Assembly: GCF_029360805.1 (NCBI RefSeq)
Contig: NZ_JARKNC010000001.1
Coordinates: 310,001-374,000 of the forward strand
From: Daejeonella sp. JGW-45
GTDB taxonomy: Bacteria; Bacteroidota; Bacteroidia; Sphingobacteriales; Sphingobacteriaceae
DNA length: 64,000 bases
Direction of reading: 5' to 3'
Shown here: positions 1-64,000 of the stretch, piece after piece
How positions within the stretch are numbered: the first letter of the stretch is position 1
Layout of the letters: the number at the start of each line of letters is the position of its first letter
Translations under genes and position numbers: made by a program
The notes under the pieces: model-generated
Databases searched by the model: none
What the model was told of the DNA's origin: nothing
Seen by the model: only the letters and a program-made list of their open reading frames with translations

Positions 1-1476
1 CTGGTTTTCCGTGCAGCATTCCTTTGCTTCTGTGCCTGGAATACGGCTAGTATTTACTGGGTGATCAATTCTCTGACCGCAGTTATGCCTGTCCCGATGG
101 CTGTTTTTGTTTCAATAATTCCCTTCGGACTAGGCTCTTTATTGATGGCGGCTGCTTTTTGGCTGTATTACAAGCTCCGGCTCATCGGCACCACTGTGCT
201 TAGCTACGCCGGCCTCATCTGTTTCTGGATTGCTTATGAATCCCTTCATCAAAGCTGGGAACTCGCATTTCCCTGGATGAACCTGGGGAATGGTTTTGCA
301 CAGGCTCATTACCTGATCCAGTGGTATGAATACACCGGCGTTTACGGAGGTACACTCTGGATATTAACCTGCAATATATTGGCTTTTGAAACCTATAAGG
401 CCTATAAAGCGGGCGCGTTAAAGAAGGTTAAACTCGCAGCCTGGACTGGCGGGACTGCTTTGCTGCCCATGGTTATCAGTTTGGGTATTTATTTCGCATA
501 TACCGAGAAGTCCAATCCGGCAAACATCGTTGTGGTACAGCCTAATATCGACCCTTATCAGAAGTTCGGGAACCTGCCTCCGGCCGTACAGATTGAACGG
601 CTGATCGCGCTGTCGGACTCTCTTGGCCAGTCCAACACCGAGTATTTTATCTGGCCTGAAACAGCCATCTCACAAAAAACAGATGAAGCAACTATCAGGG
701 AGGATCATAATTTCCAGACCATCCAGGATTTTCTGGTGAAATACAAGAATGGCAACCTATTGTCGGGCATTGAAAGTTTTGCCCTTTATGATAGTGCGAA
801 GACGGCAACTGCACGGTTTGATGAAATGCAGCGCGTGTATTTTGATGTTTTTAACGCTGCTGTGCTTATAGAAAATTCACCCGAAGTCCAGTTCTATCAT
901 AAGTCAAAGTTGGTACCCGGAGTTGAACAGACCCCCTTTTCAAATTCCATGAGCTTCCTGAAGCCGGCATTTAAAGCCTTCGGCGGATCTGCCGGAAGCT
1001 ATGGCAAGCAGGACGAGCCATCTGTGTTCTTTTCCCAAAGCGGGATAGGTGCTGCACCGGTTATTTGCTATGAGTCGATCTGGGGAGAGTATGTAGGAGA
1101 TTATGTTGAAAAAGGCGCCCAGTTTATTGCGATCATCACAAACGATGCCTGGTGGGGCAATACTTCCGGAAAAGACCAGCACCTTCAGTATGCAAAGCTA
1201 CGGGCCATTGAAACACGGCGCTGGGTTGCCCGCTCAGCCAACACCGGCATTTCGGGATTCATCAATCAAAGGGGAGATATTACCCAGCAAACCGAATGGT
1301 GGGTTCCCACAGCTCTTAAGGCTGATATTAACCTGAACGATGAACTGACCTTCTATGTCAGGAACGGCGACTATATAGCCCTTGCGGGATCAGCAGGCAC
1401 TGGCGTTTTAATTCTGCTTATGCTTGCCTCGCTCTTCACGGGTAAGAGGCAACAAAAAATCCGCTCCCATGACTAA
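1..1476 (+). CDS. lnt: Apolipoprotein N-acyltransferase (N-terminus cut by window edge)
   Basis: Lnt transfers the third acyl chain onto the N-terminal cysteine of lipoproteins in the inner membrane. The frame is open to base 1, so the GTG at 61 is not the start and the N-terminus lies outside the window. Hydrophobic segments fill the first ~170 visible residues. A nitrilase-fold domain follows with the expected triad: Glu in WPETAIS (codon 658-660), Lys before LVPGVE (901-903) and Cys in VICYES (1066-1068). One C-terminal membrane helix and a basic tail end the protein. It is convergent with nadE. The many lipoproteins in this window (gldB, gldK, sprE, actE, the OmpA-like protein) are plausible substrates. 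Family assignment is secure; only the start is unseen. Confidence 0.93.
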   Translation: MVFRAAFLCFCAWNTASIYWVINSLTAVMPVPMAVFVSIIPFGLGSLLMAAAFWLYYKLRLIGTTVLSYAGLICFWIAYESLHQSWELAFPWMNLGNGFAQAHYLIQWYEYTGVYGGTLWILTCNILAFETYKAYKAGALKKVKLAAWTGGTALLPMVISLGIYFAYTEKSNPANIVVVQPNIDPYQKFGNLPPAVQIERLIALSDSLGQSNTEYFIWPETAISQKTDEATIREDHNFQTIQDFLVKYKNGNLLSGIESFALYDSAKTATARFDEMQRVYFDVFNAAVLIENSPEVQFYHKSKLVPGVEQTPFSNSMSFLKPAFKAFGGSAGSYGKQDEPSVFFSQSGIGAAPVICYESIWGEYVGDYVEKGAQFIAIITNDAWWGNTSGKDQHLQYAKLRAIETRRWVARSANTGISGFINQRGDITQQTEWWVPTALKADINLNDELTFYVRNGDYIALAGSAGTGVLILLMLASLFTGKRQQKIRSHD

Positions 1477-1626
1477 GGAAGCGGATCCTACTAAACTAAA
1501 ACTAAACCAAACTAAACTCCCGGCATGACCCGGGATATCTTGAGACAGGGGTCCGGAACCTCTGTCAGATTGACCATTTTTATAAAGAAACGTAATTTAT
1601 TGCACTAACTGTTGGAACATACAGTT
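1459..1626 (+). other. Cluster of four hairpins after lnt, possible structured 3' UTR or small RNA
   Basis: Four perfect or near-perfect stems follow one another: ATCCGCT/AGCGGAT (1459-1465 with 1480-1486, overlapping the lnt stop), TCCCGG/CCGGGA (1518-1535), a 9-bp stem at 1544-1566, and AACTGT/ACAGTT (1607-1626). The first two are joined by an unstructured CTAAA-rich linker at 1488-1517. This could be a compound terminator for lnt or a processed 3' UTR RNA. I recognise no known RNA family. Confidence 0.35.
1544..1566 (+). terminator. Probable terminator hairpin downstream of lnt
   Basis: A 9-bp stem with one G-U pair (1544-1552 with 1558-1566) and a 5-nt loop, followed about 10 nt later by ATTTTTAT. 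It is the best terminator candidate in the convergent lnt/nadE spacer. The U-tract is not directly adjacent, so confidence is moderate. Confidence 0.45.
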
Positions 1627-1650
1627 TTGTTACAGTGAGTTGACGATAAT

Positions 1651-1744
1651 GTGATAATTGACGAGTAATCGGAGAATCAGCGATCAGTAGTCGGCGATTA
1701 CCGATCACAGGTTACTGATTACCGATCACAGGTTACCGATTACC
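1651..1744. repeat. Heptamer-period array in the lnt/nadE convergent spacer
   Basis: From 1651 the sequence falls into 7-bp words related to GTAATCG, ACCGATC, ACAGGTT and ACTGATT. The last part is a 21-bp higher-order repeat at 1700-1741 (ACCGATC-ACAGGTT-ACtGATT, then ACCGATC-ACAGGTT-ACcGATT). It ends 3 bp before the nadE stop codon. No coding potential is seen. It belongs to the dispersed heptad family described in the findings. Confidence 0.75.
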
Positions 1745-1747
1745 ATT

Positions 1748-3388
1748 TCAACTAAGGTACTTCCCAACTATCGGCATCCGCCGGCCCATACCGAAAGCTT
1801 TGGGAGATACCCTTAAGATAGGCGGCGCCTGATTCCGCTTAAATTCAGCCACATTAACCATTTTAAGCACTCGCTTTACAAGCGCTTCATCAAAACCCAT
1901 AGCTATAATCGATGACGAACTCTTCTTTAGTTCGATATATTGAAACAATATGGCATCGAGCACATCATATTCGGGAAGCGAATCCGAGTCCTTCTGGCCT
2001 GGCCTGAGCTCTGCTGAAGGAGGTTTTATAATGCTATTCCGGGGGATAATATCGCGCTCCCTGTTAATATATTCAGACAGCTTGTAGACCTGAGTCTTAT
2101 AAACATCGCCCAGCACTCCGATGGCTCCCGCCATATCCCCGTAAAGGGTACCATAGCCTACAGCACATTCACTTTTGTTGGAGGTATTAAGCAGGATATA
2201 ACCGAACTTATTAGACATAGCCATCACAATGATAGCCCGGCTACGTGCTTGTATATTTTCCTCGGCCACACTAAATGGAAGATCTTTAAATACTGGCATC
2301 ATGATCTGCTGAAACGCAAGGGTCGCTTCTTTTATAGGGATCACTTCATGCTGGCAGCCAAGGTTTTTCACCAGGTCGAGCGCATCCTGGATAGAATGAT
2401 CAGATGAATATTCAGACGGCATCAGCACAGCCATCACATTCTCAGGACCCAGGGCTTCGGCTGCAAGGGCACAAACCAGTGCCGAATCTATTCCTCCTGA
2501 AAGGCCCAGAACTGCTTTCGTGAAGCCGGACTTCTTAAAATAATCCCTGATGCCAAGAACTAAAGCATCATGGATCTGCCCGATGTCGCCCTGCGGATCA
2601 TGAACAATAGGCTTGAATCCCTTAACCTTGCCATTCTCAAATTCATAGATCTTCAGCCCTTCCTGAAAATAAGGCATTTCATCGAGCAGCGATCCCTCTT
2701 CATCAAATACCAGCGAACCGCCATCAAAGATTATCTCTGTCTGTGCGCCGATGTGGTTGACATAAAATAAAGGAAGCTTGTACTTCCTGCAATTATCACC
2801 GAGTATTTGTACACGCTCTTCGTCATGATTATAAGCAAAGGGAGAGGCTGCAATATTGATCATCAGGTCAGGCCTCTGGCTGATCAGCTCGTCCATCGGA
2901 CAGGCAACATACATCGGGTTATCGTTGATGTTCCACAGGTCCTCGCAAACGGTCAGTGCTATTTTGTATCCCATAAAATCAACGCAATCAAACTGAACCG
3001 CCGGTTCGAAATAACGGTATTCGTCGAACACATCGTAATTGGGAAGCAGCGCCTTATTCACCACAGTCTTTAATTCTCCATTCTCAATAAAGTAAGCTGA
3101 ATTGAACAGATCCTTCCCCTCCGTTTTGGGATTAGTGGTGGGCAGCCCAATGATGCAGGCTATGCCATTGCATTCCTTCGCTATCTCACGGGCCGAATTC
3201 TCGCAGGAGTCTATAAACTCAGAAAACTCGAGGAAATCACGCGGCGGGTAACCGCATACGCAAAGTTCTGCAAATACCACAAGGTCTGCGCCTTTTGTCT
3301 TTGCTTCGCGTATTGCTGATATGATTTTGCTTGTGTTGAAATTAAAATCTCCGATGATATAATTTAACTGGGCTAGGGCGATCTTCAT
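1748..3388 (-). CDS. nadE: Glutamine-dependent NAD+ synthetase
   Basis: This enzyme catalyses the last step of NAD synthesis, amidating deamido-NAD with ammonia released from glutamine. The 546 residues match the two-domain form. The N-terminal nitrilase-type glutaminase (about 1-260) has Glu41 in FAEL, Lys112 in NKALLPNY and Cys148 in TVCEDLW. The C-terminal ATP-pyrophosphatase domain carries SGGIDS at 297-302. The start is the ATG giving MKIALAQLNY, the usual N-terminus. It is divergent from gldB across 92 bp, an adjacency also known in other Bacteroidota. The stop is TGA, next to a heptad array. Confidence 0.96.
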   Translation of the reverse strand: MKIALAQLNYIIGDFNFNTSKIISAIREAKTKGADLVVFAELCVCGYPPRDFLEFSEFIDSCENSAREIAKECNGIACIIGLPTTNPKTEGKDLFNSAYFIENGELKTVVNKALLPNYDVFDEYRYFEPAVQFDCVDFMGYKIALTVCEDLWNINDNPMYVACPMDELISQRPDLMINIAASPFAYNHDEERVQILGDNCRKYKLPLFYVNHIGAQTEIIFDGGSLVFDEEGSLLDEMPYFQEGLKIYEFENGKVKGFKPIVHDPQGDIGQIHDALVLGIRDYFKKSGFTKAVLGLSGGIDSALVCALAAEALGPENVMAVLMPSEYSSDHSIQDALDLVKNLGCQHEVIPIKEATLAFQQIMMPVFKDLPFSVAEENIQARSRAIIVMAMSNKFGYILLNTSNKSECAVGYGTLYGDMAGAIGVLGDVYKTQVYKLSEYINRERDIIPRNSIIKPPSAELRPGQKDSDSLPEYDVLDAILFQYIELKKSSSSIIAMGFDEALVKRVLKMVNVAEFKRNQAPPILRVSPKAFGMGRRMPIVGKYLS

Positions 3389-3433
3389 AAGATTTGTGTG
3401 TGTGGCCTATCTTTTAATAGTATTCCCGCGGAT

Positions 3434-3464
3434 TTTGGCAAATCATGATGGTTTCATAATTTAG
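3434..3464 (+). promoter_or_regulatory. Candidate Bacteroidota-type promoter for gldB
   Basis: TTTG at 3434-3437, a 19-bp spacer, then TAATTTAG at 3457-3464, one mismatch from TAnnTTTG. It lies 16 nt before the gldB ATG, implying a short leader. Confidence 0.4.
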
Positions 3465-3480
3465 CAGATATCATGCTTCC

Positions 3481-4512
3481 ATGAGGAATAGTCAAACTTA
3501 CCTGTTTTTTTTTATATGCTTTCTTGCTCTGTCCTGTAATAACAAAAAAGGTCCCGATGTGTCGCAAATTAAAGTGGAAATTTCTGTCGAGCGATTTGAC
3601 CGGGAGCTGAATACTGTTAACACATCGAATATAAAGGAGAAGACAGATGAATTGAGGAAGAAATACACCTGGTTCTACGACGACTATATGGAGCAGATGT
3701 TAGGTGTGGGTTCACCTTCCTCGGGGCCTTCCTATCTGAATTCGCTGGCACCGGTTTTACAGAATCCTGATTATCTGGAGCTACGCTCTTCGGCTGAAAA
3801 GGTATTCCCTGATTTTGGCCCTCATGAACAAGATCTTACCGAAGCATTTAAACATGTACGCTATTATTACCCGAAGCAAAAGATCCCGCGTTTAATCACA
3901 TTCATATCCGGCTTTGCAGTTCAAACACCAATAGGAAATGATTATATAGGGATCGGTCTGGATATGTTCCTCGGTAAAGAGGGTGAACGTTTCTATCCGG
4001 CTCTGCGGCAGAGTATACCGCAATATATTGCCAGGCGTTTTACTCCTGAGAACATTACCCCCCGTGTTATTGAAGCTTTTGCCCGGGAGGAGATGTTCCC
4101 GGAGGACGATAAGGATCGTAACCTGCTCTCCAAAATGATCTATAATGGCAAGATCCTATATATGATGGATGCTTTTATGCCTGCAGCACAGGACACGCTG
4201 AAAATAGGCTATACCGGCAAGCAACTGACATGGTGCAAAGAGAACGAAGGCGGAATATGGGCGTACTTTCTTGAAAGCGAACTGCTGTTTGAGTCTGACT
4301 ATATGAAAATACAGAAGTACCTTGCGGAGGCTCCCTTTACCCCTGGCTTGGGTGACAATTCAGAATCGGCGCCTAAACTGGGTGTTTGGACCGGCTGGCA
4401 GATCGTCAGGGCATATATGGACAAGAACCCGGATATTACGTTGCAACAGCTAATCCTGGAAAAAGACGCTCAGAAAATATTAACTGAATCGAAGTATAAA
4501 CCTAAGATATAG
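3481..4512 (+). CDS. gldB: Gliding motility lipoprotein GldB
   Basis: A 343-residue lipoprotein of the GldB family, required for gliding in Flavobacterium and associated with the type IX secretion/gliding machinery. A short signal peptide ends in FLALSC (lipobox, Cys19). The mature part begins with a conserved region around VERFDRELNTVN, and the body is mixed alpha/beta without catalytic motifs I can name. gldC, which follows gldB in Flavobacterium, is absent here; a patatin gene follows instead. Relatives of this organism are often non-motile, so a role in T9SS or envelope function is as likely as gliding. The stop codon G is the first base of a heptad array. Confidence 0.85.
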   Translation: MRNSQTYLFFFICFLALSCNNKKGPDVSQIKVEISVERFDRELNTVNTSNIKEKTDELRKKYTWFYDDYMEQMLGVGSPSSGPSYLNSLAPVLQNPDYLELRSSAEKVFPDFGPHEQDLTEAFKHVRYYYPKQKIPRLITFISGFAVQTPIGNDYIGIGLDMFLGKEGERFYPALRQSIPQYIARRFTPENITPRVIEAFAREEMFPEDDKDRNLLSKMIYNGKILYMMDAFMPAAQDTLKIGYTGKQLTWCKENEGGIWAYFLESELLFESDYMKIQKYLAEAPFTPGLGDNSESAPKLGVWTGWQIVRAYMDKNPDITLQQLILEKDAQKILTESKYKPKI

Positions 4513-4545
4513 TTGTACGTTATAAGTTGTACGTTATAAGTGCCG
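4512..4545. repeat. Heptad half-element (GTTGTAC/GTTATAA) after gldB
   Basis: Four heptamers, GTTGTAC-GTTATAA-GTTGTAC-GTTATAA (4512-4539), followed by GTGCC. The G of the gldB TAG stop is base 1 of the array. GTGCC after the left array also occurs at 35270, 39050 and 45564. No inverted right arm is present, so this looks like a half-element. Confidence 0.7.
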
Positions 4546-4576
4546 GGCGGAGAGAAATGTAAACACTTAAATAAAC

Positions 4577-5350
4577 ATGAAGGTAGGATTGGTGCTTTCG
4601 GGAGGTGGCATACGTGGGATAGCACATTTAGGGGTGTTGCAAGCCCTTACTGAAGCGGGAATAAAGTTCTGCAAGGTAAGTGGAACCAGTGCCGGCTCTA
4701 TTGTAGGCTCTCTTTATTGCCAGGGCATGGAACCCTACGACATCCTGCAGACTTTCATAAAGACGAAATTGTACCGTTTCCTGCGGCCTGCATTCAAAAC
4801 TCCGGGCCTGCTGTCATTGGATCTCACGCGCTCGCTATTTCTCAAATACCTCCCGCACGATTCGTTCGAGGGTTTAAAGACCCCAATGGTCATAGCTGTT
4901 ACCAATTTTAGCGAGGGCAAGCTGGTTTACCTTTCTTCCGGAAAACTGATCGAAGCTATATTAGCTTCCAGCTCCATTCCGGGAGTGTTCAAACCCATCA
5001 TTATCAACAGTAAGATGTATCTTGATGGGGGTGTCCTGAATAATTTTCCTATAGAACCGGTACGGCAGGACTGTGATTTTATAATCGGTTCTTCTTGTAA
5101 TCATCTGCCGGTCGTAGATAAAATAGTAAATACCCGGAAACTTATCGAGCGGGCAGCAATTATGTCGATCAATGCGGATATGGAGCAAAAAAGTCAGCTT
5201 GTGGATGTGCTGATAGAGCCCGAGGGAATGGGAGCCACCAGTGTATTTGACGTTAAGAAGACGGAAGAAATTTATTGGCTATCGTATAATGCCGCGCTAA
5301 ATCAGCTGAAATCAAATGCTAAACTGCAGTCCTTATTGGTTAAGAGCTGA
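4577..5350 (+). CDS. Patatin-like phospholipase
   Basis: A 257-residue patatin-family serine hydrolase with a Ser-Asp dyad. The oxyanion loop is GGGIRG (9-14), the nucleophile elbow GTSAG has Ser38, and the second catalytic residue is Asp150 in DGG. No signal peptide or membrane helix is visible, so it is probably cytoplasmic and membrane-associating, unlike the outer-membrane PlpD/T5SS fusions. The probable role is acyl hydrolysis of phospholipids; substrate unknown. It starts 64 bp after gldB behind a heptad half-element, so co-transcription with gldB is possible. Confidence 0.88.
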   Translation: MKVGLVLSGGGIRGIAHLGVLQALTEAGIKFCKVSGTSAGSIVGSLYCQGMEPYDILQTFIKTKLYRFLRPAFKTPGLLSLDLTRSLFLKYLPHDSFEGLKTPMVIAVTNFSEGKLVYLSSGKLIEAILASSSIPGVFKPIIINSKMYLDGGVLNNFPIEPVRQDCDFIIGSSCNHLPVVDKIVNTRKLIERAAIMSINADMEQKSQLVDVLIEPEGMGATSVFDVKKTEEIYWLSYNAALNQLKSNAKLQSLLVKS

Positions 5351-5421
5351 TTTGCATAAAGGACGACTAACGTCATGCTTATTATCAGACGGCTTCCCCG
5401 CTCATGGATCCCTAAAAATAA

Positions 5422-5452
5422 AAAAGCTCATAACTTGTCGTCATGAGCTTTT
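5422..5452. terminator. Bidirectional intrinsic terminator
   Basis: A perfect 10-bp stem, AAAAGCTCAT (5422-5431) and ATGAGCTTTT (5443-5452), with an 11-nt loop and A/T tracts on both sides. It separates the patatin gene from the convergent small membrane gene and should stop transcription in both directions. Confidence 0.8.
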
Positions 5453-5473
5453 CTTATAAAGAGTTTCTAAACG

Positions 5474-5680
5474 CTATTTCAGAATTCGCAACACCGCTTT
5501 TAAACAAATCACAATTCCGATAACGAACAGGATATTAGAAATGGCATCAATAAACATCCAGGTTCCGGTGAAACGAAGCAGCACGCCAATCATACCTATA
5601 ACTATACCAATCACGATCAGCTTATAATGTGCCGGATCATTTGACTCCTCGGTGCGCTTATTTTTATATGTTTGTTCCAT
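5474..5680 (-). CDS. Small two-helix membrane protein
   Basis: A 68-residue protein with a charged N-terminus (about 22 residues), then two hydrophobic helices (about 22-42 and 46-64) and a short basic tail. I do not recognise a named family. Length, codon use and placement between a terminator and atpG support a real gene. It lies 62 bp downstream of atpG on the same strand, so it may be the last gene of the ATP synthase operon, but nothing in it suggests an ATPase role. Confidence 0.6.
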   Translation of the reverse strand: MEQTYKNKRTEESNDPAHYKLIVIGIVIGMIGVLLRFTGTWMFIDAISNILFVIGIVICLKAVLRILK

Positions 5681-5742
5681 TTTCTGAGTTTGAGATATGC
5701 GAAAATACGAATCTATTTTACAGTTTAAAATTCAAAGTGATA

Positions 5743-6621
5743 TTATCCGTTTGACAATGCAGCAGCACCACTCACGATCTCAGTAAGCTCAGTTGTAATA
5801 GCTGCCTGTCTCGCCTGGTTGTATGACAGTTTCAATTGCTTTAATAAGTCGCCTGCATTCTCTGTTGCCTTATCCATCGCCGTCATACGCGCTCCATGCT
5901 CTGAGGCGTGAGAATCAAGTATTGCTTTGTAAACCTGTGTTTTGATAGATTTTGGGATCAATTGCTCCACAATTTCTTCCTGCGACGGTTCAAGAATATA
6001 ATCGGTCTTGGATGTATCAGCTACTGTTGTTGATTTTGGAACCGGCAGCAATTGCTCAGTTGTAAGGATTTGAACTGCAGCGTTTCTGAACTGATTGTAC
6101 ACCAGTTCCACTCTGTCGTAATCTCCTTTTGCAAAACCTGCCATAACAGCTTCTGTAATCTTAGAAGCGTTTTCGAATGTAAGCTCACTGTATAGTTCAT
6201 TATTGTTACCAATAACATTATACTTACGCTTCTCATAGAAATCCTGCACCTTCTTACCAATCGCCACAATATGGACGTTGCCTTTGCGATATTGGTCAGC
6301 ATACTTCTCAGCGATCAGGTTGTTGGCAGATTTAATAACATTCATATTGAATGCACCAGCAAGACCACGATTGGACGAGATAGCAATAATTAATACCTTA
6401 TTCGGCTCACGCTCCTGGATAAATGGAGAATTAGACTCCTCTAAACTGGCAGAAAGGTTCGCCAGGATATCCTTCATCTTATTTGCGTAAGGTCTAAGCT
6501 GAATAATAGCACTCGTCGCCCTTTTCAATTTAGCTGCAGAAACCATTTTCATGGCCTTGGTAATCTGCTGCGTTGAGGTAACTGATGCTATCCGGTTTCT
6601 TACTTCTTTTAAATTAGCCAT
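5743..6621 (-). CDS. atpG: ATP synthase F1 gamma subunit
   Basis: The central rotor shaft of F1Fo ATP synthase, coupling c-ring rotation to catalysis in the alpha/beta hexamer. The 292 residues are the normal length. The N-terminal helix (NLKEVRNRIASVTSTQQITK) and the C-terminal helix (RMTAMDKATENA...NQARQAAIT) are the conserved coiled-coil pair. It is the last atp gene here and is separated from atpA by a 182-bp spacer filled with a heptad-repeat palindrome. Confidence 0.97.
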   Translation of the reverse strand: MANLKEVRNRIASVTSTQQITKAMKMVSAAKLKRATSAIIQLRPYANKMKDILANLSASLEESNSPFIQEREPNKVLIIAISSNRGLAGAFNMNVIKSANNLIAEKYADQYRKGNVHIVAIGKKVQDFYEKRKYNVIGNNNELYSELTFENASKITEAVMAGFAKGDYDRVELVYNQFRNAAVQILTTEQLLPVPKSTTVADTSKTDYILEPSQEEIVEQLIPKSIKTQVYKAILDSHASEHGARMTAMDKATENAGDLLKQLKLSYNQARQAAITTELTEIVSGAAALSNG

Positions 6622-6629
6622 TTTTTCAA

Positions 6630-6800
6630 GTTGTAAGTTATACGTTATACGTTATACGTTCTAGAACCGATTCCTAAAACTTATTACCATAATTCATAAC
6701 TCTTCAATATTCTCAGGTGACTTATAAGTCTTGTTAATAAGTTGTAAGTATTAAGAAACCAATTCCTAAAACTTACAACGTAAAACGTATAACGTATAAC
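6630..6800. repeat. Heptad palindrome between atpA and atpG
   Basis: The left arm is GTTGTAA followed by three GTTATAC words (6630-6657). The right arm is its inverse, TTACAAC-GTAAAAC-GTATAAC-GTATAAC (6773-6800). The interior holds a direct repeat of GATTCCTAAAACTTA-like sequence (about 6668 and 6761) and a second GTTGTAA start at 6740, so two copies seem nested. In atp mRNA it could form a long stem between the atpA and atpG cistrons. Confidence 0.75.
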
Positions 6801-6803
6801 TCC

Positions 6804-8378
6804 TTAGTATTTATCTCCTAATTCTTTCGCTACAGTCTCTAAAGCACCGGTGATGGTATCATCCAGTTTTCCGGCTTTAAGACCCTGTAAAACTTCAGGA
6901 TAACGTTGCTCCAGTTGTTGAATGAATTCTGCTTCAAAAGCTTTAACCTTATTTACAGGCACATTACGCATTAGGTTTTTTGTACCTACATAAAGGATAG
7001 CAACCTGCTTTTCAACTGTTTCAGGGGAGAACTGGGCTTGCTTAAGCAATTCCACGTTACGGGCACCTTTATCAAGTACTGATTTTGTAGCAGCATCCAG
7101 ATCAGATCCGAACTTAGAGAATGCCTCAAGCTCACGGTACTGTGCCTGATCAAGTTTCAGGGTTCCGGCAACTTTCTTCATCGATTTGATCTGTGCGTTA
7201 CCACCCACACGTGATACCGAGATACCTACGTTGATCGCCGGACGAACACCCGCGTTGAACAAGTTTGACTCAAGGAAGATCTGTCCGTCTGTAATGGAAA
7301 TTACGTTCGTTGGAATGTATGCAGATACGTCACCCGCTTGAGTCTCGATGATCGGCAAGGCAGTTAATGAACCACCACCCTTAACGATGTGTTTGATCGA
7401 CTCAGGAAGATCGTTCATTGACTTTGCAATCTCATCATTCGAGTTGATCTTCGCTGCCCGCTCCAATAAACGGCTATGCAGGTAGAAAACGTCGCCCGGA
7501 TATGCTTCACGGCCCGGAGGACGACGAAGTAACAGGGAAACCTCGCGGTAAGAAACGGCTTGTTTTGAAAGATCATCATAAACGATCAATGCAGGCCTTC
7601 CTGTATCGCGGAAGAACTCGCCGATTGCAGCGCCCGCAAACGGAGCGTAGAACTGCATAGGCGCCGGATCAGATGCAGAAGCTGCAACGATAACCGTGTA
7701 TGGCAATGCGCCATTTTCTTCCAGTACTTTAAGGATTTGCGCAACGGTAGAGTTCTTCTGACCGATAGCTACATATATACAGAACACAGGCTGACCTGCT
7801 TCGTAAAATTCTTTTTGGTTAATAATGGTATCGATACAAACGGCTGTCTTACCAGTCTGACGGTCACCAATAACAAGCTCACGCTGACCACGGCCAATCG
7901 GGATCATCGCATCGATTGCCTTGATACCGGTTTGTAATGGTTCGGTTACCGGCTGACGATAAATTACACCGGGCGCTTTACGCTCCAATGGCATTTCGTA
8001 AGTATCACCCAGGATCGGTCCTTTACCATCTAATGGCTGACCTAAGGTGTTAACTACACGGCCAAGCATACCTTCACCAACTTTAATGGATGCGATCTTA
8101 TTGGTACGTTTTACTGTATCACCCTCTTTGATCTCATCGAAAGCTCCAAGTAATACAACACCCACGTTGTCTTCCTCAAGGTTCAGAACTATCCCCTGTA
8201 AACCGTTATCAAATTCAACAAGCTCACCTGATTGAACCTTTGTTAAACCGTATACGCGGGCAATACCGTCACCCACTTGTAACACGGTACCAACCTCTTC
8301 GAGCTCGGCCTCCGACTTAAAGCCCGACAGTTGTTGTCTTAAGATCGCCGAGACTTCATCTGGTCTTACCTCTACCAT
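6804..8378 (-). CDS. atpA: ATP synthase F1 alpha subunit
   Basis: The non-catalytic nucleotide-binding subunit of F1. The 524 residues include the N-terminal beta-barrel, the P-loop GDRQTGKT at 171-178, and the alpha signature around the arginine-finger region ([14 protein letters not shown]). It follows atpH after 86 bp. That spacer contains a stem ACTTCCT/AGGAAGT (8414-8436) and a CCCTTCAAGGG motif, both of unknown role. Confidence 0.98.
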
Positions 8379-8464
8379 AGTAGTATTTTTTGTTTTTAAT
8401 GTTGTTAATCTATACTTCCTGTCCCCTTAAGGAAGTTAAATAAACCCTTCAAGGGCTGGGGCTA

Positions 8465-9004
8465 TTAATTATGTGTAAATTCTTTTCTCAGTTTATTCAG
8501 CTTACTTGAAATGCTGGTATCAAATTGCTTGTCGCCCACTTTCAAAATAAAACCGCCGATAAGCTTAGGATCCACAACTGACGTCAGGATAACCTCGCCC
8601 TTTGTATGATCTTTAACAACTTCTTCTATCTGGCTGATATTCTCTTTGCTAAGAGGCGATGCAGATGTAACAGTTGCTTTCACTACGTTCTTCAGGATAT
8701 TATACTGGCTGATAAATTCCTTAGCTGTAGCGAATAATACTTCAGCACGTCCCTTCCTGATCACTATCTTAAAAAACGAAAGTATCATTTCATTGACTTT
8801 ACCGGAAAATAAGCCGTCCAGAATATTAGCCTTCTTATCAAGACTAATGATAGGATTTCTTAATATGGCCTGCAACTCCGGGTTTGCCCTGCAGGTTTCG
8901 AGAAACAGTTCAATATCTTTCATCACTGTCTCGACAGCATTTTGCTCGCCGGCGAGGTCGATTAAAGATTTTGCGTAACGCGATGCAACTTGTATTTCTG
9001 ACAT
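8465..9004 (-). CDS. atpH: ATP synthase F1 delta subunit
   Basis: Delta (OSCP-like) joins the top of F1 to the peripheral b stalk. At 179 residues it has a normal length. The N-terminal helical domain (VASRYAKSLIDLA) is typical, and the C-terminal region ends in the conserved DPKLIGGFILKVGDKQFDTS stretch. It sits between atpF and atpA in the standard F-H-A-G order. A 105-bp heptad array separates it from atpF. Confidence 0.95.
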   Translation of the reverse strand: MSEIQVASRYAKSLIDLAGEQNAVETVMKDIELFLETCRANPELQAILRNPIISLDKKANILDGLFSGKVNEMILSFFKIVIRKGRAEVLFATAKEFISQYNILKNVVKATVTSASPLSKENISQIEEVVKDHTKGEVILTSVVDPKLIGGFILKVGDKQFDTSISSKLNKLRKEFTHN

Positions 9005-9005
9005 A

Positions 9006-9108
9006 GTTGTTGTTAGCTGTTGGTTGATGGTTATCTGTTGCCGGTTGCCAGCTGCCAGTTACCTGGTCAAGCGATTCAACTCACAACGTAAAACCTACAA
9101 CTTATAAC
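9006..9108. repeat. Heptad array between atpF and atpH
   Basis: Nine 7-bp words related to TTGGTTG, CCGGTTG and CCAGTTA run from 9006 to 9068. After a short gap a second run of a different word (TAAAACC-TACAACT-TATAACT) occupies about 9080-9108. The spacer carries nothing else. It lies inside the atp operon, so it would be transcribed. Confidence 0.65.
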
Positions 9109-9109
9109 T

Positions 9110-9622
9110 TTAATTAAGTTTTACTTCTTTTAACAGGTCGTTAACCAAAGCCTGCTGCTTATTCTGATCTTCGAATTGTTTGCGCAATACTTTCTCTGCA
9201 ATATCAATAGACAGGGTAGAAACCTGGTTCTTAATCTCAGCCATAGCTGCAAGCTTTTGATTGTTGATTTCGGTCTTTGCGAGTTCTATAAGCTTGGCGC
9301 CTTCCGCTTTCGCCTGATCCTTGGCATCATTGATCATCTGATCTTTGATTTCTTTAGCTTCCTTCAGGATATTGTCCCGCTCTAAACGGGCTTCCTTCAA
9401 CAGGTCCTCGTTTTCGCTGATCAGCTTTGCCATCTCGGCCTTCGCCATTTCAGCCTTTGATAAAGCATCTTCGATAGAACGCTCACGCTCGTCAAGTGCC
9501 TGCACGATCGGCTTCCATGCAAATTTGCTTAACAGGAAGAACAGTATTAAGAATGCTACTGTCGACCAGATAAACAAACCCGGATCCGGTGATACCAAAG
9601 GGTTTAATGCCAGTAATGTCAT
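9110..9622 (-). CDS. atpF: ATP synthase Fo b subunit
   Basis: The peripheral stalk subunit. Its 170 residues comprise one N-terminal transmembrane helix (about 16-36, GLFIWSTVAFLILFFLLSKF), then the usual KPI motif and a long charged, Ala-rich coiled coil to the C-terminus. It lies after atpE behind a strong hairpin and an AT-rich leader, which suggests its expression is set separately from atpE. Confidence 0.96.
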   Translation of the reverse strand: MTLLALNPLVSPDPGLFIWSTVAFLILFFLLSKFAWKPIVQALDERERSIEDALSKAEMAKAEMAKLISENEDLLKEARLERDNILKEAKEIKDQMINDAKDQAKAEGAKLIELAKTEINNQKLAAMAEIKNQVSTLSIDIAEKVLRKQFEDQNKQQALVNDLLKEVKLN

Positions 9623-9656
9623 TTTATTATTTTATTTAATAAATCAATCAAATAAT

Positions 9657-9693
9657 AAAATAAGGCTGGTGCCAATCGCACAAGCCTTATTTT
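9657..9693 (-). terminator. Strong intra-operon hairpin directly after atpE
   Basis: A perfect 11-bp stem, AAAATAAGGCT (9657-9667) with AGCCTTATTTT (9683-9693), and a 15-nt loop. It starts 2 nt after the atpE stop. On the minus strand it is followed by a U/A-rich stretch (TTATTATTTG). This is the form of a partial terminator or 3'-end stabiliser inside the operon, fitting the need for many more c subunits than a or b. Confidence 0.65.
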
Positions 9694-9695
9694 AA

Positions 9696-9938
<243 letters not shown>

Positions 9939-9960
9939 TTAAACAAAAAATAAATTCATA

Positions 9961-11103
9961 TTAATGCTCAGCGTGCTCCTCCACGGCCATCCCGATGAAC
10001 AGGGCCGACAAAATCGTGAAAATAAACGCTTGAATAAATCCTACCACCAGCTCAATTACACTGATAAATAACACGAACGGAACTGCGATACCTGCAACCA
10101 GGACCGACTTCAAAATAAAGATCAATGAGATCAGACTCAGGATCAGGATGTGCCCAGCGGTAATGTTTGCAAACAAACGAATCATCAAAGCGATGGGCTT
10201 GGTGAATAATCCAATGATCTCAACCGGGATCATCAATGGATATAACCACCATGGGACATGCGGAGTAAATACGTGCCCCCAGTAGTTCTTATTTCCGTTA
10301 ACGGTTGTAAGCACGAAAGTACAAAGCGCTAACATCATCGTCACCGCGATATTACCGGTTAAGTTTGCACCACCCGGGAAGAACGGAATAAGACCCATCA
10401 GGTTATTTAACCATACGAAGAAAAAGACGGTTAATAAATAAGGCATGAATCCCTTGTATCTATACCCTAACTGAGGTTTTGCAATATCATCACGAACGAA
10501 AAGAATGATAGGCTCTAAAATGGATTGCAATCCCTTCGGAGCTTTACCTTCACGTGTTTTGTATGCTTTAGCTATTCCGATAAACACTATTAAAAGTACT
10601 GTAACAGATATCAGCAAGGATACCACATTCTTAGTAATAGAAATATCAAAAGGCTTTGCATTTAAAATATCACCGCGTGAGTCATACTGAATGTAAGTAC
10701 CATGATCGTTTTTAGGAAGCACCGGATAAAAATATTTACCATGATACTTTACCAGCGAAACGCCGTCAGCTTCAATAAGCTGAGTTCCGTCGTCACTATG
10801 GCCAAACTTATTTGAAAGGAAAGTTACCAGACCAGCTTCAGTATAAAGAATTACCGGGAGCGGTATAGATACGTGACCAAAAAAATGCCATTCATGAGAA
10901 TCGGCGATGTGATGGAGAATCACCTTTGAAATATCCTCATCTTTTTCTTCCCCCTCGGCATGAGCAACTGACGTTTCAGCGTGTGCTGTATCTGCAGCCG
11001 TATGCTCCTGCGAAAACGCCGAAAAGCTCAATATTGAAAATAAAACCGCACAAAATGAAATGCTGAAGATTTTTTTTGAATTGAAAATATGGCTCAAATC
11101 CAT
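9961..11103 (-). CDS. atpB: ATP synthase Fo a subunit (long Bacteroidota form)
   Basis: The stator channel subunit that passes protons to the c ring. At 380 residues it is longer than the ~270 of Proteobacteria. It has an N-terminal signal-like helix (about 12-31), then a His/Glu-rich exported segment of about 130 residues before the core helices. This extension is usual in Bacteroidota. The essential arginine is in MIRLFANITAGH near the C-terminal third. It is followed by atpE after 43 bp. Confidence 0.96.
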   Translation of the reverse strand: MDLSHIFNSKKIFSISFCAVLFSILSFSAFSQEHTAADTAHAETSVAHAEGEEKDEDISKVILHHIADSHEWHFFGHVSIPLPVILYTEAGLVTFLSNKFGHSDDGTQLIEADGVSLVKYHGKYFYPVLPKNDHGTYIQYDSRGDILNAKPFDISITKNVVSLLISVTVLLIVFIGIAKAYKTREGKAPKGLQSILEPIILFVRDDIAKPQLGYRYKGFMPYLLTVFFFVWLNNLMGLIPFFPGGANLTGNIAVTMMLALCTFVLTTVNGNKNYWGHVFTPHVPWWLYPLMIPVEIIGLFTKPIALMIRLFANITAGHILILSLISLIFILKSVLVAGIAVPFVLFISVIELVVGFIQAFIFTILSALFIGMAVEEHAEH

Positions 11104-11117
11104 TTATTATAAGGAAT

Positions 11118-11507
11118 TTACTTAAATTTTTGGTTGCGCAAGTTACATAACAAACAATATATTTCAAACACTGTATGAAAGAAATATAGATAAAAAAAAC
11201 AGATCACAAATTTAACAGGATCCACAGTGTTTTGAGTGATATAAACAAAGGCTATTACCATATACAATAGCAACTTAACCGCAATGCTTGCAAGCAATGC
11301 CTGGCCTGATGATTTAATGCTCACTTTCATCCTCCAGGAAGCAAGGATGTAGATCACGAAAGTGATAATGCTGAACACTGCGAACATGTTCCAGAACCGC
11401 GGGATCAAAAGAGCCTGACCGGGGTAATAAATCTCCGCCAGGAGCGGGGCAACACTTAGTAATATATTAAATAGTATAAAGTAGAGAACGAACTTGAGTA
11501 TACTCAT
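11118..11507 (-). CDS. Small membrane protein of the atp operon (AtpI-like position)
   Basis: About 129 residues with four hydrophobic helices. The ATG at 11505-11507 (MSILKFVLYF) shares its A with the TAA stop of the preceding atpZ-like gene, a TAATG coupling; an upstream in-frame extension to 11579 would overlap that gene and is rejected. Position between atpZ and atpB is where AtpI proteins, assembly helpers for the c ring, usually lie. Sequence similarity to AtpI is not obvious to me, so the role is inferred from context. Confidence 0.7.
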   Translation of the reverse strand: MSILKFVLYFILFNILLSVAPLLAEIYYPGQALLIPRFWNMFAVFSIITFVIYILASWRMKVSIKSSGQALLASIAVKLLLYMVIAFVYITQNTVDPVKFVICFFYLYFFHTVFEIYCLLCNLRNQKFK

Positions 11508-11755
11508 TATTTCAATCGTCTTATTGTTTGGTAGATAGACATGCAAACACCGATAACACAGGCCAATGCCGTAACCCATTGGACTTTATGGTCATAGTAC
11601 TGGTCGATCTTGTATCCGATAAAAGCACAGGCCCCGATAATAGCCATCATTTGAAATGCTACACCGGTATATTTGGCATAACTGTTTAGCGCCTTCTTTT
11701 CAGGGGCCAATCCATCTTCCTTTACAATTTTATGTTTCTCCTCTTTATTTTCCAT
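11507..11755 (-). CDS. atpZ: AtpZ/AtpI-family protein
   Basis: About 82 residues: a charged N-terminus, then two helices (YTGVAFQMMAIIGACAFIGYKID and VTALACVIGVCMSIYQTIRRL). This is the AtpZ/AtpI arrangement (F0F1-ATPase subunit, putative), thought to help assembly or cation supply of the ATP synthase. I chose ATG 11755 (MENKEEK); ATG 11764 three codons upstream is equally possible. It is the first gene of the atp operon, so the promoter should be in 11765-12050. Confidence 0.78.
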   Translation of the reverse strand: MENKEEKHKIVKEDGLAPEKKALNSYAKYTGVAFQMMAIIGACAFIGYKIDQYYDHKVQWVTALACVIGVCMSIYQTIRRLK

Positions 11756-11796
11756 CGGTATCATGTTAAATACAAATTATCACGTACCATCTTAAC

Positions 11797-11930
11797 CGCA
11801 AAGGTCGCAAAGTTTTTCGCAAAGGTCGCAAAGTAGCATTACGAAAGTTTGCCAAACCCTATGCGTTATGCAAACTCTGCACCTTTGCGACTGCCTGGCC
11901 GGTAGGCAGGAGTATTTTGCGACCTTTGCG
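11797..11930. repeat. Inverted CGCAAAGGTCGCAAA repeat upstream of the atp operon
   Basis: CGCAAAGGTCGCAAAG occurs twice directly (11797-11812 and 11818-11833), and its exact 15-nt inverse at 11916-11930. Between them are a degenerate copy (CACCTTTGCGAC, 11879-11890) and a stem CTGCCT/AGGCAG (11891-11909) around CCGGTAGG. Only this repeat and the promoters of the two divergent operons occupy 11765-12050. The structure is palindromic and noncoding, like a REP-type element. Confidence 0.75.
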
Positions 11931-12045
11931 TTTAAAATTCGCTATCCAAGCGAAGCGCTTAAAGAACGTACCATTATCACCGTCAATAAAGGTTAGTTAT
12001 AGCTGAAACATTATATTTACATGTAGATTCCCCCCTGAAATAAAA

Positions 12046-12053
12046 TATCTTTG
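12046..12053 (+). promoter_or_regulatory. Perfect TAnnTTTG box upstream of sprE/porW
   Basis: TATCTTTG at 12046-12053 matches the Bacteroidota -7 consensus. A good -33 box is not seen. A transcript starting near 12058 would leave a leader of about 35 nt before the TTG at 12093 and would exclude a start at 12051. Confidence 0.5.
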
Positions 12054-12092
12054 TGTAGATTTTGTTTATATAAAAGTCAAGCTTTAATCAAT

Positions 12093-14816
12093 TTGAGATC
12101 AAACGTTGTAATTAACTTTTCCAGCCTGTTACTTGCTTCTGTTTTTTGCCTGGGAATAGCAGCCTGCGATTCTCAAAAACAAACAGTCGCGAGCCGCGGG
12201 ATGCAGAACTTAACGGCACATTATAATATTCTTTATAATGCGAGGGAACTGATCAACGAAAGCGAACGCAACATCCAGCTTGCAACGACAGATGATTATG
12301 AAAGACTGATACCTGTTTATAAAGAAGCTACAGAGGCAACATCGCTCGCTGAAGTAAAGAATCTTGAGGAGGCCATTTTAAAAGCAAATGTTATCGTTAA
12401 TGAAAAATCACGCAGCAATTATGTTGACGATGCTTATTTCCTGATAGCGAAAGCAAACCATTTAAAGGCCAACTTTTACAATGCCTCAGAGTTTTTTACT
12501 TATGTGTATAAGTCGTACCCCGAAGAAAAAGAGCTCAGGCAGGCTGCCCTGGCATGGATGGCACGCTCGTTTATAGAATCAGAACGTTTTACAGAAGCCG
12601 AAAATACTCTGGATACTGCATTAAAATACATCAACACTGAAAAGGAATCGGTAGGGGATATCTATGCAACGCGGGCTCAACTGCACTTATATGCACGGGA
12701 AGATGAACAGGCGATTACTTTACTTGAAAAGGCTATAAAGAACGCTGGGAACCGTCAGCATAAGATCCGGTGGACCTACCTGCTTGCACAGCTGCAACAG
12801 CTGAAAGGTGATACAGAAGCTTCATACGTGAATTATACCGAAGTTGTAAAAAGCAACGCCCCTTTTGATATGGCCTTTAATGCCAACCTCAACAGGATCA
12901 GCATCAGGAATGAACAGCAGGGGAATAAGGCCGGGAGGTCGCAGCAGTTAAGAGCTCTTTTGAAAGATGATAAGAACCGGGATTTTGCAGATCAGATCTA
13001 TTTCCAGATAGCCAATAGCTATACGGATGAAAATGACTTGGACCAGGCTATTGAGAATTATAATATTGCGATAAGGAAGAGTACCAGGAATGCAACCCAA
13101 AAAGGTCTTGCTTATTTAAAGCTTGCAGAGATATACTTCGGTCAATCCGATTTCGTAAGATCCAAAGCGTATTATGACAGTACGCTGGCTGTACTTCCAA
13201 AGACCTATCCGGATTATGACCTGATAAATAAAAAAACGGCTAACCTTGAAACGCTCGCCGACAGGCTCACTATCATTGCGCGCGAAGATACACTCCAGAT
13301 GCTTGCTGGCCTCCCTGAAGCCGATCGTGAGTTAAGGATTGGTGCGCTGGTCCGGGAACAGGCACTAAAATCAATTACAAGCGCGGCAGGCAGCACATCG
13401 AATTCGTCGGGCCCAGCACAGTCATCAGCCAATCCTGCCGGGAACGGTAAATTTTATTTCAACAATTCGGTTGCGTTGAATCAGGGATTGATTGATTTCA
13501 AGAAGCAATGGGGCAACAGAAAGCTGGAAGACAACTGGCGCAGGAGCCAGAAATCGGCAACGGATATAACCACTCCACTCTCGCCCGACCAGGCTATTGC
13601 CAGCAATCCATTTCAGCAGCCGGTTCGCGACCCGGTAGCGTCAAATATTGAAATGATCAGGCGGACCTTCATTGAGGGCATGCCACTGACCGCCGGGCAA
13701 AAGATTATATCTGATCAAAAGATATCAGATGCATATTATGATATTGGTAATTATTACAGGGATGTGGCCCTCGACACCCTGTCCGCATTAAACACCTACG
13801 AGAAACTTCTGAAGCGGTTCCCGGAGAATACGAATAAGCTTGCCGTGTATTACAACCTTTACCGTCTTCACAGGAACAGTAATCCTGAACGCTCCGAAGA
13901 GTTTAAAAATATACTTCTAAACGACTTCCCCGATTCACCCTTTGCAAAGATCATTATTGACCCCCTGTATGATCAAAAAGCTGATGAACAAGAGATTGCA
14001 TTCAACCGCTTTTATAATGAAGCTTACGACCTTTATTCAAACAGGCAATACACCCGGGTGCTTTCTCATATAGACGGGTACGGAAAATCCTTCACCGGGC
14101 GGCCTATGCCTGCGCAGCTTGATTATCTCCGCGCATTAGCGATTGGAAGAACACAACAGCTTCCACAGCTTGAAACTGCTTTCAAAGAATTAATCGCTGC
14201 CTACCCTCAGGATAAGCTGGTTGTGCCGCTTGTTAAGGAGCATCTTACGTTCATAGACTCTAACAGGGAAATGATAGCCTCACGTCCAGTAGCCCTGGTC
14301 GACAATGATCCCAGCAGGGACAGGTTCGTACAAGAGCCTGTGCACCTGGAACCGTCAGCACCTGGCGCAATGATTAATGCACCAGTATTAGCCAGCGATC
14401 AGCCCCCCGGCAAGCCTGAACCCGAAGCCGTCAAACCAGCGGAAGACAGTGGTTTCTTTGTAAAGGAGGAAGGCGCACTGTTTTATTTTGCAGTAAATAT
14501 TACAGACCCGAGAGTAAATTTAAGCTCTTCCCGGTTTGGGATAGGGCAGTTCAACAGGGTAAATTTGCCTGGCAGTGGAATAAAGCATCAATTAAAATCT
14601 ATTAACAATCAAAACCAGCTTATCTTTGTAGGCCCATTCGAGGGGCGAGAAGCCGCACAGATTTACTTCAACAATATTAGTCCGATGATGAAAGAGATCA
14701 TGAAGATCCCCGCTGCTAAATACAGCATGTTTTTTATAAATCAACAGAATCTGGACAAAATAACAGACAGAGAATCGCTCGACCGGTATGTTGAATTTTA
14801 TAAAAACAACTACTAA
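12093..14816 (+). CDS. sprE: SprE/PorW-type TPR lipoprotein of the type IX secretion system
   Basis: A ~907-residue lipoprotein with many tetratricopeptide repeats. The signal peptide ends in LGIAAC and is followed by the family hallmark SRGMQNLTAHYNILYNA. TPR-type helix pairs fill most of the protein, with a low-complexity Pro/Ser segment around the middle. The conserved C-terminal block (LFYFAVNITDP, SRFGIGQFNR) is typical of SprE/PorW, which links the PorK/N ring to the translocon. No ATG is available near the N-terminus; TTG 12093 puts a clean lipoprotein signal at the start and agrees with the promoter box at 12046. Its stop overlaps the next gene (TAATG). Confidence 0.82.
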   Translation: MRSNVVINFSSLLLASVFCLGIAACDSQKQTVASRGMQNLTAHYNILYNARELINESERNIQLATTDDYERLIPVYKEATEATSLAEVKNLEEAILKANVIVNEKSRSNYVDDAYFLIAKANHLKANFYNASEFFTYVYKSYPEEKELRQAALAWMARSFIESERFTEAENTLDTALKYINTEKESVGDIYATRAQLHLYAREDEQAITLLEKAIKNAGNRQHKIRWTYLLAQLQQLKGDTEASYVNYTEVVKSNAPFDMAFNANLNRISIRNEQQGNKAGRSQQLRALLKDDKNRDFADQIYFQIANSYTDENDLDQAIENYNIAIRKSTRNATQKGLAYLKLAEIYFGQSDFVRSKAYYDSTLAVLPKTYPDYDLINKKTANLETLADRLTIIAREDTLQMLAGLPEADRELRIGALVREQALKSITSAAGSTSNSSGPAQSSANPAGNGKFYFNNSVALNQGLIDFKKQWGNRKLEDNWRRSQKSATDITTPLSPDQAIASNPFQQPVRDPVASNIEMIRRTFIEGMPLTAGQKIISDQKISDAYYDIGNYYRDVALDTLSALNTYEKLLKRFPENTNKLAVYYNLYRLHRNSNPERSEEFKNILLNDFPDSPFAKIIIDPLYDQKADEQEIAFNRFYNEAYDLYSNRQYTRVLSHIDGYGKSFTGRPMPAQLDYLRALAIGRTQQLPQLETAFKELIAAYPQDKLVVPLVKEHLTFIDSNREMIASRPVALVDNDPSRDRFVQEPVHLEPSAPGAMINAPVLASDQPPGKPEPEAVKPAEDSGFFVKEEGALFYFAVNITDPRVNLSSSRFGIGQFNRVNLPGSGIKHQLKSINNQNQLIFVGPFEGREAAQIYFNNISPMMKEIMKIPAAKYSMFFINQQNLDKITDRESLDRYVEFYKNNY

Positions 14817-17068
14817 TGCAAAACCGAAAAATGAACACCCAACTGACGCAGCAGGACATAAATCGCTATACCATCCGGTTTTGGAAATGGATTATTGGAA
14901 TAATTGCGTTTGGTGCAATACTTCTCTTCAGTATCGGACTGGGGCTATTTGGTGCACTGCCTGACCTGCGGGCCCTGGAAAACCCTAAAAGCAACCAGGC
15001 TTCCGAGGTAATATCAGATGATAATGTGATTCTTGGCACCTATTACGTTCAAAATCGCTCAAATGTACGTTACGACGAGATCTCACCGAACGTTATCAAT
15101 GCCTTGATCGCTACGGAGGATATCCGCTTTTATAATCACTCGGGGATCGACTTCAAACGGACTTTCACTATTATCTTCTATAACCTGGTGGGAAAAAGGC
15201 AGGGAGCCAGCACCATTACGCAGCAGCTCGCTCTGAACATGTTCTCTAAAGAAGGGCGGTCAAAGACATTCATAAAAAGACTGATTCAAAAATCCCAGGA
15301 GCTCATCGTTGCAGTGAAGCTGGAACGCCAGTATACGAAGGAGGAGATCCTTACAATGTACCTGAACACGGTTGATTTTGGATCTTATAATACCTATGGG
15401 ATCAAATCAGCAGCCAGGACATATTTTAGCACCACGCCCGATAAGCTACAGCCTGAACAGGCGGCCATCCTCATCGGGATGCTTAAGGGACCTTCATACT
15501 ATAATCCTCATAGAAACCCTGAACGTGCCATATTACGCCGGAATACTGTTCTGGAGAACATGAATAAAGCCAGCTACATCAGCGACCAGGAAACAGAGCG
15601 CTTGAAGCAACTGCCACTAGGTCTTGCCTTCAACCCTACTGACCACAATGAAGGTTCGGCAGCTTATTTCCGTGCTGTCCTGAAAAAAGATATACAGGCT
15701 ACCCTGGAAGAGAATTCAATATATAAAGCCGACAATACTCCTTACGACCTGGATCGCGACGGACTGAAAATATACACAACGATTAATTCACGCATGCAGC
15801 ATTATGCAGAGGAATCGCAGGCTGAGTATATGAAAACACTCCAGGTAAGTTTTAACAACTCCTGGAAAGGGCGCGATCCGTTTAACTTTAAGGAGGCCAA
15901 AGGACTCATTGACCAGGGAATGAGACGCTCCGACCGTTATCAGGCTCTCAAGGCAGAAGGAAAAACCGAAGAGGAGATACAACAGGATTTCAGGACACCG
16001 GCAAAGATGACCATCTTCAGCTGGCGCGGAGAAATAGATACTTTAATGAAGCCTATCGACTCCATAAAGTACTATAAACTCCTATTGCGTAATTCCCTGA
16101 TGTCAATGGAACCGCAAACCGGTTACGTGCGCGCCTGGGTTGGCGGCATTAACTTCAGTCACTTCAAATACGACCAGGTAAAAATGGGAACAAGGCAGGT
16201 CGGATCTACAGCCAAGCCCTTCACCTATGCGGTTGCTATCGGTAACGCCGGATTCTCTCCATGCTACATGGTAGACAACCTGCCGGTTAGTATCGATGCC
16301 GGTGACGGAACTACGTACAATCCACGAGCTTACCGGTCGTTACCGGGACCAATTACCCTGAAAAAAGGACTGGCCCATTCACAGAATAACAGTACCATGT
16401 TCCTGATGAGCCAGGTTGGCGCTACAGCAGTATCTACCCTTACAAAGAATATGGGAATAACCAGTCCTGTGCCCGCTGTTCCATCTATAGCCCTCGGTTC
16501 GTTCGAAGCATCCGTATACGATATGGCAGGTGCTTATTCAGTATTCGTTAACCACGGTATCTGGACCGAGCCGATATACCTTCTTCGCATTGAAGACAAA
16601 AACGGAAATGTGATCTACGAACGCAAGCCAAAGATCAAGGTGGTAATGGATGAGCAAACGGCTTACGTAATGACCGATATGCTGAAAGCCGTAATCAAAG
16701 AAGGTACGGGAGTACGGCTGGGCTGGAAATACAAACTGACCAATCCAATCGGCGGCAAAACGGGAACAACCAATAACAACTCCGATGGTTGGTTTATGGG
16801 CATTACACCAGAGCTGGTTACAGGCGTTTGGACAGGGGCTGAAGACAGGGCCATCCACTTCACCTCAACATCTTTTGGTGAAGGTGCGAACACGGCGCTG
16901 CCTATCTTCGGTTTGTATATGCAGAAAGTATATGCCGACAAAACGCTTCAGTATACCAAGGGAGATTTCCCTGTTCCTAAAGGGGGTGTAAACATAACGC
17001 TTGACTGCGGCGTCTATTTGCAACAGCAGTCGGAAGAAACGGAGCTCGATAAAAAGCTGGGCTTTTAG
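14816..17068 (+). CDS. Penicillin-binding protein 1A (transglycosylase/transpeptidase)
   Basis: A bifunctional class A PBP that polymerises and cross-links peptidoglycan. It has an N-terminal anchor (about 22-46). The GT51 domain has catalytic Glu101 in EDIRFYNHSGID and GASTITQQ (130-137). The transpeptidase domain has Ser464 in STAK, SQN at 522-524 and KTG at 648-650, so both activities look intact. The start ATG shares its A with the sprE stop, giving translational coupling. That coupling ties cell-wall synthesis to a T9SS lipoprotein. Confidence 0.95.
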   Translation: MQNRKMNTQLTQQDINRYTIRFWKWIIGIIAFGAILLFSIGLGLFGALPDLRALENPKSNQASEVISDDNVILGTYYVQNRSNVRYDEISPNVINALIATEDIRFYNHSGIDFKRTFTIIFYNLVGKRQGASTITQQLALNMFSKEGRSKTFIKRLIQKSQELIVAVKLERQYTKEEILTMYLNTVDFGSYNTYGIKSAARTYFSTTPDKLQPEQAAILIGMLKGPSYYNPHRNPERAILRRNTVLENMNKASYISDQETERLKQLPLGLAFNPTDHNEGSAAYFRAVLKKDIQATLEENSIYKADNTPYDLDRDGLKIYTTINSRMQHYAEESQAEYMKTLQVSFNNSWKGRDPFNFKEAKGLIDQGMRRSDRYQALKAEGKTEEEIQQDFRTPAKMTIFSWRGEIDTLMKPIDSIKYYKLLLRNSLMSMEPQTGYVRAWVGGINFSHFKYDQVKMGTRQVGSTAKPFTYAVAIGNAGFSPCYMVDNLPVSIDAGDGTTYNPRAYRSLPGPITLKKGLAHSQNNSTMFLMSQVGATAVSTLTKNMGITSPVPAVPSIALGSFEASVYDMAGAYSVFVNHGIWTEPIYLLRIEDKNGNVIYERKPKIKVVMDEQTAYVMTDMLKAVIKEGTGVRLGWKYKLTNPIGGKTGTTNNNSDGWFMGITPELVTGVWTGAEDRAIHFTSTSFGEGANTALPIFGLYMQKVYADKTLQYTKGDFPVPKGGVNITLDCGVYLQQQSEETELDKKLGF

Positions 17069-17108
17069 TCGAATGAGTAGTTATTACTACCGGTTTAACA
17101 TCAGCGCT

Positions 17109-17196
17109 CGACCCCAAAAGGGTCGTATGCTTATAGCAGAACAAATAAGTCCAAAGCCAAATGAAGTTCTATAAACATATGACCCCTTCGGGGTCA
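17109..17196. repeat. Inverted pair of GACCCC hairpin elements
   Basis: Two hairpins, CGACCC/GGGTCG (17109-17125) and TGACCCC/GGGGTCA (17180-17196). Each carries the same side sequence (TATGYTTATAG), and the two copies face each other. The consensus is GACCCCnAAAGGGTCRTATG followed by YTTATAG. They may act as a terminator after the PBP gene or as a REP-like element. The rest of 17069-17271 shows nothing else but the uvrC start region. Confidence 0.7.
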
Positions 17197-17271
17197 AACT
17201 GTCAAATCAAACTATCAAAATTATCAACGGATTGATGGTTTATTAGAATGGGTATTCTCATAGTTATGTAA

Positions 17272-19086
17272 ATGGAAAAGTTTGATCACCGTGCCGCAAT
17301 TAATAATATTCCCCCTAAACCAGGGATATATCAATTCTGGTCGGATAGCGAAGAACTTATCTATATAGGTAAAGCAAAGAACCTTAAGAACCGGGTTTCG
17401 TCCTATTTTAATAAAGATAATTATCGCATCAACGCGAAAACACGTGTACTTGTAAGTAAAATCAACAAGGTCACATTTACAATTGTCGATACCGAGATTG
17501 ATGCCTGGTTGCTAGAGAATAGCCTGATAAAGAAGCATCAGCCCCGGTATAATATCTTATTAAAGGATGATAAAACATACCCTTGGATCATCATCAAAAA
17601 TGAACCTTTCCCCCGCATCTTCTGGACACGTAAGATAGTCCGCGATGGATCAACCTATTTCGGCCCTTACGCCTCGGTTAGTATGATGCATACTATCCTG
17701 GGGATGATCAGGGAGATCTATCCGCTGAGGACATGCACCCTTCCCTTAATACAGGAAAATATTCTTGCTGGAAAATTCCGGGTATGCCTGGAATACCAGA
17801 TCGGTAACTGCAAGGGGCCTTGCCAGGCCTTCCAGACTGAAGACGACTACAACCAAAACATTTCTGAGATAAAGGATATCCTTAACGGGAAAACAAGCGC
17901 AGTCATCCGGCGGCTCAAGAGCCAGCTTGATGCATCGGTTTCAGAGCTCAATTTTGAGCTGTCGCACAGGCTGAAGAGGAAGTATGACCTGCTGGACCGC
18001 TATCAGAGTAAGTCTACCATAGTTAATTCATCCATCACTGACGTAGATGTTTTCAGCATCGCTACCGATGACAAACACGCTTTCGTAAATTATCTGAAGG
18101 TGATGAACGGCACCGTCATCCAGACCCAGACCCTGGAAATGAAAAAGAAGCTGGATGAGACCGAAGAAGAACTATTGACCATCGCGATATTTGAATTCAG
18201 GACCAGGTTCAACAGCACATCTAAAGAGATAGTGGTTCCTTTTGCGCCCGATCTGAGCGACTCGGGGATACGCATAACCGTTCCAAAGCTTGGGGAGAAG
18301 AAGAAGCTCCTTGAGCTGTCGCAAAAGAATGTAATGTTCTTCAGACGCGAAAAGCTGGAGCAATATGAAAAACTTAACCCCGAATTGCGGACAGAGAGGC
18401 TGCTTACCCAGATGATGAAGGATCTGCGGCTGAACCAACTGCCGCGGCACATCGAGTGTTTTGATAATTCAAACTTCCAGGGCAAATTCCCTGTATCGGC
18501 CATCGTGGTGTTTAAAGATGCTAAACCGTCAAAAAAGGATTACCGGCATTTCAATGTCAAAACGGTAGAGGGGCCTGACGATTTTGCCACCATGGAAGAA
18601 GCGGTATTCAGGCGCTACCGGCGAATGCTTGATGAAGAGCAGAGCTTGCCCCAACTTATCGTAATAGATGGCGGGAAAGGGCAACTTTCCTCGGCTATGA
18701 AGAGTCTTAAACTGCTTGGGATTGAAACCCAGGTTACTGTAATAGGTATTGCAAAAAAGTTAGAAGAGATCTATTATCCCGGTGATCAATACCCGATGTA
18801 TCTGGATAAGAAATCGGAAACACTTAAGATCATACAACAACTGAGGGACGAGGCGCACCGATTTGGAATCACGTTCCATAGAAACAAAAGAAATAAAGCC
18901 ACCCTTGCCACTGAACTGGAGAATATTCCGGGCATTGGGCAGACGACTGCCGATAAGTTACTACGGCATTTCAAGTCTGTAAAGAAGATCAGAGAAGCTA
19001 CCGGACAAGAGTTAATGACAGTGATCAATAAAAGTCAGGTAAAAGCCCTCCAGGACTATTTTACAAAAGAAAAGCCCGGAGTATAA
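17272..19086 (+). CDS. uvrC: Excinuclease ABC subunit C
   Basis: UvrC makes the two incisions of nucleotide excision repair. The 604 residues show the GIY-YIG nuclease (Gly18-Ile-Tyr, Tyr31-Ile-Gly, Arg41, Glu82 for the 3' cut), a Cys cluster around 165-185, a UVR coiled-coil region near 200-245, the RNase H-like domain (HIECFDNSNFQG) for the 5' cut, and C-terminal helix-hairpin-helix motifs (ENIPGIGQTTADKLLRHF). A degenerate -7 box, TAGTTATG, lies 3 nt before ATG. Confidence 0.97.
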   Translation: MEKFDHRAAINNIPPKPGIYQFWSDSEELIYIGKAKNLKNRVSSYFNKDNYRINAKTRVLVSKINKVTFTIVDTEIDAWLLENSLIKKHQPRYNILLKDDKTYPWIIIKNEPFPRIFWTRKIVRDGSTYFGPYASVSMMHTILGMIREIYPLRTCTLPLIQENILAGKFRVCLEYQIGNCKGPCQAFQTEDDYNQNISEIKDILNGKTSAVIRRLKSQLDASVSELNFELSHRLKRKYDLLDRYQSKSTIVNSSITDVDVFSIATDDKHAFVNYLKVMNGTVIQTQTLEMKKKLDETEEELLTIAIFEFRTRFNSTSKEIVVPFAPDLSDSGIRITVPKLGEKKKLLELSQKNVMFFRREKLEQYEKLNPELRTERLLTQMMKDLRLNQLPRHIECFDNSNFQGKFPVSAIVVFKDAKPSKKDYRHFNVKTVEGPDDFATMEEAVFRRYRRMLDEEQSLPQLIVIDGGKGQLSSAMKSLKLLGIETQVTVIGIAKKLEEIYYPGDQYPMYLDKKSETLKIIQQLRDEAHRFGITFHRNKRNKATLATELENIPGIGQTTADKLLRHFKSVKKIREATGQELMTVINKSQVKALQDYFTKEKPGV

Positions 19087-19095
19087 TTCCGGGCT
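19073..19095 (-). terminator. Terminator of the gldKLMN operon
   Basis: A perfect 8-bp stem, AGCCCGGA (19073-19080) with TCCGGGCT (19088-19095), and a 7-nt loop. Read on the minus strand it is followed by TTTTCTTTT, the form of an intrinsic terminator for gldN. It overlaps the last codons and stop of the convergent uvrC gene. Confidence 0.65.
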
Positions 19096-19152
19096 ATCAA
19101 ATTATATAACTTTGAGATTTCAACCTTCCGGCCTCAGATCTCCGACTCAGAT

Positions 19153-20028
19153 CTAAAACGACCAGAGATCATGTTCAAAGTCCATGAGCTCTTTCTTAAC
19201 ACGTTCAGATTCCAGCAACCTATCCATACCGATAGCGTAGTCTTTTATACGCAGATCTTCCGGGTTAGATTCCTTCACAATGTAACTGGCAAAAAGCCTT
19301 TTCATAAACACATCATCATAGCTCAGGCCAGTTGCATCATTATTGCGGTTAACAACTCCCTTAGTTACAAGTAAATGACGGGCTTCAGGAAAATAGATCC
19401 AAAATGCCGGCTGCTCATCAAATGATTGGCCTGCTGCCTGGATCTTGATCATCGGTGCGATACCAATGATGCGTGGCTCGAAAACAGAACGCTGCTTGTC
19501 AAATATCCAATCTTCTTTAATCCTGAACTTAACCACGCTGTCAGGGTTAAACTCTCCGGGTTTGACCTGGGTACCGGTCTGATTACCGTCCGAGTCAAAT
19601 ATCGGCACCAATACACTGTCGGCAAAAGTAGCCATAGCTGCCTCCGGAGTCAATATCGACGAGAATTCATCGCCGTTAACATCCTCCTTGGTCGACGCTG
19701 CGCTGTATGCTGTAAGCTCTCCTTCTGCGATAGCATCTGTGAGCACTGTGATAAGTCTTGATTTCGGAGAGGCGAAGATCATATTCACCTTGTCTCTGAG
19801 ATCGATCTCGCGCCATACACGTTTGCTGAACATCACGTCAGACTCGCGCAGATTCGCGTAGGGAGAAACCTTTGCACTTAATATATTCTCCTTCTTATAA
19901 TACCCGTCAACAGGTTTTTCCGGCACCGCCTTCTGCGGTTTTGTATCATTATTCATGTTCGGAAGCTGGGCAAAAGCACCCACGGTTCCTGTTAACAGAA
20001 TAAGAGCAAAAATTACCTTCTTCTTCAT
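19153..20028 (-). CDS. gldN: Type IX secretion/gliding protein GldN (PorN)
   Basis: A periplasmic partner of GldK that forms the PorK/N ring below the outer membrane. About 291 residues: signal peptide MKKKVIFALILLTGTVGAFA, then the conserved region around SPYANLRESDVMFSKRVWREIDLRDK. ATG 20028 is chosen because it begins this signal peptide directly after the gldM stop; a TTG six bases upstream is unlikely. It is the last gene of gldKLMN and ends at a hairpin terminator. Confidence 0.93.
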   Translation of the reverse strand: MKKKVIFALILLTGTVGAFAQLPNMNNDTKPQKAVPEKPVDGYYKKENILSAKVSPYANLRESDVMFSKRVWREIDLRDKVNMIFASPKSRLITVLTDAIAEGELTAYSAASTKEDVNGDEFSSILTPEAAMATFADSVLVPIFDSDGNQTGTQVKPGEFNPDSVVKFRIKEDWIFDKQRSVFEPRIIGIAPMIKIQAAGQSFDEQPAFWIYFPEARHLLVTKGVVNRNNDATGLSYDDVFMKRLFASYIVKESNPEDLRIKDYAIGMDRLLESERVKKELMDFEHDLWSF

Positions 20029-20034
20029 AACCAA

Positions 20035-21567
20035 TTAATTTGCTTTAAACACCATGCCTGGCAGCACCCTTTGTGTACCATCGGGTCCTACAGCCACTAT
20101 ATCATCAAAGATCACCCGTGTTCCCGGCGTCACGCCTGCAATAGCCGCCTGCATCTGGGAACTGAACGTATTGCCGTTTGCTGTAAGGGCAACGACATCT
20201 GCACGCGGCTTAGCAATAACCAGGCTGAATTTGGTTACCCGGAACTTCGCGTCAAAATCGAAGTTCTCAAGGATAGCAAACAAGGCGTTCTGTGATTTAA
20301 TAACCACAGAGCTCAGGGAACCACTGGTTTTCCCTGCAAACTTTGCTATCGGATCCGGGATCCGTTTAACGCGAAACTCTGTAGAACCTACATTTGTTGT
20401 CTTACCACCGATATTTGCTGAAACGTTCACTTTAGCAATTGTGCCCGGTGAACTTACGTTGACAGTATACTTCCCGGCAGACCCCGAAATATTTCCGCCG
20501 CTCATGGTAACAATCAGGCTTTCTTTAGGGATGCCGGGTGCCGATACCGATACCGGATTAGGAACACCAACATAAAATACATTCATCTTATCTGGTGAAA
20601 CTACCGCCGAAGGGCGTGCTACCTGGTATTTCTGTAATGGTGTCTTATATGTTTTGACAGAGCCATCAGTTTGCTTAACGCTAACTGTGCCTTCCCAGGT
20701 GAAAATTCCTTCTTTGCTGGTATTTACTGTATAAGTACCCTTGCCATCTCTCACCGCCAGTCTTGAGCCGCCGACGCTGATATCAGGGCTAGACTTAGAA
20801 TCAGAAGCGGTTAAAAACACCTCCGCTGTATAGGGCTGCCCCTGGATAAGGTACGAAGTTGGAGCTACCGCAACCGCAGCAAATTGATCAAGGTTAACTA
20901 TTGCCTGGTCCATTTTGCCCAGGATACGTTTAACGACTTCAGACTCGGCATTTTTAATATCAGCCTGTATCTTAGCCAAAGCAGTTATAGCTGCCGTAAG
21001 CGGGATGCCATCGCCAAAGTTCGACTGCTCCCATGACCTTTTTACAGGGCCCCGGTTAGGCGGATCGACAGCCTGAAGCGAAAAGTTTATTCCCTGGCGT
21101 TCCTTTTCGTCGAGCAACGCAAGTAGTTTGGCCCGCGTATCGTTGATCCTCTTCTTCAGTTCAGCTGCGCGCCCCTGATTGATCATCAGACGCGGAGAAA
21201 TGTCCAGGTTATCTCTTGCACTTATATCACCAGTAGCTTCGTTGATGCCGCCACCCTCGGTTACAAACAATTTCTGCAAACCTTCAACGTGTGTATTAAG
21301 CTCGTCCAGGTATGCACTGGCCTGTTTCGCTTTGTCGTAAATTGGTTTAGCCCGCGCAGGCTCGTCTTTTAGTTTGGTCGCTTCAAACGAAGCATATGTC
21401 GCATCAACCCCGCTTTGAACGTTTTCTGTTGATGTGTTCAAACTATCTGTCAGGTTTTTGAAGGCTTCAAGGATCGAATCACTGACATTTAGCGCTACTA
21501 AGCCAAGCAGCACCAGGTACAGTATTCCGATCATTTTCTGCCTTGGGGTTTCTTTACCTCCAGCCAT
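20035..21567 (-). CDS. gldM: Type IX secretion motor protein GldM (PorM)
   Basis: The periplasmic shaft of the T9SS/gliding motor. The 510 residues have a short cytoplasmic N-terminus containing Arg9, which matches the conserved Arg of characterised GldM. One transmembrane helix (about 12-33) is followed by the four periplasmic domains D1-D4, seen as a helical region (about 60-215) and then beta-rich repeats. With GldL it converts the proton gradient into rotation. It is placed 45 bp after gldL. Confidence 0.95.
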   Translation of the reverse strand: MAGGKETPRQKMIGILYLVLLGLVALNVSDSILEAFKNLTDSLNTSTENVQSGVDATYASFEATKLKDEPARAKPIYDKAKQASAYLDELNTHVEGLQKLFVTEGGGINEATGDISARDNLDISPRLMINQGRAAELKKRINDTRAKLLALLDEKERQGINFSLQAVDPPNRGPVKRSWEQSNFGDGIPLTAAITALAKIQADIKNAESEVVKRILGKMDQAIVNLDQFAAVAVAPTSYLIQGQPYTAEVFLTASDSKSSPDISVGGSRLAVRDGKGTYTVNTSKEGIFTWEGTVSVKQTDGSVKTYKTPLQKYQVARPSAVVSPDKMNVFYVGVPNPVSVSAPGIPKESLIVTMSGGNISGSAGKYTVNVSSPGTIAKVNVSANIGGKTTNVGSTEFRVKRIPDPIAKFAGKTSGSLSSVVIKSQNALFAILENFDFDAKFRVTKFSLVIAKPRADVVALTANGNTFSSQMQAAIAGVTPGTRVIFDDIVAVGPDGTQRVLPGMVFKAN

Positions 21568-21611
21568 GAATTTCTTTTTTAAATTTTAAGGATAAAATAT
21601 AATACTGAAGG

Positions 21612-22412
21612 TTATCGGTTTGGCTGATTCATCGCAGACAACATATTGCCATAGATCGAATTCAGGGATGAAAGATTCTTAGCCAGTTTACCAACTTCTT
21701 CTTTGAATTGCTTGGAGTCTTCCATCGATTCATTAAAATTTTGCATGGTAAGCGAAAGGTTAGAATAGAATTTATTCATCGACTTCAAATGAGCACTTGA
21801 ATCCTGTAATTCCAGTTCGTAAACAGCATTCAGCGCGGAAATATTCTTAGCAAGAGAATTAACCTGCTCATGGTATGCTTTAGAGTCAATTCCGCTATCG
21901 GCCATTTCACGTAAGCTGGCAGTTGCGTTATTGAACGCCGTATTAAGGTTATCGAAACTACCTGAGGCTGTTTTTACTTTAGCGGTGAACTCGGTTGTAG
22001 CACTTGCAGAATCCGCAACATTGGAAATTGCCGACACCTTATCGCCGAAAGTGCGTAATCCGGTACCCAGGCTCTCGATAAGATCAGGACCGATCTTCGC
22101 GTCAGATAGCATTCTATCAAGAGCAGCGGTAGAATTAGGAGCGCCTGCACCCTGAAAGGAAGATGATTTTGGTAATTCTCCCTGAAAGTCCGGATCCAGC
22201 TCAGGATATACCCTGGTCCAGTCGGTTTCTGTAGTCTCTGCCTGAAATCCTAATGCGAAGAACAGAATGGCCTCTGTGATAAGCCCTGCAGCGATCATTA
22301 TCTCGCCCCCTTTCCAGTGAAGGATCTTAAACATTAAGCCTACGATTACCACTGAAGCACCCCAGGATATCAGCGTATTAATACCAAGTTTGAATTTTTT
22401 CTTTTGAGCCAT
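21612..22412 (-). CDS. gldL: Type IX secretion motor protein GldL (PorL)
   Basis: The inner-membrane motor subunit that surrounds the GldM helices. Of 266 residues, two N-terminal helices (about 12-30 and 36-56) flank the motif ILHWKGGE. Glu47 in the second helix (TEAILFF) probably corresponds to the proton-carrying Glu of characterised GldL, and Lys29 is in the first. The long cytoplasmic tail is helical with repeated Ser/Ala/Asn stretches. It follows gldK by 38 bp. Confidence 0.94.
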   Translation of the reverse strand: MAQKKKFKLGINTLISWGASVVIVGLMFKILHWKGGEIMIAAGLITEAILFFALGFQAETTETDWTRVYPELDPDFQGELPKSSSFQGAGAPNSTAALDRMLSDAKIGPDLIESLGTGLRTFGDKVSAISNVADSASATTEFTAKVKTASGSFDNLNTAFNNATASLREMADSGIDSKAYHEQVNSLAKNISALNAVYELELQDSSAHLKSMNKFYSNLSLTMQNFNESMEDSKQFKEEVGKLAKNLSSLNSIYGNMLSAMNQPNR

Positions 22413-22450
22413 AACAGATGTAGAAGTTTTTAAGTAGAGGTTTTTAGTGT

Positions 22451-23770
22451 TTATAGTTTGTCTTTGATATCCCGTCCCTGATACTTCGTGATGCAGCGGA
22501 AGCCGATGTAAGATTTAGCTGTATCCTGGAATTCAAACTGGCTTGCCGAGTTCTGAAGGAAATAACCGATGTCTTTCCATGACCCTCCGCGAACAACCTT
22601 GCGTTTTAAAACTTCAGGATCTTCAGGGCGGGCTTCATAACTGAACGTTGGATTCATATCATGTGTAAACGTGGAAGCAGATTCGTCAAATGCCGAAGAT
22701 GTCCATTCTGATACGTTTCCTGCCATATTATACAATCCGTAATCGTTCGGATAATAAGATTTTACGTTTACCGTGAAAGGTCCCCCATCATCAATGTAAT
22801 TACCACGGCCCGGTTTAAAGTTAGCCATTAAACATCCCTTGGCGTTACGGATATACGGGCCGCCCCATGGATAGCTCGTACCTACCCGGCCGCCGCGTGC
22901 TGCATACTCAAACTCAGCTTCTGTGGGAAGTTCATAATCAGCGCGTTTAGGAAGCTTACGGCTTTCCTTGTAGGATTCGTTAAAACGGGTACGCCACACT
23001 GTGAACGCGCGTGCCTGTCTCCAGTTCACACCCACCACCGGGTACTTGGCAAATGCTGGATGTGAAAAATATCCCTTTACCATAGGCTCGTTCTGTGCGT
23101 AGGCAAAATCTGATAGCCATACCAGCGTATCAGGATATATGCCAACGGTATCCCTGAGAATAAAATCTGAACGCTTAGCCTCTTTATTAAACCTGCTGTT
23201 TGATGCTTCACGTAATCTCATGATCGCAAAGTTGTATTTCAGCAGTCTCACGTCAAGTTCATTACGGTCAAACACACGATCCTCACCCTGGTAATACATA
23301 GCCTGAAGCTTAGATGCATCGCCGGTATTCTTTCCTTTACCACCCCAAAGCGCACTGCCGTTACCTACCTTCTTCCAGTCGATATACTTCTTACCCATGT
23401 CGTTCGGGTCGACTTTACCTTTTGGCTTGAGGTAATATTTATCATCCTGAAGATACGTGGTAATAGCAATAGAGTCACGAACCCAGTTCACAAACTGCCT
23501 GTATTCGCTGTTGGTGATCTCGGTCTCGTCCATATAAAACGCCTGGACTGTTACCTGCTTGTTCTGGGAGATCTGAGCATAAGTAACATCCTGATCTGTC
23601 TGCCCCATGATAAAAGTACCTGCCGGAATGTAAACCATTCCATACGGAACCTCGTTATTCTTAAATTTTTTACCCGAAACACCAACCAATTCCCCATTAG
23701 TCCCACCTTTACCGCAGCTAGTTCCTAAAAACGCCAATGCTGCAAGAGCGATAAAGTATATTTTTTTCAT
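22451..23770 (-). CDS. gldK: Type IX secretion lipoprotein GldK (PorK)
   Basis: The outer-membrane-anchored ring lipoprotein. From ATG 23770 the signal peptide MKKIYFIALAALAFLGTSC gives lipidated Cys19; the in-frame extension 15 codons upstream would spoil it. The mature part (about 440 residues) is a formylglycine-generating-enzyme/sulfatase-modifying fold (PAGTFIMGQTD, ETEITNSEYRQFV, YELPTEAEFEYAARGG, NVSEWTSSAFD, VVRGGSW), used structurally in GldK. First gene of gldKLMN, with a 383-bp upstream region holding a 22-bp palindrome. Confidence 0.95.
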   Translation of the reverse strand: MKKIYFIALAALAFLGTSCGKGGTNGELVGVSGKKFKNNEVPYGMVYIPAGTFIMGQTDQDVTYAQISQNKQVTVQAFYMDETEITNSEYRQFVNWVRDSIAITTYLQDDKYYLKPKGKVDPNDMGKKYIDWKKVGNGSALWGGKGKNTGDASKLQAMYYQGEDRVFDRNELDVRLLKYNFAIMRLREASNSRFNKEAKRSDFILRDTVGIYPDTLVWLSDFAYAQNEPMVKGYFSHPAFAKYPVVGVNWRQARAFTVWRTRFNESYKESRKLPKRADYELPTEAEFEYAARGGRVGTSYPWGGPYIRNAKGCLMANFKPGRGNYIDDGGPFTVNVKSYYPNDYGLYNMAGNVSEWTSSAFDESASTFTHDMNPTFSYEARPEDPEVLKRKVVRGGSWKDIGYFLQNSASQFEFQDTAKSYIGFRCITKYQGRDIKDKL

Positions 23771-24153
23771 TTCAAATATTTGTTTTAACTGGTAATAATG
23801 CTTGAAAAGCCCCAATTAACGTCTTTTGTCTGGCACCTCACTCCTTTATATACCGCTTCTTACCCTATTATTTCCTTAAATCCATTTAAGGAATATAAGT
23901 CGAATATAATAAAAAAAGCACATAAAACCGGGTGCACCAGCTATTTTCCTCAGGCCGTAACCATCTCATTCTCACTACAACAACGTAAGAACCAGCTGAT
24001 TTTGGACGATATAGAACGTTAAATTAGCGCTTCTATTTTAAACAACATAAAATATTTCCTTGATACGTTCTTCAGGACATAAAGGTTGCTGAAATTATTA
24101 TTTCTATTTAATCTTCGTCTGTACTCCTTACTATTTACGAAAAAAGAGGTAAC
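23771..24153. other. Noncoding region between hemD-like gene and gldK
   Basis: AT-rich with no credible gene. It holds one strong feature, a 9-bp palindromic stem TTCCTTAAA/TTTAAGGAA with a 4-nt loop at 23872-23893, about 100 bp upstream of gldK, and a nearby direct repeat of GAATATAA. No exact TAnnTTTG box was found on the minus strand. It is presumably the gldKLMN promoter region, the palindrome being a possible operator or a weak terminator for the hemD-like gene. Confidence 0.45.
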
Positions 24154-24924
24154 TTATTTATTCACCTGCTTGATATATTGCTCAATGGCCATAGTCATAC
24201 TGGGAGCCTGAGGAGTTGGCGCAGGGATGTTAAGAATCAGATCGTGTTCAAGGGCAGCTTTATGTGTGCTCGCTCCAAATGCGGCTATGCGCGTATGGTT
24301 TTGCTTGAAATCGGGGAAATTAATAAACAATGAATGGATGCTGCTGGGACTGAAAAACGCGATGACATCGTAAAACACTTCAGCCAGGTCAGATAGATCA
24401 CTGCATACGGTATGAAATAAGATCGCGGGTTGGAAATCATAACCGTGGCTTTGAAGAAACTTCTGGGTTTCCTCGGCGGCTACATCCGAACAGGGATAAA
24501 GAAACTTTTCGGCAGCGTGCTTTTTCAATACATCAGCAAGGTCTGCAGCTGTCTGCTTGCCGAAAAATATTTTGCGCTTGCGGTACTGAATATACTTCTG
24601 AAGGTATAAGGCAATGGTTTCAGAAATGCAGAAGTATTTCATATCGGCAGGAACATCATGCCGCATCTCTTCACATATCCTGAAAAAATGATCTACAGCG
24701 TTCTTGCTGGTAAATATGACCGCGGTAAAATCGGCCAGGTTAATCTTCTCCTTACGGAAATCTTTAGCCGAAACACCTTCAACGTGAATAAAAGACCGGA
24801 AGTCAATCTTCAGATTGTGCTTTTTGGCAAGATCAAAGTAAGGTGACTTGTCGGATTCGGGCTTGGGCAGTGTTACCAGGATGCTTTTTACTTTTCTGGG
24901 CTTCTCATTAGTTGGTAATTGCAT
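24154..24924 (-). CDS. hemD: Uroporphyrinogen-III synthase family protein
   Basis: A HemD-family protein (256 residues) with two alternating alpha/beta domains. It would close hydroxymethylbilane to uroporphyrinogen III in heme synthesis. Supporting stretches are VKSILVTLPKP at the N-terminus, FTAVIFTSKNAVDHFF, a central YPCSDVAAEET and the C-terminal FFSPSSIHSLF, each matching the expected HemD pattern (fTS.navr, spS.v..f). HemD is poorly conserved, so function rests on pattern. It is co-oriented with the DUF4271 gene, 10 bp apart. Other heme genes in the window are hemW, ctaA and cyoE. Confidence 0.8.
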   Translation of the reverse strand: MQLPTNEKPRKVKSILVTLPKPESDKSPYFDLAKKHNLKIDFRSFIHVEGVSAKDFRKEKINLADFTAVIFTSKNAVDHFFRICEEMRHDVPADMKYFCISETIALYLQKYIQYRKRKIFFGKQTAADLADVLKKHAAEKFLYPCSDVAAEETQKFLQSHGYDFQPAILFHTVCSDLSDLAEVFYDVIAFFSPSSIHSLFINFPDFKQNHTRIAAFGASTHKAALEHDLILNIPAPTPQAPSMTMAIEQYIKQVNK

Positions 24925-24934
24925 ATTTATTAAC

Positions 24935-25918
24935 TTAAAACCGAAGTGCTTTAAAAAGTATAATTAATGGGCAAAATTCGAGGGCACAAAGGTAAATAAT
25001 TAAATAAACTTTTGGAAACCTATAGTTAGATAAGATGTTGACGCCTGCCCTGAAGAACTGGAGGATAAAGATCACTACCAGCACCAAAATCCCAATATAT
25101 CCATAGATGCCGGCATAACTGCGGGGCGTAAGGCTGAATGCAACAACAAGGGGAAGAAACAGGAGCGCACTATTAAAATAGCTCAGGTATAATATCGAAA
25201 CGTATTCACGCACCAAACGGCGGATATCGAAAAGAAAACCAAGAAGTCTCAGTACGATGATCTTCATCGTAAACAATCCGATTATAGCGGCAGACAGCAG
25301 AATGAACAGCTCAAAGCCCTCGACGGGATAGGATAACTGAAGGTATTTACCCGTGAGGTACAGGAACATCCCGATGATAAGACCAAACAACAGATAAAGA
25401 AATACAAAAGGCCAGGAACTGAACAGGTTATCTTCTTTATTAACCTGCCCGAGAATCTGGTTGCTGTAAAAAGATTGAACAATGGAATTGAGCTCCTTGG
25501 CAAAGAAAAACCTGATCACTGCAAAAAACAAGATAAGAAAGAGGATTACACCTATGATCCAGGCCTCGCCCGTTGGCCGCGGTGTTCCGCGGTCATACCG
25601 GCTTACCTTCTTCGGAAATTTAGCAGCCCAGGCATTGAAGTCCGTATTCTTGACAGTATACAGCTCCATCAGGCTATCAACAAAACGGTTCGGCCGATGG
25701 GGGTCCGGAGCCTTTATCCATAAAACTGCCAGTGAATCGCCTACACGCTTTATTGAGTCGCGAACAAATTGCCGCCGGGCAAGAAAGGCGGAATCCCTGT
25801 AAACAGGCCTGTAAGTCTGCCTTACCGGCTCAGCAGAACGGTTACTGTCAATCTGCGCCAAGGCGGCCGAATTAAGAAAAAATAACACCAGTATAATACC
25901 GTGTAAACGTTTTAACAT
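24935..25918 (-). CDS. DUF4271 membrane protein
   Basis: About 327 residues from ATG 25918, chosen because it opens a signal peptide (MLKRLHGIILVLFFLNSAALAQ); the frame runs 46 codons further upstream without a plausible start. A polar region of about 110 residues is followed by roughly six transmembrane helices to the C-terminus. It matches the DUF4271 family of Bacteroidota, commonly found next to hemD. Function unknown; pairing with hemD suggests an envelope or heme link, which is only an inference. Confidence 0.75.
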   Translation of the reverse strand: MLKRLHGIILVLFFLNSAALAQIDSNRSAEPVRQTYRPVYRDSAFLARRQFVRDSIKRVGDSLAVLWIKAPDPHRPNRFVDSLMELYTVKNTDFNAWAAKFPKKVSRYDRGTPRPTGEAWIIGVILFLILFFAVIRFFFAKELNSIVQSFYSNQILGQVNKEDNLFSSWPFVFLYLLFGLIIGMFLYLTGKYLQLSYPVEGFELFILLSAAIIGLFTMKIIVLRLLGFLFDIRRLVREYVSILYLSYFNSALLFLPLVVAFSLTPRSYAGIYGYIGILVLVVIFILQFFRAGVNILSNYRFPKVYLIIYLCALEFCPLIILFKALRF

Positions 25919-26123
25919 TCCTAAAACCTTTGAATACAGAATATATGCCTGCAGCACAAATTTGCATTTTTTTAACCGATCGCTGAAGTAAAAGCTGCAC
26001 AAAATGAATATCGCACTGGATTGTGCCTCATGTTCGGGCACAGGATAAATGGCCACTATATTTTACAAACTTATGGCTCAAACGATGAAAAAACAGAATA
26101 ATAATCACCAAATGATTGAAATA

Positions 26124-26155
26124 TTTGAACATTATTCTCCAACTGATTATATTTG
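26124..26155 (+). promoter_or_regulatory. Promoter of the Lrp-family gene (leaderless geometry)
   Basis: TTTG at 26124-26127, 20-bp spacer, TATATTTG at 26148-26155: a full match to the Bacteroidota -33/-7 consensus. The -7 box ends 4 nt before ATG 26160, so the transcript should begin at or next to the start codon. Confidence 0.65.
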
Positions 26156-26159
26156 AAGA

Positions 26160-26636
26160 ATGTTACCTCCTAAAGAACTTTCGCTCGATCATACAGATCT
26201 CAGCATCCTGAGACTGATGCAGGACAACGCACGAATATCGAATGCAGATATTGCCCGCGAACTCGAGATGGCCCCCTCTGCGGTACTTGAGAGGGTAAAA
26301 AAGCTCGAGCAGAAAGAAATTATCCTGCAGTATACTACACGTCTTAACCCGCTGGCCCTGCACCAGAATCTCCTGGCCTTTGTCTTCATAAAGGCTGCCG
26401 ATGGCTTGGGCTGCAGTGACACAGCGAATGAGCTTTCCAGGATCCCCGAAGTTCAGGAAGTCCACCACGTAGCCGGTGATGATTGTTACCTGGTGAAGAT
26501 CCGCACCGCCGACTCCGCCGCGTTGATGCACCTGATGCGAAGCTCCCTGAGTAAGATCCCCAATATCATATCAACCCGTACTACCATTGTCCTTGAAACG
26601 GTAAAAGAACAGCAACAATTAGTAATATCCCAATAA
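26160..26636 (+). CDS. Lrp/AsnC-family transcriptional regulator
   Basis: 158 residues with the usual two domains: an N-terminal winged helix-turn-helix (LDHTDLSILRLMQDNARISNADIARELEMAPSAVLERVKKLE) and a C-terminal RAM ligand-binding domain (VQEVHHVAGDDCYLVKIRTAD). Such regulators sense amino acids and often control an adjacent exporter. The DMT transporter gene starts 1 nt after its stop, so that exporter is the probable target. Its own promoter appears leaderless. Confidence 0.93.
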   Translation: MLPPKELSLDHTDLSILRLMQDNARISNADIARELEMAPSAVLERVKKLEQKEIILQYTTRLNPLALHQNLLAFVFIKAADGLGCSDTANELSRIPEVQEVHHVAGDDCYLVKIRTADSAALMHLMRSSLSKIPNIISTRTTIVLETVKEQQQLVISQ

Positions 26637-26637
26637 A

Positions 26638-27603
26638 ATGACCGCCACCGCTTCCAAATCCGCATCGCCAGTAATGGTGATATTTGCTTTCGCTATCGTT
26701 TATATCGTATGGGGATCTACCTACTTTTTTATCCAGATGGCAGTGGCCGACTTTCCTCCTTTTTTACTGGGAGCACTCAGGTTCCTTTTAGCGGGCATTT
26801 TCATGACAGCATGGTGCGTAATTAAGGGGGAAAAGCTATTCGGCATCCCGAATATTAAACACGCGGTGATAAGCGGTATCTTGTTATTGTTTGTTGGGAA
26901 CGGGATTATTATCTGGGTTGAGCAGACGGTACCCAGTGGTCTTGCTTCCATTACGGTTTCTTCAGCACCGCTATGGTTCGTACTTCTGGACCAGCCTAAA
27001 TGGTCTGAAAACTTCAGGAGCAGGTCAATCATTTTAGGGATGATTATTGGACTGGCAGGGGTGATCATGCTATTCAGCGAGCAGGTTTCCGCATCATTAG
27101 AAGGAAGCGGAGGCGTGGAAATGGGCACCATGGCACTTTTGATCCTGGCTTCCATTGCATGGGCTGCCGGCTCACTTTACTCTAAATATAAGTCGTCACA
27201 AGGATCAACCATGGTCAATACGTCCTGGCAAATGATGGCCGCCGGCATTGCATTTCTTCCGGGTGTCTTCGTCAGGGGCGAGCTAAACGGTTTTGCCTGG
27301 GGCGACGTATCTGCCGATGCCTGGCTTGCGCTGCTTTACCTGGTGTTCCTGGGCTCTATTGCAGGATTCAGTGCCTACGTATGGCTGCTGAAAGTTCGCC
27401 CGGCCATGCAGGTGAGCACTTACGCATATGTTAACCCCGTAGTAGCCGTTCTGCTTGCGGTCTTCTTCGCAAACGAGAACATAACACTCATTCAAATACT
27501 CGGTTTGGTAATCATCCTGGGAAGTGTCTTGCTGATAAATATGGCAAAATACCGCCGGGAGAAAACTGCTGCCCTGACAAAGCCTGATACCATCGCAAAC
27601 TAG
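26638..27603 (+). CDS. DMT/EamA-family exporter
   Basis: 321 residues with about ten transmembrane helices in two EamA repeats (first repeat from IVYIVWGSTYFFIQMA, second from GTMALLILASIAWAAGSLY). It resembles YedA/RhaT-type metabolite exporters. It forms an operon with the upstream Lrp-type regulator, a pairing seen for amino-acid efflux, so export of an amino acid or related metabolite is inferred. The substrate cannot be read from sequence. Confidence 0.9.
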   Translation: MTATASKSASPVMVIFAFAIVYIVWGSTYFFIQMAVADFPPFLLGALRFLLAGIFMTAWCVIKGEKLFGIPNIKHAVISGILLLFVGNGIIIWVEQTVPSGLASITVSSAPLWFVLLDQPKWSENFRSRSIILGMIIGLAGVIMLFSEQVSASLEGSGGVEMGTMALLILASIAWAAGSLYSKYKSSQGSTMVNTSWQMMAAGIAFLPGVFVRGELNGFAWGDVSADAWLALLYLVFLGSIAGFSAYVWLLKVRPAMQVSTYAYVNPVVAVLLAVFFANENITLIQILGLVIILGSVLLINMAKYRREKTAALTKPDTIAN

Positions 27604-27790
27604 GCGCTTTTTTTTAAAACGCGCTTGCTTAGTTCCCCGCTTTTAGCACGATATCCTATAGCGCCCGGAACGCTGTGCTTCAGGATTGCCTTCGCATACT
27701 GACCAACGGCAAATGGACAGCAGATAAACAGGAAATGCTCCTCTCTTAACGATGACTTCAGAGCATACCATCATATTAATCCAGATAGTG

Positions 27791-27798
27791 TAATTTTG
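27791..27798 (+). promoter_or_regulatory. TAnnTTTG box of hemW (leaderless geometry)
   Basis: TAATTTTG at 27791-27798 is a perfect -7 match and ends 4 nt before ATG 27803. I see no clear -33 box. The rest of 27604-27802 carries no gene, only a GC-rich unstructured stretch and a run of T just after the exporter stop. Confidence 0.5.
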
Positions 27799-27802
27799 CG
27801 CC

Positions 27803-28942
27803 ATGGCCGGCATTTATATTCACATCCCATTCTGTAAGAAAGCTTGTCATTACTGCGACTTTCATTTCAGCACATCGCCTGTTTATAAGGATGCAATGGT
27901 TCAGGCCCTGAAATCTGAGATCATCCAGAAAAAAGAATATACCGGAACTGAACAGATCGGCACGATCTACTTTGGGGGAGGCACGCCCTCCCTGCTCAGC
28001 GCCGATGAACTGAAGATGCTGATCGGTGTGATCACTGAAAACTATCCTGTATTATCCTTGGCAGAAATCACCCTGGAGGCAAACCCGGACGACCTTAACC
28101 CGCAAAAGGTGAAAGAGTTGAAACAAACAATGATCAACCGCTTCAGCATAGGCGTACAATCCTTTTTCGAAGACGACCTGAAGTGGATGAACCGCGCACA
28201 CAACGCGTCAGAGGCTCAAAGCTCAATAAAGCGTGTCCAGGATGCCGGTTTTGAAAATATCACCGCCGACCTGATCTATGGCTATCCGCTGCTGTCAGAC
28301 GAAAAGTGGAAGTTTAACATCCGTGAGCTAACCGGCTTACAAATACCTCATATTTCGTCGTATTCAATGACCGTTGAGCCGGCTACTGCCCTGGCTTCAT
28401 TTATCAATAAAGGGAAGCAGAAACCGATGGATGAACAGCAAAGTGCACAGCAGTTCGAAATTCTCATAGACGAGCTGAGTGGAGCAGGCTTTGAACATTA
28501 CGAGATCTCCAATTTCGCAAAGCCGGGATGGCATTCCCGGCATAATTCCAACTATTGGGAGGGCGTAAGTTATATCGGCATCGGTCCCTCGGCACATTCT
28601 TTCAATGGCGACAGCAGGCAATGGAATATAGCCGATAATATGAAATATATCCAGGGCGTTCAGTCCGGCACACCGCCCTCAGAAGTTGAACACCTGACGA
28701 TGGAGAACCGGTTGAATGAATACATCATGACAGCTTTACGAACCAGCAAAGGCATGAACCTCAATCTGGTTAGCCAGCGCTTTAACAGCGATTATAGCTC
28801 GCTTCTTGAGCAAAACCTTCAGCCATTTCTAGACAAAAGATGGGCTAATATTACAGGGCGAACAGTAACTTTAAGTAAAGAAGGAAAACTGTTTGCAGAC
28901 CACATTGCATCAGAACTTTTTATCGACTCTCAAACCCGGTAA
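27803..28942 (+). CDS. hemW: HemW-type radical SAM protein
   Basis: 379 residues, formerly annotated as oxygen-independent coproporphyrinogen III oxidase. The radical SAM cluster is C11-x3-C15-x2-C18 (CKKACHYC), followed by FGGGTPSLL and ITLEANPDD, and the HemW C-terminal domain. HemW acts as a heme chaperone for respiratory proteins. True HemN has extra motifs absent here. Given the large heme-protein respiratory locus in this window, a heme delivery role is sensible. Confidence 0.92.
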   Translation: MAGIYIHIPFCKKACHYCDFHFSTSPVYKDAMVQALKSEIIQKKEYTGTEQIGTIYFGGGTPSLLSADELKMLIGVITENYPVLSLAEITLEANPDDLNPQKVKELKQTMINRFSIGVQSFFEDDLKWMNRAHNASEAQSSIKRVQDAGFENITADLIYGYPLLSDEKWKFNIRELTGLQIPHISSYSMTVEPATALASFINKGKQKPMDEQQSAQQFEILIDELSGAGFEHYEISNFAKPGWHSRHNSNYWEGVSYIGIGPSAHSFNGDSRQWNIADNMKYIQGVQSGTPPSEVEHLTMENRLNEYIMTALRTSKGMNLNLVSQRFNSDYSSLLEQNLQPFLDKRWANITGRTVTLSKEGKLFADHIASELFIDSQTR

Positions 28943-28949
28943 AGTGAGT

Positions 28950-29735
28950 ATGAAGAATAAAATAATCTGGATAACCGGCGCCTCCAGCGGTATTGGAGAA
29001 GCGCTCACATATCAAATGAATAAACTGGGCGCAAAGCTCATTATTTCATCACGGAGTACCGAGTCGCTCTACGCCGTAAAGGCAAACTGTAAAGGCAGCC
29101 CGCTGGATATTCATGTATTGCCTCTCGACCTTGAGAAGACCGGCACATTGCCTGAAATAGCCGCCGAAGCACTGAAAATATATGGCCGCATAGATCTGAT
29201 TATCCATTCTGGCGGGGTCAGTCAACGTTCCCTGGCAATGGAAACGGATATTAAGGTTGCGCAACGCATCATGGACATTAACTTCTGGGGATCTGTTGCA
29301 TTGACTCAGGCATTGCTGCCATCTATGATCGCTAACAAGTCAGGACACATCGTTGTCATCAGCAGCCTGGTAGGTAAGTTCGGCACGAGACTTAGATCAG
29401 CCTATTCCGCGTCGAAGCACGCACTTCACGGCTACTTCGATTCGCTCAGGACAGAGCTCGACCCGGCGATAAGAATAACGATCGTATGCCCGGGTTTTAT
29501 CAGAACTAATGTTACGTTGAATGCACTTACAGCCGATGGCAGCAGGCAGAACACCATGGATGACGCCCAGGCGAATGGGATGCCCGCAGAAGAGTGTGCA
29601 GTGCAAATAATTAAGGCCGTAATGGCCGGCAAGCAGGAAGTCTATATCGGCGGAAAGGAAAAATACGGTGTGCTGCTTAAGCGGTTCGTTCCCGGACTGT
29701 TTTCAAAGATCATCCGCAATGCTAAAGTCACCTGA
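28950..29735 (+). CDS. Short-chain dehydrogenase/reductase
   Basis: 261 residues from ATG 28950, which places the Rossmann motif TGASSGIG at 9-16; an earlier ATG at 28893 lies inside hemW and is rejected. Catalytic residues Asn111, Ser139 and Tyr152-x3-Lys156 are all present, so it should be an active NAD(P)-dependent oxidoreductase. The C-terminal region resembles the DHRS7-like SDR group. It starts 7 bp after hemW, in one operon. Substrate unknown. Confidence 0.9.
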   Translation: MKNKIIWITGASSGIGEALTYQMNKLGAKLIISSRSTESLYAVKANCKGSPLDIHVLPLDLEKTGTLPEIAAEALKIYGRIDLIIHSGGVSQRSLAMETDIKVAQRIMDINFWGSVALTQALLPSMIANKSGHIVVISSLVGKFGTRLRSAYSASKHALHGYFDSLRTELDPAIRITIVCPGFIRTNVTLNALTADGSRQNTMDDAQANGMPAEECAVQIIKAVMAGKQEVYIGGKEKYGVLLKRFVPGLFSKIIRNAKVT

Positions 29736-29852
29736 ATAAAGATTTTTATATTCAAGTGTTTACTTTGTTGCTTGTAAAGTGTCTAAAAGCTAATTTTACC
29801 AACTGCTTCTCTTTAGCAGGGATACTCAGACTTTACTCATTGCATAACGACC

Positions 29853-30734
29853 ATGGGCTTCATACTAAAACCAGTTGATACTGTAGAAGATATATCTTCC
29901 GAAGATTTCAGAAAAAACTACCTGCTACCCCGTAAACCGCTCGTGATCAAAGGACTTACCAAGAACTGGCCCGCACGCGAAAAGTGGAATATAGATTATT
30001 TCAAGAGTATTGCCGGCGACCTTGAGGTCCCTTTATACGATAACTCTAAAGCTGATCCTTCTAAACCGGTAAACTCCGCAGCGGCGAGGATGAAGATGGG
30101 CGACTACCTCGACCTCATAAAAACCGAACCAACAGAATTGCGGATCTTCCTGTTTAACATCTTCAAGCACCGGCCGGAGCTGCTGAAAGACATAGAGCTC
30201 CCCAAAGAACTCATGGGCGGCTTTATCGAAAGCATGCCTGCTATGTTCTTCGGTGGATCTAATTCCGTTACTTTTCTTCATTACGATATTGACATGCCGC
30301 ATCTCTTCCATACTCATTTTGGAGGCAGAAAGCAGATCATCCTGTTTGACTACAAGTGGAAGCGTCGCCTGTACTGTATCCCTAACGCAACTTACGCACT
30401 GGAGGATTACGATGTTCTGAACCCCGACTTCGAGAAGTTTCCTGCGCTCAACGGGGTTGAAGGATACGAGCTTTTCCTTGAGCATGGCGACACACTATTC
30501 ATGCCCAGGGCTATGTGGCATTGGATGAAATACATCGACGGTTCGTTTTCATTAAGCCTCCGTGCCTGGGATGAGTCGTGGGTGCAAAAGGCCGAGAGCC
30601 TGTTCAGTGTGATAACCGCAGGAGGTGTAGACAGCATTCTGAAGATGGCATTAAAGGCACCATACGCCCGGTACCGCGAGAAGCTGGCAATTAAATGGGC
30701 GGAGAGAGCACTGGAAAAGGGAGAACCGAAGTAA
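29853..30734 (+). CDS. JmjC-like cupin (cupin_8) protein
   Basis: 293 residues with a double-stranded beta-helix fold of the cupin_8/JmjC type. The iron ligands are visible as His143-Tyr-Asp145 and His223 (in MPRAMWHWM), with Lys160 in GGRKQIILF as the likely 2-oxoglutarate contact. An N-terminal PLVIKGLTKNWPA block is typical of Fe(II)/2OG hydroxylases such as FIH-like enzymes. It is therefore probably a protein or small-molecule hydroxylase; the substrate is unknown. A 117-bp spacer separates it from the SDR gene. Confidence 0.85.
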   Translation: MGFILKPVDTVEDISSEDFRKNYLLPRKPLVIKGLTKNWPAREKWNIDYFKSIAGDLEVPLYDNSKADPSKPVNSAAARMKMGDYLDLIKTEPTELRIFLFNIFKHRPELLKDIELPKELMGGFIESMPAMFFGGSNSVTFLHYDIDMPHLFHTHFGGRKQIILFDYKWKRRLYCIPNATYALEDYDVLNPDFEKFPALNGVEGYELFLEHGDTLFMPRAMWHWMKYIDGSFSLSLRAWDESWVQKAESLFSVITAGGVDSILKMALKAPYARYREKLAIKWAERALEKGEPK

Positions 30735-30757
30735 GGGTAAACGTTTTCCCGTAAAAT

Positions 30758-31669
30758 ATGAACAGACGGAAATTTGTACTTAGCACCACCACATTATTAG
30801 CCAGTTTACCTTTTTGGGGTAATATTTTGGCTGCTGATAAAAAGTACAAACCGATGCGATTCGGTATCTTAACCGATATCCATTATGCTGAGCTTACCCC
30901 GCGGGCCAATCGCTATTACCACGAAGCTTTGGGCAAAACTGTCGAGTGTGTAGAGTTTATGAATCAACAAAAAGTGGAGTTTCTTCTGGAAAATGGCGAT
31001 TTGAAAGACCAGGGGAAAACAGTGGAAGAAACTTTAAGATTTCTGGATACAATTGAATCGGAACTGCAGAAATTTAATGGCCCGCTATATCACGTATTGG
31101 GCAATCACGATGCAGATAATATCTCAAAAACACAGTTTTTAAGCCGGATAAAAAATACCGGTTTTTCTAAACCTTCAGCACACTATTCGTTCGATAGAGG
31201 CTCCTGGCATTTCATTGCCCTCGATGCCAATTATACTTCGAAAGGCGTGAGTTACGATAGTGGCAATTTCGACTGGACTGACTGTCACGTGCCAGCCGAT
31301 CAATTGGAATGGTTGAAAAAGGATCTGAATAAAAATAATAAACCCACCGTCGTATTTATTCATCAACAGCTGGACGATATTTCTTATCCCATTGAACATA
31401 GAGTGCATTGTCCGAACAATTCTGCCGAGGTTAGGACGATCTTAGAAGCTTCAGGCAATGTACCGCTTGTCTTTCAGGGGCATTATCACAATGGGGGTTT
31501 CAATACCATCAATGGAATAAATTATTATACCCTAAGTAGTATAGTCGAGGGTACCGGCTCTCAGGCCAATAGTTTTGCCGTCGTAGAAATAGACGAAACT
31601 TTGAACATTCAAATTAAAGGCTATCAAAAAGCAGCGTCCAAATACTTGCCGAAAAAGCAGGTGTATTGA
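30758..31669 (+). CDS. Exported metallophosphoesterase (Tat-type signal)
   Basis: 303 residues. The N-terminus MNRRKFVLSTTTLLASLPFWG is a twin-arginine-type signal. All calcineurin-like metal motifs are present: Asp40-Ile-His42, Gly80-Asp81, GNHD at 115-118, His202 and GHYH at 241-244. It is probably a periplasmic phosphatase or phosphodiesterase; similar proteins are annotated as alkaline-phosphatase-like. It begins 23 bp after the cupin gene and converges on the RidA-like gene with only 22 bp between stops. Confidence 0.88.
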   Translation: MNRRKFVLSTTTLLASLPFWGNILAADKKYKPMRFGILTDIHYAELTPRANRYYHEALGKTVECVEFMNQQKVEFLLENGDLKDQGKTVEETLRFLDTIESELQKFNGPLYHVLGNHDADNISKTQFLSRIKNTGFSKPSAHYSFDRGSWHFIALDANYTSKGVSYDSGNFDWTDCHVPADQLEWLKKDLNKNNKPTVVFIHQQLDDISYPIEHRVHCPNNSAEVRTILEASGNVPLVFQGHYHNGGFNTINGINYYTLSSIVEGTGSQANSFAVVEIDETLNIQIKGYQKAASKYLPKKQVY

Positions 31670-31691
31670 TTGCGCTCCGGTGGGACTTAAA

Positions 31692-32453
31692 TTACCTTGT
31701 ATCTATAATTTTTTCGACATAAACTCCGCGACAGTCCATTTCAAACTCTAAACCCTGGACTGGAGGCCGATTGTAATGCCAGTCAATACCACTTAATGCT
31801 GCGCCACGCTTTACAATTTCGTTGACCATTACGTGGTGAATGTTATGGACCGTATACAACTGGGTTGCCGTCGAATCTGCCCAGCTAAAGCCAAGGCCGG
31901 CCATTCGACGTTCCATCTCATCAAGCACCCAACGTCCTTTTTTCATTAAGCCCTCCTGAGATACGTCGCCAAAACTAATACTGTGAGTCAGATAATCACT
32001 CTTACCCTCGGGAGTTTCAGCACTACCCGCAACTACAAAAGAAGGTCTTGCATCAGCATCAGGCATAGTGTAAGTAAAAGCATGAATACTCGGACTCAAT
32101 GGCTTATTTAACTCCGGACAGACATTTGCGCGAGCTACAGGATTGTCACCTCCCTCTTCGTAAATACCCCACTCTTTTAAAGTGCCCATATAAATATTAT
32201 TAAACTCAGCAAAGCCCTGTTCGGTAAATGGCTCGGGTGAACGTAATTCACAGGCTCCAAATGCGGCGAGCGGACGACCTAAAGTGCTGAGATGTTGCCG
32301 GATGCGTAGGAAGCCCTCTATTAGTGGCAGCGGACGACTGAATCGTACACGTTCTAATCTATAACCATCCAGTGCCGTTATACCTGCAGAATACTGCCTT
32401 ACACCTCGAAGATAACGATATGATCCAGGTTCAAAAACTCTTGTATCAGACAT
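31692..32453 (-). CDS. RidA/YjgF-superfamily-like protein
   Basis: 253 residues without signal or membrane segments. The C-terminal half has a YjgF/RidA-like pattern (VARANVCPELNKPLSPSIHAFTYT, then SFVVAGSAETPEG), while the N-terminal half may be a diverged second copy. RidA proteins hydrolyse reactive enamines/imines. The length suggests a double-domain member, possibly related to the 2-aminomuconate deaminase CnbZ, which I recall only in outline. It is transcribed alone, opposite to both neighbours, from a box at 32485. No neighbouring catabolic genes support a pathway. Confidence 0.55.
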   Translation of the reverse strand: MSDTRVFEPGSYRYLRGVRQYSAGITALDGYRLERVRFSRPLPLIEGFLRIRQHLSTLGRPLAAFGACELRSPEPFTEQGFAEFNNIYMGTLKEWGIYEEGGDNPVARANVCPELNKPLSPSIHAFTYTMPDADARPSFVVAGSAETPEGKSDYLTHSISFGDVSQEGLMKKGRWVLDEMERRMAGLGFSWADSTATQLYTVHNIHHVMVNEIVKRGAALSGIDWHYNRPPVQGLEFEMDCRGVYVEKIIDTR

Positions 32454-32484
32454 ATTTATTTCTTTGTTTTTTTACTAAATACTG

Positions 32485-32492
32485 CAAAAATA
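32485..32492 (-). promoter_or_regulatory. TAnnTTTG box for the RidA-like gene
   Basis: CAAAAATA on the plus strand is TATTTTTG on the minus strand, a perfect -7 match 31 nt before ATG 32453. A -33 partner is not clear. For the divergent VWA gene a near match, TATCTTCG, lies at 32564-32571. Confidence 0.45.
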
Positions 32493-32603
32493 GTTGGGTA
32501 TACAAGGAGGAAATTACTCCTTTTATTTGACAAGCAAATAACATTTAAACATGTTCAAACCTTTATCTTCGATTCTTCGTATTTAATAAAGAAGAGTTGC
32601 ATT

Positions 32604-33704
32604 ATGCGCGGACATTCATTCTCTCAGTTTATTCCGAATGAGCTTCCAAAAGGCGGTTTTGAAGAGCTATTAAAGTTATTTTTTGAGCTTCTGAATTATA
32701 CTGCCGGGGATGCCAATGAGGCAATTGCCTGGATGAATGAGCTCGACAAACAATACAAGCTCACATCGGACGAGTATGGGATGGGTGATTTCATAGACGA
32801 CCTGAAGAAAAAGGGCTATCTCGGAGATGATGACCAAAACCCCGGCGGATTTAAGATCACTTCCAAGACAGAACAAACAATCAGGCAATCGGCACTTGAA
32901 GAGATCTTCGGGAAACTAAAGAAGTCCGGCAAGGGTAACCACAATTCCAACATCTCCGGCCTGGGCGAGGAAAAGAATGCTGACCGCAGGGAATATCAGT
33001 TTGGCGACAGCCTCGACCAGATAGACATGACCGCCTCGATTCACAATGCTCAGATCAATCACGGGATCGGCGATTTTTCCATGACCGAACGGGATCTTGA
33101 AGTAGAAGAAAAGGATTATAAAACCATTACTTCCACGGTGCTGATGATCGATATCTCTCACTCCATGATCCTTTATGGCGAAGACCGGATAACTCCCGCG
33201 AAAAAGGTAGCGATGGCCCTTGCAGAACTGATCAGGACCAAATATCCTAAAGACACACTTGACATTGTGGTCTTTGGAAATGACGCATGGCCCATCACAT
33301 TAAAAGAATTACCTTACCTGCAGGTCGGACCTTATCATACTAACACCTACGCCGGCCTCGAATTAGCCGTTGATCTGTTGCGCAGGAGAAAGACACATAA
33401 CAAGCAGATCTTTATGATCACAGACGGCAAACCAACCTGTTTAAAAGAGGGCACTAAATACTATAAAAATAGTATTGGCCTGGACCGGAAGGTGGTGAAC
33501 AAGACATTAAACATGGCCGCACAGTGTAAAAGGCTTGGCATCCCAATCACTACCTTTATGATAGCCCGCGATCCCTATCTGCAGCAGTTCGTAAGACAAT
33601 TTACTGAAACCAACGGCGGCAAGGCATTTTACAGCTCACTGCAGGGGTTGGGAGAATATATTTTTGAAGATTACATTAAAAACAGAAGAAGGACAGTCAG
33701 ATAA
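32604..33704 (+). CDS. VWA-domain protein paired with a MoxR/ChlI-type ATPase
   Basis: 366 residues. The C-terminal half is a von Willebrand A domain with an intact metal site: Asp183-Ile-Ser185-His-Ser187, a downstream Thr in NTYAGLEL and Asp in ITDGKP. The N-terminal half is helical, charged, and links to the VWA domain through a conserved DQIDMTASIHNA segment. It is the chelatase-D/CoxE-like partner of the next gene, with which it shares a TAATG overlap. Such AAA+/VWA pairs insert metals or remodel protein targets; the target here is unknown. Confidence 0.85.
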   Translation: MRGHSFSQFIPNELPKGGFEELLKLFFELLNYTAGDANEAIAWMNELDKQYKLTSDEYGMGDFIDDLKKKGYLGDDDQNPGGFKITSKTEQTIRQSALEEIFGKLKKSGKGNHNSNISGLGEEKNADRREYQFGDSLDQIDMTASIHNAQINHGIGDFSMTERDLEVEEKDYKTITSTVLMIDISHSMILYGEDRITPAKKVAMALAELIRTKYPKDTLDIVVFGNDAWPITLKELPYLQVGPYHTNTYAGLELAVDLLRRRKTHNKQIFMITDGKPTCLKEGTKYYKNSIGLDRKVVNKTLNMAAQCKRLGIPITTFMIARDPYLQQFVRQFTETNGGKAFYSSLQGLGEYIFEDYIKNRRRTVR

Positions 33705-35215
33705 TGGATATACTGAATATAAAGACACTTAAAGACCTGAAAGCCTCAGGTTATAACTCCCGTTCAGTTAAGGAAGAGCTGCGTGAAAACCTCATCAGGC
33801 AATTGAAAGATAAGAAAGCCGTGATGGAAGGTATCATAGGATATGAAGATACTGTCATTCCTGACCTGCAAACTGCGATTCTTTCGCGGCACAATATCCT
33901 ATTGCTGGGTCTTCGCGGACAAGCAAAAACCCGGATCGCCAGGTTAATGATCAATCTCCTGGATGAATATGTGCCTTACATTGAGGGATCGGAACTGTTC
34001 GAAGATCCGATGAACCCAATTTCCTGGTTCGGACATAACATAATAGAAACCCGGGGCGATTCTACGCCTATAGCCTGGCTGCACCGCTCAGACAGGTATA
34101 CGGAAAAACTAGCTACACCCGATGTTACCGTGGCTGATCTTATTGGAGACGTCGATCCCATTAAAGCAGCAACCCTCAAGCTGACTTATTCAGATGAACG
34201 GGTCATACACTTTGGCCTGATACCCCGTGCGCATCGCGGGATCTTTGTAATCAATGAATTACCCGATCTGCAGGCAAGGATACAGGTTGCCCTGTTCAAT
34301 ATCCTACAGGAAAAGGACATACAGATCAGGGGCTTCAAGCTTCGCCTGCCCTTAGACATTCAATTTGTATTTACTGCGAACCCCGAAGACTACACCAACC
34401 GCGGTGCCATAGTAACCCCATTAAAAGACCGGATAGAAAGCCAGATCCTTACGCATTATCCTAAAACTGTGGATATATCAAGGAAAATAACCCAGCAGGA
34501 AGCCAGGCTTGCGATAAGTCAGCGTTCAAGCGTTGAAGCAGACGGCTTGGTCAAAAACCTCGTTGAACAGATTGCATTCGAAGCAAGAGAATCAGAATAC
34601 GTTGACAAGAAATCAGGGGTATCCGCCCGCTTAACAATATCTGCATTCGAAAACCTGGTCAGCAATGCTGAACGCCGGATGCTGCTTAATGATGAGCATC
34701 AAACCTTTGTAAGGATCTCGGATTTTCTGGGCGTTATCCCCGCAATCACAGGGAAGATCGAACTGGTATATGAGGGCGAGCTGGAGGGGCCTACCAAGGT
34801 CGCTAACATCTTGCTTGGAAAGGCGATTAAGACCTTAATGACAACATATTTCCCTGATCCCGAAAAATTAAAGAAATCGAAAGCTACCAACCCATATTCT
34901 GAAATAATTAACTGGTTTGGTTCGGGAAATACTGTGGACCTGGTTGATGACCTTTCGTTTCAGCAATACAAAGAAGCCCTCCTTTCAGTTCCAGGCTTGA
35001 AGGACGTAACAAAGACATTTCACCCACGTCTGACAGAAAACCAGCAACTGCTCCTGATGGAATTCCTGCTTCACGGACTGGCAGAGTTTTCTCTTGTCAA
35101 CAAATCATTCCTAGATAAGGGGTATGCATTTGCTGATATGTTCAACAGCCTGTTCAGTCCTGATCTTGGTGAGGATGAAGACGAGGATTATAACGAAGAC
35201 AGAGGGCGGTATTGA
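33704..35215 (+). CDS. Mg-chelatase-subunit-I-like AAA+ ATPase
   Basis: 503 residues of the ChlI/MoxR AAA+ clade. Walker A is GLRGQAKT (69-76). The Walker B region reads GIFVINELPDL, with Asn185 where Asp is usual and Glu186 kept. Sensor and arginine-finger motifs follow (FTANPEDYTNRG, LKDRIESQILTHYP), and a helical C-terminal domain ends in an acidic tail. Translation is coupled to the VWA gene (TAATG). No chlorophyll, cobalamin or methanol-dehydrogenase genes are nearby, so it is a general MoxR-type chaperone rather than a true Mg chelatase. Confidence 0.87.
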   Translation: MDILNIKTLKDLKASGYNSRSVKEELRENLIRQLKDKKAVMEGIIGYEDTVIPDLQTAILSRHNILLLGLRGQAKTRIARLMINLLDEYVPYIEGSELFEDPMNPISWFGHNIIETRGDSTPIAWLHRSDRYTEKLATPDVTVADLIGDVDPIKAATLKLTYSDERVIHFGLIPRAHRGIFVINELPDLQARIQVALFNILQEKDIQIRGFKLRLPLDIQFVFTANPEDYTNRGAIVTPLKDRIESQILTHYPKTVDISRKITQQEARLAISQRSSVEADGLVKNLVEQIAFEARESEYVDKKSGVSARLTISAFENLVSNAERRMLLNDEHQTFVRISDFLGVIPAITGKIELVYEGELEGPTKVANILLGKAIKTLMTTYFPDPEKLKKSKATNPYSEIINWFGSGNTVDLVDDLSFQQYKEALLSVPGLKDVTKTFHPRLTENQQLLLMEFLLHGLAEFSLVNKSFLDKGYAFADMFNSLFSPDLGEDEDEDYNEDRGRY

Positions 35216-35220
35216 AAATA

Positions 35221-35370
35221 GTGATCAGTAATCGGTAATCAGTAATCAGTAATCAGTAATCAGTAATCAGTGCCAACGTACCTAACGGCTAAGACGGTTC
35301 TAATACTGATAACTGGGCGCAGCCACTGATTACTGATAACTGGGCGCAGCCACTGATTACTGATAACCTG
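35221..35370. repeat. GTAATCA heptad element with GTGCC core
   Basis: Seven words of GTGATCA/GTAATCG/GTAATCA type (35221-35269), then a core that starts GTGCCAACGTACCTAACG. Two tandem 27-bp units (TACTGAT-AACTGGG-CGCAGCC-ACTGAT) follow, ending in inverted heptads TGATTAC/TGATAAC. The core start is identical to that of the element at 45543-45652 for 18 bp. It is noncoding and fills the spacer after the ATPase gene. Confidence 0.8.
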
Positions 35371-35402
35371 ACCACTTTCTTTGATAACAACTAATATAAA
35401 AA

Positions 35403-36668
35403 ATGAGTAATCGCATCTTTGGATTAATAGTCATCACTGTCCTGCTGGTCATTATTGACATATATATCTATCGGGCCATCCGTTCAGTAAGTTCAAAATG
35501 GAACGATAAAAAACACCTGAACTTCAAATACATCTGGTGGGGCTATTCTGTACTCCTTATTACAGGGGTATTTATCAGCATTTTCTTCAATATTAAGTTC
35601 ATGCTGCGAACTGTCATACTGGTGATGTTCTTCATCACATTTATGTCGAAAATATTTATCCTTCCCTTTCTTCTGGTCGACGATGCACGACGAGGTCTCG
35701 TATGGATTAAAAGGAGACTGTTCAACAAGAAACGTAGCAATCCCGTCAAAAACACCCGCGCAACAGAGAGTATTCCCCGCTCAGAATTCCTCATAAAAGC
35801 CGGAACACTTGTCGCAGCCATACCATTTGCATCATTTACTTATGGCATTTTATCCGGCGCTTATGATTATCGCATAAAACGTAAAACACTCTACCTCCCT
35901 AACCTCCCTTCAGCATTTGACGGGATGAAGCTGGGACAAATCTCGGATATACATTCCGGAAGCTTTTACGACCGTAAAGCTGTCATGGGTGGCGTTCAAA
36001 TGCTCCTCAATGAGAAACCAGACATGGTGTTTTTTACTGGTGACCTCGTAAACAATGTAGCCTCAGAAATGCGGGACTACCAGGACATTTTTTCAAAGGT
36101 CAGGGCGCCTTTAGGAGTTTTCTCTATACTCGGCAACCACGATTACGGCGACTATCATTTCGGGCCGGCTAACTCACCGGCGAAAGCCAGGAACTTAGCG
36201 GATGTAAAGTTAAGCCATAAGAACATGGGCTGGGATCTTCTTTTAAACGAAAACCGCAGGGTAAAAATCGGCAATGAAGAAATTGGCATTCTCGGTGTCG
36301 AGAACTGGGGCGCCGGTCGTTTCGCTAAATATGGTCGTATGGATGTTGCAACCAAAGATACTGACGATCTCCCGGTAAAGCTCCTTCTGTCTCATGACCC
36401 TTCCCATTGGCGAAGTGAAGTCTTATCCGGCTATCCGCAGATCGATGCGATGTTCAGTGGCCACACTCATGGAATGCAGTTTGGTATCATCACAGAAAAC
36501 TTCCAGTGGAGCCCCTCTCAATATGTTTACAAAGAATGGGCAGGTCATTACCAGGAAGGTGCACAGCAGTTATATGTAAATGTAGGATATGGCTTCCTGG
36601 GTTACCCGGGGCGCGTTGGAATATTGCCTGAAATTACGATATTTGAGTTACGCCGGACTCCAGCATAA
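35403..36668 (+). CDS. Membrane-anchored metallophosphoesterase
   Basis: 421 residues. Three N-terminal helices (about 5-25, 45-65, 70-95) are followed by a basic loop, a further hydrophobic segment and a calcineurin-like domain with SDIHSG, FFTGDLV, LGNHDYGDY, LSHDP and SGHTHGMQ motifs. This is the YkuE/YaeI-like arrangement, for which phosphodiester or lipid-linked substrates have been proposed. The catalytic domain would face the periplasm. The following UbiA-like gene starts 22 bp later. Confidence 0.9.
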   Translation: MSNRIFGLIVITVLLVIIDIYIYRAIRSVSSKWNDKKHLNFKYIWWGYSVLLITGVFISIFFNIKFMLRTVILVMFFITFMSKIFILPFLLVDDARRGLVWIKRRLFNKKRSNPVKNTRATESIPRSEFLIKAGTLVAAIPFASFTYGILSGAYDYRIKRKTLYLPNLPSAFDGMKLGQISDIHSGSFYDRKAVMGGVQMLLNEKPDMVFFTGDLVNNVASEMRDYQDIFSKVRAPLGVFSILGNHDYGDYHFGPANSPAKARNLADVKLSHKNMGWDLLLNENRRVKIGNEEIGILGVENWGAGRFAKYGRMDVATKDTDDLPVKLLLSHDPSHWRSEVLSGYPQIDAMFSGHTHGMQFGIITENFQWSPSQYVYKEWAGHYQEGAQQLYVNVGYGFLGYPGRVGILPEITIFELRRTPA

Positions 36669-36689
36669 GCAATTCCAGCGTTCCACACT

Positions 36690-37568
36690 ATGAACAAATA
36701 CCTTAGGCAAGCGCTTGATTGTTTGTTATTCAGCAATATTTTTATTGCATTATGCGCAGTAGCACAGGGTTTAGTGACGTATCAATTGCTTGGTACGGAA
36801 CCTGAAAAACATGTTTTGGGCCTGCTCTTCTGTTCTACCCTTGCCCTCTACAACTTTAGTATTCTTTTAGCCAGGCCAAATAAGCCGGAGAGATCGCCGT
36901 TCCGGAGAGTGAGATGGATTTTCTCGCATTACCGGTTAATGATCACCTTGACGATCATTTCAGTACTTTCCATACTACCGTTAGTATTTTTTCTGAACAC
37001 TTCTTCAAAGATCCTCTTAGTATCGCTGGCAATTGTATCAGTGGCTTATAGTCTTCCTATATTCAGCATTCATGATAAACATTTCGGCTTGCGGAACATT
37101 CCGGGTGTAAAACTGTTTCTGATCGCAGCGGTTTGGTCGTTAAGTTGTGTTCTTCTTCCGATACTCGAACTTGAGAATAGCATTGAGGCCTCTGTAACCC
37201 TAAGCGACAGCATCATTCTGATAGCTAAACGTTTCCTCTTTATAGCAGCGATCACCGTCCCTTTTGACATCAGGGACCTCTTTCAGGATAAAACCAGTGA
37301 ATTGAAAACAATACCCGTAATTCTAGGTGAAAAAAATGCCTTGCTGATATGTCAGGGCTTACTGGTGATATATGTGGTCCTGCTATTCCTTTTCACGAGA
37401 AGTATAGATGGTAATTTTATCGGCTTGATGCTCACCATCGTTTTATCCGGGTGGCTCATCTTTAAATCCAAATGGAAGAAGGATGAGTATTATTACTTTT
37501 TCTATCTCGATGGAACAATGATTGTTCAGTTTCTGATGCTGCTGCTTTGTAATCAACTGCCGCTATGA
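36690..37568 (+). CDS. UbiA-superfamily-like membrane protein
   Basis: 292 residues with about eight or nine transmembrane helices. It resembles UbiA prenyltransferases: an N-terminal NIFIALCAVAQG helix, a YSLPIFS stretch followed by LRNIPGVKLFLIAAVWS, and a second Asp-rich motif DIRDLFQDK. The first NDxxD motif is missing; the equivalent region reads LYNFSILLARPNKPERSP. It may have lost prenyltransferase activity or bind a different substrate. It overlaps the MOSC gene by ATGA. Confidence 0.7.
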   Translation: MNKYLRQALDCLLFSNIFIALCAVAQGLVTYQLLGTEPEKHVLGLLFCSTLALYNFSILLARPNKPERSPFRRVRWIFSHYRLMITLTIISVLSILPLVFFLNTSSKILLVSLAIVSVAYSLPIFSIHDKHFGLRNIPGVKLFLIAAVWSLSCVLLPILELENSIEASVTLSDSIILIAKRFLFIAAITVPFDIRDLFQDKTSELKTIPVILGEKNALLICQGLLVIYVVLLFLFTRSIDGNFIGLMLTIVLSGWLIFKSKWKKDEYYYFFYLDGTMIVQFLMLLLCNQLPL

Positions 37569-38224
37569 ATAACATTGATATCGTCTCACTAAATATTCTT
37601 GGGAAGCCCGAAATACTTGTGGCCGACCACCAATCGGTGAAAACAGCATATCGCAAGGTGCCGATCGAAGCCGATAACATCGAGTTGGGAATGACTTCAT
37701 TTGCTGGTGATATGGTGCAGGATAAAAAACATCACGGCGGGAATGACAAAGCAATTTGCTGCTATAATTCGGATCATTTTATTAAATGGAAAAATGAACT
37801 GGGTTTTGACCTGGGCCCTGCCGCCTTCGGCGAAAATCTTACGTTAAAGGGCGAATCCGCCTGCGAGCGCAATGTTTATATCGGCGACCGTTATCAGCTT
37901 GGAGAAGCTGTAGTGGAAATATCTGAGCCAAGGGGGCCATGCTTCGTGATCGGCATCCGGTATAACTATAAAAGATTCCCTGTACATCTTCAGCAAACTG
38001 GTCTTACAGGATATTATCTCAGGACAATAAAACCGGGGTTAGTTTGCAAAACTGACCAGCTCGTCCATCTCAGCTCTCATCCGGAGAAGATTTCAGTCAT
38101 GGATGTCAACCATGTTAGGTATCACGACCCGGAAAACAAGGAATGGATACAAAGACTTGTTAATCTGAAAGAGCTAAGCGCAGATTGGCATGAGATGTTC
38201 GAAAAGAAACTGGCTAAGTTGTAA
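37565..38224 (+). CDS. MOSC-domain protein (YiiM-like)
   Basis: 219 residues with a MOSC beta-barrel and a C-terminal helical part, as in YiiM-type molybdenum-cofactor proteins that reduce N-hydroxylated compounds. The pattern HHGGNDKAICCY, AFGENLTLKG and IGDRYQLGEAVVEIS is clear. The cofactor-binding Cys is expected in SEPRGPCFVIGIR. The start ATG overlaps the UbiA-like stop (ATGA). Its last codons, TTG TAA, form the first word of a heptad array. Confidence 0.87.
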   Translation: MNNIDIVSLNILGKPEILVADHQSVKTAYRKVPIEADNIELGMTSFAGDMVQDKKHHGGNDKAICCYNSDHFIKWKNELGFDLGPAAFGENLTLKGESACERNVYIGDRYQLGEAVVEISEPRGPCFVIGIRYNYKRFPVHLQQTGLTGYYLRTIKPGLVCKTDQLVHLSSHPEKISVMDVNHVRYHDPENKEWIQRLVNLKELSADWHEMFEKKLAKL

Positions 38225-38418
38225 GTTATACGTGATACGTTGTAAGTACCTGCTAACTGCCCAAGACGTAAAACGTATAACGTACAACGTACAACTCCTA
38301 TAAGCGCTGTGCTAACCGCCCAGACGTAAAACGTATAACTTATAACGTACAACTCTTATAAGCGCTCGGCTAACCGCCCAGACGTATAACGTATTACGTA
38401 CAACGTACAACTTATAAG
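38218..38418. repeat. Tandem 58-bp heptad element (GTTATAC family)
   Basis: The left array GTTGTAA-GTTATAC-GTGATAC-GTTGTAA begins inside the last codons of the MOSC gene. It is followed by a core (GTACCTGCTAACTGCCCAAGAC) and then three rounds of an inverted array (GTAAAAC-GTATAAC-GTACAAC). Rounds are separated by a 30-nt core ending CTAACCGCCCAGAC; GACGTA recurs at 38265, 38323 and 38381, a 58-bp period. Units differ by several bases. It is noncoding. Confidence 0.8.
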
Positions 38419-38458
38419 GTCCAACTCCCTTTGGTATTGTCTTTGCATACCCCTAAGC

Positions 38459-39022
38459 ATGAAATCAACGGGAATTCTATTCATCGCGCTCTTGGTGCTC
38501 GTTTCGTGTAAACCCAAGACAGGCGATACGGTCAATCAAAACTTAAGACAGCAAAATTTTGACCTTAAAAAAGAAAACGACAGTCTGCGGTCGGCTATCG
38601 AAAAAGCTGCTCGAACGTTCGAGGGTGACACCATCCAGAAGATGCCCGAAATATCCAACCCGGAGCCCCATCCTACGTTGGCGGGCCGGCATGACCTTAC
38701 CCTGCAATGGATAAGCTGGGAAAAGCCAGGTTCAGTTATTATTACGGAATCCCGCGATGGTTGGTATACAATTAAAGGAAGTCAGACAGGCGAAAAAGAC
38801 TCCTACCTCAGGGTTAATGGCCGGATACGACCAGTCAACCAACGCGAACTTGAGTTCGACGGGACGATTGAATATAATGCGCACCTCATCACAGCTGGTG
38901 AACCGTGCGTCCGAACAGGCAAACAGTTGTTTAAAGCGACAGGTACACGAAAATACTGGCGGCTTCAGAATATGCTTAGCTGCGACGGGTCAACGACTGA
39001 TTACGTAGATATATATTTTTAG
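38459..39022 (+). CDS. Hypothetical lipoprotein
   Basis: 187 residues. The signal peptide ends in LVLVSC, giving a lipoprotein. A short predicted coiled coil (about 25-55, NLRQQNFDLKKENDSLRSAIEKA) precedes a compact beta-rich domain with two conserved-looking Cys (GEPCVRTG and LSCDGS) that may form a disulfide. I recognise no family. It stands alone between two heptad elements and is convergent with the response regulator. A weak -7-like box (TGTCTTTG) is at 38438-38445. Confidence 0.65.
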   Translation: MKSTGILFIALLVLVSCKPKTGDTVNQNLRQQNFDLKKENDSLRSAIEKAARTFEGDTIQKMPEISNPEPHPTLAGRHDLTLQWISWEKPGSVIITESRDGWYTIKGSQTGEKDSYLRVNGRIRPVNQRELEFDGTIEYNAHLITAGEPCVRTGKQLFKATGTRKYWRLQNMLSCDGSTTDYVDIYF

Positions 39023-39118
39023 TGGTACGTTATAAGTTATACGTTATAAGTGCCTAAACGCTGGGTTATCCGCCCAGACGTATAACGTATAACTTACAAC
39101 GTACAACTTATAAAGTAC
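39022..39118. repeat. Heptad palindrome with 30-nt core in a convergent spacer
   Basis: Left GTGGTAC-GTTATAA-GTTATAC-GTTATAA (39022-39049), a 30-nt core GTGCCTAAACGC...CCGCCCAGAC (39050-39079) with an inner CTGGG/CCCAG stem, then right GTATAAC-GTATAAC-TTACAAC-GTACAAC-TTATAAA (39080-39114). The first base is the G of the lipoprotein stop codon. It fills the gap to the convergent response regulator and could act as a bidirectional terminator. Confidence 0.8.
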
Positions 39119-39121
39119 AGC

Positions 39122-39811
39122 TTACTCTACCAAAAATTTATACCCAACGCCTCGTACGGTCTGCATGAAGTGAGGCCTGTCCGGGTTGTTCTCTATTTTT
39201 TTACGGAGACGGACAATATGCATATCGAGCGTGCGGGTATTTACATCCGAATTATACCCCCAAACTACCATCATTAGCTCATCCCTGTTAATTACTGTAT
39301 TAGCGTTCTTCAAAAAGTAAAGAAGTATCCTGTTTTCAAGAATGGTCAGTTCAATTTTCTTGTCGTCACGCATTAAGGAGTGAGTATTCGGATGATGCTC
39401 CATATTACCAAACCTGTAAATTTCAGACTTCTCATTATTGATCACAAATTTCACTTTGTTATCAATCAAAGCAACTAAAACGTCCATATTGAAGGGTTTG
39501 GTCACGTAATCTGAAACCCCAAAGCTGTAGGCGTCAATCTTATCTATGTCCTGTGCCTTGGCAGTCATCATTACGATAATATTGTTAAACCCTAGTTTGC
39601 GCACATTCTGGCAAACCTCAGAGCCCTGTTTATTAGGCAGCATCCAATCAAGAAGAACTATATCAGGCTGTTCAGTCATGATCAGTTCCTCAGCCATCTC
39701 ACCATCCGAAGCTTCGACAACTTTATACCCTTCAGTCTGTAGACGGTGTACTACTAAAAAACGAAGATTTTCATCATCCTCAATAACGGCAATTTTAATT
39801 TCTTTTGACAT
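39122..39811 (-). CDS. OmpR-family response regulator
   Basis: 229 residues: receiver domain with acidic pocket EDDE (11-14), phospho-acceptor Asp55, Thr83 and Lys105, followed by an OmpR/PhoB winged helix (ELTILENRILLYFLKNANTVINRDELMMVVWG ... RTLDMHIVRLRKKIE, given in parts). It starts 2 nt after the histidine kinase stop, so the two are translated together. Third gene of an operon led by an S9 peptidase. Regulon unknown. Confidence 0.95.
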   Translation of the reverse strand: MSKEIKIAVIEDDENLRFLVVHRLQTEGYKVVEASDGEMAEELIMTEQPDIVLLDWMLPNKQGSEVCQNVRKLGFNNIIVMMTAKAQDIDKIDAYSFGVSDYVTKPFNMDVLVALIDNKVKFVINNEKSEIYRFGNMEHHPNTHSLMRDDKKIELTILENRILLYFLKNANTVINRDELMMVVWGYNSDVNTRTLDMHIVRLRKKIENNPDRPHFMQTVRGVGYKFLVE

Positions 39812-39813
39812 AT

Positions 39814-41487
39814 CTATGGTTCGTAAGGCAACTCAATTTTAAACTCTGACCCTTTTCCTTCAACACTCTGAACACTGATCGTTCCGTTCATAAAATTAAC
39901 CAGTTCTTTACAGAATGCCAAACCTAAACCAACACTGCCCTGCTGATTATATTGGTTTTCCACCCTGAAGAACTTTTTAAAAATATTCTCGATATCCTCC
40001 GCAGGAATACCAATTCCTTTATCTGCAAACTTCATGACCACATGCTTCTTGATCTTTTTAATAGATATCTTCAGAAATTTCTTCCCGGGGTTCGAATACT
40101 TATAGGCATTATCTATCAGGTTACGGAAAATACTGCTTAACAGAACCGGGTCGGTTTTAAAATATTCAATGCCCTCAATTTGACAACTAATATCGAATGC
40201 AGGATACTTGAGCTGATATGCATCGATCAGGTTCTGGCAAAAAACCTCCAAATGTATATTCTCCTCCTTAAGCCGGATCGCCTTATTCTCGATCTGTGTG
40301 AATGAAAGCAACTTGTTCATCAGGTCGTTAAGCTTATCGGCTTCCTCATCCAGGATCTTACCATAATGCAGTCGCTCGCGGTCCGACAAGGTTGTCGCAC
40401 TTCGTATATTATTACCTGCGATCTTTATAACACTCACCGGTGTTTTGAATTCATGAGTCAGGTTATTTACAAAGTCATACTGAAGTTTAAACATCTTACT
40501 GTTAATATTCAGGTTACGATAAATCAGGTACCCTATTAATACAAGGATACCGTAGGTGGCAAATATGATACCTGCAATAGGCAGAAAACGTCGATTAATC
40601 TCCCTCATCAAGTATCCCTTATCTGAACTGAAATAAAGTTTATAATCCGAAAAGGGGCCAGACAGAGGTAGGTCATTACTGATCAGTTCAGTGTCGTTCG
40701 CAAGGGACTCATAAACCAGCGGCTTGATACTGATATGCTCATACAATTCAGGGTTGGTATTCTTTATGACCAGCTTCAGAGGATCAAGATAAAACGTCAG
40801 CATATCCAGCTCATAAACAGGAGATTCAGGAAGATCCTTTGTCATTATCTCCTTATACATCTTTAGCTCTTCCCTTCTGGGGACATTCATGTACGTGATC
40901 CTGTTTGAAGTGATCGTATAGAAAATATTAAACCGGTCGTCGTCACTCAAGGCTTTCGTCGTGTCCGATGACTCAATAAAACGGGTAAACTTTATAGCCA
41001 TCTTGTTGAATTCGTCTCCCGTTTTTAAGGAGAAGAATGTGTTTGGCCGGTCGTTCCTAAAAAGAAGTATAGAGTCCTTAGGTATGTCCCTCCCAAACTG
41101 GTACACAGATTTGGGTCCCATTGAAAAGTTGTTCACCCTTACGCCGTCAGGAATATTGTGATTACTGATCCCGGCATCGTAGAAGACAATACGGTCGACA
41201 AACCTAAATCTCCTGAATATGGTATCCACATATTTTACCGCCTGACTCGAATCGAGGTAACCCTGGTAGAATGAGATTTCGGGAATCTTATTTTGGAAAA
41301 AGTTATTATAGGGCTTAACTGTTTCTTCCAGAACCTCGATTTTCTGGGAAACAAATTCATTCTCAACATATTTGGTGGTAAGATTATAAGCCAGGTAAAA
41401 GGCAACAGCCATGGAGGCTGTGATCAAAATCAGGAACGTTAGTATAAGAGAGAAGTTTTTTCGGTAGATCTGCTGATACTCCTTCAT
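39814..41487 (-). CDS. Two-transmembrane sensor histidine kinase
   Basis: 557 residues. Helices at about 13-34 and 302-323 enclose a large periplasmic sensor domain of ~265 residues that matches no fold I can name. No clear HAMP domain follows. The H-box has His345 (NNLTHEFKTPVS). The HATPase domain shows N-box NLIDNAYKYSNPG, G1 FADKGIGIP and G2 VGLGLAFCKELV. It lies 3 nt after the S9 peptidase and 2 nt before its response regulator. Confidence 0.94.
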   Translation of the reverse strand: MKEYQQIYRKNFSLILTFLILITASMAVAFYLAYNLTTKYVENEFVSQKIEVLEETVKPYNNFFQNKIPEISFYQGYLDSSQAVKYVDTIFRRFRFVDRIVFYDAGISNHNIPDGVRVNNFSMGPKSVYQFGRDIPKDSILLFRNDRPNTFFSLKTGDEFNKMAIKFTRFIESSDTTKALSDDDRFNIFYTITSNRITYMNVPRREELKMYKEIMTKDLPESPVYELDMLTFYLDPLKLVIKNTNPELYEHISIKPLVYESLANDTELISNDLPLSGPFSDYKLYFSSDKGYLMREINRRFLPIAGIIFATYGILVLIGYLIYRNLNINSKMFKLQYDFVNNLTHEFKTPVSVIKIAGNNIRSATTLSDRERLHYGKILDEEADKLNDLMNKLLSFTQIENKAIRLKEENIHLEVFCQNLIDAYQLKYPAFDISCQIEGIEYFKTDPVLLSSIFRNLIDNAYKYSNPGKKFLKISIKKIKKHVVMKFADKGIGIPAEDIENIFKKFFRVENQYNQQGSVGLGLAFCKELVNFMNGTISVQSVEGKGSEFKIELPYEP

Positions 41488-41490
41488 TTA

Positions 41491-43377
41491 TTACTCCATT
41501 CTTAGATTTTTTTCAAGGAATTTCTCCAGTTCCCTGTAAAACTCGAGCTTATTTTCCGGCTTTTTGAAAAAGTGTCCCTCCCCCTCTTTTAGTATATACG
41601 TGACGGGCACCTCTCTTTTTTTCAGTTCCTTTACGAACTGGTTCGTTTCGTTCATATTTACCCGCGGATCTCTTGAACCCTGGGCAATCAGTACTGGTGA
41701 CCGGATCTTATCTGTGTGGAATACCGGGGAAACGGCACGGAAATAATCTGCATCGGCTTCCGGATTACCGACAGTTTCGTAAAACATCTGTAAATATGGC
41801 CGGTAATATGGCGGAATATCCTTGAGGTAGGTAAATAAATTAGTTAGGCCCGAATAAGACGCACCACATTTATAAAGGTCGGGTTGAAAGCACAAGCCAT
41901 GCAATGCCGAGTATCCGCCAAAACTGGATCCATAAATACCGATCCGGGTGGAATCAGCTATTTTTTCGGAAATAAGCCAGCGAACGCCGTCAGTAATATC
42001 GTTCTGCATTTTACCCCCCCATTCTTTAAACCCCGCTATCCAGAATTCCTTACCATAACCCTTCGAGCCCCGGAAGTTAACCTGAAAAACTGCATAACCC
42101 CTGTTGGCTAAAAACTGTACTTCCGAATTATAGCCCCAGCTGTTTCTGGAGTCCGGCCCGCCATGAGGCATTACAACGAGAGGCAAATTTGTGCCTTTTT
42201 TCCCAACAGGCAAAGTCAGGTATCCGTCAATTGTTAACCCATCCCTTGTCTTGTAAGAAATAGGTTTCATTGCAGCCATATTGTTAGCATCAATCGAGGG
42301 ATTAACATCACTGAGTTTTACCAGCTTATTACCCTTTTCTGTATACAAATAAAATGAACCTGGATCCTTGTCCGTATAAGTCTGGATAATAAACTTGCTT
42401 TCTGATGCATCAGAACTGCTGACTTTTATCTGTGTATTGGGAAGCAGGGCCTCCAGGCGGCTATACATGGCTTTCACCGAATCATCCAGATAGTATCTTT
42501 CCTTTTTCCATGTTTCATAGCCAGCGTAAATCATCTTATCCTTATTCGCTGAAAAAACAGCTTCAGACACATCTACCTCGGGATTACTATAGATAATGCG
42601 ATGTTCCTTCCCGGTAACACAATCCAATTCTACCAGCGCCATTTTATCCCGGTTTTTATTCGACAACGCATAAATACATCGGTTGTCTTTACTAAAGCCA
42701 ACAGGCGAAATGCTTGCTTTGAAGTTATTTGTTAACACCGGCTTAAACGCTTCTTTTTCGGAATTCCGATAAAGAAGCGTTTCATTGACCCCGTCGCTCG
42801 CTATAGCCATTCTAAGCTTGCCTTCGGTATCGGAGTACCATTGAGTGATATTACCGGGATTCTTTACCAGCAATGATAATTTTCCGGTTTGAATATTTAG
42901 CCGGTAAGCGTCAAATACGGTCGAGTCCCGCTGATTTAACGCCACAAGAACGTTATTGTCTTTAACCGGCTGGGAGGTTATCAATCGGATACGGGTTTTA
43001 GCAAATGACAGGAGCTCCCTTTTATTTGAGCCATCGCTTCTTACCGCAAATAAGCCCGGATCGGCTTCTGCTGTTCCATTCTTCAAATAAAGGATCTCGT
43101 GATTATTGATCCACAAATGATAAGCGATACTGCGGTTAGAGTCACAGGTAAGCTGCGTCGTATTTTTCCCATCCCATGTTTCCACGTAAATATGGATACG
43201 GTTATTGTCAGGCTTCAAATAGGAAATATAATTCCCATCAGGAGAAACATGAAATGACGTCTTAAAGGCCGCCTTAAAAAAGTTCTCAACAGGGATCTTA
43301 TCTGAGCTCTTCTCCCGGGTACAGGATATACTGACAAGAATTATAAAAAGAAGAAAATAGTTTTTCAAATCGTGCAT
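41491..43377 (-). CDS. S9-family serine peptidase (prolyl oligopeptidase type), lipoprotein
   Basis: About 628 residues from ATG 43377, which opens a lipoprotein-like signal (MHDLKNYFLLFIILVSISC); 21 extra upstream codons are not plausible. A WD40-like beta-propeller (about 30-370) precedes the alpha/beta hydrolase domain. The catalytic Ser is in GSSFGGYS, Asp in GSRDPRVNM and His in EGEGHFF. It resembles acylaminoacyl-peptidase/S9C enzymes and would act on peptides in the periplasm or at the surface. It is the first gene of an operon with a two-component system. Confidence 0.92.
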   Translation of the reverse strand: MHDLKNYFLLFIILVSISCTREKSSDKIPVENFFKAAFKTSFHVSPDGNYISYLKPDNNRIHIYVETWDGKNTTQLTCDSNRSIAYHLWINNHEILYLKNGTAEADPGLFAVRSDGSNKRELLSFAKTRIRLITSQPVKDNNVLVALNQRDSTVFDAYRLNIQTGKLSLLVKNPGNITQWYSDTEGKLRMAIASDGVNETLLYRNSEKEAFKPVLTNNFKASISPVGFSKDNRCIYALSNKNRDKMALVELDCVTGKEHRIIYSNPEVDVSEAVFSANKDKMIYAGYETWKKERYYLDDSVKAMYSRLEALLPNTQIKVSSSDASESKFIIQTYTDKDPGSFYLYTEKGNKLVKLSDVNPSIDANNMAAMKPISYKTRDGLTIDGYLTLPVGKKGTNLPLVVMPHGGPDSRNSWGYNSEVQFLANRGYAVFQVNFRGSKGYGKEFWIAGFKEWGGKMQNDITDGVRWLISEKIADSTRIGIYGSSFGGYSALHGLCFQPDLYKCGASYSGLTNLFTYLKDIPPYYRPYLQMFYETVGNPEADADYFRAVSPVFHTDKIRSPVLIAQGSRDPRVNMNETNQFVKELKKREVPVTYILKEGEGHFFKKPENKLEFYRELEKFLEKNLRME

Positions 43378-43740
43378 TTCCTGATTTACCCTAATCTCTA
43401 AACAAAAATCTACAATTCGGCAGCATTGTAAAAAATGCAACTGAAATATTACTGTTTTCTAAAACCCTATGGAAAATCCCGGATTCAACTTTTCAAGTTA
43501 CCAAAAGATTTATAAACCCAATTAAGAGGCAGCGTAACATTTAAACTACAGGGTACCAATATGACCGTAATTGGTAAAATGCCCGACGTACATATTATTA
43601 ATTAATCATTATCGTTATATTTAGGTTGCATCACAACAGCGTAAGCAAAACATATAACTATCATTATTTTGGCAAACCTGCGGAGAATGGTCACCCGGCC
43701 CAGGGCGGGCAGTGTCATGATCATTAATGAAAGATAACAG
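43378..43740. other. Divergent promoter region between S9 peptidase and TPR gene
   Basis: 363 bp without a credible gene and no heptad array. A near -7 match for the rightward TPR gene, TATATTTA, is at 43616-43623. A perfect palindrome TCATTAATGA at 43721-43730 lies 10 bp before the TPR ATG. I found no exact TAnnTTTG box for the leftward operon. Confidence 0.4.
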
Positions 43741-45546
43741 ATGAATAGAATCATAGTTCTGCTTTTAGTACTACTGGCTTGGACGCCGGTTCATGCACAG
43801 CTAAGCTCCGACGAGGCATTGGCCGTACAATACTTTCAGACTGGTGAGTTCGAAAAAGCGGCCGTCATCTATGAAAAACTTTTCAATCGCACAAAGAACG
43901 CGGGGCATTATGACCCTTACTTTATTTGCCTCTTAAAAACGAAACAATATGATGAGGCAGAAGCATTGGCAAAAAAGCTGCTTAAATCAAATCCGGGAAA
44001 CTATACATATGCTGTTGATATAGGCCGGGTGTTCCAGGAAAGGGGAGAACAGGAAAAATCGACAGAATGGTTTAATAAGCTTATCCGTGATATGCCCGCC
44101 AACGAATTTGCTATAAAAGATCTTGCAATAACCTTTTACAGGGCCGAGGGATATGATTTTTCGATAAAAGCCCTGCTTAACGGCCGGAAGATACTGAACG
44201 ATGAAAATGCATTTTCATACGATCTTTTAAGTCTTTACCGCTATCGCAAAGATAAGCCGATGCTCGTTCAGGAATACCTGTCACTTTTAGAAAGAAATCC
44301 TGAGGTTCTGCGCCAGGCTCAAAATGTTTTAGCAAACATCCTGGAAGATAAGTCAGATTACGACATGCTGAAAACAGCGTTGCTGAGACGCCTTCAGAAA
44401 GACGCTCAGAATATCGCTTATACCGAATTTCTAACCTGGCAGTATATCCAGCAAAAGGAATTTGATATGGCCTTGAGACAAACTCTTGCTTTAGACCGGC
44501 GTTTAAAGGAAGACGGCAGCCGTGTTTTTGAACTCTCGCGCTTGCTGTTATCTAACCATGCTTACGACCAGGTTGTGGAGTCTCTAAATTACCTGATCAC
44601 GAAAGGCAGCGATGGGAAATATTATATCCCGGCCAAAATCGATCTCCTTAATACGAAGTCTAAGCAATTAACATCTGATAAATTCAGTCGTCCTGAGCTT
44701 GCAGCGCTCGAAAGTGACTATATTTCTCTACTGCAGGAATTCGGCCGCAGCTCAGGAACTTCTTTTGCTATACTTCAGCTTGCTAACCTTCAGGCCTTTT
44801 ATCTTCAAAAACCCCAGGATGCTGCTGAAAATCTCTCAGAAATGATCGAGTTACCCGGCATTCCTCCACTTATATTGGCGCAGGCGAAGCTTGAGCTCGG
44901 CGATATTTATATACTGACGGGAGAAGTATGGGAAGCGGCCCTTCTATACGGACAGGTCGAAAAGCAGTTCAGTAATGACACCTATGGTCAGGAAGCTAAA
45001 TACAAGAGTGCGAAACTCTCCTACTTTCAGGGTGATTATGCTTGGTCGAAAGCCCAGTTAGATGTCCTAAAAAGCTCCACTTCGCAATTGATAGCAAATG
45101 ATGCATTGAACCTGAGCTTGCTGATTTCAGACAATCTCCAAAATGAAACAGACACAGCTGCTCTCAAAAAATATTCTTATGCAGACCTTTTGATCTTTAA
45201 AAACCAGCCTGACAGGGCATTGATACTTTTAGACAGTCTGAATATTCTCTATCCCGGCAATTCGCTTGCAGATGATATCCTGATGGCTAAATCTAAAGTC
45301 TACCTGAAAAAAAATGAAATTGACAAAGCGGTAACCCAGCTCTACGAAATCGTGGAAAAACACAGCTCCGAGCTTTGGGGTGATGACGCCATTTTTGTGC
45401 TCGCCGACCTGTATGAAAATAAGCTCAGCCAACCAGCTAAGGCTCTTGAATTATATCAAAAGATAATTACTGATTTTCCGGGGAGCCTGTATGTAATCGA
45501 AGCAAGGAAGAGGTTTAGGCTTCTTAGGGGCGATAAACTAGGGTAA
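43741..45546 (+). CDS. Exported TPR protein
   Basis: 601 residues. Signal peptide MNRIIVLLLVLLAWTPVHA, cleaved before QLSSDEALA. The rest is helical with tetratricopeptide repeats at the N-terminus (AVQYFQTGEFEKAAVIYEKLF, EAEALAKKLLKSNPGN) and the C-terminus (AWSKAQLDVLK, AVTQLYEIVEKHSSELWGDDAIFVLADLYE, given as separate stretches). It is probably a periplasmic scaffold, perhaps of envelope complexes. No specific family is recognised. A heptad array begins at its stop codon. Confidence 0.82.
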   Translation: MNRIIVLLLVLLAWTPVHAQLSSDEALAVQYFQTGEFEKAAVIYEKLFNRTKNAGHYDPYFICLLKTKQYDEAEALAKKLLKSNPGNYTYAVDIGRVFQERGEQEKSTEWFNKLIRDMPANEFAIKDLAITFYRAEGYDFSIKALLNGRKILNDENAFSYDLLSLYRYRKDKPMLVQEYLSLLERNPEVLRQAQNVLANILEDKSDYDMLKTALLRRLQKDAQNIAYTEFLTWQYIQQKEFDMALRQTLALDRRLKEDGSRVFELSRLLLSNHAYDQVVESLNYLITKGSDGKYYIPAKIDLLNTKSKQLTSDKFSRPELAALESDYISLLQEFGRSSGTSFAILQLANLQAFYLQKPQDAAENLSEMIELPGIPPLILAQAKLELGDIYILTGEVWEAALLYGQVEKQFSNDTYGQEAKYKSAKLSYFQGDYAWSKAQLDVLKSSTSQLIANDALNLSLLISDNLQNETDTAALKKYSYADLLIFKNQPDRALILLDSLNILYPGNSLADDILMAKSKVYLKKNEIDKAVTQLYEIVEKHSSELWGDDAIFVLADLYENKLSQPAKALELYQKIITDFPGSLYVIEARKRFRLLRGDKLG

Positions 45547-45652
45547 TCTGTAAACAGTAATCAGTGCCAACGTACCTAACGATCAAGAAAGCTTCTAAAT
45601 CTGATTACTTGGCGCGACCTCCGATTACTGATCACTGATTACTATTTCTTAC
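45543..45652. repeat. Heptad element with GTGCCAA/TTGGCGC core
   Basis: GTAATCT-GTAAACA-GTAATCA (45543-45563) overlaps the TPR stop codon. A core of about 52 bp begins GTGCCAACGTACCTAACG and ends TTGGCGC, and inverted heptads CGATTAC-TGATCAC-TGATTAC close it. Core ends GTGCCAA and TTGGCGC are themselves inverted (6 of 7). The core is shared with 35270 onward. It is noncoding. Confidence 0.8.
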
Positions 45653-45661
45653 CTTCACGCC

Positions 45662-45979
45662 ATGATTTTATATAATGTAACCATTATTATCGACGAAAGC
45701 ATTCATGAACGGTGGCTTAACTGGATGCAAAATGTCCATATCGGCCAGGTGATGAATACTGGGTGTTTTGCATCAAACAGGATGCTTAAAGTCCTCGACT
45801 CTCCTAACGAAGGCATTACTTATTGCGTACAATACGTTTCGGATTCAATTGAAAAGTACAATGAGTACAAGCATCAATACTCCGCAGCGCTTCAGGCTGA
45901 TTTCCCGGAAGAATTTTCCAATAAATTTGTTTCTTTCCGTACCCTTATGGAATTTATTGATGCCGATGAATTTTATTGA
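45662..45979 (+). CDS. DUF4286 family protein
   Basis: 105 residues of the small alpha/beta DUF4286 family, common in Bacteroidota (MILYNVTIIIDESIHERWLNWM, SNKFVSFRTLMEF). It has a ferredoxin-like ABM pattern without catalytic residues I can name, no signal and no membrane helix. It overlaps the rfbC-like gene by 14-20 bp. Upstream TACCTTCA, a weak -7 match, ends 4 nt before the ATG. Function unknown. Confidence 0.8.
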   Translation: MILYNVTIIIDESIHERWLNWMQNVHIGQVMNTGCFASNRMLKVLDSPNEGITYCVQYVSDSIEKYNEYKHQYSAALQADFPEEFSNKFVSFRTLMEFIDADEFY

Positions 45980-46514
45980 AACTAAAATAAAAGGCCTTTT
46001 TATTATAGACCCTAAGGTCTGGCGCGATGATCGAGGCTATTTCTATGAAAGCTATAACCAAAATGCGTTTGAGCGGGCGGGTATCGTGACCGACTTTGTC
46101 CAGGACAACCAGTCACTTTCTCAAAGGGGAACCTTGAGGGGTCTTCACGCACAGAGAGGCGCGAGCGCGCAGGGGAAACTTGTACGGGTCGTAAAAGGCA
46201 GGGTGATAGATGTGGCGGTAGATATCCGGCAAAGCTCTCCCACTTACGGTGAGCATATTGCCATTGAATTAAGTGAAGCTAACCATAGGATGTTTTGGGT
46301 ACCGCCCGGATTTTTGCATGGCTTTGTAACCCTCGATGACGACACCATATTTACTTATAAGGTAACAAAGCTCTATGATAAGCCTTCGGAAATAGGTATT
46401 ATATGGAACGATCCGGATCTTAATATCAATTGGGGCATCGATCCCTCGGAAGTCATTCTTTCCGAAAAGGACAAAACACTTCCTAAGTTTAAAGATTTTG
46501 TTAGTCCTTTTTAA
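45966..46514 (+). CDS. rfbC: dTDP-4-dehydrorhamnose 3,5-epimerase (RmlC family)
   Basis: 182 residues from ATG 45966 (MNFIETKIKG); ATG 45960 two codons earlier is equally possible, while longer extensions run through DUF4286. RmlC epimerises dTDP-4-keto-6-deoxyglucose in dTDP-L-rhamnose synthesis. The catalytic base His61 is in LRGLHAQRG, with Lys71 in KLVRVVKG and the likely acid Tyr131 in FTYK. PPGFLHGF (113-120) is typical. The other rml genes are not in the window, so a different deoxysugar is possible. Confidence 0.9.
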   Translation: MNFIETKIKGLFIIDPKVWRDDRGYFYESYNQNAFERAGIVTDFVQDNQSLSQRGTLRGLHAQRGASAQGKLVRVVKGRVIDVAVDIRQSSPTYGEHIAIELSEANHRMFWVPPGFLHGFVTLDDDTIFTYKVTKLYDKPSEIGIIWNDPDLNINWGIDPSEVILSEKDKTLPKFKDFVSPF

Positions 46515-46628
46515 GTGGAGAGTTGAAAACTGAAAGTTGAAAGCGGGCATCCGGTAACCACGACTTAACAGGAATGGAGACACCGTCAACCTAAAACCCC
46601 AGCCAACTTTCAACTCTCAACTTTCAAC
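46515..46628. repeat. GTTGAAA heptad palindrome between convergent genes
   Basis: Left GTGGAGA-GTTGAAA-ACTGAAA-GTTGAAA (46515-46542); right inverted TTTCAAC-TCTCAAC-TTTCAAC (46608-46628). The core of about 65 bp has no obvious relation to the GTGCC cores. It begins directly after the rfbC stop and ends at the OmpA gene stop, so it can form a long stem in both convergent transcripts. Confidence 0.75.
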
Positions 46629-47468
46629 TTATTTAATCAGATTATACAATTCGTCAAGTTTCGGTGAAAGCACAATTTCAATCCTCCTGTTCCTGCTTCT
46701 TGCGTCTGGTGTTGATCCTTGCTCAATAGGCTGGTATTCTCCTTTACCCGTAGCAGTTATCCGGTTGTTCTCAATCTTCTCACCTTCGGTCAGAAAACGA
46801 ACCACGGAAGTAGCCCGCAGCACACTAAGATCCCAATTGTCCTTAATCTGACCCAGGTTAACAACACGCTGGTTATCAGTGTGGCCTTCCACAGAAATAT
46901 TGATCTCCGGTTGTGTCTTCAATACCTTTGCCAACTCCTGCAGGGCAAGTTTACCGCGATCATCAATAACTATACTACCGCTGCTGAAAAGTAATTTATC
47001 AGTGAGTGAGACGTACACCTTACCGTCTCTGATATCAACAGACAGGCCACTCTGCTGAAAACCTAGCAGGGCTTTCTGAAGCTTGTCCCGTAGCGCATTC
47101 GTAGCTTCATCCCTCTTACGTAAGATTTCTTCTACCTCTTTTAACCGGGCCTCCCGCTTCTGAAGATCGGCAGAAAGCCTGCTGATCTCTGACGAGCTGT
47201 TTGAGCGCAGTGAATTAAGATTCTCGTTAAGCCCTGTAACATTGCCTTCAAGACCGGCAATACGCGCGTGCAGAGATGATGTGTCTGACTTCAGGCTGGC
47301 TATCTCTTCTTCGAGGGAAACAATTCTTGCGCGCGCCGCTTCCCAACCAAGAGAAAGTGAATCACGTTGAGCCAGTAAAGCATTATGCTTTTTGGGGGAA
47401 AGAACGACGCATGATGAAAACGCGGAAACTACCAGAACGAACAGGACAGGGATGGGATTTTTTTTCAT
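46629..47468 (-). CDS. OmpA-family lipoprotein with coiled coil
   Basis: 279 residues. Signal peptide with lipobox (VSAFSSC). A long coiled coil (about 30-130) leads to a C-terminal OmpA peptidoglycan-binding domain (SVEGHTDNQRV, LSVLRATSVVRFL, ITATGKGEYQPI, RNRRIEIVL). It probably tethers the outer membrane to peptidoglycan. It starts 9 bp after the DUF2461 gene, so the two are likely co-transcribed. Confidence 0.92.
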   Translation of the reverse strand: MKKNPIPVLFVLVVSAFSSCVVLSPKKHNALLAQRDSLSLGWEAARARIVSLEEEIASLKSDTSSLHARIAGLEGNVTGLNENLNSLRSNSSSEISRLSADLQKREARLKEVEEILRKRDEATNALRDKLQKALLGFQQSGLSVDIRDGKVYVSLTDKLLFSSGSIVIDDRGKLALQELAKVLKTQPEINISVEGHTDNQRVVNLGQIKDNWDLSVLRATSVVRFLTEGEKIENNRITATGKGEYQPIEQGSTPDARSRNRRIEIVLSPKLDELYNLIK

Positions 47469-47477
47469 GTTAGCTGA

Positions 47478-48140
47478 TTATGATATTGCATTCCGTAGGA
47501 ATACCATAAATGGATGTAATTTTTCAAAACCTTCAAGCACCTTTTTTGCTGCATTGGTGCTCTTAAGCTCCTCAGAAGCCAGCACGTGCGTAAAAGTAAA
47601 GCTCTTTAACTTGAGATATTCTATGTCCGGATGATCGGCAGAGTAGCCCTTGGGCGTCGTTTTTAACTTACACTCCTGATCGGGCTCACCAAAGTAGCTT
47701 TTAAACGAAGTTGTCGTGACTATGCCCCTGAAATCCCTGCCGCTGTAATCGATTTCCTGCCGTATTGATTTTAACATATCAGGCTCAGGCATCCAGCAGC
47801 CGCCAGCAAGAAAACTCTCTTCGGGGTGTATGTGTAAATAATATCCCGGACCGTTAAAGTTTTTTCCCTGTTGAGAAATCCCCGCGCCGAAATTATTTTT
47901 ATAAGGAGCTTTATTCGGGCTGAACCTCACATCGCGGTATATCCGCATAACACAGGTCTTAGGGTCAAGATCAGCAGAAATGGTTTTATCTATTTTCGAT
48001 AAGCCTTTAACCAATTCACCCACAAATTCAAGAACATTCGCACGGGCTTCATCGTGCCTTCCTTTATTCTCATGAAACCACTCCCGGTTATTGTTCTTTG
48101 CTAAATCTCTCAGAAAATCAAATGTGCCGGAAGCGATCAT
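47478..48140 (-). CDS. DUF2461 domain protein
   Basis: 220 residues of the DUF2461/TIGR02453 family. Marks are FLRDLAKNNNREWFHENK at the N-terminus, MRIYRDVRFSPNKAPYKNNFGA, and GYYLHIHPEESFLAGGCWMPEP in the middle. No signal or membrane segment. The family is widespread in bacteria and fungi without an established role. It lies upstream of the OmpA lipoprotein in one operon, with a heptad array just upstream. Confidence 0.88.
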   Translation of the reverse strand: MIASGTFDFLRDLAKNNNREWFHENKGRHDEARANVLEFVGELVKGLSKIDKTISADLDPKTCVMRIYRDVRFSPNKAPYKNNFGAGISQQGKNFNGPGYYLHIHPEESFLAGGCWMPEPDMLKSIRQEIDYSGRDFRGIVTTTSFKSYFGEPDQECKLKTTPKGYSADHPDIEYLKLKSFTFTHVLASEELKSTNAAKKVLEGFEKLHPFMVFLRNAIS

Positions 48141-48141
48141 T

Positions 48142-48251
48142 GGGATTAGGTATTAGGCGTTAGGTATTAGGCATTAGGTATTAGGTATTAGGCGTTAGGT
48201 ACGGTTGAGAGGCACTGTCAACCGTCAACCGTCAACCCGATAGCTATCGGG
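48142..48251. repeat. GGTATTA heptad array with GTCAACC array and palindrome
   Basis: Eight words GGGATTA-GGTATTA-GGCGTTA-GGTATTA-GGCATTA-GGTATTA-GGTATTA-GGCGTTA (48142-48197). A short linker follows, then three GTCAACC words (48217-48237) and the perfect palindrome CCCGATAGCTATCGGG (48236-48251). The two arrays use different words and are not inverted copies. It is noncoding and just upstream of DUF2461. Confidence 0.8.
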
Positions 48252-48258
48252 TGTCCGC

Positions 48259-48534
48259 TCAGTTCAGATTTATTTTGCTGTTCTTCATGTGCACAACAAC
48301 GTTTTTACGCCTGTACTTTTTGTACCAGATGAAACCAACGGCAGCAATGGCAAGATACGGAGCCGCAAGCAAATATAAGATACCGTCATTGAGCCCGTTA
48401 CCTTCAGTGTTGCCGTTTTGAGTTGAATTATCCGCATTTAAGGTACACATGGCACATTGAGCTGAAACTTCAGTTGTGATTCCACCTGCGAAAAGAAACA
48501 TGAAAAGCAATAGGAATATCTTGATGGTTTTCAT
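48259..48534 (-). CDS. Small exported membrane protein with CAMC motif
   Basis: 91 residues from ATG 48534. Signal peptide MKTIKIFLLLFMFLFAGGITTEVSA, then QCAMCTLNADNSTQNGN, a single helix (ILYLLAAPYLAIAAVGFIWY) and a basic tail. CxxC directly after the signal suggests thiol or metal chemistry; it lacks the His of a c-type heme site. It lies at the far end of the cytochrome oxidase locus, so an assembly role is conceivable. A longer upstream frame to 48672 lacks a sensible N-terminus. Confidence 0.7.
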   Translation of the reverse strand: MKTIKIFLLLFMFLFAGGITTEVSAQCAMCTLNADNSTQNGNTEGNGLNDGILYLLAAPYLAIAAVGFIWYKKYRRKNVVVHMKNSKINLN

Positions 48535-48538
48535 GACA

Positions 48539-48566
48539 CAAAGATAGGGTAAAGAATTTAGACAAA
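48539..48566 (-). promoter_or_regulatory. Promoter of the small CAMC protein (leaderless geometry)
   Basis: On the minus strand TATCTTTG (48546-48539) is a perfect -7 box ending 4 nt before ATG 48534. TTTG (48566-48563) lies 16 nt upstream as a -33 candidate. The geometry matches that at lrp and hemW. Confidence 0.6.
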
Positions 48567-48874
48567 AAACTTTTAGCAGAGTCTTCATACTTACCGCCTC
48601 TTTCGCTTTCGGTGTACTACCGCCCGGGGCGGTTTCACCATACTTGCGGCACCATTGGGGAATCGAACCCAATAACTGTAATGCACCAGTGTTTGTGTTT
48701 TAAAGCAACAGTAAGCTTTTTGCAAGCCCGCCTGCCGGTAGACAGGTTGACAACTGCACGGGGATCCTCTTTTTTATTTCTCCATAATTGAAAAGTTTTA
48801 AATGTTTAAAAAATCTGTTGTCTGTGTACCGGTACAGTACAAACGTGCTCACAAAACTGAAATTCACCAAATTT

Positions 48875-48931
48875 TGACCTGAAATGACCTGAAATGACCC
48901 CTGTTTGACCCTTGGTTGACCTGCATTGACC
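48875..48931. repeat. Helically phased TGACC repeats
   Basis: TGACC begins at 48875, 48885, 48895, 48906, 48917 and 48927, spacings of 10, 10, 11, 11 and 10 bp. This puts all six on one face of the helix, unlike the 7-bp arrays nearby. It may be a cooperative protein-binding site or a simple repeat; no regulator can be named. Confidence 0.55.
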
Positions 48932-48944
48932 CTGCCACTGATTA

Positions 48945-48986
48945 GTTCTACGTTCTACGTTTTACGTAATACGTTCTACGTTAAAC
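48945..48986. repeat. GTTCTAC heptad array
   Basis: Six words, GTTCTAC-GTTCTAC-GTTTTAC-GTAATAC-GTTCTAC-GTTAAAC. No inverted partner is seen nearby. It is noncoding and not adjacent to a stop codon, unlike most arrays in the window. Confidence 0.75.
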
Positions 48987-49145
48987 CCGGTCAGATCGAA
49001 AACCAGATAAATTGAGTTTTGGGGGAATTCGAAATGTGCTGATAACAGGTTGAAAATTTAAAAGCAATTTCCTGGTTAATCCGGAAATTCATGTTGAGAA
49101 AAGAGGTCAGAGAGAAGTTCTTGAACTCAGGGCGTATTCGAGTCC

Positions 49146-49267
49146 AAAAAATGCCCTTTGTAGGGCTCTTCAAGGGTTCTTATTGGGTAATTTATGCATT
49201 TTTGAACCCGTCAGGCCAATTATCGCCCAACAAGAGCCCTGCCAGAACCCTTCTAAGTCCCTGGCAG
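49146..49267. other. Structured inverted-repeat element, possible ncRNA or mobile remnant
   Basis: The left arm has AGGGCTCTT (49162-49170) then AGGGTTCTTATTGGG (49173-49187). The right arm inverted reads AAGGGTTCT (49252-49244) and AGGGCTCTTGTTGGG (49240-49226). Stems GGGCTCTT/AAGAGCCC and AAGGGTTCT/AGAACCCTT are perfect but cross each other; AAAAATGC/GCATTTTT and CTGCCAG/CTGGCAG add more. It could be a pseudoknotted or switching RNA in the 3' UTR of the oxidase operon, or a palindromic repeat. Confidence 0.45.
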
Positions 49268-49321
49268 GTTACTGCTATATGCCACGCAACTGAGATAGTA
49301 ATGGGTAGAGATAATCCAGGT

Positions 49322-49861
49322 TCAAAACGTATAATAGGGAGAAATCATCAAATAAACAACGACCCCTGTTACCGTTACATATAACCAAATTGGATAGCTC
49401 CAACGTACCAGCCTCTTATGCTTTTCAACCTGCATTTGTAGCCCCTTTTGAAAACTGAACAAAACAAGGGGGAGCACTATAGCGGCCAGGATAATATGTG
49501 TAATAAGTATAAAGTAATAAAACGTTCTGACCGGTCCTTCGCCTCCGTATGTTGTCTTAATTCCGGTGGCATGGAAAATTATATAAGAAACCAGGAATAA
49601 CGATGACAATATAAATGTTGTAATATTAAGCTTTTTGTGTGTCCGGATATCCTTACGTTTGATAAAATACAATGAGACAAGGAGCAATATCGTACACGTT
49701 CCGTTTATTATAGCGTTTAAGCGCGGCAGGAAGAATACCCAGGAAGGTATCGCACTTTTATCCGGAAAAATATCCAGCATTTTACTCTGCAGGATGATAA
49801 TAACCGCAAATACAAAGATTGACACTCCTAATATCAACCGCGAAATAGATCTATCGTTCAT
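49322..49861 (-). CDS. DUF420 membrane protein
   Basis: 179 residues with five or so transmembrane helices and the DUF420 pattern (LPRLNAIINGTCTILL, THKKLNITTFILSS, FHATG, ITHIILAAIVLPLVL). DUF420 genes recur next to SCO and oxidase genes; their role in oxidase biogenesis is presumed. His residues in helices could bind metal or heme. Last gene of the respiratory operon, 16 bp after the SCO gene. Confidence 0.86.
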   Translation of the reverse strand: MNDRSISRLILGVSIFVFAVIIILQSKMLDIFPDKSAIPSWVFFLPRLNAIINGTCTILLLVSLYFIKRKDIRTHKKLNITTFILSSLFLVSYIIFHATGIKTTYGGEGPVRTFYYFILITHIILAAIVLPLVLFSFQKGLQMQVEKHKRLVRWSYPIWLYVTVTGVVVYLMISPYYTF

Positions 49862-49877
49862 GATTTACTAATGTGGA

Positions 49878-50585
49878 TCAGCGATCCTTGACATTTCTTA
49901 ACTCTTCAGCGATGAGCACCCTGATCTCATCCACCAGCAGGTTCATCTGATCATTGCCGCCTGTCGAGTCGTAATAACCCCGGATACGCTTTTGTGAATC
50001 CAAAAGGATGATCATAGGACTGTGTATAAAATTCACCTCTTTTGTCGTATCCTGGATGGCGTCTACCCTGAAGTCGTTTTTAGCCAGGGAATGGATAAAC
50101 TCCTTATCGCCCGTAAGAAACTCCCATTTTTTGTTTTCAGCCCTGTACTTCCTGCTATACGCGTTCAGAACCTCAGGCCTGTCATACTCGGGGTCCACGC
50201 TTATTGAAAGAAAGCGCATAAGCCGGTTTCCGTTATTGATCCGGGCAACGCGAGCCATTTCCCTGTTCATATTAGAACAGAACGTCGGGCAACGCGTGAA
50301 GAAAAAGTTAACGACGGTTATCTGGCTGCTGTCGCCAGGAAAAGAGGTAGAATCACCATGCTGATTGACCAGTTTGAAATCCCGGATCTGGTGATATAGC
50401 GTATCCCGGATCTGCTTCCCACGCTTCGTATGAAATGTAGATGCAAGCTGCTTGGGCCCGTATATAGCCAGGGGGCGATACCTGTTTTCTCCTTTTGCTT
50501 TAAGCAGATAATACAAAGATCCTGGTACGACGAACAAAATCAGCAGTATCAGGATCTTTTTAACCGGAAAAGCGGGTGAACTCAT
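49878..50585 (-). CDS. SCO1/SenC-family copper chaperone
   Basis: 235 residues anchored by one N-terminal helix (about 8-28) with a periplasmic thioredoxin-like domain. The copper ligands are Cys99-x3-Cys103 (CPTFC) and His188 (FIHSP). SCO proteins load the CuA centre of oxidase subunit II, consistent with the intact CuA site in ctaC here. The ATG shares its A with the subunit IV stop (TAATG). Confidence 0.94.
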   Translation of the reverse strand: MSSPAFPVKKILILLILFVVPGSLYYLLKAKGENRYRPLAIYGPKQLASTFHTKRGKQIRDTLYHQIRDFKLVNQHGDSTSFPGDSSQITVVNFFFTRCPTFCSNMNREMARVARINNGNRLMRFLSISVDPEYDRPEVLNAYSRKYRAENKKWEFLTGDKEFIHSLAKNDFRVDAIQDTTKEVNFIHSPMIILLDSQKRIRGYYDSTGGNDQMNLLVDEIRVLIAEELRNVKDR

Positions 50586-50935
50586 TAATTCATGTGAAGG
50601 AACTGATATGAACCTTCAGTAAGCATCAAAACAATAAAGTAAATGATGAAAACCAGAGATACGGTGATCCCTGTTTTTAAAGCAAATTTCTCATACTTAA
50701 GGTGCATGAAATATGCAACTATATAATAGGCTTTTAAAAGCGTAAGTACAACGTAAATAAAATTACCTGCACCATGGCCCAATAAACCCTTAGGCAGCAT
50801 GTAAAGCGCAATAAAAAATTCGAGGGCTGTGATGCCAAGCATATAAAAGAAAACCTGCCAGATTTTCCTCTTGGTCATTCCCTCATGTTCCGCATGCTCT
50901 GTAGTATGCGCATCGTGTGTGTGTTCTGCAGACAT
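50585..50935 (-). CDS. Cytochrome c oxidase subunit IV family protein
   Basis: 116 residues from ATG 50935: a His/Glu-rich N-terminus (MSAEHTHDAHTTEHAEHEG) and three transmembrane helices as in bacterial subunit IV (CtaF/CoxD type). It lies directly after a subunit III gene. An in-frame extension 19 codons upstream overlaps subunit III and is rejected. It is an accessory subunit, probably stabilising the oxidase. Confidence 0.85.
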   Translation of the reverse strand: MSAEHTHDAHTTEHAEHEGMTKRKIWQVFFYMLGITALEFFIALYMLPKGLLGHGAGNFIYVVLTLLKAYYIVAYFMHLKYEKFALKTGITVSLVFIIYFIVLMLTEGSYQFLHMN

Positions 50936-50955
50936 TTTATATGGTTTACCTGATA

Positions 50956-51645
50956 TTAAACTAAATAGAAGAAAGTAAATACGAATACCCAAACCAGGTC
51001 AACAAAGTGCCAGTAAAGGCCGACCTTCTCAACCATCAGGTAACTGCCGCTCCGCTCAAACACTCCGGCTACAACCATCGACGTTATAATAATATTAATG
51101 ATAAGGCCGGTAAATACGTGAAAGCCGTGGAAACCGGTTATTGTAAAGAACAAGTTAGAAAACTGTAATGCACCTATCGTGTCAGTTCCTGTGTAGGAAG
51201 CAGGGAAACTTCCCCACCAGTAACCTTCGTGGTGTAAGTGAGACCACTCTAAAGCCTGGCAGCCCAAGAACATTGCACCGCCTATAATAGTCGCGATCAT
51301 CCACCACACAACTTCTTTCTTTGAATTACGGTGCCCGGCTTCCACGGCAAGCACCATGGTTACAGAGCTCATAATCAGAATGAAAGTCATTATACCAACA
51401 AATACCAAAGGGAATCCGTGATCTGCCAAACCTGGAATCGACTGGAATACCACGTCGGGATCCGGCCAGGACAATTTGCTAAAACGCATTGCTCCGTAGT
51501 AGATCAGGAACGCTGAAAAGGTGAACGCATCTGACAAAAGGAAAAACCACATCATTAGTTTTCCATATTCTACAGCAAAAGGCGACTTTCCGCCGCTCCA
51601 TGCGCCAGTTTTTATTTCATCAAGTTTTGATACAGTAGTACTCAT
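50956..51645 (-). CDS. Heme-copper oxidase subunit III
   Basis: 229 residues, about five to seven helices, with the subunit III signatures MWFFLLSDAFTFSAFLIYYG at the N-terminus and TGFHGFHVFTGL plus WHFVDLVWVFVFTFFYL at the C-terminus. It is the longer of two adjacent subunit III-like genes. With the neighbouring 191-residue gene it may form a two-part subunit III of the caa3-type oxidase. Confidence 0.92.
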   Translation of the reverse strand: MSTTVSKLDEIKTGAWSGGKSPFAVEYGKLMMWFFLLSDAFTFSAFLIYYGAMRFSKLSWPDPDVVFQSIPGLADHGFPLVFVGIMTFILIMSSVTMVLAVEAGHRNSKKEVVWWMIATIIGGAMFLGCQALEWSHLHHEGYWWGSFPASYTGTDTIGALQFSNLFFTITGFHGFHVFTGLIINIIITSMVVAGVFERSGSYLMVEKVGLYWHFVDLVWVFVFTFFYLV

Positions 51646-51669
51646 TTAGACAGTGGTATAGTAGTTTGT

Positions 51670-52245
51670 TTATTGATTCAAAAGTAAGAAAACATATAGA
51701 TAAATCCATAGGATATCTATAAAATGCCAAAAAAGAGAGGTCACCTCAATCCGGAATAAATTACGCACCTGCGGGATGTTACGCATTTTTCCGATAAGCG
51801 AATAAAGCAGCATCAGGATCCCCCCGAAGATGTGCAATAGATGCGCGCCTGTGAATACATATATGAACGATTGGGACGCATTATAATTCACGAAAAAAGC
51901 TCCGGCATCTGTCAGAACCATCCAGGCGCTGTACTGGCTAAAAAAGAACGCGATGCCCAGCAGGATAGTTAATATCGTGTATAGTTTCTGCTTCCAAAAT
52001 TCAAGTTTTTTGGCCGACAGATAGGCCATATGCATTGTGATACTGCTTATGATGATAATGACAGTACTGTAAATGAAAGCTTTGGGCAGCAGCACCTTAA
52101 TACCTCGCTCTGCATTGCCCTCTGTATAAACAATGAAACCACTGGTTAATGCAGCAAACATCATGAATGAGGAAATTATAAAAAGCCACATCAGGAACTT
52201 TCTTGCCTTAAAGCTTTGCATATCTTCTACTGGTAACTGATCCAT
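51670..52245 (-). CDS. Second, shorter heme-copper oxidase subunit III
   Basis: 191 residues with five helices and subunit III motifs (FLMWLFIISSFMMFAALTSGF, FTGAHLLHIFGGILML, TSLFWHFIDILWIYLYVFLLL given as separate stretches). It ends 24 bp before the longer subunit III gene. Paired subunit III genes in this order are usual in Bacteroidota. It starts 1 nt after the cyoE stop, indicating one transcript. Confidence 0.9.
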   Translation of the reverse strand: MDQLPVEDMQSFKARKFLMWLFIISSFMMFAALTSGFIVYTEGNAERGIKVLLPKAFIYSTVIIIISSITMHMAYLSAKKLEFWKQKLYTILTILLGIAFFFSQYSAWMVLTDAGAFFVNYNASQSFIYVFTGAHLLHIFGGILMLLYSLIGKMRNIPQVRNLFRIEVTSLFWHFIDILWIYLYVFLLLNQ

Positions 52246-52246
52246 A

Positions 52247-53134
52247 TTACTTTGCTATAAAGTCAAACAAAAGGGTTAATTGAAGCAGGGGCAGGTAAAA
52301 AAACGATGTATACATTAGTTTCTTTGCTGACGGAACATCCTGCCTGAGAAAAAGTTGAACTGCCTGCCAGAAAAAATATATTCCGGCGACGAGAGCAACT
52401 ATACCGTAAATATTACCGCCAAAGGCCTGACCGGACGGCATCAGGTACACAGTAGGCATAAGGCTTACGGGAATTAAAATAAGAGTTGACAAAAGGGTAA
52501 TAAAAGCACTGGTCTTATCCTGCTTTGTAGTAGGCAGCAAACGGAAACCCGCGCGTTTATAATCATCATCCAGTACCCACGCAATAGCCCAAAAATGCGG
52601 GAACTGCCAGACAAACTGGATCAGGAAAAGTATCACCGGCACCCAGGAGATCTGGGGCTCATGAAACGCCGCGAAATATCCGATCAGCGGCGGCAGCGCT
52701 CCGGGGAATGCGCCTATAAATACGGCGATCGGCGACCTGCGTTTCATGGGAGTATAAACAAAGGCGTACAGGAATATCGAAAAAACAGAGAGTACACCGG
52801 TCGGAAAATTGAGCTGTAATAAGAGATATGTTCCGCTTATACCCATAATCAAGCTCATAACAAGCGCCTGTCCGGTGGTCATGTCCCCGGAAGGTATTGG
52901 CCTGTCCATAGTTCGCCTCATCAGCTTATCGAGGTCTTTCTCAATGATCTCGTTAAACCCGTTAGCAGCTCCAGTGACCAGGAACCCTCCGACCGTAAGG
53001 ATCATCCAGTTAAACCAGTTTATATGATGCTGCATCATGCTCCCCATCAAAAAACATATAGATGCCGAGAATACCACGGTTAGTGTTAACCGCAACTTGA
53101 CCAGCTTCTTAAAATCGGAGATGAATTTCCTCAC
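52247..53134 (-). CDS. cyoE: Protoheme IX farnesyltransferase (heme O synthase)
   Basis: 295 residues, UbiA superfamily, about nine helices. It farnesylates heme b to heme o, the precursor of heme a. The first motif reads NGFNEIIEKDLDKLMRRTMDRP, with the conserved R-T-x2-RP end. The second is in WAIAWVLDDDYKRAGFRLLP. It stands 7 bp after ctaA, so both steps of heme A synthesis are made from one mRNA with the oxidase. Confidence 0.96.
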   Translation of the reverse strand: MRKFISDFKKLVKLRLTLTVVFSASICFLMGSMMQHHINWFNWMILTVGGFLVTGAANGFNEIIEKDLDKLMRRTMDRPIPSGDMTTGQALVMSLIMGISGTYLLLQLNFPTGVLSVFSIFLYAFVYTPMKRRSPIAVFIGAFPGALPPLIGYFAAFHEPQISWVPVILFLIQFVWQFPHFWAIAWVLDDDYKRAGFRLLPTTKQDKTSAFITLLSTLILIPVSLMPTVYLMPSGQAFGGNIYGIVALVAGIYFFWQAVQLFLRQDVPSAKKLMYTSFFYLPLLQLTLLFDFIAK

Positions 53135-53141
53135 TCTATAG

Positions 53142-54203
53142 TTAGTTAAGTATTTCCAGCCTGCTTTTTTTCAATAACAGGAGGAGATAAAATTGCGCAC
53201 CAAAAACCAGAGTTGCCAGTAAAATATGTGCGGCTTGAGCAAATGGTGGCAATCCCATGTAGGAAAGTACCAAGCCGGTGATTATCTGCACCACAATCAG
53301 CAAAAGTACGTATGATATATATTTATACTGGTATCCGCCAACGGGATATCTCTTTCTAATCGCTATAAATGATAATACGTTTACAATTATCACCAGAATA
53401 GCCAGGTCACGGTGATACACGAACTTTTCGCCAACCTGAGAAACCCACTCCGAACGGTTAAGTTCCGCATAGGTTGAAGATATCGCATCGATCTGTTCAC
53501 GCACTTCAGTTCCTATGGTGATCTGTATTAACGTAAGGACCAAACCGGCGTATAATAGCGGCATAACCCATCGTGGGCTGATATCGGTAAGAACACTTTT
53601 GTCTCTCAGCGCACGTGCCTCATAGTAAGTATAGATCGAAATGGCCAGTATAGCCACCGCAATCAGCATGTGAACTGTCACTACCCATGCCAGGAGATTG
53701 GTAGATACTACAATCGACCCGAGCCAGCCCTGGAAAGCTACCAGGAACAAATTAAAAAGGCTCCAGTAAAATATCCGGCTTCGTGATTTTAAATAAGTAA
53801 TGGATGCAATCACACACCCGATAAGAAAGATCCCTACCAGCGCTCCCAAGAGCCTGTTAATATACTCCGTCCACGTTTTTTCAGCTTTAAACTCGTCGGG
53901 CTCCAATATGCTCTTGTCGGTCCTTATCCTATAAGCCAGCTCGCCGTAACCCAACAGATCCAATGTCTTGGCAAAGCGTTCATTCTTCTGAACCCGCTGT
54001 TCAACATATTTTTGCTCATAGCCTTCTGGTAATTGCGAGATGTGTGTCGGTGGTATGTACTGATCGAAACATTTGGGCCAATCGGGACAACCCATGCCAG
54101 ATCCGGTGCTGCGAACAACACCACCCGCTAGTATAAGCAAAAAAAGAGCTATTACGGATATATAATTGATAATCAGGAATCTCTTCTCACTTGAAGGATA
54201 CAT
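53142..54203 (-). CDS. ctaA: Heme A synthase (COX15/CtaA)
   Basis: 353 residues with eight helices in two related four-helix halves; oxidises the C8 methyl of heme o to a formyl. Signatures include GGVVRSTGSGMGCPDWPKCF with its paired Cys, EYINRLLGALVG, TVHMLIAVAILA, VYHRDLAIL and AHILLATLVFGA, giving the expected His ligands. A long exported loop (about 45-105) is typical. It lies after ctaD across a 106-bp spacer. Confidence 0.95.
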   Translation of the reverse strand: MYPSSEKRFLIINYISVIALFLLILAGGVVRSTGSGMGCPDWPKCFDQYIPPTHISQLPEGYEQKYVEQRVQKNERFAKTLDLLGYGELAYRIRTDKSILEPDEFKAEKTWTEYINRLLGALVGIFLIGCVIASITYLKSRSRIFYWSLFNLFLVAFQGWLGSIVVSTNLLAWVVTVHMLIAVAILAISIYTYYEARALRDKSVLTDISPRWVMPLLYAGLVLTLIQITIGTEVREQIDAISSTYAELNRSEWVSQVGEKFVYHRDLAILVIIVNVLSFIAIRKRYPVGGYQYKYISYVLLLIVVQIITGLVLSYMGLPPFAQAAHILLATLVFGAQFYLLLLLKKSRLEILN

Positions 54204-54263
54204 TTCGGTATTAAAAAAGCCCTTTCGGACAGTTTACAGAAAGAAGAGAAGATGATACTTCTG

Positions 54264-54288
54264 CTGACCGACCGCAAGCCGCGGTCAG
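54264..54288 (-). terminator. Hairpin between ctaD and ctaA
   Basis: CTGACCG (54264-54270) and CGGTCAG (54282-54288) form a 7-bp stem with a GC-rich loop. About 65 nt further on the minus strand a small GTCC-GAAA-GGGC stem is followed by TTTTTT. Together they could attenuate transcription from ctaD into ctaA, lowering heme-synthesis enzyme levels relative to the oxidase. Confidence 0.4.
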
Positions 54289-54309
54289 TCAACAGAATAT
54301 CCTTTCTTG

Positions 54310-56220
54310 CTACTTAATTTCCTCAGCAGCATGGCCTTTTGAGGCATGCTTTCTGTTCCATTCTTCCTGGATCAGTTCAGCCTCAGGATTATCTTCGAAA
54401 TCATGCTGAAGGTTAGAACTCATTGTTTCAGAGAATGGTACAGTTTGAGGGATAAAATCTTGGTGATGACCAGGTTTGCTGTAATCGTATGGCCAGCGAT
54501 AAACTGAAGGAATCTCTCCCGGCCAGTTACCATGCAGGTGCTCAACAGGTGCGGTCCACTCCAGGGTATTTGAATCCCAGGGATTCTGCGGTGCTTTCTT
54601 ACCATAAAATATGGAGTAGAAGAAGTTCCATAAGAACGCCACTTGAGCAAGAGCTGCAATAATTGCTGCCCATGTGATGAAAACGTTCACCGTTAACCAC
54701 TCCTGCATAAATGCAAACTCGGTAAATGCGTAATAACGACGCGGCACCCCGTCAATACCCATGAAGTGCATTGGGAAGAAAACCAGGTAAGCACCGATGA
54801 ATGTTAGCCAGAAGTGTATGTAACCAAGCCTCTCATCCATCATACGTCCAAACATCTTAGGATACCAGTGGTAAACACCGCAAAGCATACCGAAGATCGC
54901 TGCTGCTCCCATTACAAGATGGAAGTGGGCGACTACGAAATAGGTATCATGAAGATTAATATCCAGAGCTGCATTACCTAAGAATATACCGGTAAGTCCT
55001 CCAGAGATAAAGAACGATACAAGTCCTACAGCGAAAAGCATCGCCGGGGTAAATCTCAGGTTACCTCTCCAGATCGTTGCCAGGTAGTTAAATGTCTTCA
55101 CCGCAGAAGGTACCGCAATGATCAGCGTAGTGATCATAAACACTCCTCCAAGGAATGGGTTCATACCGGTAACGAACATATGGTGACCCCAAACTATAAA
55201 CGATAAAACCGTGATACCAATTAGTGAATAAACCATCGCATGGTACCCAAAGATCGGCTTACGTGAATTTGTAGCGATTACTTCCGAGGTTATACCTAGG
55301 GCAGGCATGATTACGATGTATACTTCCGGGTGACCAAGGAACCAGAACAAGTGCTGCCAAAGTACCGGGCTACCACCCTGGTTAGGCAATATCTGACCAG
55401 CAACAACGATGTCTGATAAATAGAAACTTGTACCGAAACTGCGGTCAAATATCAGAAGGACTACCGCCGATACAAGTACCGGAAACGATAGAACACCAAC
55501 AATAGCAGTCAGTAAAAACGCCCAGATAGTAAGAGGCATTTTCCACATATCCATACCCCTGGTGCGCATATTTAGAACGGTAGAAATATAGTTCAGGGCT
55601 CCAATCAAAGAAGAAGCGATAAAGGCAACCATACTTATAAGCCATAAGGTCATACCGGTGCCCGACCCGCTAATGGCCTTGGGCAGTGCAGATAAAGGCG
55701 GATAAACTGTCCATCCGGCACTGGCTGGTCCGCTCTCCACAAAGAATGAAGCCATCATGATGCAACATGCAGTGAAAAATAACCAGTACGAAAGCATATT
55801 CAGGAATGGCGACGCCATATCCCTTGCTCCCAGTTGCAAAGGAATCAAAAGGTTACTGAAAGTACCACTTAATCCGGCCGTTAATACAAAGAACACCATC
55901 ATAGTACCATGTATGGTAACCAAAGCCAGATAAAAATCAGGCTTTATCCTGCCGCCCTCAGCCCACTTGCTGCCCAGGAAAGTCTCCAATAAAGGAAAAC
56001 TTTTATCAGGCCAGGCCAGCTGTAACCGGAACAAGATCGAAAGTATCATTGCAATAACAGCCATAATGATCCCTGTGATCAGGAACTGCTTTGCGATCAT
56101 TTTATGATCCTGGCTAAAGATATATTTAGTAATAAACGTCTCTTTATGATGTCCGTGATCATGACCGTGATCATCGTGGTGGTGAAGTACGGCTGTATCG
56201 TGTATTGCTGTGCTTGCCAT
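54310..56220 (-). CDS. ctaD: Cytochrome c oxidase subunit I
   Basis: 636 residues, twelve core helices, the catalytic subunit with heme a and the heme a3/CuB site. The CuB His and cross-linked Tyr lie in GHPEVYIVIMP (A-family type), followed by WGHHMFVTGMNP and DTYFVVAHFHLVMGA with the remaining His ligands. The N-terminus is His/Asp-rich (HHHDDHGHDHGHHKE), perhaps metal-binding. It starts 2 nt after ctaC. Confidence 0.97.
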   Translation of the reverse strand: MASTAIHDTAVLHHHDDHGHDHGHHKETFITKYIFSQDHKMIAKQFLITGIIMAVIAMILSILFRLQLAWPDKSFPLLETFLGSKWAEGGRIKPDFYLALVTIHGTMMVFFVLTAGLSGTFSNLLIPLQLGARDMASPFLNMLSYWLFFTACCIMMASFFVESGPASAGWTVYPPLSALPKAISGSGTGMTLWLISMVAFIASSLIGALNYISTVLNMRTRGMDMWKMPLTIWAFLLTAIVGVLSFPVLVSAVVLLIFDRSFGTSFYLSDIVVAGQILPNQGGSPVLWQHLFWFLGHPEVYIVIMPALGITSEVIATNSRKPIFGYHAMVYSLIGITVLSFIVWGHHMFVTGMNPFLGGVFMITTLIIAVPSAVKTFNYLATIWRGNLRFTPAMLFAVGLVSFFISGGLTGIFLGNAALDINLHDTYFVVAHFHLVMGAAAIFGMLCGVYHWYPKMFGRMMDERLGYIHFWLTFIGAYLVFFPMHFMGIDGVPRRYYAFTEFAFMQEWLTVNVFITWAAIIAALAQVAFLWNFFYSIFYGKKAPQNPWDSNTLEWTAPVEHLHGNWPGEIPSVYRWPYDYSKPGHHQDFIPQTVPFSETMSSNLQHDFEDNPEAELIQEEWNRKHASKGHAAEEIK

Positions 56221-56222
56221 AA

Positions 56223-57557
56223 TTATTTGGTGGTTGTATTAGTATTATTTAACGCAATTTTATTATTCTCATCTGCATTCTTTTGTTCAGCTAGCTGAAG
56301 CTCCTTCTTTACATCGTCATTGTAGTAAAGCGGCAGCTTTGCTGTCCATGCTGCATATTCCTCCTCAGACACTACAACAACCTTAGCCTGCATGTTATAA
56401 TGCCCGGCCCCGCAGATCTTTGCACAAAGTAGCACGTAGTCGTATGCCGGGTCATTACGCTTCTCCCTCATTTGCGCCGTTGTGAGACGTGGAGTGAACT
56501 GGAAATATGTAGGCATTCCCGGTACGGCGTTTATCTGAACTCTGAAATCAGGCAGGTAGAAACTATGCAGAATATCTTTTGAACCAATGGTGAACCGAAC
56601 CGGCTTACCAACCGGGATAACGATCTCGCTTGCCAGCTGATCATCCCAGCTTTTTTGATCGGTAAAATCTATACCCAATCCATTCGTTGGAGTAGTAAGC
56701 TTGAAATTACGCTTCCCTATTGAATTATCCTGTCCTGCATAACGGAGGCTCCATTTAAACTGCTCCCCTACAACTTCAATATTAATTGCCTTTTTCTGAT
56801 CTTCTTCGGAAACATTGGTAATACTTCTCCAGGTAAAGAAACCAAGAAGTACCAGGATTGTCAGGGCGATAGCCGGAACGATTGTCCAGATCCGCTCAAG
56901 AGCATTATTATGCGGATAGAAAAATGCTTTCTTTTCTGCCGAACCCCTGTAAATATAAGAGAACCAAAATAAAGCTATGTGCGTAAGAATAAAAACGATA
57001 GTTGTGATGATCAAGGTGATATTGAACATAAAGTCGATATCGACTCCGTGCTCAGATGCCGACTCGTGTAAACTCATAGGCCCCTGAACCGAATATGACC
57101 AATAAACTCCATATAAGCCCACAACAAGGAAAACTATAAATAAGACTCCCTGGAATCTCCGTGAATCAAACTTAGCACCCTTTCTCCCCTGGATATCACG
57201 GCTAAGCTCATATACACCCATTACCTTGACTATCACTGCGTAAAACACGCATAGCAGGATGAATAATAAAAGATAATAAGCACCCGACTTATACGCGGCA
57301 GAATAATCCGCAACTTCCTCTACAGGCTGCATGTTCTTATATCTTGCAACAGTGTCAACCGCCGTGCTGATCAATGGCGCTGACGATGGTGAAACCACCT
57401 GAGATGCCGATGCGGCTGCCGTATCTTCCACTGCTGTGATTGAACTTACCATCGTATCCTGAGCCTGGGCTGAAACCGTACCGTTCGATACCGCAAGAGC
57501 GCATGCGATCAATACTGAAGCAGCAATCCTGATATTAAAAATTTCTCTTAACCTCAT
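56223..57557 (-). CDS. ctaC: Cytochrome c oxidase subunit II
   Basis: 444 residues. A signal-like N-terminus and an Ala/Ser/Val-rich segment precede several helices (about 92-116, 136-155, 178-204, 222-243). The C-terminal cupredoxin domain has a complete CuA site: His331, Cys378, Cys382, His386, Met389 (CAKICGAGHYNM). It is longer than usual because of additional N-terminal helices; no C-terminal cytochrome c domain is present. Confidence 0.96.
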   Translation of the reverse strand: MRLREIFNIRIAASVLIACALAVSNGTVSAQAQDTMVSSITAVEDTAAASASQVVSPSSAPLISTAVDTVARYKNMQPVEEVADYSAAYKSGAYYLLLFILLCVFYAVIVKVMGVYELSRDIQGRKGAKFDSRRFQGVLFIVFLVVGLYGVYWSYSVQGPMSLHESASEHGVDIDFMFNITLIITTIVFILTHIALFWFSYIYRGSAEKKAFFYPHNNALERIWTIVPAIALTILVLLGFFTWRSITNVSEEDQKKAINIEVVGEQFKWSLRYAGQDNSIGKRNFKLTTPTNGLGIDFTDQKSWDDQLASEIVIPVGKPVRFTIGSKDILHSFYLPDFRVQINAVPGMPTYFQFTPRLTTAQMREKRNDPAYDYVLLCAKICGAGHYNMQAKVVVVSEEEYAAWTAKLPLYYNDDVKKELQLAEQKNADENNKIALNNTNTTTK

Positions 57558-57599
57558 TTTATTCGTACTATGTTACCTTTTGCTATTAAGACTTCTCGT

Positions 57600-58826
57600 T
57601 TAAATTTGGTGGTGCAAGCTCTCATCAAGGAAAGGATGGTTGGTTGGAACCATTGACCGTTTGCTTAACTGATTGAGCGTAAGGAATGCAAATAAACCTG
57701 CAAATCCAATAGCAATACCTATTTCAATAATACCGAAACCACGTTCGGCTTCGACAGTTCCAGGCATGATCATCATATAATAATCCAGCCAGTGGCCGCA
57801 AAGCAGCATAATACATACAAACAGAAGTGTGTTTGTATGACGCTTTGAACCGCGGGCCATCAGGATCAGTATGGGAGCTACAAAGTTAATTATTATGTTA
57901 ACCCAAAACCAAGGCAGGTATTCAGGCTCCCATCTCTTGTAGAAGTATACCGTTTCTTCCGGCATGTTTGCGTAATAGATAAGCAAAAACTGAGCAAACC
58001 ATACATACGTCCAGAATATGGAGAAAGCAAAGATGAACTTACCAAGATCGTGCAGGTGATTTTCATTGACCCAAGACAGGTAGCCGCCCTTTTTAAGGAG
58101 GATAACAATCAATGTGATAACGCATAAACCGCTAACCCACATGGCTGCGAAATTATACCAGCCGAACATGGTAGAGAACCAGTGTGCCTCCAATGACATG
58201 ATCGTGTCGAAAGCCCATATAGGTGTAGTGAATCCAAAGATGATCAGGAATACCGCCGACCACTTGATGCTCTTATCGTAGAAAACCAAACCGCCCTGTT
58301 CTGCTTCCCGTTGCGCATATTTTGCAAATAGGTATGCAAAGAAACTGTAGGCTCCTAAAAACACAGCCAGGCGCGTTAAAAAGAAAGGTACATTCAGGTA
58401 CACTGCCTTATTCGCTATGATCATATCATAATTAGGACTATTCGGATCGGTTATGCCCTCAGCATGCCAGTGATGATATAAATTGTGTGTCGCCAAACCT
58501 GCAGCACAAACTACAAACAGAACAACAGAAGCAATAGGAAGAACCCGGGACATTGCCTGTGGTATCCTCAATAAACCAGTTGCCCAACCTGCCTGTGCAA
58601 CATATTGCAGGGCGATAAAGAATGTACCTGTAGCGCATACACATGCGAAGTAGTATGCCATCAGCAGCAAGTTTGCATAGGTGCGCTCAGCATGATCTGT
58701 TAAAAATCCGAATGCTATAGAAAGAACACCCACCACTATTGCTATAAGGGTCCAGGTTTTTAATTTGCCTGAAAAAATAAATTGTTCAGAAAAATTATGA
58801 GTATGAGTATGATTGTGATTTCCCAT
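57600..58826 (-). CDS. actF: Alternative complex III subunit ActF
   Basis: 408 residues with about ten helices, related to NrfD/PsrC and to ActC. ActF is a membrane subunit of the alternative complex III quinol:cytochrome c oxidoreductase. The His-rich N-terminus MGNHNHTHTHNF and the stretches AQRE and TFFIALQYVAQAGWATGLLRIP are typical. It sits between actE and ctaC, linking complex III and oxidase genes into one transcription unit, as expected for the ACIII-aa3 supercomplex. Confidence 0.9.
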   Translation of the reverse strand: MGNHNHTHTHNFSEQFIFSGKLKTWTLIAIVVGVLSIAFGFLTDHAERTYANLLLMAYYFACVCATGTFFIALQYVAQAGWATGLLRIPQAMSRVLPIASVVLFVVCAAGLATHNLYHHWHAEGITDPNSPNYDMIIANKAVYLNVPFFLTRLAVFLGAYSFFAYLFAKYAQREAEQGGLVFYDKSIKWSAVFLIIFGFTTPIWAFDTIMSLEAHWFSTMFGWYNFAAMWVSGLCVITLIVILLKKGGYLSWVNENHLHDLGKFIFAFSIFWTYVWFAQFLLIYYANMPEETVYFYKRWEPEYLPWFWVNIIINFVAPILILMARGSKRHTNTLLFVCIMLLCGHWLDYYMMIMPGTVEAERGFGIIEIGIAIGFAGLFAFLTLNQLSKRSMVPTNHPFLDESLHHQI

Positions 58827-58843
58827 CTGGTTTTAGCAATTGA

Positions 58844-59428
58844 CTATTGTAATTTTTGTAATTCGTGAACGTACATAACAATTTTCCACCGTTGCTCCGG
58901 CGTAAGCTGATACTTGTGCGGCCCCATAAGGTTAACACCATACGTAATGGTATGGTATATCTTTCCGTCGGTCAGATCCTTCATAGATCCTCCCCTGGAT
59001 GAATTTCCTGCAGAATAAGATGGTGGCGCAGGGAACTTGCCCATCTTAACTATAGAACCGTCACCCTTTCCTTCGTTCCCGTGACAGTGGGAACACATGT
59101 TAAGATAAAGCGTCTTTCCTTGCTCAAGGGTAGGAACAGTAACTGGCAGCGGATTAGTTAAACCTGTACTGGCAGCCTGGTATCCTTCAGGAGTGTTCGG
59201 AAATTCGTCTATCTTCTCAAAACCTACCGGCGTTGTTCCCGCAGGCGGAGTCTGAGCGGTTTTCCCGTCCTTGAAATTCTTATTTGGCTGATCGGGATTA
59301 TAAGCGATCGGATCATACATATTACGGGCGAACTCAATACCCGTGCTCCTGTTATTTGAACAGGAAGATATAACTGAAACCGAGGCCACAGTTAAAAAAG
59401 CGGTACAGATTGTCAGGACCTTATTCAT
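58844..59428 (-). CDS. actE: Alternative complex III cytochrome c subunit ActE
   Basis: About 194 residues from ATG 59428. Signal with lipobox VISSC gives a lipidated Cys23. The mono-heme cytochrome c domain has C112SHCH116 and a likely Met168 ligand (NLMGPHKYQL). It passes electrons from ActA/ActB toward the oxidase. The start overlaps the last 8 nt of actD; ATG 59437 three codons upstream is possible. Confidence 0.91.
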   Translation of the reverse strand: MNKVLTICTAFLTVASVSVISSCSNNRSTGIEFARNMYDPIAYNPDQPNKNFKDGKTAQTPPAGTTPVGFEKIDEFPNTPEGYQAASTGLTNPLPVTVPTLEQGKTLYLNMCSHCHGNEGKGDGSIVKMGKFPAPPSYSAGNSSRGGSMKDLTDGKIYHTITYGVNLMGPHKYQLTPEQRWKIVMYVHELQKLQ

Positions 59429-59957
59429 AACTAACATATTTTCTTTCGTTGTGCTTAACTTCAACAGCACCTGCTTCTTTTAAAATGTTGTCAATTTTAT
59501 CGTGATATGGATTCTCCTTGGCATCAATAGCAACTACAAACCGGTCGTTGGTAGCGCGAAGGTCCATTACTCTTGGCGCACGGCCCGGAGCAAGGTGATT
59601 AACAAAGAAATAAGTTCCAACCATACCGAATGCACAGAACAAAACGGTAAGCTCAAACATGATCGGCACGAAATCCGGGAATGCAAAGTGAGGCTTGCCA
59701 CCGATATTCATAGGCCAGTCGTAAACAAGCATATACCAGATCATAGTGATCGCGGTTATCGTTCCGGTCAGGCCGAAACAAAATGCCACCTTGCCCAAAC
59801 GCGAACGCTTAATTCCTAATTTATCTTCAATACCGTGGATAGGCATAGGGGTATACACGTCATAAATCTTAACGTTTCCTTCCTGTAACTTATCGATCCC
59901 ATGCATCAGGTCATCCGGATCTGCAAAATGACCTAAAATATATTTTATGTTACTCAT
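59421..59957 (-). CDS. actD: Alternative complex III subunit ActD (DUF3341)
   Basis: 178 residues with two transmembrane helices (about 58-78 and 97-119) in the DUF3341 pattern: an N-terminal cytoplasmic domain (ILGHFADPDDLMHGIDKL, YDVYTPMPIHGIEDKLG), the hairpin membrane part, and a C-terminal domain (RFVVAIDAKE). ActD stabilises the membrane arm of the complex. It starts 2 nt after the actC stop. Confidence 0.92.
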   Translation of the reverse strand: MSNIKYILGHFADPDDLMHGIDKLQEGNVKIYDVYTPMPIHGIEDKLGIKRSRLGKVAFCFGLTGTITAITMIWYMLVYDWPMNIGGKPHFAFPDFVPIMFELTVLFCAFGMVGTYFFVNHLAPGRAPRVMDLRATNDRFVVAIDAKENPYHDKIDNILKEAGAVEVKHNERKYVSYE

Positions 59958-59959
59958 CT

Positions 59960-61438
59960 TTATGCTTTTTCGTATTCCGCAACACGGGGTGAAACACTAT
60001 CGTATTTTTCAAGAGACTCCTGATAGTAGGCAGCCTGCCCAGGATCGACTACTCCCTCCCGGATAAGCTTTTGCTTAGCCTGGTCACTTGAGCTCTTCAG
60101 CAATAACTTAACCTCAGCCATTGCAATTGCAGGCAATACCCTAAGGAATAACAGGAACAGGGTAAAGAACAACCCGATCGATCCAACGAACACACATACG
60201 TCAACCCAGCTTGGGTAGAACATAACCCAGCTTGACGGCAAATAATCTCTGTGAAGCGAGGTCACGATAATTACGAAACGCTCAAACCACATACCTATGT
60301 TCACGATGATGGAAAGGATCCATGACCAGGCAATGCTTGTACGTACTTTCTTAAACCAGAAGATCTGTGGTGTAAATACGTTACAAGTCATCATACTCCA
60401 GTAAGCCCACCAGTATGGACCACTAACCCGGTTAAGGAAAGCAAACTGCTCATATTCAACCCCTGAGTACCATGCAATAAAAAGCTCGGTAAGATAAGCC
60501 ACACCAACAATAGATCCCGTCAGGATGATGATCTTATTCATCGATTCGATGTGGAACATCGTGATGTAGTTCTCGAAATTCATCACCTTACGTGCTACCA
60601 GCAATAAGGTCTGCACCATCGCAAAACCTGAGAAGATCGCCCCGGCCACAAAGTATGGAGGGAAGATCGTAGTGTGCCATCCCGGAACCAGTGATGTTGC
60701 AAAGTCCATCGATACGATCGTGTGCACTGAAAGTACCAGCGGTGTAGATACACCCGCGAGGATCAGTGAAACCAGCTCAAAACGTTGCCATGTCTTAACC
60801 GATCCATTCCAACCGAAAGAAAGGATAGAATAAATACGGCGGCGCAGGCCTGTTGCACGGTCACGGATAGTAGCGATATCAGGAAGCAAACCTGTATACC
60901 AGAACACCAATGACACTGAGAAGTAAGTGGAGATCGCAAATACATCCCATACCAGCGGAGAGTTAAAGTTCACCCAAAGGGAACCGAACTGGTTGGGTAG
61001 TGGTAACGCCCAGTAAAACATCCACGGGCGGCCCATGTGCGATATAATGTAAGTGGCGGCACAGATAACGGCGAAAATGGTCATCGCCTCAGCTGAACGG
61101 TTAATGGAGTTACGCCAGTTCTGACGGAAGAGTAAAAGTACTGCGGAGATCAGCGTCCCTGCGTGACCGATACCAACCCACCATACGAAACCGGTGATGT
61201 CCCAAGCCCAGCCCACAGTTTTATTCAGTCCCCATTCGCCGATACCGAACCAGAATGTCCAGCTAACTGCAAATACCCAAAGAGCAGCTCCAATTGCCGA
61301 AACGGTGAATCCGATCCACCAGGCTTTATTAGGTTTATTTTCTACAGGAACCAATATATCTTCGGTGACCTTTGAATAGGTAATATTTTCACCGGTTACT
61401 AAGGGTTCTCTAAGTATAGACTCGTGATGAGATGACAT
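59960..61438 (-). CDS. actC: Alternative complex III subunit ActC (NrfD/PsrC-like)
   Basis: 492 residues with about ten transmembrane helices of the NrfD/PsrC type, the quinol-binding membrane subunit. Conserved stretches include WVGIGHAGTLISAVLLLFRQ, HTIVSMDFATSLVPGWH and IFPPYFVAGAIFSGFAMV, typical of ActC. It follows actB after 21 bp. With ActF it forms the paired quinone-site membrane module. Confidence 0.94.
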   Translation of the reverse strand: MSSHHESILREPLVTGENITYSKVTEDILVPVENKPNKAWWIGFTVSAIGAALWVFAVSWTFWFGIGEWGLNKTVGWAWDITGFVWWVGIGHAGTLISAVLLLFRQNWRNSINRSAEAMTIFAVICAATYIISHMGRPWMFYWALPLPNQFGSLWVNFNSPLVWDVFAISTYFSVSLVFWYTGLLPDIATIRDRATGLRRRIYSILSFGWNGSVKTWQRFELVSLILAGVSTPLVLSVHTIVSMDFATSLVPGWHTTIFPPYFVAGAIFSGFAMVQTLLLVARKVMNFENYITMFHIESMNKIIILTGSIVGVAYLTELFIAWYSGVEYEQFAFLNRVSGPYWWAYWSMMTCNVFTPQIFWFKKVRTSIAWSWILSIIVNIGMWFERFVIIVTSLHRDYLPSSWVMFYPSWVDVCVFVGSIGLFFTLFLLFLRVLPAIAMAEVKLLLKSSSDQAKQKLIREGVVDPGQAAYYQESLEKYDSVSPRVAEYEKA

Positions 61439-61459
61439 ATCTTTATTGAATTTCTTGTA

Positions 61460-64000
61460 TTAAACCTCTACAGTATTTCTAACTTTTGTTTGATATCCAA
61501 TACCTGGCTTTGTATTGATCTCTTCAAGTACATAATAGGTACGCTCGCTCTTCAATGCTTTCGATACTTCAGAATTAGGATCGTTTCCATCACCGAAGAT
61601 GATCGCATTTGTAGGGCAGGTCTGCTGACAAGCCATCTTAATGTCGCCATCTTTCAATGTACGCTTATCAAGTTTTGCCTGAAGCTTGCCAGTTTGGATA
61701 CGCTGAACACACATTGAACATTTCTCCATTACCCCACGTGAACGGGTGGTAACATCCGGGTTTAACACAAGCTGTGTAAACTCATTATTCATGTAGTTAT
61801 CAAAACGTGAATCATTCCAGTAGTTAAACCAGTTGAAACGACGCACTTTATACGGACAGTTATTCGCACAATATCTTGTTCCGATACAACGGTTGTAAGC
61901 CATTTGATTCAATCCCTCCGAAGAGTGGACGGTCGCCAATACCGGACAAACTGTTTCACATGGCGCGTGGTCGCAATGCTGGCATAACATTGGCTGGTGG
62001 ATCACAGATACATTATCCATGCTTTCCAGATCATCCATCTCCTTGTGCTTTGTTACCTTAGCACCCGAGTCATTAATGGTGTAATAACGGTCAATCCGCA
62101 GCCAGTGCATCTCACGACGCTTGCGAACTTCATCCCGTCCTACAACAGGAATATTATTTTCTGCATTACAAGCAACGATACATGCTCCGCAACCGGTACA
62201 AGCGTTAAGGTCAATAGCCATAACCCAACTGTGACCCGGCTGTTCGTATTCAGGCCAAAGTTCTGCATGATTGATATGACGGTGGCCTGTTCCGGCATTC
62301 GGATCTTTTAGGTAGTCTTTTAAAGTAGTTTCACGAACGATATTCCGGCCCTCAATAGAATGGTGGGTCTGCGTCTGTGCAAGCTCATATATTCCGCCTG
62401 CCTTGGATATCGTTGCAGCAGCATTGCCCTGAAGCGTGCCGTTAACCAGTCTCATGAACGGATAGGCATTTTTACCAACTTCAGCAGCAGCTTTGCCTGC
62501 CATGGTGCGTCCGTAACCAACAGCGATAGATACTGTTCCGGAAGCTTGTCCCGGCTGCATAAGAACCGGCAAGGTAACTTCGTACTTATCAGTTTTAACA
62601 GTTACCATATCGTTTTCTCCGATACTCAACTGCTCAGCGTATTTCGGACCGATAGCTACGTAATTATCCCATGTAACTTTAGAAACCGGATCAGGTAACT
62701 CCTGTAACCAAGGGTTATTTGCCAGTTTACCATCTCCAATACCAGTGCTTTCATACACCTGGAGCTCAACCGCATTGTCGCCGGCTTTTGCAAGAGCATT
62801 ACTCTCAGCTACAATTGCAGCTACCGCAGCACCCACATTACCTGCAGAGCTATAAGCACCACCTGTTTTAGGGGCCATCGTTACTGATCCTTTCTGTAAA
62901 AGCTCTTTCCAGCTGATGCCGCTTTGAGGAAGAACGGATTTAGACCAGTTATTCTGAATATATTGATAGTAATCCTGAACCGCGTTGTCAGACCAGATCA
63001 AAAGACCTTGCTCCGCATTACGGGTATTGTAAACAGGATTGATAGTAGGTTGCGCAATAGTATAGTAACCTTCTACCGGATTTGAGTCGCCCCATGATTC
63101 CAGGTAGTGATGGTTAGGTGCAATTACCTGGCAAAGAGATGCTGTTTCGTCTTTGCGATCAGCGAATGATACGCGGAGAGCAACTTTTGCAAGTGCCTCT
63201 GTGAATGCTTTCGGATCAGCATACTCGTAAGCAGGATTACTGTTCAGGAAGAACACAGCGCCAACAGAACCGCTATTCATTTCACTCACCAAAGTCACGA
63301 AATCAGAATCGATACCTGTGTACTGATAAGAAGGATTGTCCAGATCAATCGTTGAACCATAACTTCCAAGAAGGGAGTTAATAGCATTTACCACAGTTTG
63401 AACTGAAACATCATTCGATCCTGACACTACCAGGCTACGGCCTTTGGCTGCAGTTAATTCTTTAGCCGCGAGTAATATGGCTGTATCAGCTTTCTGGTTT
63501 GTAAGCTTCTTAACACCTGACACAGCTCCACCAAGCGCAGCGTATAAATTAAGCAGTGCTATACCTTCTTCAGATGGCTTTAAAGGAATACGTGCATCAG
63601 CATTTGTTCCTGTTAAGCTCATACCTGCCTCGAACTGTATATGGCGCGACATCTTTCCGCCTTTCAAAGCAGCAGCATTTCTCTTCGAAGCGTATTGTGT
63701 ATTGAACTCAACGTGAGATATCCAGCTTCCCAGGAAGTCCGCACCAAAGCTCACAATTACGTCAGCATTGTCGAAGCGGTATCTTGGAAGAACGGCTTTC
63801 CCGAAACTCGCTTCGTTAGCTTTTATAATACCGGTATAAGAAACCGCATCAACCTGAACATGCTTGGCTGATGGATATTTTGCAATGAAGTCGGCAATTA
63901 CTGCCTTAGTCGAAGGACTGTTTACCGTTGATGAAACGATACGGATACTTTTGCCGCCAACCTTAGAAAGCTCGGCTTTAACAAACTCGTCTATTTTAGC
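61460..64000 (-). CDS. actB: Alternative complex III subunit ActB (cut at right edge)
   Basis: The iron-sulfur subunit, a fusion of a molybdopterin-oxidoreductase-like domain without cofactor and a ferredoxin-like domain. At least 846 residues are visible, and the frame is open to base 64000, so the N-terminus (with any Tat signal) is outside; the ATG at 63754 is internal. The C-terminal Fe-S half has four Cys clusters (CTGCGACIVAC, CQHCDHAPCETVCP, CIGTRYCANNCP, CSMCVQ with CQQTCP), for three [4Fe-4S] and one [3Fe-4S]. actA should lie just beyond the edge. Confidence 0.94.
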   Translation of the reverse strand, partial: AKIDEFVKAELSKVGGKSIRIVSSTVNSPSTKAVIADFIAKYPSAKHVQVDAVSYTGIIKANEASFGKAVLPRYRFDNADVIVSFGADFLGSWISHVEFNTQYASKRNAAALKGGKMSRHIQFEAGMSLTGTNADARIPLKPSEEGIALLNLYAALGGAVSGVKKLTNQKADTAILLAAKELTAAKGRSLVVSGSNDVSVQTVVNAINSLLGSYGSTIDLDNPSYQYTGIDSDFVTLVSEMNSGSVGAVFFLNSNPAYEYADPKAFTEALAKVALRVSFADRKDETASLCQVIAPNHHYLESWGDSNPVEGYYTIAQPTINPVYNTRNAEQGLLIWSDNAVQDYYQYIQNNWSKSVLPQSGISWKELLQKGSVTMAPKTGGAYSSAGNVGAAVAAIVAESNALAKAGDNAVELQVYESTGIGDGKLANNPWLQELPDPVSKVTWDNYVAIGPKYAEQLSIGENDMVTVKTDKYEVTLPVLMQPGQASGTVSIAVGYGRTMAGKAAAEVGKNAYPFMRLVNGTLQGNAAATISKAGGIYELAQTQTHHSIEGRNIVRETTLKDYLKDPNAGTGHRHINHAELWPEYEQPGHSWVMAIDLNACTGCGACIVACNAENNIPVVGRDEVRKRREMHWLRIDRYYTINDSGAKVTKHKEMDDLESMDNVSVIHQPMLCQHCDHAPCETVCPVLATVHSSEGLNQMAYNRCIGTRYCANNCPYKVRRFNWFNYWNDSRFDNYMNNEFTQLVLNPDVTTRSRGVMEKCSMCVQRIQTGKLQAKLDKRTLKDGDIKMACQQTCPTNAIIFGDGNDPNSEVSKALKSERTYYVLEEINTKPGIGYQTKVRNTVEV

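Follow-up and report, generated by a model that had tools for sequence, protein, structure and literature searches.

Palindromic heptanucleotide arrays that hold their place at Bacteroidota gene junctions while both arms change sequence

Heptamer repeats are already known in bacteria. TAACTGA repeats occur in Beggiatoaceae, Cyanobacteria, and a few Bacteroidetes (MacGregor 2015, PMC4679880), and the GGGAATC repeats of Xanthomonas show occasional inverted pairs and conserved gene neighbors (Rehm 2015, PMC4692102). The arrays that we describe here resemble these and other heptanucleotide SSRs (LSSR, cyanobacterial STRR) in that they are intergenic, consist of 7-nt units with variant heptads mixed, lie near start or stop codons, and often recur between the same gene pairs in relatives with varying length and sequence. 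The known repeats are, however, reported as direct arrays in which inverted pairs are exceptional, whereas here inverted elements with two arms around a core are common, some ten vocabularies occur side by side, and the arms switch together between species.

Three other kinds of palindrome invite comparison. REP families, including the GTAG and CGTC repeats (PMC3733652), are likewise small dispersed palindromes found 3′ of genes, with tandem clusters and a bias toward convergent gaps; here the arms instead consist of tandem heptads and vary in sequence and length, and linkage to a RAYT gene is absent. MITEs share the dispersed, noncoding, inverted-arm form and the element-free gaps in relatives, but here the arms are not conserved and no parental transposase was found among the Y1 and reverse transcriptase families searched. 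In quasipalindromes corrected by template switching (PMC7202029, PMC8794818), the arms are homogenized in one step and the hairpin is maintained over time, as here; the present elements differ in joining this to 7-nt tandem expansion, on whole arms, at junctions fixed across genera. A literature search that did not extend to subscription journals and preprints yielded no account of heptad palindromes fixed in position with both arms changing, and the palindromic, co-switching form appears to be new.

The window analyzed is a 64,000-nt stretch (C1:310001-374000) of a 4.1-Mb genome in 10 contigs (G000). This genome is Daejeonella-like (Sphingobacteriaceae): its nearest named atpA records are Daejeonella metagenome-assembled genomes (MAGs), with Pedobacter and Mucilaginibacter more distant. 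Its sister in our set, G042, has a DNA identity to G000 of about 75%. The window contains the following elements (window coordinates; strand given where one is assigned).

1695..1744, minus strand: single array of the CGATTACC type, its end 3 nt away from a stop codon
4511..4555, plus strand: half element, left GTTATAA/GTTGTAC array plus a GTGCCGGGCGG remnant
6622..6803: atpA/atpG intercistronic palindrome with arrays at 6623-6668 and at 6767-6801 and an inner core that has its homolog in G042
9005..9109: atpF/atpH intercistronic heptad element, arrays 9029-9067 and 9077-9110, arm vocabularies differing (mosaic)
35216..35402: intergenic element in which core B (GTGCCAACGTACCTAACG...) at 35270-35303 has a GTAATCA array on its left (35217-35271) and inverted arrays on its right (35304-35367; 2.4 copies of a 27-bp unit)
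38213..38424: core A element, a single left GTTATAC array followed by three tandem units of core A plus right inverted array (58-bp period)
39021..39119: core A element (GTGCCTAAACGCTGGGTTATCCGCCCAGACG), core flanked by inverted GTTATAA/GTTATAC arrays
45547..45651: core B element, core at 45566-45612 with a short array on the left (45551-45568) and an inverted array on the right (45613-45651)
46514..46631: GTTGAAA heptad element, arms 46514-46543 and 46603-46631
48141..48245: mosaic element, ATTAGGT array 48142-48203 followed by GTCAACC array 48217-48238
48945..48983, plus strand: single GTTCTAC/GTTTTAC array, partner arm absent

The arrays and cores lie where a first-pass annotation of this sequence had placed them, and the phenomenon reaches far beyond the coordinates that it covered. 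Its element at 4512 does have the left array but lacks a right arm. Likewise, the GTGCC that it took as a common core is present, but this 5-mer alone is weak evidence because the neighboring AGT belongs to the heptad register. The element at 39021..39119 occupies an entire convergent gap, from stop to stop. The gap that holds the element at 35216-35402 is 187 nt in G000 and 177 nt in G042, where it contains the same core and a related, decayed element; it is only 26 to 35 nt and array free in G098, G109, G086, G122, and G104. These array-free gaps are too diverged to fix the exact ends of the element.

We read 854 kb of G000 for arrays (454 kb plus 400 kb), together with parts of G042 and of other genus members. 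The two G000 stretches held 61 and 25 period-7 arrays, respectively, compared with 0 to 5 arrays for each of the periods 5, 6, and 8 to 13. About 90% of the arrays were intergenic (9 of the 86 were mostly coding), against an intergenic share of 12% of the sequence. Tandem 7-nt units are over-represented in this genome, and mainly between genes, as in heptanucleotide LSSRs and STRRs. The vocabularies, about ten in number, include GTTATAC, AGTAATC, GAGATAT, AAGGAAC, AACTGAA/AGTTGAA, AATGGGA, AGCTATC, AGAACCA, and ATTAGGT. Where a gap held two arrays, the arms were inverted with matching vocabularies, giving the anatomy (heptad)n - core - (reverse-complement heptad)n. In these two-array gaps, a left arm matched the reverse complement of its own right arm at 0.45 and that of other elements' right arms at 0.25 ± 0.036, and none of 10,000 permutations reached the own-arm value. 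Some gaps are mosaic, with arms of differing vocabulary, and some arrays have only one arm. Arrays occupied 15 of 69 convergent, 27 of 285 codirectional, and 5 of 89 divergent gaps (P = 0.003).

The cores fall into two dispersed families, core A (CTAAACGCTGTGCTATCCGCCCAGACG) and core B (GTGCNNACGTACCTAACG). Core B adjoins four vocabularies, namely, GTAATCA, GTTGACA (L126), GTGGAAA (L127), and GTTATAC (C1:306727), with ACGTACC next to arrays of all four; this bears out the proposal in the first-pass annotation that one core can serve differing heptads. The motif GTGCCAACGTACCTAACG occurs exactly four times in the 4.1-Mb genome and, with two or fewer mismatches, gives six matches compared to one for the reversed control pattern. 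Searches with sequence models confirmed that the cores recur: the core A model had 22 matches in G000, 17 in G042, 1 in G098, and 0 in 17 other genus genomes, and the core B model had 11 in G000, 13 in G042, and 0 in 18 other genus genomes. The cores are confined to G000 and G042, bar the one match in G098, and are therefore young, dispersed, and clade limited. A single family comprising both cores was rejected, since neither model matches the other's loci; the resemblance drawn earlier between 35281-35295 and the cores at 38244, 38305, 38363, and 39062 thus joins members of different families (B and A). Neither core family fits the described REP classes. GTAG repeats carry a terminal GTAG on a conserved stem-loop; here the arms vary by locus and species and the aligned cores lack a terminal GTAG. 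CGTC repeats have a CGTC tag, an 8- to 9-bp stem, and a 4- to 5-nt loop; core A can be read on one side as CGTCTGGGCGG, and by inspection of the alignment no 8-bp stem comes next. The CGT within this reading is part of the heptad register.

Can such an element persist at one place while its sequence is replaced? The atp operon allows a comparison across 80 named Bacteroidota loci around atpA and members of the genus. At atpA-atpG, a heptad palindrome is present in each of the five genus members compared, with both arms differing between genomes; G098 and G109 have their heptads in common. When the G000 and G042 junctions are aligned, the inner core is homologous and the leading GTT is largely kept, and both arms have switched from GTTATAC to GTTGAAA/GTGGAAA. 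Arm replacement, which the first-pass annotation had proposed, is thus seen at this junction, and the alignment indicates that the copy is orthologous and was changed in place rather than newly inserted. When the named loci are pooled with the genus members, the atpA-atpG gap is filled by arrays in 37 of 82 species and the atpF-atpH gap in 35 of 83; Pedobacter, Mucilaginibacter, Sphingobacterium, Solitalea, and Hymenobacter are among the genera concerned. In the named relatives' atp loci (738,913 bases), there were 120 period-7 arrays, versus at most 16 for periods 4 to 6, 8 to 13, and 15. The start of most left arrays is no more than 10 nt from the stop codon, and the distance from the end of the right array to the start codon is usually 14 nt or less.

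The two arms of one element resemble each other far more than they resemble the arms of other species' elements. Own-arm match was 15.4 at atpA-atpG, compared with 6.8 ± 0.40 between species (about 21 SD from the permuted mean), and 12.0 at atpF-atpH, compared with 6.5 ± 0.46 (about 12 SD). This excess and the double switch in situ reveal that the arms are homogenized together, as in quasipalindromes. Position is conserved between the same genes across species, and the heptads in both arms are replaced together. Mirrored heptad order between arms was barely above shuffled order (11.6 versus 10.8 nt; P = 0.013), which is weak evidence of direct copying from one arm to the other. Oriented by position, the heptads follow a common grammar, AG[TA][TA]N[TC]N (2.85 bits versus 1.83 ± 0.03 with columns permuted), and the 5′ arm has a fixed polarity, with G exceeding C in 93 of 97 arms and the reverse in none. 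Stop codons as the cause of the grammar were rejected (0.65 observed versus 0.70 in permuted heptads). The array gaps at atpA-atpG fold with a hairpin z of about −7. We found no consistent RNA-strand asymmetry, sense RNA being no more stable than antisense (negative or mixed results), and function at the RNA level is for this reason unproven.

One explanation for these elements is that they are nonautonomous mobile elements of the MITE or REP type, copies of which were inserted by a transposase favoring gene ends, with the heptads as its binding sites. The annotation's description of a modular, dispersed palindromic element is supported by the near-full-length copies and the core A and core B matches in G000 and G042, and the array-free gap at 35216-35402 in other genus members would be expected of an insertion. 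Binding sites would also show the fixed polarity and grammar. However, no associated transposase was found. The only Y1 transposase in G000 (C1:396760-397101) carries its own REP-like repeats and lies more than 1.5 kb from any heptad array, whereas a RAYT gene of the GTAG system is flanked by its repeat; Y1 is absent from core-rich G042, and relatives with few or no cores have up to seven Y1 matches. The suggested link to a REP-associated transposase was rejected on this basis. Reverse transcriptases occur in exactly the genomes that hold core A (G000, G042, and G098), yet the three proteins (DRT4/6 beside a HerA-like ATPase, UG39, and group II-like) are unrelated; a common reverse transcriptase as mobilizer was therefore rejected and the co-occurrence was treated as coincidence. 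The search for a mobilizing enzyme, which covered the Y1 transposase and reverse transcriptase families, found none. With an orthologous copy at atpA-atpG and many arrays lacking any common core, we consider mobility an unlikely account; a plain MITE reading leaves unexplained the core-less heptad palindromes at the same gene pairs in many genera.

Hairpins at b>delta and alpha>gamma, but not at delta>alpha, led us to predict that hairpins occur where subunit number drops along an operon, the numbers being textbook values. The junctions a>c, c>b, beta>epsilon, L10>L12, and L12>rpoB were tested after the prediction had been noted. A hairpin was scored at z below −3 in gaps of at least 30 nt, against dinucleotide shuffles for a>c, c>b, b>delta, delta>alpha, alpha>gamma, and array-gap folding and against mononucleotide shuffles for beta>epsilon, L10>L12, and L12>rpoB. 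In about 81 species, hairpins were found at falls, in 67 of 81 gaps at c>b (an ordinary hairpin with no heptads), 22 of 51 at b>delta, and 50 of 63 at alpha>gamma, and were rare at rises, in 1 of 79 gaps at a>c and 5 of 62 at delta>alpha; the species are related and nonindependent, so that these and the following counts overstate the evidence. The fall at beta>epsilon had hairpins of species-specific heptads in 14 of 19 gaps. L12>rpoB, another fall, had ordinary, nonheptad hairpins in 24 of 29, and the rise at L10>L12 had 0 of 30. Arrays are present at delta>alpha, a rise, in eight species. Gaps shorter than 30 nt, with the hairpin missing, made up 32 of 83 at b>delta and 18 of 81 at alpha>gamma; since many species do without it, the hairpin is dispensable at both junctions.

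The explanation that we favor, at roughly even confidence, is that these are hypermutable REP-like hairpins, renewed by 7-nt slippage and template switching and kept or tolerated as intercistronic step-down hairpins. It builds on what is observed directly: the anatomy, the stop-to-start arrays, the co-matching arms, the replacement in situ, the grammar with its G-rich 5′ arm, and the clade-limited cores. Through 7-nt replication slippage, a single heptad would spread along its arm; quasipalindrome correction, in which the template is switched at the hairpin, would copy that heptad to the opposite arm; and some copies may spread within the genome. Hairpins can arise and be maintained by template switching (PMC8794818). 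More speculatively, since the stop and start codons sit at the foot of the stem, the hairpin could reduce translation of the downstream gene or the level of its transcript or, alternatively, make that gene depend on the upstream ribosome, and selection might then keep hairpins where the next subunit is required in smaller amount. A stronger version, which we offer only tentatively, is a Bacteroidota gene-junction device: a heptad palindrome, conserved in place and fold and renewed wholesale in sequence, that would step down expression of the following cistron (in ATP synthase, by 2:1 and 3:1), would be kept perfect by slippage and template switching, and would be constrained by a grammar that points to a putative recognizing factor.

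We infer the mechanism of renewal and advance the function as a hypothesis, beside which neutral tolerance has similar weight. Neutral satellites, created and renewed by slippage and template switching, would survive where they are harmless, at gene 3′ ends and in gaps before genes of low translation. Arrays are indeed scarce before divergent promoters and before the highly translated atpE, atpA, and rplL, the DNA strands are symmetric, codon adaptation shows no drop at array junctions genome-wide (n = 24; P = 0.89), and 7-nt slippage is part of the LSSR literature (PMC4679880, PMC4692102). Yet the same junctions are kept across genera and orders, the atpA-atpG gaps fold strongly, and the heptads share polarity and grammar; a neutral process should not fix a G-rich polarity. 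We regard neutrality alone as possible but less likely than not. Ordinary intrinsic terminators or attenuators would also be long hairpins enriched in convergent gaps, as these are. Their G+C-rich stem followed by a T-run is missing here: the arms are A+T rich and lack the T-run, a terminator scan of 30000-49900 flagged none of the elements, and elements sit inside the atp operon. We regard this account as highly improbable.

If the favored explanation is correct, the hairpins would be a widespread regulatory feature invisible to sequence alignment, because only place and fold are conserved. They would also offer a natural example in which the two arms of a hairpin evolve in concert, relevant to how long stems remain paired, and would provide a testable model for operon-set subunit ratios in Bacteroidota, which largely lack Shine-Dalgarno signals. 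Bacterial heptamer repeats have so far been without an accepted function, and these junctions let one be measured.

Neither the window nor the five rpsM loci searched gave an Rfam match. Arrays were present at rpsM-rpsK in only 5 of 30 family genomes and at rpmJ-rpsM in only 7 of 30, so that they are not general to ribosomal operons.

The two elements carrying core A at 38213-38424 and 39021-39119 of the window flank an ORF of 187 amino acids (38459-39022). Because this ORF is found in the sister species (G042) and is missing from three further members of the genus (G098, G109, and G086), the core A elements and the ORF were probably gained or lost jointly.

The source genome encodes a single copy of a Y1 transposase (C1:396760-397101, ∼2760-3101 of the retrieved stretch L024), with REP-like palindromes of its own, GGGCTGAAGCCC and TTCAGGCTTGA, on either side; these are unrelated to the heptads. 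A DRT4/DRT6-like defense reverse transcriptase adjoins a HerA-like ATPase in the same genome (C9:402008-402574; L357), and the sister species carries a UG39-type enzyme instead.

Heptad arrays seem to be landing places of other short palindromes. The palindrome CCCGATAGCTATCGGG lies inside or next to heptad arrays at C1:52954 and C1:358236 (window ∼48236) of the source genome, in the retrieved stretch L128, and in the atpF-atpH gap of G098. The sister-species counterpart of the intergenic gap at 35216-35402, whose heptad element has core B, contains CCTGCCTGCCGGCAGGCAGG. At 11789-11938, 9-nt repeats of the CGCAAAGGT type form inverted arms ∼100 nt apart, a layout similar to that of the heptad elements but with a different period.

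Conserved hairpins of an ordinary kind were also observed at operon junctions. One, of the GCACAAGCCTTATTTTA type, occupies the atpE/atpF junction (window 9656-9694), where a hairpin recurs in 67 of 81 species. The rplL-rpoB gap (L268-L297) holds a conserved terminator-like hairpin, TAGACTCCGG...CCGGGGTCTATTnnTGTTT, and in these loci rpoB apparently starts with TTG. In several Sphingobacteriaceae, the rpmJ-rpsM gap upstream of rpsM carries a conserved candidate structured leader, GTAATNNNCCGCACAACGGTGGCCCGCCGTTCGG (L213, L228, L230, and L232); an Rfam search with L213 and L228 returned no match. The rpsM-rpsK gap spans 130 to 150 nt in some genera, with GAGATGTGAG-type arms flanking a semiconserved GGTACCGGG center, and only 12 to 16 nt in other genera. 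Its entries are as follows:
rpsM-rpsK gap: L208, L214, L217, L225, L228, L231

Follow-up and report, generated by a model that had tools for sequence, protein, structure and literature searches.

An intergenic inverted repeat beside the cytochrome oxidase genes of Daejeonella sp. JGW-45 is one copy of a dispersed family with covarying arms of 11-bp units

The inverted repeat at the oxidase locus

Between a cytochrome oxidase gene cluster of Daejeonella sp. JGW-45 and the next gene on the - strand lies an inverted repeat with two stems that cross, and this leads to the question whether it is a switching RNA of the oxidase operon or a palindromic mobile remnant, the two possibilities raised in a preliminary description of this DNA. 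In the window, by which we mean the whole stretch of 64,000 nucleotides that was analysed, reading of the sequence confirmed the inverted repeat in this position, the last gene of the putative oxidase cluster, named from its sequence, being at 49322-49861 on the - strand and coding for 179 aa. The AGGGYTCTT-type blocks, the TTGGG block, both perfect stems and the pairing of GGGTTC with GAACCC that had been described are all present where they had been placed. The 5' blocks are AGGGCTCTT at 49162-49170, AGGGTTCTT at 49173-49181 and TTGGG at 49183-49187. In stem 1, GGGCTCTT (49163-49170) pairs with AAGAGCCC (49232-49239), in stem 2, AAGGGTTCT (49172-49180) pairs with AGAACCCTT (49244-49252), and by these coordinates the two stems do cross; in the third pairing GGGTTC at 49174-49179 is matched by GAACCC at 49204-49209. 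Repeat finding in the window gave an additional arm pair, 49162-49186 with 49216-49240, which is 25 nt long and 72% complementary. Absent from the preliminary description were the 11-bp phase of the blocks (49161-49171, 49172-49182, 49183-49193) and the extension of the conserved stretch to the left, to about 49113. No tRNA or tmRNA was called in the window. The parts of the element, with the blocks and the loop taken from alignments of the copies described below, are as follows.

49113..49275, + strand: whole element with approximate ends, from the match of covariance model R2 (121.4 bits, model positions 1-162 of 162)
49113..49160, + strand: left block, roughly GTTTTTATACCAAATC..AGTCTAAAAAAGGGGTTTTG in the family and degenerate in the window copy
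49161..49193, + strand: 5' arm of three 11-bp units, U3 (49161-49171), U2 (49172-49182) and U1 (49183-49193)
49194..49219, + strand: loop, directional, non-palindromic and alike among copies (..CATTTTTGA....CAGGCCAA..)
49220..49252, + strand: 3' arm, D1 (49220-49230), D2 (49231-49241) and D3 (49242-49252)
49253..49275, + strand: right block, weakly conserved and with an undefined end (alignments and R2 match)

The 3' arm is complementary to the 5' arm in a nested register (U1.D1, U2.D2) or in a slipped register (U2.D1, U3.D2). When the window copy was folded alone it was only moderately better than its shuffles: z was -1.74 for the + strand RNA (9 of 200 shuffles as good), -2.51 for the - strand RNA (4 of 200) and -1.24 for DNA (22 of 200). 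Thus, what puts the element above chance is its presence at 11 places in the genome together with the covariation of its arms, rather than the folding of a single copy. A terminator-like hairpin with a T-run lies at 49166-49153 on the - strand, which also carries the oxidase genes upstream of it; such sites were not above shuffles (1 found against a mean of 0.8), and this small hairpin was not seen by eye in the left blocks of other copies.

A dispersed family of divergent copies

The element was found at 11 places in the genome of the window (G000) and at 44 places altogether. A DNA search of its own genome gave further copies, and a plain DNA search of 150 relatives gave matches in only 3 genomes, its own included, from which it follows that most copies are too diverged for such a search. 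Covariance model R1, built from six copies (alignment A2), gave matches with E <= 0.1 in 7 of the 20 genomes of the genus. These were at 31 separate places, 11 of which are in G000, when a palindrome that matched on both strands was counted once; the R1 match in the window was at 49139-49265 (120.1 bits). Model R2 was built from 30 copies (alignment A4) with the omission of L110, a weak R1 match (E 0.0946), and has 162 positions. Among 201 genomes of the family Sphingobacteriaceae R2 matched 13, that is, 8 of the 20 of Daejeonella and 5 of 181 others, and it added 13 places to the 31. The element occurs in Daejeonella and, sparsely, in further genera of the same family. In a tree of 41 of the 44 copies (L110, L217 and L220 left out) the copies clustered by genome, with 19 changes of genome label compared to 27.3 when the labels were shuffled, and none of 200 shuffles was as low. 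It had been proposed that many exact dispersed copies would point to a simple repeat; the copies are indeed dispersed but they are divergent and not exact.

Beyond these genomes, no match to the element was found in plasmids and its pattern was absent from viral contigs. In a broader contig collection one search pattern found no stretch and a second found 20, of which 3 were in Daejeonella records and the other 17 included many AT-rich records of the Pelagibacter type. We found no description of the element in Daejeonella or Sphingobacteriaceae in a literature search that was thin on subscription journals.

Covariation of the arms and slippage by one unit

In the MAFFT alignment of 30 copies, 86.9% of the cells of the nested stem (U1.D1 and U2.D2, 13 pairs) were paired compared to a mean of 70.3% in shuffles, none of 500 shuffles being as high, and 10 of the 13 pairs had changes on both sides. 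The covariation of this stem was 0.416 compared to 0.160 when shuffled. When the partner was moved by 1-3 columns, pairing fell to 41.0-51.0%, a control that partly favours the nested structure because this was derived from the same alignment. Column shuffles leave some relatedness among the copies in place; when shuffling was done within sequence groups only, the best 5-bp window of the inner stem still had a z of 8.4 (40 of the 44 copies). The 30 copies, on which the figures for the nested stem, stems 1 and 2, the third pairing and the slipped registers are based, come from the first 31 found with R1 and do not include the 13 found with R2, and the unit-register, helix-scan and wobble counts were made on 40 copies, with L110, L214, L217 and L220 omitted. 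A terminator or attenuator formed by the left block and the loop was also considered; the best such pairing in the helix scan (42-46 with 90-94) had a z of 4.3, with 64% pairing compared to 59%. The search with covariance scoring across Sphingobacteriaceae and the examination of the stems for compensatory changes, both suggested in the preliminary description, thus bear out that this is a structured inverted repeat whose stem has undergone compensatory changes.

The units of one arm are also alike, column pairs at a distance of 11 being identical far above expectation and among the top pairs. As a result, a given 3' unit is able to pair with adjacent units of the 5' arm. Among 40 copies, the better partner of D1 was U1 in 18 and U2 in 15, that of D2 was U2 in 19 and U3 in 13, and that of D3 was U3 in 13 and U2 in 21, and U3 was clearly favoured over U1 both by D2 (33 to 4) and by D3 (34 to 3). 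In the 30 copies, the one-unit slip U2.D1 with U3.D2 gave 81.0% pairing and the opposite slip U1.D2 with U2.D3 gave 71.5%, and in 20 of the 30 the nested and the one-unit-slipped registers differed by no more than one pair. Stem 1 is U3.D2, with 84.2% of its cells paired, and stem 2 is U2.D3, with 65.6% paired and weaker covariation. Stems 1 and 2 therefore each correspond to a slip of the register by one 11-bp unit, the one in the opposite direction to the other, and they appear to cross because three similar units per arm let the hairpin slip by a unit. Both are near-complete together in only 2 of 30 copies, the window copy and L088; the crossing stems are not jointly conserved and the idea that they form a pseudoknot switch was rejected for this reason. 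The third pairing can form in the window copy but it finds no support in the family, where it reaches 48.3% and 47 of 500 shuffles were as high. What resembles the layout of a switching RNA in one sequence can thus be the register slip of tandem units.

Position of the copies and their turnover

Overlaps of more than 10 bp with ORFs of at least 130 aa are absent from 41 of the 44 copies, whereas random placement in the same loci gave an overlap in 31.4 of 44, leaving about 12.6 of 44 free; mechanical ORFs and not gene calls were used here. The strands of the neighbouring genes were mixed in the 31 copies compared (8 +-, 8 --, 8 ++, 6 -+ and 1 half-known), and no constant orientation or distance to a gene class was found, with the exception of DUF6266 genes at 6 of the 44 loci. 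These adjoin L090, L098, L100, L110, L211 and L216, which are unrelated places and include one in another genus. DUF6266 was confirmed with Pfam for five of the six neighbours, and genes of this kind number only 7 in G000.

About 790 bp separate the oxidase cluster from the next gene in this genome. The 18 relatives in which that neighbour is the same have a short gap, of 31 to about 106 bp, and no element at this locus; in G013 the neighbour was not recognised. A tie of the element to the oxidase operon does not hold up when 18 relatives have the same gene neighbours without such an insert. The extra DNA of about 790 bp carries several other repeats, and the arrival of the element here was therefore not one clean insertion. 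At L083 the gap is 224 bp, whereas 10 of the 13 relatives compared have 6-68 bp there (25 bp in the closest, G018), and the arrangement is different and uninformative in the other three (G014, G012 and G004). The element is thus missing from the matching gap at two loci, although the junctions could not be aligned, and at L092, the third locus at which an empty site was sought, the context was different, so a base-resolved empty site was not obtained at any of the three. There was no sign of a target-site duplication, shared flank words being 4.95 compared to 4.93 in mismatched flanks (44 copies, with undefined ends). An exact end of the element was not found, and comparison of neighbours and the Y1_Tnp search gave no linked transposase.

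What the element is likely to be

The explanation that we favour, with moderate confidence, is that this is a non-autonomous repeat, dispersed in intergenic DNA and about 130-180 bp long, similar in style to MITE and BOX elements, with arms that are matched by mutation, and not a switch of the oxidase operon. The element is short, non-coding and multicopy (11 copies in G000, 44 in total, 41 of 44 outside ORFs), as MITEs are. Copies may have spread by transposition or another copying process with enzymes encoded elsewhere, replication slippage within a copy would keep the units of one arm alike with a period of 11, and hairpin-templated template switching would copy one arm onto the other, which is our proposed reason why the arms covary while the sequence drifts. 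Slippage and template switching are read from the pattern of the copies and not from single events. Neighbouring genes are probably not affected, or only as by a passive hairpin at their 3' end. Of the two original possibilities, the mobile remnant is thus supported, in the form of a dispersed family, and the pseudoknot switch of the oxidase genes is not.

BOX and ERIC elements are modular, imperfect palindromes of about 100-200 bp in intergenic DNA. Set side by side with them by description only, the present element is alike in size, intergenic site, imperfect palindrome and modularity and differs in its 11-bp unit structure and in the covariation of its arms between copies. By analogy of style the nearest known type is BrickBuilt, a MITE of Porphyromonas gingivalis, which in the available part of its description (PMC4596501) is likewise a Bacteroidota element, intergenic, without a transposase of its own, with leader and tail blocks, with no Rfam match reported and with a moderate copy number (19). 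The direct repeats of BrickBuilt, as described there, are 23 nt long, and its small terminal inverted repeats resemble known IS ends, whereas the Daejeonella element has 11-bp units in inverted arms, is about 160 bp long and has divergent copies across species, and no terminal inverted repeat like that of an IS was apparent in it.

That the element is a functional structured RNA in 3' regions (a processing hairpin, a terminator or an attenuator), with the register slip as a two-state switch and with selection for pairing as the cause of covariation, we consider possible but rather doubtful. The compensatory changes in 10 of 13 nested pairs, the near-equality of two registers in 20 of the 30 copies and the terminator-like site on the - strand all argue for it, but that site is at the level of shuffles. 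A covarying stem, as in cis-regulatory RNAs, was found, but template switching can yield the same; in the available part of PMC8794818 template switching is argued to create and maintain hairpins with compensatory changes. There is no fixed orientation or gene partner, and no Rfam match at gathering scores was found in the window and 12 loci with copies; below threshold there were just weak, unrelated families at chance level. G.T and A.C counts were 8 and 23 in the inner stem, 29 and 19 in U2.D2 and 22 and 28 in U3.D2, and the lack of a consistent G.T excess, whichever strand is read, counts against selection on one RNA strand because such selection would give a preference for G.T. The likeness of units within an arm is, moreover, not needed for pairing. 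L090 of this genome and L100 of G018, which are the same locus beside a DUF6266 gene, also favour an RNA: the element there (111 bp, 94.6% identity) is better conserved than the adjoining genes (83% and 78% alike), immediate flanks do not align, and by sequence this looks like constraint. L089, another site of this genome, is 92% alike to both over the same columns, a closeness that would fit copying too. The picture is mixed in L104/L108 and L105/L221, as far as can be judged from sequence identity, the element blocks being 86-92% and 74-86% alike, respectively, and most neighbouring gene blocks 78-96%. A single well-conserved copy common to two genomes makes an RNA or DNA function possible.

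We think it quite unlikely that the arms are inverted arrays of 11-bp iterons, one helical turn each, bound by a repeat-binding protein, for which plasmid parC/ParR is the model. The strict 11-bp phase, the arms of up to three or more units, the palindromic layout and the intergenic position agree with such a DNA site; however, unit types AGGGCTCTT and TTCGTACCTTC are both present in G000, which one binding protein does not explain, and an all-against-all comparison of neighbours gave no linked candidate gene. A reading as attC was dropped because the order of the boxes is reversed from what we take to be that of attC. Mobilisation as a REP/BIME element by a RAYT (Y1) transposase is highly improbable in our view. 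Like REPs, the element is an interspersed palindrome outside genes, G000 has one Y1_Tnp gene, and Y1_Tnp is present in 7 of the 8 element-bearing and 6 of the 12 element-free genomes of the genus. But G018, given as 99% complete, has 6 copies and no Y1_Tnp match, the Y1 gene of G000 is flanked by palindromes of another sequence, and the element has a low copy number and is four times the 20-40 bp given for REPs in the available part of PMC3733652, its arms alone covering 49161-49252.

Returning to the repeat with arms matched by mutation, it may be, although we hold this to be an unlikely extension, that the family is self-diversifying: every copy would re-invent the 11-bp unit of its arms, and the match between the arms would be kept up by slippage and template switching or else by selection. 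If this were true, the two near-equal registers might serve as two states of an RNA or of a cruciform. When a stem shows compensatory changes, this is commonly regarded as proof of selection on an RNA; in the present case such changes are in a dispersed intergenic repeat with homogenisation of units within arms, and the family is a natural test of whether slippage and template switching alone can yield a strong covariation signal.

Other repeats around the element

Other repeats were seen near several copies. In the window, TGACC repeats with a period of 10-11 bp lie at 48875-48935, and TGACCGAAA arrays are directly to the left of the element in L103, L211, L212 and L222 and, by eye, in L210 and L213; at least three TGACC within 300 bp are uncommon, being present in 8 of 818 segments of this length in the loci. 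The same intergenic stretches carry tandem heptamers, ATTAGGT (8.1 copies, 48145-48201), GTCAACC (3 copies, 48217-48237) and GTTCTAC (5.4 copies, 48945-48982), and at about 48640-48670 on the - strand there is a stretch like a tRNA T-arm, GGTTCGATTCCCCAATGG, without a tRNA call. The single RAYT-like Y1 transposase gene of G000 (L052, contig C1, about 396760) has its own GAAGGGCTTGAA / CCGTGG palindromes nearby, and similar ones are near the element copy in L004. In four relatives (L158, L159, L162 and L165) the palindrome AACGCTGACAGGGTTTAAAACCCTGTCAGCGTT or parts of it, just after an FMN-reductase gene, occupies the place where G000 has the element. Finally, L104 and L108 have a common palindrome, ATTTCGAGGATATCCTCGAAAT, about 45 bp to the right of the element.
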